Below, one piece after another: positions 1 through 64,000 of a DNA stretch of 64,000 nucleotides. Under the pieces are notes generated by a model. That model was not told where the DNA came from, searched no databases, and worked only from the letters and a program-made list of their open reading frames with translations. The position numbers were made by a program, and so were the translations under genes. Within the stretch, counting starts at the first letter, position 1. The number at the start of each line of letters is the position of its first letter. Origin of the DNA: Onthophagus taurus (Eukaryota > Arthropoda > Insecta > Coleoptera > Scarabaeidae); the NCBI RefSeq assembly GCF_036711975.1, contig NC_091973.1, forward strand, positions 1,674,001 to 1,738,000, read 5' to 3'.

Positions 1-929
1 TAGGCAACACATGTTTTATGAACTGTATAATACAATCCTTTATGCATATGCCATTATTAAGAGAATACTTTTTAACCGAACGCCATAAATGCACGAGATC
101 ACCAAACAGTTGTCTTGTATGTGAATTAGCAAAACTCTTTCAAGATTTTTATTCCGGCATGACAACTCCGATATCGCTACATAAAATGTTACATTTAATA
201 TGGACGCAAGCCACTCATTTAGCCGGATACGAACAACAAGATGCCCACGAATTTTTTATCGCCATGCTTCATGTCTTACAAGAACACGATGTAACTGGAA
301 CTCAAGACTCGCCACCGAAACGCTCTATAATCGATCAAATCTTTTCTGGGTTACTTCAAAGTGATGTTGTTTGTAAAAAATGTAAAAGCGTTTCAACGAA
401 AATCGAAGCGATGAAGGATGTGTCACTCGATTTGGGACAAGTTAGCGGCGGTCGTCCCCCGCAAGATATTCAAGAGTGTCTGGAAAGGTTTACTAGAGTG
501 GAAGACCTCGGCGCAAAAATTATGTGTTCAAATTGTAATTCGCATCAAGAATCGACTAAACAACTCAGTATGAAAACATTGCCGATTGTCGTGTGCTTCC
601 ACCTGAAACGATTCCAGCATTTCAAGAAAGGGGAGAAGATATCTACGCCGATTTCGTTTCCCGAAACTCTCGATATGACACCATTTATGAGTAAAACTAA
701 TAATCGCGCAACAGAATTGTCATCAGATAACAAATATTCACTTTTCACCGTTATTAATCACGACGGTAATATGATTAATAGTGGTCATTATACAGCTTAT
801 GTAAGACAACAACAAGAATATTGGTACAAGTGTAGCGATAGAATGATTACAATGGCTAATATCGAGGATGTTTTAAAATCTGAGGCATATTTATTGTTTT
901 ATCATAAAAGTATTTTATTGTACGATTAA
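1..929 (+). CDS. not: Ubiquitin hydrolase USP22/Non-stop, 3' part
   Basis: This is the catalytic domain of a USP-family cysteine protease, the deubiquitinase of the SAGA histone H2B module in the nucleus. The reading frame is open from base 3, so the exon continues to the left of the window and the N-terminal zinc-finger part is missing. About 309 residues are visible. The Cys box GNTCFMN lies at bases 3-23 with the catalytic Cys codon at 12-14. Next come AGYEQQDAHEF, the CxxC pairs CKKC and CSNC that bind the structural zinc, KQLSMKTLPIVVCFHLKRF, and the His box SGHYTAYVR near base 781. It ends in EAYLLFYHK, as USP22 does. The insert between the two CxxC pairs is short compared with vertebrate USP22. 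The stop is TAA at 927-929, with AATAAA at 975-980. The family is certain. The USP22/Non-stop assignment rests on remembered similarity along the whole domain. Confidence 0.93.
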   Translation, partial: GNTCFMNCIIQSFMHMPLLREYFLTERHKCTRSPNSCLVCELAKLFQDFYSGMTTPISLHKMLHLIWTQATHLAGYEQQDAHEFFIAMLHVLQEHDVTGTQDSPPKRSIIDQIFSGLLQSDVVCKKCKSVSTKIEAMKDVSLDLGQVSGGRPPQDIQECLERFTRVEDLGAKIMCSNCNSHQESTKQLSMKTLPIVVCFHLKRFQHFKKGEKISTPISFPETLDMTPFMSKTNNRATELSSDNKYSLFTVINHDGNMINSGHYTAYVRQQQEYWYKCSDRMITMANIEDVLKSEAYLLFYHKSILLYD

Positions 930-1448
930 TATAAGTCATTTTTATTAAAAAAACTGTCCTATTTTTAACTTATTAATAAACCTTATTTATGTATAATCAA
1001 TTCAAAATGATACTTAAATATTATTTTAAGTTGAAACTTTGAAGAAAATGATGTTTTTTAATATTGAATTTTTTTTTATACTTTGTAACCAATTTGTATT
1101 TATTAATAAAAGAAAACGCTAAAAATTAATTAAATTAATATCAAGAAATTATATCAATGTTTGAGTTGAATATACATCACAAAAAAATAGATAATATATC
1201 ATTTTATCTATTTTTTATCCTATTTTAAAGTTTATTTTTTGTACGTTTTTATTATTTTTTTTTTCCGACTGGAAGAATATACGTTTTTTTTTTGTTATTG
1301 CCAAATGAGACAGTATTTTGAATATATTTGTACATAGTATTTTTATACGTTATAAATAAATAAAAATACTTTTAAAATAATACTGTTATTATTTATTTTT
1401 TTAATGATAAAAGTTGTTAATGGTATTACTCGGGTTTCTTGACACTTG
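930..1448. other. 3' flank of the USP gene
   Basis: Very AT-rich downstream sequence with an AATAAA at 975-980 and long T runs. I see no coding potential and no repeat until the GC-rich dyad at 1449. Confidence 0.6.
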
Positions 1449-3473
1449 GGGCGGCCGACGTCTTCGAAGTCGGCCGAGATTATATCATATCGTGAACAAT
1501 ACTCAGGAATCGGAGCATACTACTAAAAAACTTTTTGAGCAAAAGTTGTAGATAATTTTATTCTTAACAATATTGCTCTCTTGCACTTTTGCTCTCAGAT
1601 GCGTCAATATCGAGAAAAATACGAAAATATGAAAATTTTGTGAATTTATTGCTTTTTTAAGCTGTTATGGTAACACTATGGAAACGGAGCATACTACTAA
1701 AAAACTTTTTAAGCAAAAGTTGTAGATAATTTTATTCTTAACAATATTGCCCTCTTTCACTTTTGCTCTCGGATGCGTCAATATCTAGAGAAATATGAAA
1801 ATCTGAAAATTTGACGAATTCGTTGCTTTTTTAAGCTGTTATGGTAACACTAGGGAAACGGAGCATACTACTAAAAAACTTTTTAAGCAAAAGTTGTAGA
1901 TAATTTCATTCTTAACAATATTGCACTCTTGCACTTTTGCTCTCAGATGCCTCAATATCGAGAAAAATACAAAAATATAAAAATTTGACGAATTCGTTGC
2001 TTTTTTAAGCTGTTATGGTAACACTAGGGAAACGGAGCATACTACTAAAAAACTTTTTAAGCAAAAGTTGTAGATAATTTTATTCTTAACAATATTGCTC
2101 TCTTGCACTTTTGCTCTCAGATGCGTCAATATCGAGAAAAATACAAAAATATGAAAATTTGACGAATTCGTTGCTTTTTTAAGCTGTTATGGTAACACTA
2201 GGGAAACGGAGCATACTACTAAAAAACTTTTAAAGCAAAAGTTGTAGATAATTTTATTCTTAACAATATTGCTCTCTTGCACTTTTGCTCTCAGATGCGT
2301 CAATATCGAGAAAAATACAAAAATATGAAAATTTGACACATTCGTTGTTTTTTTAAGCTGTTATGGTAACACTAGGGAAACGGAGCATACTACTAAAAAA
2401 CTTTTTAAGCAAAAGTTGTAGATAATTTTATTCTTAACAATATTGCTCTCTTGCACTTTTGCTCTCAGATGCGTCAATATCGAGAAAAATACAAAAATCT
2501 GAATATTTGACGCATTCGTTGCTTTTTTAAGCTGTTATGGTAACACTAGGGAAACGGAGCATACTACTAAAAAACTTTTTTAGCAAAAGTTGTAGATAAT
2601 TTTATTCTTAACAATATTGCTCTCTTGCACTTTTGCTCTCAGATGCGTCAATATCGAGAAAAATACAAAAATATGAAAATTTGACGAATTCGTTGCTTTT
2701 TAAGCTGTTATGGTAACACTAGGGAAACGGAGCATACTACTAAAAAACTTTTTAAGCAAAAGTTGTAGATAATTTTATTCTTAACAATATTGCTCTCTTG
2801 CACTTTTGCTCTCAGATGCGTCAATATCGAGAAAAATACAAAAATATGAAAATTTGACGAATTCTTTGCTTTTTTAAGCTGTTATGGTAACACTAGGGAA
2901 ACGGAGCATACTACTAAAAAACTTTTTAAGCAAAAGTTGTAGATAATTTTATTCTTAACAATATTGCTCTCTTGCACTTTTGCTCTCAGATGCGTCAATA
3001 TCGAGAAAAATACAAAAATACGAAAATTTGACGAATTCGTTGCTTTTTTAAGCTGTTATGGTAACACTAGGGAAACGGAGCATACTACTAAAAAACTTTT
3101 TAAGCAAAAGTTGTAGATAATTTCATTCTTAACAATATTGCACTCTTGCACTTTTGCTCTCAGATGCGTCAATATCGAGAAAAATACAAAAATATGAAAA
3201 TTTGACGCATTCGTTACTTTTTTAAGCTGTTATGGTAACACTAAAGAAACGGAGCATACTACTAAAAAACTTTTTAAGCAAAAGTTGTAGCAAATTTCAT
3301 TCTTAACAATATTACTCTCTTTCACTTTTGGTCTCAGATGCGTTAATATCGAGAAAAGTACAAAAATATAAAAATTTGCTAAATTCGTAGTGTTGCAAGT
3401 GAGTAATGATATCACTAGAGTTTGTGAACCCGATCCTGTTTGAAGTTTATGGAATAAATAATCTCGGCCGACG
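1449..3473. repeat. 174-base satellite element with dyad ends
   Basis: About eleven head-to-tail copies of a 174-base unit. The landmark CGGAGCATACTACTAAAAAA recurs at about 1511, 1685, 1859, 2033, 2207, 2381, 2555, 2728, 2902, 3076 and 3250. Spacing is 174 except for one step of 173. Inner copies are nearly identical, and the first and last have diverged. The left edge is a GC-rich near-palindrome (GCGGCCGACGTCTTCGAAG, from 1451). The right edge is CTCGGCCGAC (3463-3472), a shortened inverse of it. The same two edges bound units in the array at 24-26 kb. I read this as one terminal-inverted-repeat element whose interior was amplified. Confidence 0.92.
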
Positions 3474-4569
3474 CAATAAAAAGAAGATAGAGTTAATAAA
3501 ATATAGTAGTTAGTATACAAGCTGAAATATCTCAGCTTTTATATAATTTTTATGTAAGATATGGAAATAATATAGACTTCTTATATCTTTTGTTAAAAAA
3601 ATGTATTGAATTACATTTCAGAAGCTGAGATATATCATTTTCTGTGATGTATGTAAACTTTATTGTATGTGTTGTTGAACCTTGGCTCATAATTGAATTT
3701 CAATGCTTTCATATACAAATAGCTATTATGCTGTTAAAATAATTGCATTTAATATCGTATTAAAGATATTTTTGTTAATAATTCTTTTTGTGATTTATGT
3801 TGAAGCCAATTACTATAAATAACAACGCTCCCATTGTTAATAGAATAACAACAGCTTTTATATTTCCAGGGCTAATCCGAACGTAACAGTTAAGCGTTAT
3901 TTTCATTTTGAAACTACAAAACATTGGTTTAAAATCAAAATTTAATTTGTAATTATAAAAATATCAAAATACAATTACTTGAAAAAACATTTATTATTAT
4001 CATTGCGATGATAAGCAACTTTTACAACTGATTAAATCTGTTATTTATAACAATTCCATTGAAGATATTATTTATTACTCAACAGCAACCTTCAAACTCT
4101 CGAGAAATCACTTAAACACGATTGTTTAATATAAAGAGAAAAATTCGGTTAACACGTGTTAAATAATAAAATAATTTTTGTTAAAGTTTTTTCAACTAAA
4201 ATATTCAGAGATAAGTTGTATCGTGTGAATTGATCTTTGCATGGATTTGATGATGCCACGGGCACACTTTTGATAATAATCTTTCGAAATAATCGATTGT
4301 GAACGAGTCATTATTAAAAACGAAATGATGCTAACTGCAAAGGGGGTACTCGGTTCACGACAGCGATATCTAGTTATTCGAATAATGTCGGAATTAAATT
4401 GGAATTAATGGAACGTCCCAGTGTCTCCAGTGATAACCTTCGCACATAACCTCAAAGTCGAATATTTCAAATAGTTAGGTCGATTTTATCAATGAAAAAA
4501 TAAGGAAAATCTACTAAAAACAATCAGTTGAGTTAGAAAATATTAGTTAGTCAATTTTATTTGTCCAAA
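3474..4569. other. Intergenic and upstream region of SLC35B4
   Basis: AT-rich sequence between the satellite and the SLC35B4 start codon. I see no ORF with family character and no tandem structure. It presumably contains the SLC35B4 promoter and 5' UTR, but no element is clear enough to name. Confidence 0.5.
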
Positions 4570-7500
4570 ATGAGCTCTAAAGTTGCTTATGCCATAGGCA
4601 CAGTTTATGTGGGGTGTATTTTAAATAACGTTTTTTTGGAATATTTAGTCAGGTAAGATTCTTTTTTTGATTTGAATGTTTTAATAAGAATTTTTTTTCA
4701 GGGATGAACCAGGTTCTGGAAATTTAATAACCTTTAGTCAGTTCTTGTTCATAGCAATTCATGGATTTTTCACTTATTCAAAATATGGAAAAACCAAACG
4801 TATGATACCATTCAAGGATTATGTTACATTAGTCTCACTATTTTTTATAACCAGCGTTTTCAATAATTGGGTTTTTGGTTTCAACATTCCCGTACCGCTC
4901 CATATGATTTTTAGAGCCGTAAGTTCAAAAATATATATATATTTATTTTTGAAACTTTTTGTTCTTGCTCAGTAGTAGTTTTAAAAAGTAAAAAAGGAAT
5001 TGTGCAAGTACAAATTATTTATTAAAAAATTTCCAAAGTGGTGTAATTAAGCAATGGTTATAAATCTTATCTTCCCATTTTATCCATCTATCAATAAATA
5101 AATATTGGAGATATTAACAAGTGGAATGAAACGAACTCCTAAAGAAATTTGTGCAACAAGTTCAAAAGATCAAATTTCAAAGTGTTGTATCACATGACAT
5201 ATTATTAAAACAATCAAGTGTTGGTTATAAAAGATTGTTTATAAAGAAACTTGTAAAGTACAAAGCAACAGATGACAAAGATAGACCTAATTAAATTTGC
5301 TACAAAAAGGGAGATTAATTTTTTAAGAATTGATAAGATAAAATGAACCTTAAACATTTTTGAATTTAATTTATATCTTTTGCAAATCAAACCTAGATTT
5401 ACAGTTAACGCAAGAAATTAGATGAGAATTAGAATGAGAAAATTAAACATTGGAAATATCTGATTATCCACACACTTAAAAATTAAAGTATTTAATACCT
5501 GCATATTGCCTGTAATAAACTATGGAGCCAATAATAATAAGCTATGGGTAACACAACGCGCTATGCTTGGGATTTCCCTAAAAGATAATCTCTGGAGGAT
5601 GACCATCCATGAGATGGACTGATAATTTGCTAACTAAGAGGAAGAAGAAGTTAACTAGAGTCATCATACCCCATGGTCTTCATTTGGCCATCTATTCTCG
5701 CCCAATTCTGTTCAAATGTCCATACTATGTCAACCTTTTCTTATCTATTCTGTTTATTATATCGCTATCTCAGTCTGTGTTATTTCATTACTTCGTTAAT
5801 TGCACTATTTATCTTGAGTTAAGTTCCATTTCTAAAGCTTGGAGCCGTCGGTCTTATTTTTTGAGATATCCCAAGTTTTAGAACAATACTTTCTGGCGAA
5901 AATAAAAATTTGAGAATTCAGACTTAAGTATTATCAATTACGATCTCTTCGACTAAAATATTTTCAGATTTCTTGCACTTCCGGTTATACCGGAAGTCGC
6001 CACCTACTTAATTTTTTAAATGGAACATCCTGTATATTTTTACATATTTGGATTTGTCTGTTTTCATGGTTTATAAATAAGTTTACTTTTTGCAATTTGA
6101 TTCGGCCGTTCTCGAGTTATTCGAATTTTTCTAGAAAAATCTGCTCCTGCAGACATTTGTTCAAAAAATCAGAGAACACTCAATTTTTGGGATATTAATT
6201 TAGGATTCAGAATATGCTTAAACAACATGATGGAGTATGTTTTGGTGCCGAGAACGGCTGTCTAGAACGTTTGGTCACTTTACTATGGCACGTTAACTTT
6301 TCAAAATTTGGAAGTACCATAACTTAATTTTTTTAAATGGCACCCCCCATATTTTATTACTTAGTCGTCTTCGGCGTCTCATTCTACATCTTTTATATCC
6401 CATATGTCCCATACCTAACATTAATAGTTTGGGAGATAATTAGGGTTTTTTGAAAAATGCACACATATCATATGGATATTTAGCCTAGTGTGCCATGAAA
6501 AACAAGCCTTCTCAATGAGTTCTTGTCAAAGACTCACTTGTTTACCTCACTTGATGCATGTGAGCAAATAATTATCTGTTATGTCCCTTAATATTAGTAC
6601 TGAAAAGAGTTAAAATCGATAACAATAACGAAAGTACTATTTACACAAATCAAGAAATTCTTAATTTATTTTTTATGCATAAAAAGCGCGACAAAGTTCG
6701 TAGTATGATTCCTAGATCTTCTTTGGCAGCTCGAATTGAGGTGTTGGGACTGGGTTCGAAATAAGCCACGGCATTCACCTCTTCCGTTGCATTATCTACT
6801 ACATTTTTTGGTCAGTTTAACACGTGATTAATTCGTCCAAAATGCAAAAAATTTGCTTCTATTCTTCTAAATTTATCTTTTGTCATCGGAGGTAAATGCG
6901 GATAATTTTCATTAAACATTCTGCAAGTTCTACTAAGAACTTTGTCGCACTTTTCGTGCACAAAAAATAAATTATGGATTTCTTTATTTGTATAAACATT
7001 ATTTACGTTATTAATATCCATTTTATCTGGTTTCAGGCTCACAAGCATCAAACAACGTAAATCAGACTTTGACGTTTGTCAATAAGTCATTAAACATTTG
7101 TTTTCCATGGCACACTAGGTTAATATCGATATGATATGTGAGCATTTTTCAAAAAACCCTAATTATTTCTCAAACTATTAATGTTAGACATAGGACATAT
7201 GGAGTATAAAAGATGTAAAATGAGACGCCGAAGACGACTAAGTAATAAAATATGGGGGGTGCCATTTAAAAAAATGAAGTTATGATAGTTCCAAATTTCG
7301 AAAAGTTAACGTGTCAGTGTAAAGTGACCAAACGATCTAGACAGCCGTTCTCGGCACCAAAACATACTCCATCATGTTGTTTAAGCATGTTCTGAATCCT
7401 AAATTGATATCTCAAAAATCGAGTGTTCTATGATTTTTTGAACAAATGTCCGCTGGAGCAGATTTTTCTAGAAAAAATCGAATAACTCAAGAACGGCCGA

Positions 7501-9377
7501 ATCAAATTGCAAAAAGTAAAGTTATTTATAAACCTTGAAAACAGACAAATCCAAATATGTAAAAATATACAGGGTGTTCCGTTTAAAAAAATAAAGTAGG
7601 TGGCGACTTTCGGTATAACCGGAAGTGCTAGAAATCTGAAAATATTTTAGACGAAGAGAACGTAATTGATAATACTTAAGTCTGAATTCTCAATTTTTTA
7701 TTTTGGCCAGAACCACAGAAACGTCTAATGACCGGTCTCGCTGAGACACCCTGTATAGATTTATATATTTTGTGTTTAGTGACACAGAATAACAACAACT
7801 TGCAGCTTTCAGCATCGCAACAAGCCGATGATATGATATTAATTGGGGCGCATCGACGATAAACGACCGCGACTAAAACATTCAAAAATCATCCTTGCGG
7901 CCGAGGCTTACTATCTGTTGACCAGTTTTAGGTTGATATGGTATTAATGGCCACGCTTTGGCTTAAATATCCAAAGATATAGATCCTCTGTTCTAAGCTC
8001 TGTAACTTATTGGCCAATTTTGGGTTGATATGGTATTAATTCGGCCGTAAGCAACCTCGGGTTAATGTCATAAATCCTCTGTTTTAAATTTTTGCCGAGA
8101 TCGCTTCCGGTCCCACGCCTGGATAAAGAAGGAGAGTAAGCGTAGAACCAACCACCCTAAATTGTAAAAAGTACATCTGTTATGATAGCAGTAAATGGAG
8201 AGAGACTTTACGACCCAGGCTTTCTAATTTATTGACCAATTTTGGGTTGATATGGTATTAATTAGGACGCCTCGGCCGCAAGCAACTTCGACTAATACAT
8301 CTAAAGTCATAAATCCTCCGTTTTAATCTTAGCGGAGGTCGTTTGCGGCTGAGGCTTTGTAATTTATTGATCAATTTTGGGTTGATACCAAAATTGCACC
8401 TCCAAGGTAATGAAAAACTTGTTAGGATTGATAAAGAAGGGTTCTATGTAGATAGAATAGATGTTCTGTGGGATTGAGATACGTGTGCTTGGGATCATTG
8501 TCTTATTGAAAAGTAAATGATCTCAAATTAAAACTAATCTTTATTTTTTTATAAAATAAAATTAATTAAAATCTAATTTTTTTCTCTTAGGGTTCACTTA
8601 TAGCAAATATGATAATGGGTATTATAATTTTAAAACGACGATATTCCTTCTCAAAGTTCCTATCAGTTGGGATGATAACCGTGGGGATCGCAATATGCAC
8701 GATAATATCAAGCGGATCATCCTCAAAAAAAATGTGTACAGATTGCGGTCTGGAACCGATTAATTTAGAGCCATCATCTGATGATAACGAATTTTTCTGG
8801 TGGGTTGCGGGAATTATTCTTCTCACAGCAGCACTTTTGTTATCAGCTCGAATGGGGATTTATCAAGAAACTATTTATAGAGTTCATGGAAAACATCCAA
8901 ACGAAGCACTTTATTACACGGTAAAACTTTCTAATAATTAATTTAATAATATAATCTTTTATTAATTTTTTTTAGCATTTATTATCATTACCTGGATTTA
9001 TTTTATACGCACCAAGTATAATTGAACATACCGAAAAAGTCATTTCAAGCGAGCCATACACACTTCCGTTTGTTGAGATTGCGATTCCGATTTTAGTTTT
9101 GTATTTGATTGGAAATGTTTTAACTCAATATTTATGTATAAGTTCCGTTTATTTATTAACAACCGAATGTACTTCGTTAACGGTGACATTAGTGATAACT
9201 CTCAGAAAATTTATTTCGTTGTTGCTCTCAATCGTTTATTTTAAAAACCCGTTCACGTGGTTGCATTGGTTTGGCACGATTTTGGTGTTTGCCGGAACGT
9301 TAATTTTCGCCGAAATTTTCACTTTCAAAAAGGACGCAACTCAAGAAAAGAAACAAATTGACAAAAAAGTTAAATAG
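4570..9377 (+). CDS. Efr: SLC35B4-type nucleotide-sugar transporter
   Basis: Multi-pass transporter of the NST/SLC35B family that moves UDP-sugars (and GDP-fucose in the fly Efr protein) into the ER or Golgi lumen. Exons are 4570-4652, 4702-4918, 8591-8920 and 8976-9377. All junctions have GT/AG and keep frame, giving 343 residues against 331 in human SLC35B4. Diagnostic stretches are NLITFSQFLFIAIHGF, IPVPLHMIFRAGSLIANM across exons 2-3, ARMGIYQET and TTECTSLTVTLVITLRKF. About ten hydrophobic segments are present. The C-terminus is KKVK, which fits a KKXX ER-retrieval signal. AATAAA lies at 9419-9424. Intron 2 (4919-8590) is expanded by a retroelement fragment, an inverted-dimer transposon and a GC-dyad repeat. 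The gene converges on RUNDC1, with 223 bases between stop codons. Family assignment is firm; the substrate is inferred. Confidence 0.94.
5330..5690 (+). mobile_element. Non-LTR retrotransposon fragment (C-terminal RT region)
   Basis: Inside the SLC35B4 intron the + strand reads LKIKVFNTCILPVINYGA, then VTQRAMLGISLKDNLWRM and RWTDNLLTK. Phrases of the type 'lqVTQRAMeRsMLGiSLrDrir' are typical of the region after the reverse transcriptase in insect RTE/R-clade elements. It is decayed, frame-broken and lacks the catalytic core. The clade is uncertain. Confidence 0.6.
5890..7716. mobile_element. Inverted-dimer (hairpin) DNA transposon
   Basis: The left arm (about 5890-6707) is the reverse complement of the right arm (about 6958-7716). 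For example, the stretch around CTTAAACAACATGATGGAGT near 6210 recurs inverted near 7375, and the CGGAAGT-rich part near 5985 recurs near 7610. A TACAGGGTGT motif lies at the edge of the right arm near 7570. Each arm carries the same short coding piece, read outward-in: + strand near 6618-6707 (YTNQEILNLFFMHKKRDKV) and - strand at 6812-7051 (YTNKEIHNLFFVHEKCDKVL, then FNENYPHLPP). That piece looks like the helix-turn-helix (DUF4817-like) N-terminus of insect mariner-type proteins. No catalytic domain is present. Confidence 0.8.
7880..8420. repeat. Diverged GC-dyad repeat, about 3 partial units
   Basis: The phrase GGTTGATATGGTATTAAT recurs near 7931, 8031 and 8248. Each is followed by a GC-rich block such as GCCTCGGCCGCAAGCAAC (near 8270), and an inverse block GTTTGCGGCTGAGGC follows near 8342. 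The dyad words match those of the 18.4-21.4 kb satellite, but the interior does not. It is degenerate and non-coding. Confidence 0.65.
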
Positions 9378-9600
9378 ATAGTTAAATATTATATTTTTTT
9401 GTGGTGTTAATGTTGTTCAATAAAGGCTAAAAAATATTCTTTTAAGTGTTTTATTGTTTAAAAATTAAAATCTTTTAATACTTAAAAACAAAAAAATTAA
9501 TCAACTAATTAAAATATTCTTTGATTTTTCTTTTTGGTATCACAGCAACGTAAATTGAGAAAGGAATTTTTAAATAATTCTTAACGGAATGTCTTTTCTC

Positions 9601-16201
<6,601 letters not shown>

Positions 16202-16639
16202 CTCGTTTCTTTATGATATTATTTCGTTTCCTGTGTCTTCATTGGTATGTCCGAGGGGAGCACTTCCGATTTATTGCGATAATAATCATTGTTTATGTGA
16301 TTAAAAAGTAAAAAACCGACGTCTATGAAACTAACACTACCAGTGATAAGTGATAAGCATATGGTATGCTATGGCGCTTATTTGTATGCCTACCTCTTTA
16401 TTTTTTTAAAGTTTCATTTTCTTAAAAATACATTTTAAACGTTATTTGCAACTTTAAAATATAGCTTATTCATGATTTTTAAGATTTTTTAAAAACAAAT
16501 TAATAAATTTATTGAATTATTTTTTTTTGCAGAGGTTACAAGAACTAAATAGCCCATACTGTGGTAGTGGGAATTTATGAATTCAAATTTCAAATTTAAA
16601 AATATAGGTAGCTTTCCCCTACTGAAGTCTAGACTTAGT
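16202..16639. other. RUNDC1 upstream region
   Basis: AT-rich sequence between the RUNDC1 start codon and a Penelope-like fragment. It presumably contains the RUNDC1 promoter. I see no named element. Confidence 0.4.
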
Positions 16640-17392
16640 TCATTGCAATCTAGATGTGTTGGTCACCAGGTCACCGAAAGAAGACCCATACCAACAGGTA
16701 TTTACAGGCAATTTCACATCATCATCCCCAACAGAAGAGGTCCGTGATCCGTACATTATTTCAACGAGTAGCGAGACTATGTGAAAGAGAGAACTTGAAG
16801 AAAGAGCAACACTTTCTACGAGGCGTGCTGCAGAAGAATGGATACACTTCGAGGGACATCAACCAGGCCATCAAGCAGCGAAAGCAGAAAGAGGACACGG
16901 TAAGTACAAAACCACTTGGATTTATCTGTCTTCCCTATGTTTCAGGTGTAACGGAACGAATTCAAAATTCAGCAAAATTCGGAACACACTCCCGATAGCC
17001 AAGGACAAACTAACTCCATTAAAAGGAGCGGGAGTCTATCGACTATCGTGTAGTTGTGGGAAGGTTTATGTTGGCCAAACTGGACGCAACGTCGAGTGCC
17101 GCATCAAGGAGCATGAGAGGGATGTAAGGCTGAAGAAGATCCAGCAGTCGGCGGTTGCGGAACATTGCCATGCAGAGGGGCACCGAATAGACTTCGAACA
17201 AACAAAGGTGCTGGCTAGGGACAACAGATACTACCAAAGACTGACAAGAGAAGCCATAGAGATCCACCGACATAAAAATAACGTCAACAGAGAGGTTGGC
17301 TGGGAGCTTAGCAAAACATGGAAGATGGTGGTGAACACGAAGACCCCTTCCCGCCTCACACCGGACGCGACGCAAATTAGTTATTAATTAAC
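16640..17392 (+). mobile_element. Penelope-like retroelement, 5'-truncated, GIY-YIG end
   Basis: Only the 3' part of a Penelope-like element remains. Bases 16654-16998 read KTHTNRYLQAISHHHPQQK, then REN-LKKEQHFLRGVLQKNGY and LPYVSGVTERI, the usual text after the Penelope reverse transcriptase. After a frame shift near 16975 the other frame gives NTLPIAKDKLTPLKGAGVYR, CSCGKVYVGQTGR, RIKEHERD, SAVAEHCHAEGH and LTREAIEIHRHKNNVNREVG. That is a complete GIY-YIG-type endonuclease, with GVY and YVG as its two key motifs. It stops near 17387. The reverse-transcriptase core is absent, so it is a dead copy. Confidence 0.87.
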
Positions 17393-17889
17393 TTGTAATT
17401 AGCGTTAACTGATTATTAATTAGTTTTTCCGACTTATATATAGTTACCGCTTTTTGATCAACATGGCATCCGAAACGTTTACCTCTTAGTTCTCATTTAT
17501 CGTCTTCCAGACTTGATGGTGTATTTGTTCTTGGTCATTTTGTTGTTATCTCTTCTTTTTCGGAGCTTGCAACCGAAATTCTGTAGTATGCGCTACCATA
17601 CTTGGGTTGATACATTATTTATCGGAAGTAATCTGGCCTAAACTAATAACAGAGTTGATAATAATAATAACAGAACCCCAGATGTCACTGAAATGGGCTA
17701 AAAAGGCTGTCATGATAACCACAGAACAAAGAATTTATAGCTTTAAAGTGTAGCGAACCTCGGGTTCTGTTAATTTTATTTCTGAGTTCGAAGCAGTTAG
17801 CAGTTAATTCAGAGTTCTGAGAGTCCGTAACATAGTCCGGTAGTTAGTTCCAGATAGGGAGTTTCAGAGCTGTCAGTTAGTTCGACGGA

Positions 17890-18345
17890 ATCAGTTGTTT
17901 CCAAGGAGTCAGGACGTAGACCGTGCCACAATCTTGAGGCTAAGCCCAGGCTGGGGTGACTCAAAAGGAGTTTTCCGTAGTGGCATTCAATCCACAATCC
18001 GTCGTTATCGGGAGACCAATAACATTGAAGATCATCCCAGAAGTGGAAGACCAAAGACAGTCACGACTCCCTTCATGGTGAAGTGTGCCTGGGGCAAGGT
18101 CCACCAGAATTCAAAGAGGAGTCTCAGAAAAATGGCTAAAGAGTGCAGTGAATCTGTGCACATTCGCCTTCAGAGATGTCATGAACTTTTGAAACACTTC
18201 TCGCCGGCGGAGCTCAAAGACAACCTTTGATTATTGTGGATCAGAGGGTCAAGATCAACTTCCAGAACTACCTTGCTGAGATTTTGATGAAGGAAGTGCT
18301 TCATTACACCCAGTCTCATTTCAACGGACGCCGGTCATCCAAAAT
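17890..18345 (+). mobile_element. Tc1/mariner transposase fragment
   Basis: The + strand reads GIQSTIRRYRETNNIEDHPR, then SGRPKTVTT and KSLRKMAKE-like text ending in LQRCHELLKHF. This is the paired helix-turn-helix region of Tc1-type transposases. After a stop, another frame gives IVDQRVKINFQNYLAEILMK and EVLHYTQSHFNGR, from the catalytic domain just before the usual DSAPAH motif, which is missing. The copy is broken by frame shifts and cut at the satellite border. Confidence 0.8.
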
Positions 18346-21300
18346 CTGGTGGAACTGATATCATAGCTTCCAAATACAAAATCTCATTCAATTAAGGTTG
18401 GTATTCATTATGAATCAGTTCCTGCGCCTCGCCCGCAAGCGACCTCGGCGAAGTGAAGATAAACGATTTTTTATTCAAGTATTGTATGCTTAGTTTAGGT
18501 TCCAAGATTCCAAGATTTCATCTCATTCGCCGAGGTCGCTTGCGGGCGAGGCGATTCAACTGATAGCATAGCTTCCAAATACAAAATCTCATTCAATTAA
18601 GATTTGTACTCATTATGAATCAGTTCTAGCGCCTCGAACGCAAGCGACCTCGGCGAAGTGAAGATAAACGATTACTTATTCAAGTATAGTCTGCTTAATT
18701 TACTCTCCAAGATTCCAAGATTTCATCTTATTCGCCGAGGTTGCTTGCGGGCGAGGCGGTGGATCTGATATCATAGCTCCCAAATACAAAATCTCATTCA
18801 ATTAAGGTTTGTACTCATTATGAATCAGTTCCAGCGCCTCGCCCGCAAGCGACCTCGGCGAAGTGAAGATAAACGATTTCTTATTCAAGTATTGTCTGCT
18901 TAATTTAGTCTCTAAGATTCCAAGATTTCATCTTATTCGCCGAGGTCGCTTGCGGGCGAGGCGATTCAACTGATAGCATAGCTCCCAAATACAAAATCTC
19001 ATTCAATTAAGGTTGGTACTCATTATGAATCAGGTCCAGCGCCTCGCCCGCAAGCGACCTCGGCGAAGTGAAGATAAACGATTTCTTATTCAAGTATTAT
19101 CTGCTTAATTTACTCTCCAAGATTCCAAAATTTCATCTTATTCGCCGAGGTCGCTTGCGGGCGAGGCGATTCAACTGATATCATAGCTTCCAAATACAAA
19201 ATCTCATTGAATTAAGATTTGTATTGGTTATGAATCAGTTCCAGCGCCTCGCCCGCAAGCGACCTCGGCGAAATGAAGATAAACGATTTCTTATTCAAGT
19301 ATTGTCTGCTTAATTTACTCTCCAAGATTCCAAGATTTCATCTTATTCGCCGAGGTCGCTTGCGGGTGAGGCGGTGGATCTGATATCATAGCTGCCAAAT
19401 ACAAAATTTTATTGAATTAAGGTTTGCACTCATTATGAATCAGGTCCAGCGCCTCGCCCGCAAGCGACCTCGGCGAAGTGAAGATAAACGATTTCTTATT
19501 CAAGTATTGTGTGCTTAGTTTACTTTCCAAGATTTCATCTTAATCGCCGAGGTCGCTTGCGGGCGAGGCGGTGGATCTGATATCATAGCTCCCAAATACA
19601 AAATCTCATTCAATTAAGGTTTGTACTCATTATAAATCAGTTCTAGCGCCTCGCCCGCAAGCGACCTCGGCGAAGTGAAGATAAACGATTTCTTATTCAA
19701 GTATAGTCTGCTTAATTTACTCTCCAAGATTTCATCTTATTCGCCGAGGTCGCTTGCGGGCGAGGCGATTCAACTGATAGCATAGCTTCCAAATACAAAA
19801 TCTCATTCACTTAAGGTTGGTATTCATTATAAATCAGTTCCAGCGCCTCGCCCGCAAACGACCTCGGCGAAGTGAAGATAAACGATTTCTTATTCAAGTA
19901 TTGTGTGCTTAGTTTACTTTCCAAGATTTCATCTTAATCGCCGAGGTCGCTTGCGGGCGAGGCGGTGGATCTGATATCATAGCTGCCAAATACAAAATCT
20001 CATTGAATTAAGGTTTGTATTCATTATGAATCAGTTCCAGCGCCTCGCCCGCAAGCGACCTCGGCGAAGTGAAGATAAACGATTTCTTATTCAAGTATAG
20101 TCTGCTTAATTTACTCTCCAAGATTTCATCTTATTCGCCGAGGTCGCTTGCGGGCGAGGCGATTCAACTGATAGCATAGCTTCCAAATACAAAATCTCAT
20201 TCACTTAAGGTTGGTATTCATTATAAATCAGTTCCAGCGCCTCGCCCGCAAACGACCTCGGCGAAGTGAAGATAAACGATTTCTTATTCAAGTATTGTGT
20301 GCTTAGTTTACTTTCCAAGATTTCATCTTAATCGCCGAGGTCGCTTGCGGGCGAGGCGGTGGATCTGATATCATAGCTGCCAAATACAAAATCTCATCGA
20401 ATTAAGGTTTGTACTCATTATGAATCAGGTCCAGCGCCTCGCCCGCAAGCGACCTCGGCGAAGTGAAGATAAACGATTTCTTATTCAAGTATAGTCTGCT
20501 TAATTTACTCTCCAAGATTTCATCTTATTCGCTGAGGTCGCTTGCGGGCGAGGCGATTCAACTGATAGCATAGCTTCCAAATACAAAATCTCATTCACTT
20601 AAGGTTGGTATTCATTATAAATCAGTTCCAGCGCCTCGCCCGCAAGCGACCTCGGCGAAGTGAAGATAAACGATTTCTTATTCAAGTATTGTGTGCTTAG
20701 TTTACTTTCCAAGATTTCATCTTAATCGCCGAGGTCGCTTGCGGGCGAGGCGGTGGATCTGATATCATAGCTCCCAAATACAAAATCTCATTCAATTAAG
20801 ATTTGTATTCATTATGAATCAGTTCCAGCGCCTCGCCCGCAAGCGACCTCGGCGAAGTGAAGATAAACGATTTCTTATTCAAGTATTGTATGCTTAGTTT
20901 AGGTTCCAAGATTCCAAGATTTCATCTCATTCGCCGAGGTCGCTTGCGGGCGAGGCGGTGGATCTGATATCATAGCTCCCAAATACAAAATCTCATTCAA
21001 TTAAGGTTTGTACTCATTATGAATCAGGTCCGGCGCCTCGCCCGCAAGCGACCTCGGCGAAGTGAAGATAGACGATTTCTTATTCAAGTATTGTCTGCTT
21101 AATTTAGTCTCCAAGATTCCAAGATTTCATCTTATTCGCCGAGGTCGCTTGCGGGCGAGGCGGTGGATCTGATATCATAGCTGCCAAATACAAAATCTCA
21201 TTGAATTAAGGTTTGTACTCATTATGAATCAAGTCCAGCGCCTCGCCCGCAAGCGACCTCGGCGAAGTGAAGATAAACGATTTCTTATTCAAGTATTGTC

Positions 21301-21413
21301 GGCTTAATTTAGTCTCTAAGATTCCAAGATTTCATCTTATTCGCCGAGGTCGCTTGCGGGCGAGGCGGTGGATCTGATATCATAGCTCCCAAATACAAAA
21401 TCTCATTGAATGT
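18345..21413. repeat. About 200-base satellite with GC-rich dyad
   Basis: About fifteen copies of a 195-212 base AT-rich unit. Each contains GCCTCGCCCGCAAGCGACC and, about 80 bases later, its inverse GGTCGCTTGCGGGCGAGGC, so every unit can form a hairpin with a stem of roughly 26 base pairs. The forward arm recurs near 18425, 18632, 18836, 19042, 19246, 19450, 19647, 19849, 20041, 20238, 20432, 20630, 20828, 21034 and 21240. Between 19560 and 20760 copies alternate in two types (TCACTTAAGG with ATTATAAATC, against TTGAATTAAGG), making a dimer of about 395 bases. The arms are better conserved than the AT-rich spacer. There is no coding capacity. Confidence 0.93.
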
Positions 21414-22056
21414 TCCCCACTGAGAGTATTGTAACATTGTTTATTAGTGTTTGAATAAAATTTATTTCAAATTTCATGTCTCTATGTACTTCCGTTCTGT
21501 TTTTATCAACAGAAATACCGTTCAACAGGATTTTTGTAACATCCTGTAGATATAGCAAAAACATATTTTATAGATATATTTACAAAAATGACACAAAGTT
21601 CATCAAAATATACCTATATTTTAAGACAGTATCCCCAAGTCCCTATTTCTACAGTATTTTCTTGTTATCTTTGTATTTATTTATTCGGTTGAGGTTGGTA
21701 GTGCCTAAAATGTTTAACAAAATTATGTCAAATACACTTAATTTTCAATTTTTATCATTCCTTATCAAAAATTAATTTGAAACGGATTAAATAAAAATAA
21801 TCTTGAGAATCCAATAAATCTTTTAATTGATTTTTCTATTTTTTTTATTTTCGAGATTGGTACAAGTCTAAATTGATAGAATAAGAATAAGGGAGCTAAC
21901 TTCATGTCATGTTTGACGTTACGTGAATACGTCATTGTTATGAGAATATAGCACGATATTTAATTTAGAATTTAGTTAAGACCCTTGCATAAAAATCCAT
22001 GATAAACCTTAAAAATTAGTCACTACTCAATCGGCGATACTTCAACAAACGGAAAA
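21414..22056. other. Upstream region of arfaptin
   Basis: AT-rich sequence after the satellite. Bases 21430-21475 (GAATAAAATTTATTTCAAAT region) resemble a transposon 3' end, but this is not proven. No gene is supported. The last few hundred bases should hold the arfaptin promoter. Confidence 0.4.
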
Positions 22057-23133
22057 ATGTCTCAATTCAAAACCAGTAGTTCCGAAAGAACCAGTATTCA
22101 TGATATGCTGAAAGATATTCCGCCCAATGAAACCAAAGGTAAAATTATTTAAATTTATAAAATATGTGTATATGATGCGAAAAGCGGTTTTAGGGCTGTC
22201 GACTTGTAAAAGCTCACCTGCCATCCTAACTCCAACCACACCTGTACAAAATGATGATGCTACCGTTTTAAAAACATCCTCTAGGATAGAAAACCTGAAA
22301 AATTGGTCTATATCCACTTATAAATGCACCAAACAATTAATGTTTGAAAAGTTAGGGAAATCTTCACGAACTGTTGATGCAGGTAACTTATTTATTATTC
22401 AATCAATATTTTATACTCAATTTATACTCTATTTCAATTAGAATTAGAATCTCAAATAGAGCAACTTCGCGATACTCAACGTAAATATTTAAATATATTA
22501 CGTTTGGCAAGAAGTTTAACAAGCCATTTTTACCACGTCGTCCAAACGCAACATGCTCTTGGCGAAGCATTTTCTGAGTTAGCTCAAAAATCCCCAGAAC
22601 TCCAAGAAGAGTTCCTTTACAACTCAGAGACGCAACGTAATTTGACAAAAAATGGGGAGACTTTGCTTGGGGCGCTTAACTTTTTCACCTCATCCGTGAA
22701 TACGTTATGCAATAAAACGATCGAGGATACACTGCAAAGTGTAAGACAGTACGAAGCCGCGCGGATAGAGTACGACGCATATCGAAGCGATCTCGAATGT
22801 CTTTCCAATAAACCGGACGCTCCCATGGGGTTGGAGGATGCACAACATGAATACGAGGTTCATAGACAACATTTTATGAAGCTACGAGCGGAAGTTGCTA
22901 TTAAAATGAAGTTTTTAGATGAGAATAGGGTAAGATTACATTAAATTGGTTAATTAATTTAATACATTTAATTATTTCAGATTAAAGTGATGCATAAACA
23001 ATTGTTATTGTTTCATAATGCGGTGTCTGCCTATTTTTCTGGTAATCAAACTGCCTTAGAAGCAACACTAAAGCAGTTCAACATAAAAATTAAAACACCA
23101 AACTCCGCGTTTCCGTCATGGTTGGAACAGTAG
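22057..23133 (+). CDS. Arfip: Arfaptin (BAR-domain protein)
   Basis: BAR-domain protein that senses or shapes curved Golgi membrane and binds Arl1, Arf or Rac GTPases. Exons are 22057-22138, 22194-22382, 22442-22929 and 22981-23133, giving 303 residues. Human arfaptin-2 is about 341, and the difference lies in the variable N-terminus. The BAR core fills exons 3 and 4, residues about 91-303: [71 protein letters not shown] and YDAYRSDLE. It ends in [24 protein letters not shown]. The exon 2 acceptor is ambiguous: an AG at 22183-22184 is also in phase, but it would leave a 46-base intron. I prefer TTTTAG at 22088-22093 plus 100, that is ending at 22193, which leaves a 55-base intron. The family is secure. 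Confidence 0.93.
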
Positions 23134-24089
23134 CGCCATAAGTGTTTGGACTGCGACGCGGAGTAACTTATTATTCCACATTTCCATTCTAGTCGAAACT
23201 TGTTTCTTGCATTATTAATTAATCGTACTTAATTATATTTTTGTATATATTAATTTTGTATTACGAACCAATTTGTATTTGAGGGAACCTTTGGTTTTGC
23301 TTTATTATTAATTCCTTTTTTAATTAATTTATTAATTAATTAATTTAATTCTAAAAGAATTGATTGGTTGTATTTTTGTATTGAATCTCGACATTTTTAG
23401 CATTTTAGTGTTATTTAAATGAGGCGTATTCGTAAAAAAAAAAAAACTAACTGCTTGTGATTTTTAATTTTTAACTACACTCAACACGGCGTGTTTTTTT
23501 ATCTAAAAAATATGTACAGGTGGTTAAAAAAATGTAATTTTTTTTAATTATCCTGTATGTAAGATTTTTTTTTAACCGGCAGAACTGAATAATTGTATAA
23601 CAATAATATATAGTATATATATATCACATCTCTGTAAATGGAAACATTTTTTTCTTTTTATTTGTAGTGTAAGTAAACGTTCTTTTCCACTAATCTTTTT
23701 TAGTTTTTTTATCACCAACTTTTATAGAAGAAAAATAAGATCTCGTTGTGACGTAATATTTGGTTCTAATATGGCATTTAATGTCCCTGGAGGGTATTGA
23801 CTCGACCTACAAATACCCAACTTATCTTGGAGTATGTGAGAGCTTATGAGGTCAAATAGCGGATTACAAAATTAGTCTGGAAATATTAACTCAACTATTT
23901 CTAAGTGTTTATCCACTCTTTCTCCTCTTCTATTACTTCCTCTAATCGTCCGATATTTAAATTCACTGCAATATTATCTCTCCACCGCATCCCATACTAA
24001 GAGGAAGATACCCAGAAGATGTTATGTCCCAAAAAAGCGACAACGACATAAAGGGACATTAAAGAAGAAGAATACACCTCATTAGTGTT
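23134..24089. other. 3' flank of arfaptin
   Basis: Extremely AT-rich downstream sequence with a TATATA run near 23610-23630. The part after 23900 contains RTE-like scraps too short to claim. I see no gene. Confidence 0.45.
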
Positions 24090-26205
24090 CTCATCATTTC
24101 GAGTAAAATACGAATATATGAAAATTTGGTGAATCTATAGTTTTACAAGTTGTTAATTAACCAAATCTTTCTTGTTTGAAATTTATGGATGGAATAAACT
24201 CGGCCGACTTCGAAGACGTCGGCCGCCCTAAGTATTGTATACGATATTTGGAGCGGCCGACGTCTTCGAAGTCGGCCGAGATTACTTCTAATATCATGAA
24301 GAATACTTAGGAATCGGAGCATGTTATAAAAAAGTATTTAGAACAAAAGTTGTAGCAAATTTCATTCTTAAAAATAATGCTCTCTTGCACTTTTACTCTC
24401 AGATGCGTCAATATCGAGAAAATTTGCTCAATTCGTAATTTTACAAGTTGTTAATTAATCAAGTGTACCCTGTTTGAAATTTATGGAAGAAATAAACTCG
24501 GCCGACTTCGAAGACGTCGGCCGCCCTAAGTATTGTTTATGATATTTGGAGCGGCCGACGTCTTCGAAGTCGGCCGAGATTACTTCTAATATCATGAACT
24601 ATACTGAGAAATCGGAGCATGTTATAAAAAAGCGTTTAGAACAAAAGTTGTAGCAAATTTCATTCTTAACAATATTGCTCTCTTTCACTTTTGCTCTCAG
24701 ATGCGTCAATATCGAGAAAATTTGCTGAATTCGTAGTTTTACAAGTTGTTAATTAATTAAGTCTACCCTGCTTGAAGTTTATGGAACAAAATAATCTCGG
24801 CCGACTTCGAAGACGTCGGCCGCCCTAAGTATTGTTTATGATATTTGGAGCTGCCGACGTCTTCGAAGTCGGTCGAGATTACTTCTAATATCATGAACTA
24901 TACTGAGGAATCGGAGCATGTTATAAAAAAGATTTTAGAACAAAAGTTGTAGCAAATTTCATTCTTAACAATATTGTTCTCTTTCACTTTTGCTCTCAGA
25001 TACGTCAATATCGAGAAAATTTACTGAATTCGTAGTTTTACATGTTGTTAATTAATCAAGTTTACTCTGCTTGAAGTTTATGGAAGAAATAAACTCGCCC
25101 TAACTATTGTATATGATATTTGGAGCGGCCGACGTCTTCGAAGTCGGCCGAGATTACTTCTAATATCATGAAGAATACTTAGGAATCGGAGCATGTTATA
25201 AAAAAGTTTTTAGAACAAAAGTTGTAGCAAATTTCATTCTTAACAATATTGCTCTCTTTCACTTTTGCTCTCAGATGCGTCAATATCGAGAAAACTTGCT
25301 GAATTCGTAGTTTTACAAGTTGTTAATTAATCAAGTTTACCCTGCTTGAAGTTTATGGAAGAAATAAACTCGGCCGACTTCGAAGACGTCGGCCGCCCTA
25401 AGTATTGTTTATGATATTTGGAGCGGCCGACGTCTTCGAAGTCGGCCGAAATTACTTCTAATATCATGAAGAATACCTAGGAATCGGAGCATGTTATAAA
25501 AAAGTTTTTAGAACAAAAGTTGTAGCAAATTTCATTCTTAACAATATTGTTCTCTTTCACTTTTGCTCTCAGATGCGTCAATATCGAGAAAATTTACTGA
25601 ACTCGTAGTTTTACAAGTTGTTAATTAATCAAGTTTACTCTGCTTGAAGTTTATGGAAGAAATAAACTCGCCCTAACTATTGTATATGATATTTGGAGCG
25701 GCCGACGTCTTCGAAGTCGGCCGAGATTACTTCTAATATCATGAAGAATACTTAGGAATCGCAGCATGTTATAAAAAAGTTTTTAGAACAAAAGTTGTAG
25801 CAAATTTCATTCTTAACAATATTGCTCTCTTTCACTTTTGCTCTCAGATGCGTCAATATCGAGAAAACTTGCTGAATTCGTAGTTTTACAAGTTGTTAAT
25901 TAATCAAGTTTACCCTGCTTGAAATTTATGGAAGGAATAAACTCGGTCGACTTCGAAGACGTCGGCAGCCCTAACTATTGTATATGATATTTGGAGCGGC
26001 CGACGTCTTCGAAGTCGGCCGAGATTACTTCTAATATCATGAAGAATACTTAGGAATCGGAGCATGTTATAAAAAAGTTTTTAGAACAAAAGTTGTAGCA
26101 AATTTCATTCTTAATAATATTGCTCTCTTTCACTTTTGCTCTCAGATGCGTCAATATCGAGAGAAATACGAATATATGAAAATTTGCTGAATTTCGAAGA
26201 CGAGA
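24090..26205. repeat. About 298/276-base satellite with GC-rich dyad
   Basis: Seven units that share their core with the 174-base satellite at 1.4-3.5 kb (GGAGCATGTTATAAAAAA, AAAAGTTGTAGCAAATTTCA, CTCAGATGCGTCAATATCGA). The arm GCGGCCGACGTCTTCGAAG recurs near 24252, 24551, 24850 (one base changed), 25125, 25422, 25698 and 25997. Full units also carry the inverse arm CTTCGAAGACGTCGGCCGC about 40 bases upstream, so adjacent units meet at a hairpin. Units of about 276 bases have lost that inverse arm. No coding capacity. Confidence 0.92.
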
Positions 26206-26880
26206 ATATCATCTCCTTGTCTTAATCCTCTGCTCATGTTGAAAGGCTTCGACAGTTGTCTTTGGGCTATCTCTATCAGAGATCAATAATAATCAAGATA
26301 TCCGCTGTGATAGCCAAAATCAAACACACTGTATATAAAGTTTAGCTGCGTATATTATTCGCCTATTAAATAATGTAAAATAAGGCATATTTTTTTTAGA
26401 TAAGTCAAGGTTTTGAAATGATAAATGAATTAATCTCTTTTGTGGAGTATAATTTGATTATTATTTTTTTATAATAAATAATTTTCTTGTGTACTTTAAC
26501 CTTTAATTAAAAGATGGCGCAATTTAAAGTTTATTTTTTTTTAAATTATGATTCATTTCCAAGAAATTTACGTGGATACAAAACTTTTTGACTGATTTCA
26601 TATGAAATCGAGATATTACCTAATAATTATCAAGGTGTCTTACAATCGATTAAGAAATGTATTTGAAATGAAATTGCCTACTACGCAATTTAACGTAACG
26701 CACCCGTAGTCCGATTAAGAGCTTTTGGTAATATTCCATGAGTATTTAAGCAGCGAAAATTAATAAAATAGGATTTTAGAGCTTTCTAGAACCGGCTGCA
26801 TGATTTACGTTAATTAGATACGCAATTTTGAATGATGTGGGGGAATTGAAAAATTCAAAAAGTGAGTAGTCATTGAAAAC
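26206..26880. other. Upstream region of ubiquilin
   Basis: AT-rich sequence that should include the ubiquilin promoter and 5' UTR. I see no repeat and no ORF of note. Confidence 0.4.
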
Positions 26881-29800
26881 ATGGCGGACGATCAAGATGG
26901 TGCGACATGCGAAACTAACGAAAATAAACCGAAATTAATCTCTTTAACGGTCAAAACCCCGAAGGAAAAGGAGGTTATTGAGGTATCCGAAGATGTAACC
27001 GTCGCCGAGGTGGGTATTTCAACTCCTTAATTATATTTTACTCAAAAACCCACAACACATAACCTTAACGCTAACCTCCCGTATTTCTTACAGTTCAAAG
27101 AGTCAGTTTCGAAAAAGTTTAATGCTGATGTTGAACAATTATGCTTGATTTTTGCTGGCAGAATTCTTAAAGACGCTGAAACTTTGGTTTCGCAAAATAT
27201 AAAAGATGGCCTTACCATACATTTGGTTATTAAATCGAATCCAAGAAGAACGGAACCTGCACCTGATAGACCACCAGGTATTAAAATAAATATGTATATT
27301 GTGTATTTCATTTTAGCTGATATAACACAATGTTGCTTCACATTTAATATTCTGATATCATTAAAAATTTGTAAAACTTGGGATTTAGCACATTTTTTTA
27401 AGCAAGCTTTTTAAAATAGAAGAGATAGAATATTAAGAGACTAATCCAATCTTGCAAACAACAAATCTCTATCTTCTTTTCTTTTTAAGTTATAGCCAAA
27501 AAGGCAAATTTTTGTGATTTCAAAAAATGCTCATATTTAGTTTATTTTTCAAGTTAGAGAAATGTGGTTGATACATTCTTAAGACACTTTTTTAAGTAGA
27601 ATATACTGCCATTGAAACATTTTAAATACACTTAATCATTTTTGAGATACAACACAAAGTTGTATTTTTTTAAATAAAAATTATATTTGATTATTAATCA
27701 CGCCTTTTTTGTGGCAGGTCAGTGGAGTCTAACCTAATCACATTTTCTAATTTTTTACTGAATGCTCTAGACAAAAATTACCAGGTAGATGCTGTATATA
27801 CAGACTACAGTAAGGCCTTTGACAGAATAGATCACGGAATTCTATTTAAGAAACTCTTTAATTATGACATCCCTGTTGGTTTGATTTACTGGTTATCTTC
27901 TTACATCTCTAGCAGATCACAAGCTGTTACCATTAATGGCTATCGCTCTTCCTTCAAAGAGATAACTTCAATGACATTCATGCGTGTTTTCATTACTCCA
28001 AGTTTCTGCTATACGCTGACGATAACAAAATATTTACCACGATTTGTTCACCTGACGACTGCGAAAAATTGCAGGAGGACTTGGTCCGATTACAGGCTTA
28101 TTGTGTAAACAACAATCTTTTCATCAATCACGATAAATGCACGAAAATTACATTTACACGCAAACGCTATCCCATTGTTTTCGATTATTCCCTCGGCCCT
28201 AATACTCTTATACCATCTGATTGTGTTCGAGATCTTGGGGTTCTCTTTGATTCTAAACTTGCGTTTTCAGCTCATATCGATTTTATTGTTAATAAGGCCT
28301 CTCGCATGTTCGGATTTATTTGTCGTGTCTCCCGTCCTTTTACTAACTTATCCTGTATTCGTTCTCTTTACTTCGCCTTCGTTTCTTCTATCCTTAACTA
28401 TGCATCTTCTGTTTGGAACCCTCAATACCATACAGTGTGTCCCAGGATAGATGTTACAAGAGGTATAATGACTTTTAAAAATTTTTGAAATTTATTCTAA
28501 GGTTAAGGAATTAAGCCCTGCTTGGTGTAAAGAGAATTTTAAGAATATTTTCATATTTTGTAAACAAAGGCGGTCTTGACAATGAATCGAAAACTATTTT
28601 TAGTTTAGATAAAGTAATCTTTTTGTTCATGATACTGAAAAATTTTATTAAGAAAAGTTGTTCAAAATGAGAAATTATGGTCCTATACAAAATTTCAGAA
28701 GGATCTATCTACTTTGGTTGAACCATCACATTTTAGTTTAAATAACATAAATATTGTAAAGTAATTGAAATGTGAACTAAAACTGAGGGATAATACAATT
28801 TACTTTTCAATATTTGCGACTACTTAAGTCATTTTTTTTTTCATGGCATTTTTCATTGTTTTTTTCTTCTTCACTCTGATCTAATCTGAAATATGGTGGT
28901 TTAATTAATCTAGGTAGATCTTTCTGAAATTTTGCATAGTGCCATAATTTCTCATTCTGAATAACTTTTCTTGATGATACTTTGTCGTATCATGAACAAA
29001 AAGCTTACTTTACCTGAACTCAAAATAGTTTTCGCTTCACTATCAAGGCCGAGTTGATTTTCAAAATATGAAAATATACTTAAAATTCTCTCCACACCAA
29101 GCAGGGCTTAATTCCTCAGCCTTGAAATAAAATTCAAACATTTTTAAGTCATTATACCTCTTGTAACATCTATCCTAGGACACACTGTATATACATTGAT
29201 CGACTAGAACAAGTTCAAAAACGTTTTCTTCGGTACCTATCGCGAAAATTCTACTTACCATACTGTGATTACGCACAGCGATGCTTAATATTTGGAGTCC
29301 CTCAACTCTCTTCCAGGCGCATTAGTAACGATTTAATGCTGCTTTATAAAGTGAGTAACGGCACTGTTGACTGCTCCATGATTCTATCTCAGTTACAGTT
29401 TAGGATTCCTGTTCGACCATCCCGTGATTTATCGGTATTCTACGTGCCTTGTACTAATACAAATTCGTTTTCTAACTCCGTGGTCCCTCGTCTCATGTTT
29501 TCTTTTAATAATTTTTGTTCTGATTTAGACTTGTTTGCTACTCCCCGGTCTACATTTAGGAAATTGGTTAATGACCTCCCATATGCATCTCGTGCGCCGT
29601 TTAACTTGCGACGTTAATTCTGTTTTTGATTGATTTTTTTTTCAATATTTTTGATTATTAGTTTTGCTTAATTTTCACTTTTTTGTTAAATTTTATTTCT
29701 GTTGCTGTTTTTTGTTAACCTGTTTGATATTTTTTTTTGTTACTTATTGCTAAATTCTTGTTTTTAGTTTATAATATTGTATATTTTTAGTGGATGCTTC

Positions 29801-32800
29801 GCTGGGCTTGTCCCGTTTGCATCCCAAATAAAATAAAATTATGATGTTCAAAATTTTGATTATTATAGGCGGGTCTGGGCAGTAAATACTACCTAGTTGT
29901 TCCTTTTCGGGTAGGCTAATAAAATATTAAATAATGGCTTATAAAATATTCTCCTCATTGAATATGGAGAAAATTTTTGACCAACCTGTATAAGATACTT
30001 TGATACAACAAATGATAATCTATTTGTCAGTATCTGAAGAGTAATTGTGCCAATTTAGAGCTTTTATGAATTAATGTTGACTGAGATATGGGGTTTTAAA
30101 ATCAAAATAACTTGAAAACGCATACCATTTCAATGATTCGTCTTGATCTTGTGTTTTTTATTACTTTCGGTTTTCCTCTTACTAGAAAAAAATCAGCAGT
30201 ACTTTTCTCTGCTTCATTGGCGCTTTGCTGTGAGTGGCTATCATATTCATTTTGAACAACTTTTTCTTCTACGTCGGATATATCGCTGCCGTCGATACTT
30301 TACTTCATCTCTCAAATTAAAAAAATAAAGAGAGCATTCAGTACTTTGTATACGAGCGCACCTGCCCAAAGGTTAAGTGTGGATCAACATTTTGTAATAT
30401 CTCCAACAATAGTCTAGATATCTGTTGTGACAACTAAAATCAAACACTTAATAATATAAATGATGTCATCATTATAATTTTTTTTAGCTGATATAACACA
30501 ATGTTGCTTCACATTTAATATTCTGATATCATTAAAAATTTGTAAAACTTGGAATTCAGCACATTTTTTTAAGCAAGCTTTTTAAAATAGAAGAGATAGA
30601 ATATTAAGAGACTAATCCCATCCTGCAAACACCAAACCTCTATCTTCTTTTCTTTTTAAGTTATAGCCAAAAAGTCAAATTTTCGTGATTTCAAAAAATT
30701 TCGTTTATTTTTCAAATTAGAGAAATGTGGTTGATACATTCTTAAGACACTTTTTTAAGTAGAATATATTGCCATTATAAAATTTTAAACATACTTGATC
30801 ATTTTTGAGATACAACACAAAGTTATATTTTTTTAAATGCAAATTATATTTGATTATGATGTTCAAAATTTTGATTATTACAGGCGGGTCTGGGCAGTAA
30901 ATACTACCTAGTTGTTCCTTTTCGTGTAGGCTAATAAAATATTAAATAATGGCTTATAAAATATTCTTCTCATTGAATATGGAGAAAATTTTTGACCAAC
31001 CTGTATAAGATACTTTGATACAACAAATGATAATCTATTTGTCAGTATCTGAAGAGTAATTGTGCCAATTTAGAGCTTTTATGAATTAATGTTGACTGAG
31101 ATATGGGGTTTTAAAATCAAAATAACTTGAAAACGCATACCATTTCAATGATTCGTCTTGATCTTGTGTTTTTTATTACTTTCGGTTTTCCTCTTACTAG
31201 AAAAAAATCAGCAGTACTTTTCTCTGCTTCATCGGCGCTTTGCTCTGAGTGGCTATCATATTCATTTTGAACAACTTTTTCTTCTACGTCGGATATTTCG
31301 CTGCCGTCGATACTTTACTTCATCTCTCAAATTAAAAAAATAAAGAGATCATTCAGTACTTTGTATACAAGCGCACCTGCCCAAAGGTTAAGTGTGGATC
31401 AACATTTTGTAATATCTCCAACAATAGTCTAGATATCTGTTGTGACAACTAAAATCAAACACTTAATAATATAAATGATATCATCATTATAATTTTTTTT
31501 AGCTGATATAAGTCAAACCCCATTTAGTTTGGGAAGTATGGGTGGTTTATCAGGTTTAGATGCATTAGGATTAGGTTCAACAAACTTTATGGATTTACAA
31601 AGTCGTCTTCAATCAGAACTGATGGGAAATCCTGATTTATTAAGACAAGTATTGGATAATCCGCTTGTTCAACGCTTGTTAACCGACCCGGAAAATATGC
31701 GCGCTTTGATAATGAGTAATCCTCAAATGCAAGAATTAATAGACAGAAACCCGGATATTAATCATATGTTAAATAACCCGGAGTTATTGCGTCAAACGAT
31801 GGAGTTGGCGAGAAACCCATCGATGCTTCATGAATTAATGCGTACTCATGATAGGGCGTTGAGTAATTTAGAGAGTATACCGGGTGGATACAACGCGCTA
31901 CAGCGGATGTATCGGGATATTCAAGAGCCGATGTTGAGTGCAGCTTCGGAACAATTTTCGCGAAATCCATTTTCTGGGTTGGTGGATAACAGTTCGACGA
32001 GTAATCCACAACAAGGGACGGAGAATCGAGAACCTCTCCCAAATCCTTGGTCAGCAAATCGACCAGAACCCACTGGAGGAGCTCCATCCCAACCTCAACC
32101 ACAACGATCACCACCAAATTTAATGAATCCGCCGATGGCTAGCTTATTACAACAAATGACCGAAAATCCGCAGCTTGTACAAAGTATGCTCAACGCGCCG
32201 TACATGCAAAATATGTTACAATCGCTTGCTGCTAATCCATCGGTCGCTAACAACATTCTTGCGCAAAATCCTTTGTTTCAAGATAATCCCGCTATGCAGG
32301 AACAAATGAGAACAATGATGCCACAATTTTTACAACAATTACAAAATCCTGAGGTTCAAAGTCTCATTACAAACCCACAGGTAACCTTAAAATTAAATAT
32401 TACAAATAATAAACGATCAAAATGAAATTTTATTTTAGGCCTTAAACGCAATAATGCAAATTCAGCAAGGTATGGAAACGTTACGCACCGCTGCTCCAGG
32501 ATTGGTGAATACACTCTCACCAGGCATAGCAGCATCACCTTATGGAGGAATAACACCACCTAATTCTACGGCACAATCGCCTACATCGACCGCTACGACG
32601 TTGCCTTCAACTCCAACTACAACAACCACCACCACAGCTGGAGGTGGTGGAGGAGGAGGAGGAGGGGGTGCTACTAACGACAGTTTTACGGATGTAAGTG
32701 TAAAAATAAATTATTTTTTGTCGTGATTATTTATGTTTTTGTGTAGTTTATGGCGAGGATGTTAGCTGGGATGTCAGTGCAAGGTGATAATAATTTACCA

Positions 32801-32953
32801 CCTGAGCAGCGTTATAGAACACAACTGGAACAGTTAACAGCGATGGGTTTTGTGAATAGAGAAGCTAACTTGCAGGCGTTAATCGCGACGTTTGGCGATA
32901 TTAACGCGGCAGTGGAGAGATTATTGGCGTTGGGGCAAATGTCCACGACTTAA
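26881..32953 (+). CDS. Ubqn: Ubiquilin
   Basis: UBL-UBA shuttle that carries ubiquitinated or membrane-prone clients to the proteasome and to autophagy. Exons are 26881-27009, 27094-27277, 31503-32380, 32439-32693 and 32747-32953, all in phase, giving 550 residues. The ubiquitin-like domain covers residues about 18-93 ([34 protein letters not shown]). Exon 3 holds the STI1-type Met/Asn/Pro-rich repeats: [24 protein letters not shown]-like NPQMQELI, and NPFSGL at the linker. Exon 4 is Thr/Pro-rich with a ten-glycine run. The UBA domain is at the C-terminus ([29 protein letters not shown]). Intron 2 is 4.2 kb, duplicated, and carries two extra copies of the exon 3 acceptor. The ATG follows an A at -3. 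Identity is secure. Confidence 0.96.
27695..29840 (+). mobile_element. Non-LTR retrotransposon, truncated and broken
   Basis: A jockey/CR1-like reverse-transcriptase remnant. Text in order is [20 protein letters not shown] (RT motif), [18 protein letters not shown], a deletion where the GVPQGS motif should be, then [10 protein letters not shown] in another frame (the YADD active-site motif near 28012), [38 protein letters not shown], and after a nested insert [19 protein letters not shown] and the tail of 29336-29617. The 3' end near 29800-29840 reads GGATGCTTCGCTGGGC, then CATCCCAAATAAAATAAAA. The 5' part is absent. A TTAT-like repeat at the edges may be the target duplication. Confidence 0.88.
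28433..29187. mobile_element. Hairpin element nested in the retrotransposon
   Basis: A 755-base element with arms of about 290 bases. It starts CAGTGTGTCCCAGGATAG and ends with the inverse CTATCCTAGGACACACTG, flanked by TA on both sides (28431-28432 and 29188-29189). Removing it with one TA rejoins the retrotransposon frame (NPQYH, then YIDRLEQVQ). The arms match, with gaps, over GTTACAAGAGGTATAATGAC and GCCCTGCTTGGTGT. It has no coding capacity. This is the TA target choice of Tc1/mariner-class elements. Confidence 0.88.
30488..31502. repeat. Ubiquilin intron duplication, right copy
   Basis: Intact 1015-base copy of the duplicated segment. It ends at the genuine exon 3 acceptor, AG at 31501-31502. 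Both copies carry a near-identical reading frame (30143-30328 and 31158-31343). Read on the minus strand the same stretch gives an acidic peptide ([15 protein letters not shown]) followed by [19 protein letters not shown], which weakly resembles the N-terminus of piggyBac transposases. Confidence 0.88.
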
Positions 32954-34110
32954 CCGAGTTTATAAAATGCCACCACAGAGACGACACCTTCTTCTTATTT
33001 CTCAATTGCATATTATTATTCTCCCCATTAATAATTACTGTATATTTTACTGCTGGTCGTCGCTGATTGTATATTGAAATAATTCTGTTCTTTTTACAAA
33101 AAAAACGATAAAGAAAAAGAAATTTTTGTAAAACCCAAATCCCTCATTTTCAACGTTGGATAACGATTGAAATAAAAAAGAGGTTGGTTGATGTATTTAG
33201 ATATATTTCTATATAGAGTAACCCTCCGAGGACAACTCCTTATAATTTTTTTTATTGTTTTACCTTTTTATTGTAATTTTATTCAGTTTTATGTGGGTAG
33301 CGGAAGTTGATCCTGTTTAATTTTTATCAAGAAAAAGTGGTTTTATGAATACTAAAAAAAGAAAAAAAAATGTTAAGTCAGCAAGTGAACTTAGGCTCTA
33401 GTTATCTTTTTGTTGTATTAATAATAAAAAATATGTTCATTTAATCGAAAAAAAAATAAATAATAAAACTTATTTTAAAGGAATGTTGATTACAAAAAAG
33501 TTATGCTAAATTTAAGTTTGTTTTAAATAGAAATTGGCACGATTAAAATTAATCTACCATTTTCTGTTGGATGATTATAAAAAAAATGTTTGTTTTCGTC
33601 ACCGCGTTACGCTTTTACTTACTGAAACGATTTGTCATGTTCTAGTTATATTATTACAACTTTATTGTAGCATTCCATATTGTAAAATTGACTAGAAATA
33701 AAACCTAAAACGCACCAAAATTTTATTTTCACTCATTCGCCCAAATAAAATAATACAACTAAAAATCAAACATTTATTTAATTTTTTTAATAAAACATTA
33801 ATATACATCATAAAAAATCAACACTATCATCTCAAACAAATTCCCTAAAATCAACAACTAATTGAAAGAAAACATAATACAAAAATACTCCTTAATTTCT
33901 TTAATATATTCGTTGATAAGTAATAATATCACCCGGGTTAAAAAAATAAATTTTTACTATGCTTCGTCGACAGGAAGACGAAGTTGGGAAGACGGAATTT
34001 GTCATGACGAACTCGTCGAGTTATTAGCCTCGGCGTTTATGCTGTTATAATTAGGAACATTTTGCGCAATGCTTTCTACAAAGAAAACGTCACCGTCACC
34101 CCTTTCCCCT
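32954..34110. other. Shared 3' flank of ubiquilin and MFSD12
   Basis: Convergent 3' UTR region. AT-rich, with several AATAAA-like signals on both strands. The ORF-like stretches here lack family character. Confidence 0.5.
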
Positions 34111-37100
34111 TTATATTCGCCGCAAATACCCACCTCTCATCCGTTTCAACGATAACACGCCCAATATTCCCAACAAAGCCGAACCACCACAAACATACGA
34201 GACTATATCACGGTAATATTGAGAAGACGATGCGTCCGTATGACTTAAAAATAATTAAATAAAAAATTGGTGATGAATACTTAATACATTAATAAATACT
34301 TACAAGTCTTGAATTATTACCACAGCTATTCCATTGGCTAATTTATCGCAAAAACTCATCACGCCATAAACGAAAGCCACACTTCCGCTTTTATCACCGA
34401 TTAAATCTACGGTTATTCCTAAACTTGTTACTAAAATTATTGAATTTGCCGCACCTAAATAATCTTAAAATTAAAATTTATTTTTTAAAATTTTATTTTT
34501 ACTTACCAAATAAAATAGCAACAACGTAGATATCATAATTAATAAAATCTTCTCCGTATCGAAATCTAACCATAGCACATCCGACGATTCCGATAATTCC
34601 ACCGGAAATATAAGAGATCTACACAAAAAAAAAAATTACATGTTTTGAAATAACATAGATAAATTCATACTCTTCGTCCTATTGTGCGATTCATAAACTC
34701 GATGATAAAAGTTGTTAGAAAGCTTCCGATAAACATTATTAACGGTATCAAAGCTAAAGCACTCGCTGCCATGTTTAAAGATTCGTGGAGATACAGCGGG
34801 ATAAAAATTTGGCTTAAATTCACGAATAAGCGGGTTGACATATATACCACGGCAACCTAAAAAAATAAAAGAAAATATCTCTTATAACTTGAATTAATAA
34901 TTGGTGGCAAATTCTCAATAATTTTTAACCAATTTTAAAAGTTAAACACGAAAGATTGTGAATAAAAACATTTTTATCTTAAGAACTAAACGTGATATTT
35001 CAAAACGGATGGTTTCATTGAAAAGTAGATACTTTAATTAATAAATGGTGGCAAATTCGCAATAATTTTCCAAGGCATTGATATTTAACGAGTATTAGAA
35101 GTTATGGACGTTAAGTAAAGTTTTGATTTTAATAAAAACTTTGTATCTCAAGAACTAAAAGAGATATTTTAAAACGGATGCTTTCATTGAAAAGTAGATG
35201 CTTTAATTAATAAATGGTGGTAAATTCGCAATAATTTTCCAAAGCATTAATATTTAACGAGAATTAGAAATTATGGACGTTAAGTTTTGATTTTGATAAA
35301 AACCTTGTATCTCAAGAACTAACAGTGATATTTCAAAACGGATACGTTCATTGAAAAGTAGATACTTTAGTTAATAAATAGTGATAGTTTCACAAGAATT
35401 TTCCAAGAACTCAATTTTTAACGAATTTTAAAAGTTAAACACAAAATATTGAGAATTAAAAAATTTTATCTCAAGAACTAAATGTGATATTTCAAAACGG
35501 ATACTTTCATTGAAAAGTAGATACTTTAATTAATAAATGGTGGCAAATTCGCAATAATTTTCCGAGGCATTGATATTTAACGAGTATTAGAAGTTAGGGA
35601 CGTTAAGTAAAGTTTTAATTTTAATAAAAAAAATTGTATCTCAAGAACTAAAAGCGATATTTCAAAACGGATGCTTTCACTGAAAAGTAGATGCTTTAAT
35701 TAATAAATGGTGGCAAATTCACAATAATTTTCCAAGGCGTTAATATTTAACGAGTATTAGAAGTTATGGACGTTAAGTTTTGATTTTGATACTTGTATCT
35801 CAAGAACTAAGAGTGATATTTCAAAACGGATACGTTCATTGAAAAGTAGATACTTTAGTTAATAAATAGTGATAGTTTCACAAGAATTTTCCAAGAACTC
35901 AATTTTTAACGAATTTTAAAAGTTAAACACAAAATATTGAGAATTAAAAAATTTTATCTCAAGAACTAAAAGTGATATTTCAAAACGGATGGTTTCATTG
36001 AAAAGTAGATACTTTAATTAATAAATGATGACAAATTCGCAATAATTTGCCAATGCATTAATATTTAACTAGTATTAGAAGTTATGGACGTTAAGTAAAG
36101 TTTTGATTTTAATAAAACCTTTATATCTCAAGAACTAAAAGCGATATTTTAAAACGGATGCTTTCACTGAAAAGTAGATGCTTTAATTAATAAATGGTGG
36201 TAAATTCGCAATAATTTTCCAAGACGTTAATATTTAACGAGAATTAGAAATTATGGACGTTAAGTTTTGATTTTGATAAAAACCTTGTATCTCAAGAACT
36301 AAGAGTGATATTTCAAAACGGATACGTTCATTGAAAAGTAGATACTTTAGTTAATAAATAGTGATAGTTTCACAAGAATTTTCCAAGAACTCAATTTTTA
36401 ACGAATTTTAAAAGTTAAACACAAAATATTGTGAATTAAAAAATTTTATCTCAAGAACTAAATGTGATATTTCAAAACGGATGGTTTCATTGAAAAGTAG
36501 ATACTTTAATTAATAAATGGTGGCAAATTCGCAATAATTTTCCAAGGCATTGATATTTAACGAGTATTAGAAGTTAGGGACGTTAAGTCAAGTGTTAATT
36601 TTAATTTAAAAAAATGTATCTCAAGAACTAAAAGCGATATTTCAAAACGGATGCTTTCATTGAAAAGTAGATGCTTTAATTAATAAATGGTGGTAAATTC
36701 GCAATAATTTTCCAAAGCATTAATATTTAACGAGAATTAGAAATTATGGACGTTAAGTTTTGATTTTGATAAAAACCTTGTATCTCAATAACTAACAGTG
36801 ATATTTCAAAACGGATACGTTCATTGAAAAGTAGACACTTTAGTTAATAAATAGTGATAGTTTCACAAGAATTTTCCAAGAACTCAATTTTTAACGAATT
36901 TTAAAAGTTAAACACAAAATATTGAGAATTAAAAAATGTTTATCTCAAGAACTAAATGTGATATTTTAAAACGGATGCTTTCACTGAAAAGTAGATGCTT
37001 TAATTAATAAATGGTGGTAAATTCACAATAATTTTCCAAGGCGTTAATATTTAACGAGTATCAGAAGTTATGGACGTTAAGTAAAGTTTTGATTTTAATA

Positions 37101-40100
37101 AAAACTTTGTATCTCAAGAACTAAAAGCGATATTTTAAAACGGATGCTTTCACTGAAAAGTAGATGCTTTAATTAATAAATGGTGGTAAATTCGCAATAA
37201 TTTTCCAAGACGTTAATATTTAACGAGTATTAAAAGTTATGGGCGTTAAGTTTTGATTTTGATAAAAACCTTGTATCTCAAGAACTAAGAGTGATATTTC
37301 AAAACGGATACATTCATTGAAAAGTAGATACTTTAGTTAATAAATAGTGATAGTTTCACAAGAATTTTCCAAGAACTCAATTTTTAACGAATTTTAAAAG
37401 TTAAACACAAAATATTGAGAATTAAAAAATGTGTATCTCAAGAACTAAATGTGATATTTCAAAACGGACGGTTTCATTGAAAAGTAGATGCTTTAATTAA
37501 TAAATGGTGGCAAATTTGCAATAATTTTCCAAGGCGTTAATATTTAACGAGTATTAGAAGTTAGGGACGTTAAGTCAAGTGTTAATTTTAATTAAAAAAA
37601 TTGTATCTTAAGAACTAAAAGCGATATTTCAAAACGGATGCTTTCACTGAAAAGTAGATGCTTTAATTAATAAATGGTGGTAAATTCGCAATAATTTTCC
37701 AAGGCGTTAATATTTAACGAGTATTAGAAGTTATGGACGTTAAGTTTTGATTTTGATAAAAACCTTGTATCTCAAGAACTAAGAGTGATATTTCAAAACG
37801 GATACGTTCATTGAAAAGTAGATACTTTAGTTAATAAATAGTGATAGTTTCACAAGAATTTTCCAAGAACTCAATTTTTAACGAATTTTAAAAGTTAAAC
37901 ACAAAATATTGAGAATTAAAAAATGTTTATCTCAAGAACTAAATGTGATATTTCAAAACGGATGGTTTCATTGAAAAGTAGATACTTTAATTAATAAATG
38001 GTGGCAAATTCGCAATAATTTTCCAAGGCATTGATATTTAACGAGTATTAGAAGTTATGGACGTTAAGTAAAGTTTTGATTTTAATAAAACCTTTGTATC
38101 TTAAGAACTAAAAGCGATATTTTAAAACGGATGCTTTCACTGAAAAGTAGATGCTTTAATTAATAAATGGTGGTAAATTCGCAATAATTGTCCAAGGCGT
38201 TAATATTTAACGAGTATTAGAAGTTATGGACGTTAAGTTTTGATTTTGATAAAAACCTTGTATCTCAAGAACTAAGAGTGATATTTCAAAACGGATACGT
38301 TAATTGAAAAGTAGACACTTTAGTTAATAAATAGTGATAGTTTCATAAGAATTTTCCAAGAACTCAATTTTTAACGAATTTTAAAAGTTAAACACAAAAT
38401 ATTGAGAATTAAAAAATTTTATCTCAAGAACTAAATGTGATATTTCAAAACGGATGGTTTCATTGAAAAGTAGATACTTTAATTAATAAATGGTGGCAAA
38501 TTTGCAATAATTTTCCAAGGCGTTAATATTTAACGAGTATTAGAAGTTAGGGACGTTAAGTAAAGTTTTAATTTTAATAAAAAAAATTGTATCTCAAGAA
38601 CTAAAAGCGATATTTCAAAACGGATTATTTCATTGAAAAGTAGATGCTTTAATTAATAAATGGTGGTAAATTCGCAATAATTTTCCAAGGCGTTAATATT
38701 TAACGAGTATTAGAAGTTATGGACGCTAAGTTTTGATTTTGATAAAAACCTTGTATCTCAAGAACTAAGAGTGATATTTCAAAACGGATACTTTCATTGA
38801 AAAGTAGATACTTTAGTTAATAAATAGTGATAGTTTCACAAGAATTTTCCAAGAACTCAATTTTTAACGAATTTTAAAAGTTAAACACAAAATATTGAGA
38901 ATTAAAAAATTTTATCTCAAGAACTAAATGTGATATTTCAAAACGGATGGTTTCATTGAAAAGTAGATACTTTAATTAACAAATGGTGGCAAATTCGCAA
39001 TAATTTTCCAAGGCGTTAATATTTAACGAGTATTAGAAGTTAGGGACGTTAAGTAAAGTTTTAATTTTAATAAAAAAAATTGTATCTCAAGAACTAAAAG
39101 CGATATTTCAAAACGGATTATTTCATTGAAAAGTAGATGCTTTAATTAATAAATGGTGGTAAATTCACAATAATTTTCCAAAGCATTAATATTTAACGAG
39201 AATTAGAAGTTATGGACGTTAAGTTTTGATTTTGATAAAAACCTTGTATCTCAAGAACTAAGAGTGATATTTCAAAACGGATACGTTCATTGAAAAGTAG
39301 ATACTTTAGTTAATAAATAGTGATAGTTTCACAAGAATTTTCCAAGAACTCAATTTTTAACGAATTTTAAAAGTTAAACACAAAATATTGAGAATTAAAA
39401 AATTTTATCTCAAGAACTAAAAGTGATATTTCAAAACGGATACTTTCATTGAAAAGTAGATACTTTAATTCATAAATGGTGGTAATTTCACAACAATTTT
39501 CCAAGAAATCAATTTTTGACGAATTTTAAAATTTAAGTTCCGAAAATTGTGAATTAAAAAATGTTTATCTCAAGAACCAAATGTGATATTTCAAAACGGA
39601 TGGTTTCATTGAAAAGTAGACACTTTAATTAATAAATGATGACAAATTCGCAATAATTTTCCAATGCATTAATATTTAACGAGTATTAGAAGTTATGGAC
39701 GTTAAGTAAAGTTTTGATTTTAATAAAAACTTTGTATCTCAAGAACTAAAAGCGATATTTTAAAACGGATGTTTTTACTGAAAAGTAGATGCTTTAATTA
39801 ATTAATGGTGGTAAATTCACAATAATTTTCCAAGCCATTAATTTTTAACGAATTTTTAAAGTTATGCACAAAAAATTATGAATTAATAAATATTTTGATT
39901 GTGTTAAAAAAATTGTATCTCAAGAACTAAACGTGATATTTCAAAACGGATACTTTCATTGAAAAGTGGATACTTCAATTAATAAATGGTGAAGGTTACA
40001 TAACAATTTTCCAAGAAATCAATTTTTGGCGAATTTTAAAAGTCAATTTTACCATAACATATATAGATCTCAATTTATTTATACCTGATATAATTTCATG

Positions 40101-40981
40101 GAACACAAAAGATCAGAAATACTTGATCTTGGAACCCCACCTCGGACGTTATTACCCGTATACCCATTTTCTTCTTTAACAAAAATGTGGAAAAGTATGG
40201 AACAAGTAATTCCAACTCCCATCCCATAAATAACAACATTTTGAAATTTTGGGGCATCATCAGGACCTATTTGAGAATTACTTCCCGTTCCAATATGCAA
40301 ATAATACCATGTAATTAAATATACTAAGACATTTGAAAAGACGGTAAACCCATATCTAAAAAAGAATGATTAAAAAAATGATTTTCTTTTTTAATTTGGT
40401 ATTTACCGCACGGCGGTGAGTTTAGTACGGTCATGTTCATTGGGAGTTAATTCGGGTATCAAAGATAAATGAGAAATTTGTACGGCAGCCCACCCAAATT
40501 GAAAAATAATAACAAAGAGGCTATAATAAAATAGTTGAGCTTCTGTAGAACTGTGTTCACAATTTAAACATGGAAGGAATATGAATGGAAATGTTGCAAT
40601 AACGCAAATAGTACCTATAAAAAAATAATTAACATAAATTAATTAATACAATAAATGTGTTAAGAACATACCAAAAAAATGCCAAGCTTTCCTTCTTCCA
40701 CAACAACAAAACCAAAAATTATCCGGTTGATCTGAATGATATCCAACAAAAGGGGTGGCAATAGCATCAGCAACTTGTCCGACTAAAAGTATTAGACCAG
40801 CTTGTGCGCTGGTGAATTTCAGTACCAAATTAAAAAATACCAAAAGATAGGTAAACCACATAGACGCACAAACATCGTTTAAAACATGTCCTATACCATA
40901 AGCTACTTGTAATTTAAAAGGTAACCTACGATAAATTTCCGTATATTCGTTGCTTATAATCAAAGGCGTGTGTTCGTCCAT
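34111..40981 (-). CDS. MFSD12: MFSD12-type lysosomal transporter
   Basis: Twelve-helix major facilitator of the MFSD12 group; the vertebrate member is needed for cysteine import into lysosomes and melanosomes. Exons in reading order are 40981-40672, 40614-40407, 40355-40085, 34856-34671, 34618-34507, 34454-34304 and 34243-34111. All are in phase and give 456 residues, against 480 in human. Key text is [67 protein letters not shown], and [19 protein letters not shown]. The N-terminus EHTPLI (residues 3-8) fits an acidic di-leucine lysosomal sorting signal. Intron 3 (40084-34857) is 5.2 kb of satellite, while all other introns are 51-64 bases. The gene is divergent from ZDHHC16, with 618 bases between start codons. 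Confidence 0.93.
34885..40050. repeat. Trimeric satellite, about 490-base period, in MFSD12 intron 3
   Basis: About thirty monomers of roughly 163 bases, arranged in a three-part higher-order unit of about 490 bases. Monomer cores are CTCAAGAACTAAAAGCGATA, CTCAAGAACTAAGAGTGATA and CTCAAGAACTAAATGTGATA, each followed by TTTCAAAACGGAT. One part carries AAACACAAAATATTG, which recurs near 35450, 35930, 36420, 36912, 37404, 37898, 38392, 38886 and 39378. The last units, after 39480, are more diverged. The core is homologous to part B of the RUNDC1 intron array. Confidence 0.93.
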
Positions 40982-41599
40982 GGTCGTTGAACTATTATAA
41001 GGTTTCTAGCCGTTTTAAAGCGGCATCGGTTACAGTAATATTATAGCTCACTTTTTGAACAATGATACTTCTCTAGTGAGTCATAGTGTTGTCATCACAT
41101 GATTCGCTTCGAATAAACCTAAAATATATTACAAAAAAATTCGATAAGAAAACTTCACGCCGATTGACTGCAAGGCTGTATTGAGTCATCATTTTAACGT
41201 TTTTAACACAAAGAAAAAAATATATACAATAAATTATTTTGACGTTTCAATTTATTTTTCGCGGTTTTTTATCCATCCATTTAATAGAATTGTCATTTGG
41301 TAGACTCACATTTCGTGTTCAAATCGATCCAAAGATGAAATCTATTTAAAAAATTAAATTAAAAGTGCCATCTCGTTAAGAATAGGGCAAATCATAAAGT
41401 ATATCGACCCCTTTTCTCAATTTAACAGAATATCTATTTAGTAGAATGAAACCTAACCTTAAATTTAAAAAAATCGATAAGGTTCATTTGAATATCGTTG
41501 TAATGAAGGTGACGATTTCCGATTAAGGACTTAATAAAAAATGTTAAATGCAGCTCGATTTAAATTAATGTTAAGGTAGCAGAGAGATTAATAAAAAAA
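40982..41599. promoter_or_regulatory. Divergent promoter region, MFSD12 / ZDHHC16
   Basis: 618 bases between two divergent start codons, free of satellite and transposon sequence. By position it should hold both promoters. I cannot name a TATA box or initiator with confidence. Confidence 0.45.
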
Positions 41600-44500
41600 A
41601 TGGTAACATTCCGGTGGAGAACCTATAAATTTTCGCAACTTCTAAAGTAAGTAGCTTTAAAATGACGATTTTAATGTATTATTTCTTGTTGTTTTTAGTT
41701 ATATAATACATCTAGCTCAAAAATGTGTTTATACAACAAAATCATTGACATATAATAACTGCCTAGACCAAAATTATGCAGCAGACGTTTGCATGGAACC
41801 CATGTTTTGGTTCGTTGATAACTTTACGAATACAATAGGACCGGTTTGTGGGTTTAAATACAGAGTCTGTCACGACGAGCTCTCTATATGTATGTTGCAT
41901 ATATTTTTGTGAAAATTTGCATATAGGGTGTATCCAAAGTGCTTGTTTCAACTAAAATATTTTCAATTTTCTCCATATACAGGGTGGTTCAGTTTTTAAT
42001 CAGGAAACTTTACTAGGATGTAGTACTTGCCAAAAAACACAAGTTTTTTATATACACATAGGGTCACAACTCTTTTGTTTCCGAGCTATGAGCTGTCAAA
42101 GTTGAGCCAAAAATTTACATTTTATCTTTTATTTCGGGTATGAGTAAACCACAGAATTTGAAATTTTGTATGTATGTACTACTGGTTCATATCTTATTTT
42201 CAACCATACCTTAAACTTCCCTAGCGCCCTCTAAGGGGATGAAATTCACAACGTGTTTGATTTTTTTATAACAACTTCTTAACGCCATGGAATATTAACA
42301 TAAAAAAATATGGGTTGTAAAGCTTATTCATTATTGGTACGTTTTTGTCTCTTTAGTTGTTTCCTTAAAGATAATAGTTTTAGCGTAAAAAAAGAAAATA
42401 TGCTACATTGGACTGTAAAGCGCTGCTATTATTAAAAAAAAATTTTTCTTTATAGGTGGCTATGGAAGTTGTGCACTTACTAGGATCTAGTACTAACTAA
42501 ATAACACCAATTAATTGTGATTTTCATAAGAAAAACCATAAATAAGATTAATGCCTGTCTGAACAAATTACGTTGTTTTAAACAATATTAAAAAATTGAT
42601 GCTCTTGCTTAATAACCGTCAAAAATTATTAATAACCAGAAATAATTATGAGGATTCACTGTAAATAAAACTTACATGTTCTCAGAGCTAACTTTTAGAA
42701 TAATTTTAGCTAAACATGGCGGCATATAGCGGTACATGGCACGATATTTTATTTTTTTACACGGAAACTATTAACTATAAGGAAAATACTAAAGAGACAA
42801 AAAAGTACCACTAAAGAATAAGCTATACAATCCATATTTTTTTATGTTAATATTCCATAGCGTTAAAAAGTTCTTATAAAAAAATCAAGAGAGTGGTGAA
42901 TTTCATCCCTTTAGAGGGCGCTAGTGAAGTTTAAAGTATGCTTGAAAATAAGGTCTTAACCAGTAGTGAATACGTACAAAGTTTCAAATTCAACGGTTTA
43001 CTTACAGCCGAAATACAAAACAAAATGTAAATTTTCGGATCAACTTTGATCGCTCATAGCTCTAAAACAAAAGAGTTGCGACCCTATGTTTATATAAAAT
43101 ACTTGTGTTATTTTGGCAAGTACTACATCCTAGTAAAGTTTCCCGATTAAAAACTGAACCACCCTGTATTATACCGGAAATGGACCCCAACTTTGTTATT
43201 TTAAATGGAATGTACCAATTTTTATTGAATTTTCGAGATATCCGCTAAATTTTAATACAATTTGATATAAGTCATCATATGTCTAGAGTGCACCATTTTT
43301 GAAATATTTCAGTTTTTTCAAAAATGCAACCCTTCAGAATAAAAATTATTTTTTTATATTACACTTGAGTCTACTACTAAATTATTACTTATTTTTTTTA
43401 TATTTAACACGCTATACTGTTTTTTTCTCTTTATATACTTTATGGTGAGGTGGAAGAACAATATACAGGGTGTATCTGAATGACTGCAACAAACTTCAAG
43501 AGGTGATTCTTTAGTGAATTTTAAGGGTACTTTGATATATCAACCATGGGCGACTTCGGCTCCCCTAAGGAGCTACACCCCTCCAAAAATAGCGGAAAAT
43601 TTTGGTTTAATTTCTTTTGCTCAAAAACCATAAACGCTAGGAAAATGAAATTTGGGAAATATGTTTAACTCATAATAAGGCACGTTTTGACCCTACTTGT
43701 ACTTTCAATCTACCCTTCCAAACTACTAAACGTAACCACCCCCGTTCAATTTATGCCTAGATTTTTTTTATGACGATGATAAATACATTGAAAAAATTTC
43801 AGTTAGATAGATAAAACTATTCTAAAACTTTTTTGTCTCTCTGATGTTCTTCTAAAAATTAATAATTTCTGAGAAAAAAAATAATTAAGCAAACACTAAT
43901 TGTTAAGCTGTAGGGTTGTTAATCGAAAGTTGGAATGAATTTATAATGAAAAAATCTTAGTAGGCTTTGCAATCTTTGTCAGAAATATTTTTGACGTTTA
44001 AATATCAGTTGGTTTTCTTACTTTATTATTGTTTTATTTAAAATTTTGAAACGTCGAGTGAACGAGCGTAAATGCGATAGAACTTTATTCAAAAATTAAT
44101 TTGAAAAACAATAATAATACAGTAAAGCTTCGCTAATCCGAATCAATTAAAACCAGCTCAATTCTGACTATGGAAGCATGCGGATTATTGAAGTCATATT
44201 TAAATATTATCAAAAAAGTCTTATAAATACTTATTTATAGATTTATTGTACTAGATAATATATGCAATACATTCTCATGTTTTACTTTTAATTGCTATTA
44301 AATTAGCTGATAGTTTGTCCCAAGCATTGGCAAGCATGAACACAGCATCCTTAATAGAAATATTCTTCAGTGCTTTGGAAATATCGTCTTCCTCTATAGA
44401 TAGAACATGTTCTAAGAGACTTTTCCGGTAATACACTTTCGTTAAACGAAATTTATTTTGATCCATAGGTTGGATAAGTGGAGTACAATTGGGTTGGTAT

Positions 44501-46844
44501 AACGTAAACAAGTAACTATAAACTATAAAACTAAACGTGTTCCAACTTGTTTAAACGGCCACACAAAAAGACCGTTAATTCCGATTAGCGAATCTTCTAG
44601 CAATTTGGATTGCAAGGGACATAATGCAAATTTCACGTTTTCTAATTTTGTTCGGATTACAAGGGAATTTGGATTTGGGGGTGTTTGAATTAGCGGAGCT
44701 TTACTGTAGTAAGAAAAACTGACATTTAAACTTCAAAAATATTTCTGACAAAGATCGCAAAGCCTACTAAGATTTTTTCATTCAAAATTCATTCCAACTT
44801 TTGATCGACAACCCGTTGTTTAACGGGCAGTGTTTGCTTTACTATTTTTTTTCTCAAAAATTAGTCGTTTTTGGAAAAATTTCAGAGAGACAAAAAAGTT
44901 TTAGAATACTTTCATCTATCTATGTAAAATTTTTCTAATGTATTTATCATCTGCATAAAAAAAATTTTCGCAAAAATGCAAAGGGGGTGGTTACGTTTAG
45001 TAGTTTAGAAGGGTAGGTTGAAAGTACAAATAGGGTCAAAACGTGCCCTATTATGAGTTAAACATATTCCCCAAATTTCATTTTCCTAGCGTTTATGGTT
45101 TTTGAGAAAAAAAAAATTAAACCAAAATTTTCCGCCATTTTTGAAGGGGTGTAGCTCCTTAGGGGAGCCGAAGTCGCCCATGGTTCATATATCAAAGTAC
45201 CCTTAAAATTCACTAAAGAATCACCCCTTAAAGTTTGTTGCAGTCATTCAGATACATCCTGTATATTGAACCTCACCATAAGATTGATCAGTTGTTTATT
45301 GGAAACCATTTTTAGTTGTTTATTCTGAAGTGTAGTACATTGTGATCAATAAATATTATTATTATTATTATTAAATATTCTCGGGGTTTGCACAGAAAGA
45401 AACCTGTGAAAAGATTTAAAAAAAATTATACAGGTGGTCAGAAATTTGCGCCGAATTTCCAAAAACTTAATTTTTTTTAAAGGCAACCCCAATTTTTTCC
45501 TTCACCAGCGTATTATACGTTGAAAAATAAAGGAACTTTCTCATTACATCCCTATATCTAAAATGTATGGTTTTCATAGAAACTTAAAAAAAAATTTTTT
45601 TGATTATTATTAAATTTAAAATTTGATTGTACCACATACATATAGACTCAGCTCGTCGTGACGGACCCTGTACATTTTAAAACGTTTTATTAAGCTTTAT
45701 TTTTCTTAAAGATATTTGTAGTCGTCGTCGCTGGTTTAACAGCATCCGTGGTTGTTATCGCATATTATATAGGTCTTCCTTATTGGTGGAACCGAAATCC
45801 TTATATGTGCGTTTTCTTAGTCATTTTTGGAAATTGGTTGTTACTTAACGTTTGTTTTCATTATTATATGGCTGTTATTACTCCGCCTGGATATCCACCC
45901 CAAGTAATTATAACAATATTTATTACATAACGATTATTATTAATGTTTTAGGGAGAGTTAATCACCGAGGCTGTAAGCATTTGCAAAAAATGTATATCAC
46001 CGAAACCACCAAGAACTCATCATTGCTCCGTTTGTAATAAGTGCATTTTAAAAATGGACCATCATTGCCGTATCCTTAAACACAATAAATTCGTTTTTAT
46101 TTTAATAAAAGCCTTAAGTAAAAGTTAGCTTGGTTAAATAATTGTATAGGATTCCAAAATCATCGTTATTTTTTTATGTACATGATTTATACGGTAGCTG
46201 GGGTGTTATTTTTAATTTTAGCCGGATTTGAGTTGGCTTATGAAGAGCTCTATTTCGCAATCGACGACGCGGATGAACCGGAATTGGAGGGACATCCGGT
46301 TAAATTTAATAAAACGGGTGCAATCATTCCAGTAAAAAATTAACAACTTAATTATATCGATATTATAATTATTTTTGTATTAAAGGTAGATGTCGCCTAT
46401 TTAGACCCCGTTCAAGACTTCGATTTACAAAACGACGAACTCCCCACGACAAGTTCTTGGAGACGTGGAGCTTTAATATACATGGCACTATTAAATTGCG
46501 GTACTAAATACATTCAATAATTTTAAATGTAACTAAAAAATAAATTTGTAGCTGTTTTATTGGCGTTAGGTGGGTTAATGTCGTGGCATAGCCGATTGAT
46601 CGGGAAAGGTGAAACAAGCATAGAAGCGAATATTAACCGAACAGAAACCCAGCGATTAGCCAAACTTGGGAAAACTTACGTAAATCCCTACAACTTTGGA
46701 AGTAGGCAAAATTGGCGGATGTTCCTTGGATTGGTTCAAGGACGTTCGTGGTTAAGACACATCTTATTACCCTCAGCTCATCAACCGGAAGGAGACGGGC
46801 TAATTTGGCACACCGTTCACGATAGGCTCTCACACATCCATTAA
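41600..46844 (+). CDS. ZDHHC16: Palmitoyltransferase ZDHHC16
   Basis: Membrane protein S-acyltransferase of the DHHC family, ER/Golgi. Exons are 41600-41646, 41699-41843, 45712-45903, 45952-46069, 46129-46331, 46386-46500 and 46552-46844. The phases close to 370 residues, against 377 in human. FWFVDNF at the end of exon 2 and [13 protein letters not shown] across exons 3-4 are ZDHHC16 marks. The Cys-rich domain is [25 protein letters not shown], then [15 protein letters not shown]. The catalytic DHHC is residues 164-167, with an intron placed just after it. The tail holds [18 protein letters not shown] and [12 protein letters not shown]. There are four hydrophobic segments. Exons 1 and 2 are separated from the rest by a 3.9 kb intron holding two hairpin elements. 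The first exon is inferred from phase and from similarity in exon 2. Confidence 0.92.
41980..43166. mobile_element. Hairpin element, CAGGGTGG ends
   Basis: An 1187-base element, TA-flanked on both sides (41978-41979 and 43167-43168). It begins CAGGGTGGTTCAGTTTTTAA and ends with the inverse TTAAAAACTGAACCACCCTG. The arms, about 450-500 bases each, match with scattered changes (ACTTTACTAGGATGTAGTAC on the left, GTACTACATCCTAGTAAAGT on the right; TTCATTATTGGTACGTTTTT on the left near 42330, inverse near 42800). The centre, about 42450-42720, is unpaired. There is no coding capacity. It sits in ZDHHC16 intron 2. Confidence 0.9.
43440..45285. mobile_element. Hairpin element, CAGGGTGTATC ends
   Basis: Left arm 43440-44118 and right arm about 44707-45285 are inverse copies. 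Examples are GGTGATTCTTTAGTGAATTT against its inverse near 45205, and GGCGACTTCGGCTCCCCTAA against its inverse near 45160. CAGGGTGTATCTGAATGACT starts at 43466 next to TA, and its inverse ends at 45261. The pairing continues outside these ends through TTATGGTGAGG, so the original insertion was probably larger. A Tigger element sits near the centre. Without it the loop would be about 100 bases. Confidence 0.88.
44120..44706 (-). mobile_element. Tigger/pogo-type element, internally deleted
   Basis: Terminal inverted repeats are CAGTAAAGCTTCGCTAATCC at the left (44120) and ATTAGCGGAGCTTTACTG at the right (ending 44706), with TA flanking on both sides (44118-44119, 44707-44708). These are typical Tigger ends. 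The minus strand at 44511-44275 encodes [19 protein letters not shown], then [19 protein letters not shown], the last part of a DDE transposase. The catalytic core is deleted, so the element is non-autonomous. Confidence 0.9.
45345..45375. repeat. (ATT)n microsatellite
   Basis: A short run of ATT triplets, about nine units, in ZDHHC16 intron 2. Confidence 0.8.
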
Positions 46845-47287
46845 CAAAAAAATAAAAAAAAATTGTCTAATTAGAATTTAAGTAAATAATAAAAGCATTC
46901 CATTTTAAAATGTTATCTTTTTCGTTTATTTACGCCGCCCGTTACAAGAAAAACATTTCACATCAAAATACAAAAAACTTTTTTTATTAAAATATAAATA
47001 GAAAAAGAATATTGCGTCTTATACAGGTGATCCAAAAGCGGGTTTGTTAAAATAAAGTTATATACAATCCAGAAAATGAATTAAAGTGTTCACTTTTTCC
47101 ATCAATCATTTTTTACAAAAATAAAAAAAAAATCTTTCGAATCACCTCGTTATCAAAATACTGCAAGAGAAAAATATTTCCGTCATTTTCATATCTTCAC
47201 GTTTCAAAATAAAAAAGAAAAAATCCTTATGTATATAGAAAATAAATAGCTTTCTTATATCGTTAATATCCTAAAAGTTTGTTTTCC
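46845..47287. other. Convergent 3' UTRs of ZDHHC16 and INO80
   Basis: AT-rich sequence between two convergent stop codons. AATAAAAG-like signals for ZDHHC16 lie near 46888. No gene. Confidence 0.5.
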
Positions 47288-50200
47288 CTACGAATCGGAC
47301 TGTTCGGAGAAATTGTAAAGATATGTCGAACCGGAAACGAGGCTATTGTTGTGTGTGGTCGTCGAATTGCCGTCGGACGGCAACGGAACCGGTAGCGGCT
47401 TTGCAGGTTTTCGCGGCCGGTAACTCCCTCTCGAACCCTGATGCGCGGGACCGGAAGGCTTTAAACGCGGTCTTCCGGGACCTCGACGCACCGCCGGCGT
47501 CGTCCCACTATTTCCAGCAGACGTGCTCGGCACCGACGATGACGACGAGTGACGCGTTTCCGGCGTTGATGACGTCGGAACAGCAGCTTCAAACATATAC
47601 GAAGAATTGTATTTCGTTTGTTCTTGAGATGAATCTAAATTACATAAAGTTTTCAAATCATATTAATTCACATTAAAAAATCATGAACCTTTACCTAATG
47701 TAGAGGTAGAAGGTGTTGATTGTGAGGTAGAATTAAATCGTCCCAAAGCTGAAACGCGTCTTGATCCGCGAGGTCGGCCTCGTTTTGATGCCCCTCGACC
47801 TGGATTCCGAGGTTTTGTGGGTCCAGGATGTGAATATACTTGTGGTTCTGTTAAATAAATTAATATATTAATAATAATATAAAAAATTTTATCAAAGGAA
47901 AAGCAAAATTTGAAGATTTCAAGATTATGTTGGTGTTGTATTCAACGGTAGAGGTCGTTAACCTGTTTTTGGTGGATTATCTCGGCCGCAAGCGACCTTG
48001 GCTTTATCGGAAAATGTCGTAGATTCTTATCAGTTAAGCCGCTGCAGTATTTATTAACCAGTTTTGGGTGAATATGGTTTTAATTAGAGATAATTTGAAG
48101 CATATAGAGTAGAATTAAATTGAAAAATTTTTTACTTGAGGTTTGTGTGGTCCATTCGCAGTCGACGTCCATAAGATCATTTTCAACGATTTCATCGGCG
48201 GCTATTTCCATGCTTAAATCCATTAATGGGCTATTTGGAGTGCTATCCATTAAGGATCCTTCGCAATACCCGCTTTCTTGACTTTCTTTTTTTAGTTTTT
48301 CGGCGGTGGTGGTGATATTTGCTTTAGTTGAAGCCATGTATTTTCGTTTTCTGTCCATTTCTCGCATATCTTCTAAATGTCTTCTTTCTTCCGCTCTTTG
48401 TCGATCTAAAAAAAATATTAATATTAAAACAAAAAAATTTTTTTTGGGATTATTTACATTTTTGTTCGATTTCTTCATCGTCTAATAACAAAGAAACAAC
48501 TTCTTTCGGTTTTAAAGTATCCGGTTTGAAATTGCCGCCGCTAATAACCAATTTTTGAATTTCGCTTTTTTCTCTAGCTCGTTCTAAAATTCTTTCCTCA
48601 ATCGATCCTTTACAAATTAATCGATAAACGGTGACTTGTTTAGTTTGGCCTAATCGGTGAGCTCTGTCCATGGCTTGCTGATCGACTGTGGGGTTCCAAT
48701 CGCTATCGTAAAAAATCACAGTGTCCGCGGCGGTTAGATTGATTCCTAGACCTCCAGCTCGGGTTGAAAGTAAAAATACAAAAATATCAGTCCTAGCTTG
48801 AAAATCAGCGACCATATCACGTCTTTCAGAAATTTTTGATGACCCATCTAACCTCATATATTTATGGTGTCGATGCCACATATATTCTTCTAATAAATCG
48901 ATCATTTTAGTCATTTGGGAGTAGATTAAAACGCGATGCCCTTCTTCTTTTAATCGTTTTAAAAGCCCATCAAGCACGGATAATTTTCCAGAATCGGTGA
49001 CTAAAGTTTCTTTATCCGGAATTGTAATGTGCGACCACCCATGCATTGGCGATAAATTATCTAAAGCAGTACGAGGGATTGGGTGAAACTGGGACACCGA
49101 GGATTTTCGAGACAAATTTTGATTTGTAGCGTTACAAAAATGATAATTTAACGAGTTTAAGGACCAATCGTCAACGTGTCGCGCCCAATGATGGGCGACG
49201 CGACGCGATGGGCAAAATAATTGGGGCGCGTTTACAGTCACTTTAGGAATTACACTAAAAAGGAACGATGGGATCTCCGTTAACGTACAATCGAAAATTT
49301 GCGGCTTGCGTTCTTCGTAGATTAAATCGTTTAATTCCGCCTTTTTCTATTTTTGAAACAAAAACAATAATTAAATAGTTAAGAAATAAAATAAAGCGAG
49401 TTTTACTTACATTATCATCGATGTTTTTGTATCGAATATTTCGGTGCTCAATCGTTTCCGGCATAGAAAGTAACAAATGTTTAACGAACGTGTAAAAAAC
49501 TTGTTTCCCCGTGCAATTTCTTGTAAAAACTAGATCTCGTAGTGTTGGACTCATATCAATCGAAGCCGGGCTCATTTTAAACTCACTCGAAACGTTTATA
49601 TCTAAATATTTAGGTCTCGTTCCCGAGTAAAAATACCTATAAGCGTTGTTATATTGTCGCCGGGTTATTTCAAAAAAACTTTGCCACCTTAAAAAAATAA
49701 AATAAACCATAAATTTGTTTAAAAACTTCTTTTTAGTTTACCTTTTTAAGATATCACTATTAAAAATGCTAGAAGCTTCACCAATACTTATTTTAATGGA
49801 ATGTAAAAATATAAAAATCGATTGTTTATCGCTTTTTAAACAATCATTAATATTGACGGGGTTAAAACAAAACAATTTAATTTTTTGAAACGTTTCCTGT
49901 CGAACGTTGAAATCAAAAATTTCATACGGAACGTTATACGTTAATGAGTTAAGAAAAATCGGGGATTTCGCATCCCGCCTTTCAAATAATTCGGGATGAT
50001 TACAAACTTTCCGAAATTGCATCACCAAATTCATCAAGTTTGACGTGAAATTTTTATCAACGTTGTGACTATCACCACCTCCACCGCCAACCGTATAATG
50101 CAGCAAATCTTCAATACGAATTTTTTGTTTTAAAGCCATGTAAAGTAATTTTTGTCGCGTTGTCAACGGACAATAAAGCATTACTTCAATTTTATCCGAA

Positions 50201-53200
50201 AGTTCATTTTCGACATCTTTTTTTATTCGACGCAACATAAACGGCTTTAAAATCATGTGCAATCTAGATAAATGTTCTAAAACAATTTAAGTTATTTAAA
50301 TCAAAATAAATTTTTTTTCTTACTTTCATCAATTCCCGTTTTATTTTCAGCGTGGCTTTCAATATCTTTTGAAAACCACTCGTTAAATTCTTCGTGTGAG
50401 TCGAAAAGGGTGGGCATTATGAAGTGGAGTAAAGCCCAAAGTTCCGCCATGCTGTTTTGGATTGGGGTTCCACTTAATAACAGTCTATTTCGACAATTAA
50501 AACCTAAAAGTGTTTTCCAACGCATGCTAAAAAAAGTTTAAATAACGATCTGAATCTGGAATGTTAAAAATGTAAAGGATCTCACCTATTAGTGCTTTTA
50601 ATAGCTTGCGCTTCATCTAAAACCATGTACTGCCATTTAATCCTATTAAAGTATTTAACATCCGAGATAACGATTTGATAACTCGTTATTACAATGTGAA
50701 AACCACCGTCTTTAGTGTGCATCCCGTCGTGGTTCCAAAATTGCCTCAAAATCTTACGATCCGCCGGGTTTCCCCAATATGGAACCACTTTGAATGCAGG
50801 TACAAACTTTGCAAATTCTTGTTGCCAATTATGTAGTGTTGATGCTGGGCATATTACCAAAAATGGACCCCATAAATCTAATGTAAATAAAAAAGTATAT
50901 TCAAAGCTTAAAAAATATAGTTGTGGTGCTTAAAAATAATTAGAAGATTTTTAACTTATATTTTGAATGATTATTATGAAACACATCTAAAGGAGGATCG
51001 CGCAGAATTCGACGTGCGGGACACATATTAAGAAATAAACCCAAAATTAAGAAATAAGCCTAGAATAGACCTAGAAACATCTTCATTGAGTCGGGCAAAC
51101 ATAGATCAGCTCAATATTACACGAATTTTTGGCAACACTCCTCAACAGGTACAAAAACATCCTGATTCAAAGGATCAGACAAACTATGACTGTTCGAGCC
51201 TTACCAGAAGAGGGATGGAGGAATAGAAAAGAATAGTGATTACAATGCGAGATGCGATTATACAGGGTGTCACATAAAAAACGCCCCAAGCTGTAACTGT
51301 TATTTACATTCCGATTTCCATGAGCCAGGTATCAAATGAAATGGTTTGATGAATACTATGTTTTATGCTACAAATAAATTTTTTAAAATTGCTCGGTATA
51401 TTATTTTTTGCGCTATTAGAGAGAGATTTTTTTCTGAATCCATTGATGTATAATATATCCATTTTAAATTTTAGCAGAAAAAAACACCTGTATACAGAGT
51501 ATCTCTTGTAATTGTTTTTTTAGATTCCACTATTCGTACAGTTTTGAAATTTTAGTAGCATGGGTTGTTCATTCGGAACTTTCGATCTACAATATTTTCA
51601 AGATGGCTGCCATATCCGGTCTACCGGAAGTAGCCCATAACATTAAATATAATCATTAAATATGAAGATAACCTCAAAAATATCATTTTTATAGCAGTGT
51701 ATAGCGCAATCTGGAAAAAATTTCGAAAATTTTAATTGAAAATTTGATTTTAAATGAATGCAAATATTATTCAAAACACTTTTCGTGTTTCTCTGTATAG
51801 TACTATTCACAGGGAAATTAAAATAATTTGTTATTAATAATCAAGCAAGAATTTTTTTAAATGTTTCAAACGAACTTTGTTCTTAATTTGATTCTAAACA
51901 ACTTTCATTTAAACATTTTTGTGATACAACCCTTAATTATAAAGACAACCTCAAAAATATAATTTTTATACCAGTATATAGCGCAGTCTGGAGGAAATTT
52001 CGAAAATTTGAATTGAAAATTTGATTTTAAATTAGTTTTTAAGCAAATATTATTCGAAACACTTTTCGTGTTTTTTTGTGTAGTACTATTCACAGGGAAA
52101 TTAAAATAATTTGTTATTAATAATCAAGCAAAAATTTTAAAAAACGTTTCAAACGAACTTTGTTCCTAATTTGATTCTAAACAACTTTCATTTAAACATT
52201 TTTGTGATACAACCCTTAATTATAAAGACAACCTCAAAAATATTATTTTTATAGCAGTGTATAGCGCAATGTGGAAAAAATTTCGAAAATTTGAATTGAA
52301 AATTTGATTTTAAATTAGTTTTTAAGCAAATATTATTCGAAACACTTTTCGTGTTTTAACCATAATGTCTATGTAGTACTGTTCACAGGGAAATTAAAAA
52401 AATTTATTATTAATAATCAAGCAAAAATTTTAAAAAATATTTCAAACGAACTTTGTTCCTAATTTGATTCTAAACAACTTTCATTTAAACAGTTTTGTGA
52501 TACAACCATTAATTTTGAAGATAACCTCAAAAATTACATTTTTATAGCAGTGTATAGCGCAATCTGGAGAAAATTTCGAAAATTTGAATTTGCAATTTGA
52601 TTTTAAATTAGTTTTTAAGCAAATATTATTCGAAACACTTTTCGTGTTTTAACCATAATGTCTATGTAGTACTGTTCACAGGGAAATTAAAAAAATTTAT
52701 TATTAATAATCAAGCAAAAATTTTAAAAAATGTTTCAAACGAACTTTGTTCCTAATTTGATTCTAAACAACTTTCATTTAAACAGTTTTGTGATACAACC
52801 ATTAATTTTGAAGATAACCTCAAAAATTACATTTTTATAGCAGTGTATAGCGCAATCTGGAGAAAATTTCGAAAATTTGAATTGAAAATTTGATTTTAAA
52901 TTAGTTTTTAAGCAAATATTATTCGAAACACTTTTCGTGTTTTAACCATAATGTCTATGTAGTACTGTTCACAGGGAAATTAAAATAATTTGTTATTAAT
53001 AATCAAGCAAAAATTTTAAAAAATGTTTCAAACGAACTTTGTTCCTAATTTGATTCTAAACAACTTTCATTTAAACATTTTTGTGATACAACCCTTAATT
53101 ATAAAGACAACCTCAAAAATATAATTTTTATAGCAGTGTATAGCGCAATCTGGAGAAAATTTCGAAAATTTGAATTGAAAATTTGATTTTAAATTAGTTT

Positions 53201-55799
53201 TTAAGCAAATATTATTCGAAACACTTTTCGTGTTTTAACCATAATGTCTATGTAGTACTGTTTACAGGGAAATTAAAATAATTTGTTATTAATAATCAAG
53301 CAAAAATTTTAAAAAATGTTTCAAACGAACTTTGTTCCTAATTTGATTCTAAACAACTTTCATTTAAACATTTTTGTGATACAACCCTTAATTATAAAGA
53401 CAACCTCAAAAATATAATTTTTATAGCAGTGTATAGCGCAATCTGGAGAAAATTTCGAAAATTTGAATTGAAAATTTGATTTTAAATTAGTTTTTAAGCA
53501 AATATTATTCGAAACACTTTTCGTGTTTTAACCATAATGTCTATGTAGTACTGTTCACAGGGAAATTAAAAAAATTTATTATTAATAATCAAGCAAAAAT
53601 TTTTAAAAATGTTTCAAACGAACTTTGTTCCTAATTTGATTCTAAACAACTTTCATTTAAACATTTTTGTGATACAACCATTAATTTTGAAGATAACCTC
53701 AAAAATTACATTTTTATAGCAGTATATAGAGCAACCTGGAGGAAATTTCGAAAATTTGAATTGAAAATTTGATTTTAAATTAGTTTTTAAGCAAATATTA
53801 TTCGAAACACTTTTCGTGTTTTAACCATAATGTCTATGTAGTACTGTTCACAGGGAAATTAAAATAATTTGTTATTAATAATCAAGCAAAAATTTTAAAA
53901 AATGTTTCAAACGAACTTTGTTCCTAATTTGATTCTAAACAACTTTCATTTAAACATTTTTGTGATACAACCCTTAATTATAAAGACAATCTCAAAAATA
54001 TAATTTTTATAGCAGTTTTCCAAAACTTGAATTGAAAATTTGATTTTAAATTACTTTTTAAGCAAATATTATTATTATTTATCGAGATAACTTTCAAATG
54101 GTTAAATCATGGTTAAAAAAGGGGTTAGTAATTATATATTCCTATAATAAAAAAAAAATTACCATGTTTTTCAGCTAAATGCGTTAAAAAAGCAATACTT
54201 TGTACAGTTTTTCCTAATCCCATTTCATCAGCTAAAATTCCACTAATTCCTTGATCATAAAGATTAGCTAACCAATTCATTCCGCGTAATTGATACGCTT
54301 TCAACGTCCCTTGAAAAATGGTGGGTTGAGTGAATTCCCCATCATCAGTATCTAAAGAAGTATCATCACTCAAACGACCTTGCCGGTCAAACTCTTGCGT
54401 CCGCGCCCTTTCGTTTCTAAACGCATCTTGCGCATTTTTAATCGCTTTTGATTTCATAATTTCACTATCATAGTCGTCTATTGCGGCTAATCGCGGATGT
54501 TTTTCTTCGTCTAATTGGCTAAGAATTCTTAATTGTTCTTCCGGTGATGTATCCCCGATTTTTTTCGACATAAAATGGGCGTAAAGCTCGGTTTGGGTGA
54601 TTAAAAAGTTTAATTTGCGTTGTTGCCGTTTAGCTTCGATTAATTCAAAGTCCATTTTTCGTTGTTCTTCCGCTTCCTTTTCAAGTTTCCTTCTCATTTC
54701 TCTATCGACGCGTTTCGAACGTTTCCAATACGCCAAATTTTCACGCGCCAAACGTTTCATTCTCCATTGCAATTCTTTCACAGCCCTGGCAGATTGAAGC
54801 TAAAAAAATAATTAAAATAATTAATAAATAACTAAATTAATTAATTAAAAGTGTAATTACAGCTTTATTTCGAACGACTTTTTGACATTGCAACGCGATT
54901 TTTTTGCATTGTATCAACATCTCTTTGTGTTTATTCACTTTGGCTCGTTGTTGCTTGTTAATTTCTTTTTTAACCATGGCGGAAAATATTTTTTTTCGCT
55001 TCGCCAGCATCATTTCCTCCCATTTTTGTTTGGATTCGTCGTCTTTAAATTTTTTTGCTTTCGGTTTTTTAGCTGCAGGTACCGCGAATGTAACTTTTTG
55101 TTGTGGGGGTTCTTTTGGGACTTCTGGAGGTTTCATTACATTGGATTCTTCGATATGGTGCAATTCTATCGTGTGATCCAAGTCGAAATCGATCGAATCT
55201 TCCGGCATGGTGTCTCTTAGAACTTCAGGGAGCATGTAAAGGGGTTGTTGCTTTGAAGGAGATTCATCTTGTTTTAATCGTTTCTTTGGATATTTTAATG
55301 ATGTTACTTTTTTGTTGTCGCTGTATTTGTCGTGATTTGATAATAACCCGGTTGAGTAATACTTATTCATTTCTATTTTTTTGGTGTTTCCCGCACACGA
55401 GTTCTTCTTTTTTTGGAGTTTCATTAAATCTGCTAATTCATTCGCTGGATTACTTCTTTTATCAATAACATCTTCTTGTAAAATTTCTGTTAACCAGTTA
55501 CGGGAAAAATCAACATTATCTACATTAAATAACAAACTATCATTCCCATCTTCACCTTAAATTAAATATATGTTATTATGACCTCGGTCTATATGGTATA
55601 TAATACCGTTTGTAAAATTTAAAGCTGATCCAGAATGATGATCAACACGAACAGTATCTTCATCACTATTTAAATTGTTCATATCTTTTTGGCATTCCTC
55701 TAAAAACACTGTAATGTTCGTGGCGGACTCAATTTTTTGTGTTAAAATGGGTTTTGAACTGCTGCTGCTAAGCATTGGGTCGCCGTCTTCTGGGTCCAT
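47288..55799 (-). CDS. Ino80: INO80 chromatin-remodelling ATPase
   Basis: Catalytic subunit of the nuclear INO80 complex, which slides nucleosomes and exchanges H2A.Z. Eleven exons in reading order: 55799-55607, 55555-54861, 54799-54163, 50877-50586, 50526-50324, 50276-49742, 49687-49411, 49346-48458, 48405-48136, 47847-47695 and 47634-47288. The phases close exactly to 1496 residues (human 1556). A DBINO/HSA-type basic helical region ([18 protein letters not shown]) is followed by the ATPase. Walker A DEMGLGKT has its Lys near residue 493, the DEAQ box is at 596-599, and ISGTPIQN-like [19 protein letters not shown] follows. The helicase C lobe is in exon 8 ([37 protein letters not shown]). 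Exons 10-11 add AT-hook-like GRPRG and RGPGRPRLK. Intron 3 (54162-50878) holds a 2.4 kb satellite; the others are mostly 45-65 bases. Identity is secure. Confidence 0.96.
47930..48075. repeat. GC-dyad repeat fragment in INO80 intron 9
   Basis: TCTCGGCCGCAAGCGACCTT at about 47990, followed by AACCAGTTTTGGGTGAATATG near 48057, matches the words of the 7.9-8.4 kb repeat (GGCCGCAAGC, then CCAATTTTGGGTTGATATGG). It is a single degenerate unit. Confidence 0.6.
51255..51650. other. INO80 intron 3, transposon-like edge
   Basis: TATACAGGGTGTCACATAAA at 51260 resembles the ends of the hairpin elements elsewhere in the window, but I found no matching inverse end nearby. The 50940-51250 part is unremarkable intron sequence. 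Confidence 0.4.
51650..54095. repeat. About 293-base satellite in INO80 intron 3
   Basis: About nine copies; ACCTCAAAAAT recurs near 51670, 51950, 52231, 52528, 52818, 53108, 53402, 53696 and 53988. Inner copies are nearly identical (CTGTTCACAGGGAAATTAAA, CAAACGAACTTTGTTCCTAA, AGCAGTGTATAGCGCAATCT). Half of the unit is homologous, in inverse orientation, to the 147-base satellite at 57.3-59.6 and 61.6-63.4 kb. The two halves also resemble each other weakly, which suggests an old dimer of about 147 bases. Confidence 0.92.
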
Positions 55800-56305
55800 C
55801 CTATTTTGAGGTTATAAAACGCTATGTATAAAACTAGGTATTAATAGTTCCTTAAACACGTAGGACCTTATTTAGCCGTAGCTAGTCATTTTTCGTTCGT
55901 TTTAAACACGCCATTAGTTTTAATTACGTTGCGGTTATTCATCATTCCGAAAACATTTTTCGAAACCTAACCTGTGATAAACTCTTTTATAATCACAAAC
56001 AGTAGAAATTGCTATTTCTACCAATTGAATGTCGAACGTTTGATATGTAAACAACGTCACCAGCGACATCTATTTTTTAAAACCTTTTTTCTTATTCCCA
56101 TTTATTTATTTATTATTATTAACAACTATCACACCTTTATTCATTAAACATTATTATTATTTAACTTAAATTATAATTAATAACAATGATCTAAAATTAA
56201 TTTTCTACTAATTGACTGTCTGCTAAACATCAATAAAAAATAATAGCGACTGACATTTATAGATGTCACTCGAAATTTTTTTTTTAAACCGCAAATTTTG
56301 AAATA
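55800..56305. promoter_or_regulatory. INO80 upstream region
   Basis: The region upstream of the INO80 ATG should include its promoter. It is AT-rich and unique, and no named element is clear. Confidence 0.4.
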
Positions 56306-56420
56306 CCATATCTTATTAATAATATTTATTTTACTTATTTATTTATTTTACTTATTAATAATAAGATATGGTATGAGAAAGAAATAAGTTTGATAATAAG
56401 TTATTATCAAACTTATTTTT
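56301..56420. repeat. Two nested inverted repeats
   Basis: TACCATATCTTATTAATAAT at 56306 pairs with ATTATTAATAAGATATGGTA ending at 56373. Just after it, AAGTTTGATAATAAG pairs with TTATTATCAAACTT. These look like the termini of a small element, but no full element is delimited. Confidence 0.55.
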
Positions 56421-56637
56421 TCCTCTTTCTCTTCCCCAGCTATCTCTGAAAGAATTCTTCAGATCTTCTTGGATTAAGAAGTACTCATTAATACTGGCAT
56501 ACCCAGAATCATCTGGTTTGTGGTAGAAATTCCAAGATTCTGCTGCCATTATTGTTGAGAATTTCTTCTCTTCCGTTCAGATCAACTTGTCCCTGTACTT
56601 CCTTCTCTGCCACCTCTGAATCTCCAGATTCACTCAT
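56355..56637 (-). pseudogene. Frame-broken hypothetical coding remnant
   Basis: A minus-strand ATG at 56637 opens MSESGDSEVAEKEVQGQ and continues to REEILNNNGSRILEF before a stop. An overlapping frame from 56549 gives MAAESWNFYHKPDDSGYAS, INEYFLIQEDLKNSF and a basic tail. The two together look like one short acidic-to-basic protein broken by a frame shift. I do not recognise the family. It begins inside the inverted repeats at 56301-56420, so a transposon origin is possible. Confidence 0.3.
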
Positions 56638-56836
56638 AAAAAATGTCTATTAAGGTAACAGGAAGAAATAAATTACTAATAACAATTTGTTATCAAGGGA
56701 GGATGCATACACAAAGACGATTAAAACAAAAATGTTTGTGATTCACGAACCGAGGTGATAAATAAGGTGTTAAAAAATAAAAAATTTAATTGTATTCCGT
56801 CGATTCAAGAAATAACTCGAAAAAGAAGCTGTAATA

Positions 56837-57105
56837 ATGAAGTATGAAGCGGAAATAGTTTCGTTCGCCATGATATGTAAGTTGCACCATTTAACCAAAT
56901 AAAATGATAATAAATAAATGATTTTGTTGCAGTGGCACTCCTCTTGATTGTTGTACTTTTAATTCATATTTTTATTATGAAAGGAAACTCTTTGAAGGTG
57001 TTAAGGAAATATTCTGGAATTTTAGTCAAAGCTCCCCAACAATGGGTTGTGGAAAGAAGTATTAATGGTGATGCGTTTGGTTCTAATGGAGTTTACACCA
57101 TCTAA
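56837..57105 (+). CDS. 70-residue single-pass membrane micro-protein
   Basis: Two exons, 56837-56876 and 56933-57105, joined by a 56-base intron with a GTAAGT donor and a TTGTTGCAG acceptor. The join keeps frame and gives 70 residues. A short N-terminus (MKYEAEIVSF) leads into a strong hydrophobic helix (AMILALLLIVVLLIHIFI, about residues 11-28). A basic cytosolic-type stretch follows (KGNSLKVLRKYSG), then VKAPQQWVVERS and a polar tail ending in YTI. AATAAA-like signals follow near 57130. The gene is too short to be called from a single exon. I do not recognise the family. The splice signals and topology argue that it is real, but it needs transcript evidence. Confidence 0.6.
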
Positions 57106-57296
57106 ACTGTGAAATTATAACAAAGATTTAAATTAATAAATTTTAATAATTTAATACTTTTTTCTCTTCCGCCTGCTTCAATTAGTAACAGAGTTATCTG
57201 GTGATGTCCTGACAAATCCGAAGAAAGCGGAAAAGAAAATAACAGACTCCGAAAATCGTGTTTGTAAAAATGTTTGCCAACATTTCTCTCATTGAA

Positions 57297-59640
57297 GAAT
57301 AGTACAGGAATAGAATTCAAGATTATTTTCCTAATTATTGTTTGTATCAAAATATTTTTCAAATAAAACTTGTTAAGAATTAAGTAAGGAACAACTTTCA
57401 TTGGCACCATTTTTTAAAATTATGCATTTATTAATTTCCCTGTGAACAGTATAGAAATGGAATTCAAGATTATTTTCCTAATTATTGTTTGTATCAAAAT
57501 ATTTTTCAAATAAAACTTGTTAAGAATTAAGTAAGGAACAACTTTTGTTAGCACCATTTTTTAAAATTATCAATTTTTTTAATTTCCCTGTGAATAGTAT
57601 TGAAATTTAATTCAAGATTATTTTCTTAATTATTGTTTGTATCAAAATATTTTTCAAATAAAACTTGTTAAGAATATTAAGTAAGGAACAACTTTCATTG
57701 GCACCATTTTTTAAAATTATCAATTTTTTAATTTCCCTGTGAACAGTATTGAAATTTAATTCAAGATTATTTTCTTAATTATTGTTTGTATCAAAATATT
57801 TTTCAAATAAAACTTGTTAAGAATTAAGTAAGGAACAACTTTCATTGGCACCATTTTTTTAAATTATCAATTTTTTAATTTCCCTGTGAATAGTATTGAA
57901 ATTTAATTCAAGATTATTTTCCTAATTATTGTTTGTATCAAAATATTTTTCAAATAAAACTTGTTAATAATTAAGAAAGGAACAACTTTCATTGGCACCA
58001 TTTTTTAAAATTATCAATTTTTTAATTTCCCTGTGAACAGTATTGGAATTTAATTCAAGATTATTTTCCTAATTATTGTTTGTATCAAAATATTTTTCGA
58101 ATAAAACTTGTTAAGAATTAAGTAAGGAACAACTTTCATTTGCACCATTTTTTAAAATTGTAAATTTTTTAATTTCCCTGTGAACAGTATTGAAATTTAA
58201 TTCAAGATTATTCTCCTAATTATTGTTTGTATCAAAATATGTTTCAAATAAAACTTGTTAAGAATTAAGTAAGGAACAACTTTCATTAGCACCATTTTTT
58301 AAAATTATCAATTTTTTAATTTCCCTCTGAAGAGTATTGGAATTTAATTCAAGATTATCTTCCTAATTATTGTTTGTATTAAAATATTTTTTAAACAAAA
58401 CTTGTTAAGAATTAAGTAAGGAACAACTTTCATTGGTACCATTTTTTAAAATTATGCATTTATTAATTTCCCTGTGAACAGTATTGAAATTTAATTCAAG
58501 ATTATTTTCCTAATTATTGTTTGTATCAAAATATTTTTCAAATAAAACTTGTTAAGAATTAAGTAAGGAACAACTTTCATTGGCACCATTTTTTAAAATT
58601 ATTAATTTTTTAATTTCCCTGTGAACAGTATTGAAATTTAATTCAAGATTATTTTCCTAATTATTGTTTGTATCAAAATATTTTTCAAATAAAACTTGTT
58701 AAGAATTAAGTAAGCAACAACTTTTATTGGCACCATTTTTTAAAATTATCAATTTTTTAATTTCCCTGTGAACAGTATTGAAATTTAATTCAAGATTATC
58801 TTCCTAATTATTGTTTGTATTAAAATATTTTTTAAACAAAACTTGTTAAGAATTAAGTAAGGAACAACTTTCATTGGCACCATTTTTTAAAATTATGCAT
58901 TTATTAATTTCCCTGTGAACAGTATTGAAATTTAATTCAAGATTATTTTCTTAATTATTGTTTGTATCAAAATATTTTTCAAATAAAACTTGTTAAGAAT
59001 TAAGTAAGGAACAACTTATATTAGCACCATTTTTTAAAATTATTAATTTTTTAATTTCCCTGTGAACAGTATTGAAATTTAATTCAAGATTATTTTCCTA
59101 ATTATTGTTTGTATCAAAATATTTTTCAAATAAAACTTGTTAAGAATTAAACAACGAACAATTTTCATTGGCACCATTTTTTAAAATTATCAACATTTTA
59201 ATTTCCCTGTTAACAGTGTTGAAATTTAATTCAAGATTATTTTCCTAATTATTGTTTGTATCAAAATATGTTTCAAATAAAACTTGTTAAGAATTAAGTA
59301 AGGAACAACTTTCATTAGCACCATTTTTTAAAATTATCAATTTTTTAATTTCCCTGTGAACAGTATTGAAATTTAATTCAAGATTATTTTCCTAATTATT
59401 GTTTGTATCAAAATATTTTTCAAATAAAACTTGTTAAGAATTAAGTAAGGAACAACTTTCATTGGCACCATTTTTTAAAATTATTAATTTTTTAATTTCC
59501 CTGTGAACAGTATTGAAATTTAATTCAAGATTATTTTCCTAATTATGGTTTGTATCAAAATATTTTTCAAATAAAACTTGTTAAGAATTAAGTAAGGAAC
59601 AACTTTTGTAGGAACCATTTTTTAAAATTATCAATTTTTA
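57297..59640. repeat. 147-base satellite, left array
   Basis: About sixteen head-to-tail copies. Landmarks are AATTATTGTTTGTATCAAAA, ACTTGTTAAGAATTAAGTAA, GGAACAACTTTCATTGGCAC and TTTAATTTCCCTGTGAACAG. Copies are nearly identical apart from single changes. It lies downstream of the zinc-finger-like gene, in the same orientation as the array on its other side. Confidence 0.93.
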
Positions 59641-59829
59641 TTTGAACCTTTTTAAATAAATGTTGAAATAAAAGTAATATTTTAATAAACATAGTTTATT
59701 TGGGTAAAAAAATAACATTTTCTTCTTATATCTCAAATAAAGTAAAAGTCAACAAAACATTCTAAAAAAAATATATGAAATAAAGTAACATTCTCAAAAA
59801 ATATACCATTTTAGTTAAGCTTTTAAGTT

Positions 59830-61339
59830 CTATTTTGTATTAATATTGCAATGTTGCATTTTATGCGCCATGTCACCCAATGAGGACCCTCCTCCACCAG
59901 TATTTGAATCACTTTGAGAGGATGTTTGAGGGATTTGGCAATCATGGCGCCATCGCGCTGCTGCCAAATTCATTACATCGAACACCTGTTGACATATAGC
60001 ACATTTAACTGGTTCTTCGCCTTTATGACAACTCTGGAAATGCTCTAAACAATCCGCGTCGCAAGATTCGCCTTGAAAGTCTTTCTTGCACAAGGTACAA
60101 CTTAATGTTAGGCAATTAGCAAAGGTGCATAAAATCGTTTGGCGCTGCTTTCTAGGTAGTTTATGAATTCTGTTTAAATCAACGAATGAAGGCTTTCTAG
60201 TGCGTTTGGCTTCTTCAACATTGAATTCAATGAGTGAAAAATCGACTCTTGGAATTAAGATTTCCAAAAAAGTGACTTCCCTAAAACAATTTTTTTTATA
60301 TTATTTATTAATAATTCTTTTTATATTAATAAACTTACGTTTTGGTGCTGGAATCTTCAATTTTTCTGCTACGGGAGTAAATTTTTCCTCCAATATTAAA
60401 AGTTACATTAAAAGGTGAAGCCATTGTGCCCCCTTGCAAATTGCAATCTTGAATGTCTTGTAAATAGCCCATAAGGACGCTTTGAATTAACTCATGGTTC
60501 TTAACAACATATTGGGCCATGATGGATGTTAATTGTTTAAAATAATACAGCATAAAATTGTATGAATACACTTTAGGTTCAGTGTGAGGACATATCTTGG
60601 TACACTCGCTATTAAAAAATGCTGTGCTATAAATATCGATGTATTCTGTATCGACTAAGTAGCGTTTAAATTCGTGGAGGTTCGACCGAGACAATTGAAC
60701 GTTTGGTAAATTGATAGTGTATTTAACATAAGGGTGATTAAGAAAGGAAGCCATTGAGGTTAATTTCAGGGGATTCCACGGCTTTTCAGTATGCATCTTA
60801 ATTACAATGTCATCTAAAAATAAAAATAAATGCTATGGAATGAAATTATAAATGAAAATTTTACCATTCTCCACAGCAACAATCAATCCACTTAAAACAT
60901 TTGGCGGTTCCCCCAACACCACATTAAAAGAAGGACTGACTTCTTGACTTCCTGATGCTGAATCCATTTGAGTTTCTTCGGAAGACGTTTCCCTTTTTGT
61001 AAACTGAGCGTGATTACGGAAAAGACGCTGATTCATAAGAATAAACGTTAATTTTGCGCGTAGATAACGTTGATACTTCTCAAAACATTCATTTTTCAAC
61101 GATGGGTCTTTGATATCCGCGGTGCACCATCCGGGCCATCTTGTCATGAAGAAACATAACGCCTCCCCAAGCACACATCTCATTGCAGGCGAAACCATCC
61201 CCAAATTAAGCCTCAAATCGTTGGAAAGTATTGGAAGCACCGCATCCATGTTTAAATGCAAAGTTTTACCATTTATGACCTTGTTGAAAAGATCTTCAAG
61301 AGTACCAGTTGACTGCATTGCTAAAGCTGCAGCCTCCAT
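59830..61339 (-). CDS. Unrecognised protein with two C2HC-like zinc motifs
   Basis: Three exons in reading order, 61339-60865, 60813-60339 and 60280-59830, with consistent phase and 466 residues. I do not recognise the family. Residues 1-316 form a folded-looking region with no known motif (LNLGMVSPAMRCVLGEALCF, NLHEFKRYLVDTEYIDIYS). Near the C-terminus are two Cys/His clusters. The first is Cys378 and Cys381 (CTLC) with His397, Cys401 and His402. The second is Cys410 and Cys413 (CAIC) with His429 and Cys431 (WRHDC). This fits two consecutive C2HC/C2H2-type zinc knuckles. The last 30 residues are Ser/Gly-rich with a GGGG run. The ATG at 61339-61337 is the first Met; the frame upstream offers only GTG. 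It sits between two arrays of the same satellite. Confidence 0.8.
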
Positions 61340-61639
61340 TTTCACAATGACGGTTATTTATAAAGGCGGCAAGACACTACGTTGCATTTCGCGTGCGCAA
61401 TTCGAAGAAAACTGCAAAATTATCAAACATATTTTAGTTACAAATATTATTATACTCCTAAATGACACATCTCGTTATAATAAATGAAATTGTAATGAAT
61501 AAAAGCGTCAATATTTACTTTAAAGATCGTTAATAATGAAGCAATTTGAAGTAACTGTTGTGGGTAAAATACATGACATAACTATGATTACAGGAATCTG
61601 TAAAAAAATAACCTATATCTTTGTTCATAGAGAATAGTT
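61340..61639. promoter_or_regulatory. Upstream region of the zinc-motif gene
   Basis: About 300 bases of unique sequence between the gene and the right-hand satellite, likely holding its promoter. A TTTATAAATA box lies at about 61351-61360, but it is only about 20 bases from the ATG, too close for a TATA box with a normal start site. Confidence 0.4.
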
Positions 61640-63358
61640 ATTATTGTTTGTATCAAAATATTTTTCAAATAAAACTTGTTAAGAATTAAATAAGGAACAA
61701 CTTTTCTTGCCACCATTTTTTAAAATTATGAAATTTTTAATTTCCCTGAGAATAGTATTGAAATTTAATTCAAGGTTATTTTCCTAATTATTGTTTGTAT
61801 CAAAATATTTTTCTAATAAAACTTGTTAAGAATTAAATAAGGAACAACTTTTCTTTGCACCATTTTTTAAAATTATGAAATTTTTAATTTCCCTGAGAAC
61901 AGTATAGAAATTAAATTCAAGATTATCTTCCTAATTATTGTTTGTATCAAAATATTTTTCAAATAAAACTTGTTAAGAATTAAGTAAGGAACAACTTTCA
62001 TTAGCACCATTTTTTAAAATTATCAATTTTTTAATTTCCCTGTTAACAGTATTGAAATTTAATTCAAGATTATTTTCTTAATTATTGTTTGTATCAAAAT
62101 GTTTTTCAAATAAAACTTGTTAAGAATCAATAAAGGAACAACTTTTCTGAACACAATTTTTTAAAATTATCAATTTTTTAATTTCCTTATGCACAGTATA
62201 GAAATTAAATTCAAGATTATTTTCCTAATTATTGTTAGTATCAAAATATTTTTCAAATAAAACTTGTTAAGAATTAAGTAAGGAACAACTTTCATTAGCA
62301 CCATTTTTTAAAATGATCAATTTTTTAATTTCCCTGTGAACAGTATAGAAATTTAATTCAAGATTATTTTCCTAATTATTGTTTGTATCAAAATATTTTT
62401 CAAATAAAACTTGTTAAGAATTAAGTAAGGAACAACTTTCATTAGCACCATTTTTTAAAATTATCAATTTTTTAATTTCCCTGTTAACAGTATTGAAATT
62501 TAATTCAAGATTATTTTCTTAATTATTGTTTGTATCAAAATATTTTTCAAACAAAACTTGTTAAGAATTAAACAAGGAACAACTTTCATTAGCATCATTT
62601 TTTAAAATCATCAACATTTTAATTTCCCTGTGAATAGTATAGAAATCAAATTCAAAATTATCTTCCTAATTATTGTTTGTATCAAAATATTTTTCAAATA
62701 AAACTTGTTAAGAATTAAGTAAGGAACAACTTTCATTAGCACCATTTTTTAAAATTATCAATTTTTTAATTTCCCTGTTAACAGTATTGAAATTTAATTC
62801 AAGATTATTTTCCTAATTATTGTTTGTATCAAAATATTTTTCAAATAAAACTTGTTAAGAATTAAATAAGGAACAACTTTTATTGGCACCATTTTTTAAA
62901 ATTATCATTTTTTTAATTTCCCTGTGAACAGTATTGAAATTTAATTCAAGATTATCTTCCTAATTATTGCTTGTATCAAAATATTTTTCAAATAAAACTT
63001 GTTAAGAATTAAGCAAGGAACAACTTTCATTAGCATCATTTTTTAAAATCATCAACATTTTAATTTTCCTGTGAATAGTATAGAAATCAAATTCAAGATT
63101 ATCTTCGTAATTATTGTTTGTATCAAAATATTTTTCAAATAAAACTTGTTAAGAATCAATAAAGGAACAACTTTTCTGAACACAATTTTTTAAAATTATC
63201 AATTTTTTAATTTCCTTACGAACACTATAGAAATTAAATTCAAGATTATCTTCCTAATTATTGTTGATATCAAAATATTTTTCAAATAAAACTTGTTAAG
63301 AACTAAAAAAGGAACAACTTTTCTTGTTAAAATTTTTTTAAATTATCAATATTTTAAT
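61640..63358. repeat. 147-base satellite, right array
   Basis: About twelve copies of the same 147-base unit as at 57.3-59.6 kb, in the same orientation. Copies here vary more (AAAGGAACAACTTTTCTGAAC, TTCCTTATGCACAG forms), and a pair of variant units at 62100-62220 recurs near 63140-63260. Confidence 0.92.
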
Positions 63359-63722
63359 TTTCTCCGTAAACCTGACTTGAAAACTAATTAAATTAAGTAA
63401 TGGAAAGACAATTTCAATAAAGTTTTCCACAATAACAATGTTTTTAATCCAAGTTGTTGTCTAAGAATCCCATGTAGTTTAAACAATTTAAATAAAGCAT
63501 TTATAAAAACCACGTCCTTAGTTTTTGTGCATTGCAATAATTTATACAACACTTAATTGAAAAGCAGGAAAAAAGCTGTGTGTTTTAATACATTGTTAAA
63601 ATAATGACAAACACTCTGTTTTTGTAGTTTAATTAATTTTGTATAAAATATAAATCACACTTTATTTAGGTTTTATTTCAACGGGACTCAATTCTTGAAC
63701 TTGTAGTGTCAAAATCAACGTT
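63359..63722. other. Upstream of the terminal gene
   Basis: AT-rich unique sequence, presumably the promoter and 5' UTR of the gene starting at 63723. Nothing specific is visible. Confidence 0.4.
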
Positions 63723-64000
63723 ATGAAGAACCCAACGTACACAATTTTCGAAGCATTTTATGCTGTCGTTAAGGTATTACTAAAAAAATTAATTATTTTA
63801 ATCGTTTAGATTCATTTTTTAGCATTATCTTGGAGTACCACGAAAAAAAAATTCGCTTTTTCTTCAACTCTTGTTAATTCCTTTAACGTTTATTACACTT
63901 CTATTATTTGGGATAATTTTTTTATTATCCATAATGTTTTATTTTGGCATAAAAGTTTGTGTGATGTATAAAGAGGGTGATAAATTCGCTGGAATGATGA
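63723..64000 (+). CDS. Membrane-anchored protein, N-terminus only
   Basis: Exons 63723-63773 and 63823 to the window edge, with a GT/AG intron of 49 bases and phase 0. Seventy-six residues are visible: MKNPTYTIFEAFYAVVK, then HYLGVPRKKNS, one long hydrophobic stretch (LQLLLIPLTFITLLLFGIIF and on to MFYFGIKVCVMY), then KEGDKFAGMM. The pattern of an N-terminal anchor followed by a 'GDKFAG' phrase recalls insect wax-ester-synthase/DGAT-like acyltransferases, but too little is present to say so. Truncated at the right edge. Confidence 0.55.

Follow-up and report, generated by a model that had tools for sequence, protein, structure and literature searches.

Why does every unit of a satellite array carry the same GC-rich inverted motif, with arms better conserved than the DNA between them? 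The question is raised by an array on contig C8 of Onthophagus taurus (genome 290.8 Mb, 33 contigs), within C8:1674001-1738000, the 64,000-nucleotide stretch that was analysed and is called the window here.

A satellite array with inverted arms in every unit

The first-pass annotation had described a satellite of ~200-base units, each with a GC-rich dyad, in about fifteen copies. Tandem Repeats Finder (period 205, 15.2 copies over the array) and an arm scan confirm this description and give 15 units (Table 1). The units are 205 or 197 bp long, the difference being an 8-bp indel in the loop. Each holds one 28-bp arm (CGCCTCGCCCGCAAGCGACCTCGGCGAA) and its inverse, with 73 or 65 bases between them, so that arm starts lie 101 or 93 bases apart inside a unit; from unit to unit the distance is 104. 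The scan found 30 arms (15 plus and 15 minus) between 18425 and 21367, of which 20 are exact (12 plus, 8 minus) and the remaining 10 have 1 or 2 mismatches.

Table 1. Features of the window, in window positions
Feature	Position	Strand	Basis
Satellite array, inverted arms in every unit	18348..21411	.	Tandem Repeats Finder, arm scan, unit alignment
First plus arm, 28 bp, exact	18425..18452	+	arm scan
Later plus arms, starts (first seven)	18630, 18835, 19040, 19245, 19450, 19647, 19844	+	arm scan
Later plus arms, starts (last seven)	20041, 20238, 20435, 20632, 20829, 21034, 21239	+	arm scan
First minus arm, 28 bp, exact	18526..18553	-	arm scan
Later minus arms, starts (first seven)	18731, 18936, 19141, 19346, 19543, 19740, 19937	-	arm scan
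Later minus arms, starts (last seven)	20134, 20331, 20528, 20725, 20930, 21135, 21340	-	arm scan
Old isolated inverted pair, same core, 5 + 6 mismatches of 28	8268..8356	.	
Solo diverged core, 4 mismatches of 24, GCCGAGG... on the minus strand	47979..48002	-	
Arfaptin-domain open frame, 3' of the array	22387..22944	+	Pfam, E 1.6e-54
Second array, different GC-rich inverted motif (motif 2), 12 copies at <=4 mismatches	24120..26167	.	
174-bp array	1506..3378		
Motif 2 copy flanking the 174-bp array	1452..1478	-	
TCGGCCG piece outside the 174-bp array	3464		
Open frame without Pfam match	16785..17387		
Further long tandem arrays (five)	10142..13893, 34920..40043, 51656..54016, 57314..59639, 61640..63360		

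The claim that the arms are better conserved than the spacer was likewise upheld. Across the 15 units, the plus arm (nucleotide diversity 0.018) and the minus arm (0.029) vary less than the loop (0.060) and the inter-unit spacer (0.102). Among 77 equally spaced window pairs in the unit alignment, none has a lower diversity than the arm pair. Taken by itself, the window array is only suggestive of constraint on the arms and no proof of it, because the contrast in variable columns (7/56 in the arms versus 38/149 in the spacer) is borderline (Fisher p = 0.058).

The array sits within gene-bearing DNA, since the Arfaptin-domain frame lies downstream. Five of the ten open frames scanned have a Pfam match, all animal-like (RUN, Arfaptin, ubiquilin, MFS and SNF2). 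Another open frame, without a Pfam match, resembles the GIY-YIG end of a Penelope-like element. No Rfam match over 17500-26500 reaches the gathering score, and an RNA gene was rejected on this basis.

Motif 1 across the genome and the conservation of its core

The arm core is a 24-bp sequence, GCCGAGGTCGCTTGCGG[G/C]CGAGGC (motif 1), that recurs across the genome. A 19-mer of the arm matches 6390 places genome-wide (3036 + 3354) at up to 2 mismatches, whereas its reversed control matches 0 places at the same tolerance; the abundance of the 19-mer is therefore far beyond chance. The variant with C at position 18 occurs as an exact 24-mer at 1677 places genome-wide (control, 0). In 20 stretches of 9.9 kb on C1 (198 kb), each picked by an exact 19-mer, 140 copies of the 24-mer are present at up to 6 mismatches; over the same 198 kb the reversed motif never fell below 8 mismatches and three shuffles never fell below 7. 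Within the window, motif 1 is absent at up to 6 mismatches from the five further long tandem arrays. A viral source of the core is disfavoured by 0 exact matches in IMG/VR, from which near records may be left out. Another dispersed repeat, marked by the word CGGCTAAACCCG and often running on into TCTAGTTCTAGG-like sequence, was seen in 14 copies from 7 of 22 sources (L009, L011, L013, L015, L021, L026 and the window at 14362).

Three arrangements of the core are seen. It forms inverted arrays and also direct arrays, the latter with units of 86-90 bp that each hold a single core, and it occurs in scattered copies. The direct arrays are L002, L019 and L026, plus two opposed blocks each in L013 and L017. 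Neighbouring cores (up to 7 mismatches, up to 250 bases apart, from 35 sources that are not a random sample) form 93 direct pairs (15 sources), 79 tail-to-tail pairs (27) and 78 head-to-head pairs (25). The orientation of the core is free.

In all seven direct arrays, which come from five loci picked by core, core diversity is lower than spacer diversity, from 0.141 versus 0.178 in L013 to 0.033 versus 0.285 in L017. The consensus cores of these arrays are 0-1 site apart, at position 18 (G/C) only. For the spacers, 17 of the 21 comparisons between arrays give an identity no more than 0.05 away from the shuffled mean, and the four exceptions (L002-L017b, L002-L019, L013a-L013b and L013a-L026) stand 0.06 to 0.12 above it. 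Ranked among circular 24-column windows, the core takes places 1, 5, 5, 10, 15, 16 and 23 of 86-94; it is the single most conserved window in just one of the seven arrays, and in five of them the most conserved window begins 5-18 bases upstream of the core.

A second set was chosen by spacer, because most loci had been picked by core. A 75-base core-free spacer piece used as query gave 40 scored places (71 candidates), of which 16 are the window array and the other 24 fall in 13 stretches. When the best match per stretch is taken, cores at up to 4 mismatches stand on both flanks in 9 of the 13 stretches and on one flank in 3. Mismatches amount to 75/624 (0.120) in the core versus 184/1002 (0.184) in the spacer, the spacer being the selected part; without the stretch that lacks both cores, the values are 49/576 (0.085) and 170/929 (0.183). 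Decay is visible at L055, where both cores have degenerated, and at L047, where one core is truncated. The core rate is below the spacer rate at only 10 of the 13 stretches, a result that nonetheless departs from equal divergence of arms and spacer across the genome, the outcome that would speak against constraint. The constraint proposed for the arms is thus supported well beyond the window array, in the direct arrays as well as in the spacer-chosen stretches.

Motif 2, satellite content and contig C8

The second array of the window has a 298-bp unit and carries motif 2, CTCGGCCGACTTCGAAGACGTCGGCCG. The 174-bp array matches this unit over 111 aligned bases at 91% identity, and motif 2 at up to 8 mismatches is absent from within it; outside it lie the motif 2 copy at its edge and the TCGGCCG piece. 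The 174-bp array would thus appear to be an array expanded without its box. Because it is kin to the motif 2 unit and holds no motif 2, an array can expand without the motif. At up to 2 mismatches, motif 2 occurs at 2097 places genome-wide. Among the matches listed (100 exact places, plus strand), 61 are on C8 and 39 on C1-C7, and those 61 all lie between 0.15 and 1.85 Mb, the point on C8 at which the listed matches stop. The flanks of motif 2 at 9 loci differ (ungapped identity 0.39 and 0.34), a weak comparison in which the best copy per locus was used.

The distribution of motif 1 is also uneven. On C1 (44.24 Mb), 37 of 46 core clusters, with exact 19-mers and C-variants combined, lie within 10 Mb of an end, versus 45% expected. 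The exact 28-mer, which was taken from the window and so favours the window's own motif 1 subfamily, is distributed among the 100 places listed, of 210, as follows: C1 1, C2 10, C3 12, C5 19, C6 2, C7 4 and C8 52. Cluster densities per Mb among the matches listed are 0.02 (C1), 0.06 (C2), 0.61 (C5) and 1.17 (C8, first 5.97 Mb), the last computed from 26 of the 52 listed C8 places, which suffice for the clusters there. Motif 1 is not special to C8, because C5 is also dense. The C-variant has 73 of its 1677 places on C1, which makes up 15.2% of the genome.

Contig C8 looks rich in satellites. Tandem arrays occupy about 35% of the window versus 4.8% of the C1 stretches, and fixed 1-kb points fall inside arrays at 4/9 on C8 versus 1/9 elsewhere, in a small sample; neither motif 1 nor motif 2 occurs at those 18 points. 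Two 1-kb points on C8 (L061 and L062, at 10.5 and 12.5 Mb) consist entirely of a 152-bp tandem array, a candidate pericentromeric satellite of C8. As to telomere repeats, a genome-wide search found TCAGG x5 at 0 exact places and TTAGG x6 at one internal spot only.

The possibility that C8 is the X was approached through gene content. An ancient X, homologous to the Drosophila fourth chromosome, is described as kept in many insects (PMC10715201), and the beetle X is described as conserved (PMC11753715). With a list of Drosophila fourth-chromosome genes taken from PMC11917476, 3 of the 5 genes tested were placed on C8. Both plexins are on C8; of the two MUN-domain genes, both of which would be expected there if C8 is the X, only the weaker match is on C8 and the stronger is on C10, the pair being Cadps and unc-13 in either order; RpS3A is on C16 in an uninterrupted frame and is possibly a retrocopy. 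The tally of 3/5 is only suggestive that C8 may be the X of this insect, and an X-related role of the motifs is no more than possible.

Explanations for the constant core and likeness to known systems

The evidence leans, by a modest measure, toward the arm core as a candidate sequence-specific protein-binding site in rapidly evolving satellites. The direct arrays keep the core, its orientation is free and compensatory changes are absent; the arm is therefore read as a protein site, of which the dyad is a single arrangement. Each arm would be one copy of a site of ~24 bp that is recognised by a nuclear protein binding DNA in a sequence-specific way, putatively multi-zinc-finger or dimeric; the satellites would be fast-evolving carriers of such sites, and the dyad of the window one of several arrangements, probably with no role of its own. 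Clusters of sites may mark chromosome domains, for example in a chromosome-identity, pairing or chromatin function. We infer both the protein reading of the site and the marking of domains. In populations of ordinary size, selection could hardly act on each of thousands of single sites, unless many of them work together. Also weighing against this reading are the modest ranks of the core among the windows of most direct arrays, the spacer-chosen stretches at which the core rate is not below the spacer rate, and the expansion of the 174-bp array without motif 2. Of the three mechanisms that the first-pass annotation had offered, the protein site fits best; cruciform formation is not needed, as the direct arrays keep the core, and transposon ends are not supported, given the solo and direct cores and the free orientation at variable spacing.

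The strongest competitor, itself unlikely, holds that the amplification is selfish: a transposase-like or recombination protein acts at the core, and the arrays grow and are rearranged through exchange between motifs. Intact cores would then persist since only intact cores recombine, a model that has been proposed for the box satellites of Meloidogyne. Near-identical cores separated by different spacers fit this model, as do the opposed direct blocks that adjoin in L013 and L017, and there is a precedent in the monomer junctions described within the box (PMC3694981). Against it, tandem neighbours in L017 have a shared but diverged spacer ancestry and kept the core, which means that the core was preserved without spacer replacement, and the array related to the motif 2 unit expanded without motif 2. 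Sites that are cut tend to be lost when the break is repaired (hotspot drive), and this too counts against selfish amplification.

Far less probable is a transposon origin, in which a MITE-like element was caught in tandem and the arms are its terminal inverted repeats. Inverted pairs are common, core copies are dispersed through the genome, and some cores that look solo turn out to be paired with a decayed inverted copy (in L022, 7 mismatches, 63 bases away). However, in the direct arrays, with one core per 86-90 bp, every inverted match to the 24-bp core has at least 8 mismatches; the best have 8-9, about as many as the core compared with itself, or shuffled cores by chance, would give. The solo core of L016 is without an inverted partner at up to 10 mismatches within 1.5 kb, and the start-to-start spacing of inverted neighbours varies from about 45 to 125 bases, with a few longer. 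No target duplication was seen by eye at the old isolated pair of the window, the sole pair inspected.

Neutral conversion, GC-biased or of short tracts, might hold the core uniform, since the core is GC-rich amid AT-rich DNA and tandem copies convert, yet this is slightly less probable still. The relevant profile was built from 116 C1 copies (148 at up to 7 mismatches minus the 32 with an exact 19-mer). At both edges its information falls off sharply, apart from a weaker shoulder of ~8 bases 3' of the core; conversion tracts of only 24 bp with edges this steep are implausible. In these copies change is on average rarest at A/T positions (0.053), with 0.120 at non-CpG G/C and 0.149 at CpG; the changes are mostly G>A and C>T, and only 24 of 324 are A/T>G/C. 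The pattern at A/T sites fits purifying selection against AT-ward mutation and would not be expected from GC-biased conversion, although an AT-ward mutation bias by itself would likewise spare A/T sites.

Ascertainment combined with recent expansion, by which the conservation would be apparent only, is highly improbable: most loci were indeed picked by exact core, but the spacer-chosen set retains the core at most stretches, and so do unpicked neighbours inside arrays. The least credible explanation, that cruciform or hairpin formation by the dyad is the conserved property, was rejected, for although the single-stranded arms of a unit fold strongly (z = -11.2), the core is kept also where the dyad is absent, in the direct arrays, and compensatory pairs of changes between the arms, proposed earlier as a check, number 0 in the 15 aligned units.

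The preferred reading of the core as a protein-binding site can be set beside known systems. The pairing-centre motifs of C. elegans are read by the zinc-finger proteins ZIM/HIM-8 and, like the motifs here, are short, chromosome-biased and repeated in otherwise unrelated short arrays. Motif 1, however, is on many contigs and does not follow a pattern of one motif per chromosome.

The closest known system is that of the box-sharing satellites of Meloidogyne. There, a 17-bp CENP-B box-like box is described as common to divergent satellites (PMC3694981, PMC9673304), and tandem repeats with a 19-bp box are reported to be associated with the centromeric histone (Despot-Slade 2021, cited in PMC9673304). 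As described in these sources, the two systems share a short conserved box in divergent satellites, a proposed protein-binding site, short scattered arrays and main unit lengths of about 80 or 180 bp. The defining feature of box-sharing satellites, a box kept as other sequence diverges, is also found here in the consensus cores and the spacer-chosen stretches. In contrast to Meloidogyne, the box here is 24 bp long and GC-rich, exists in thousands of near-perfect copies, occurs in both orientations inside one unit and is found on C1 mostly within 10 Mb of the contig ends. A likeness to the CENP-B box was rejected: scored against the consensus, motif 1 reaches at best 6/9 essential bases, as do 44% of shuffles and so not above them, and motif 2 reaches 7/9, as do 9.6%.

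Other satellites are more distant. In Drosophila, the 1.688 arrays are reported as X-enriched, with conserved motifs (PMC7642928), and the X and dot chromosomes as having specific satellites (PMC4079201). The accounts of 1.688 (PMC7642928, PMC4079201, PMC11228850) agree with the present case in euchromatic arrays, conserved motifs and, possibly, enrichment on one chromosome; its subfamilies are described as aligning over most of their length, whereas here little aligns beyond the core. Satellites derived from foldback or MITE elements (Tetris of D. virilis, PMC4079207) also have inverted arms in tandem units, but the arms here are also seen in direct arrays and singly, as scattered cores. The euchromatic repeats of Tribolium are reported to include inverted dimers (PMC5844308) and the satellites of T. 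madens to form macro-dyads (PMC13081366); neither account is known to describe the present core. Four letter strings of the core have no match in the running text, figures and supplements apart, of 5.39 million papers, and among the titles and abstract openings listed from the satellite literature there was no description of motif 1 or motif 2. Relative to known box satellites, what is new is a box that is longer, GC-rich, orientation-free, present in thousands of copies and possibly chromosome-biased.

A bolder and improbable proposal is that host DNA-binding proteins read both boxes as marks of chromosome identity. Motif 2, together with a motif 1 subfamily, would label the X, satellites would turn over as the box persists, and the system would be an independent counterpart of the Drosophila X recognition elements or of the nematode pairing-centre motifs.

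Whether satellite DNA has sequence-specific function is a long-standing question. A 24-bp core that stays nearly constant in thousands of copies as its surroundings diverge, in gene-bearing regions, makes this question directly testable, and the coexistence of direct and inverted arrays provides a built-in control against the hairpin reading. Should motif 2 turn out to be specific to the X, a candidate X recognition element would be known beyond Drosophila.
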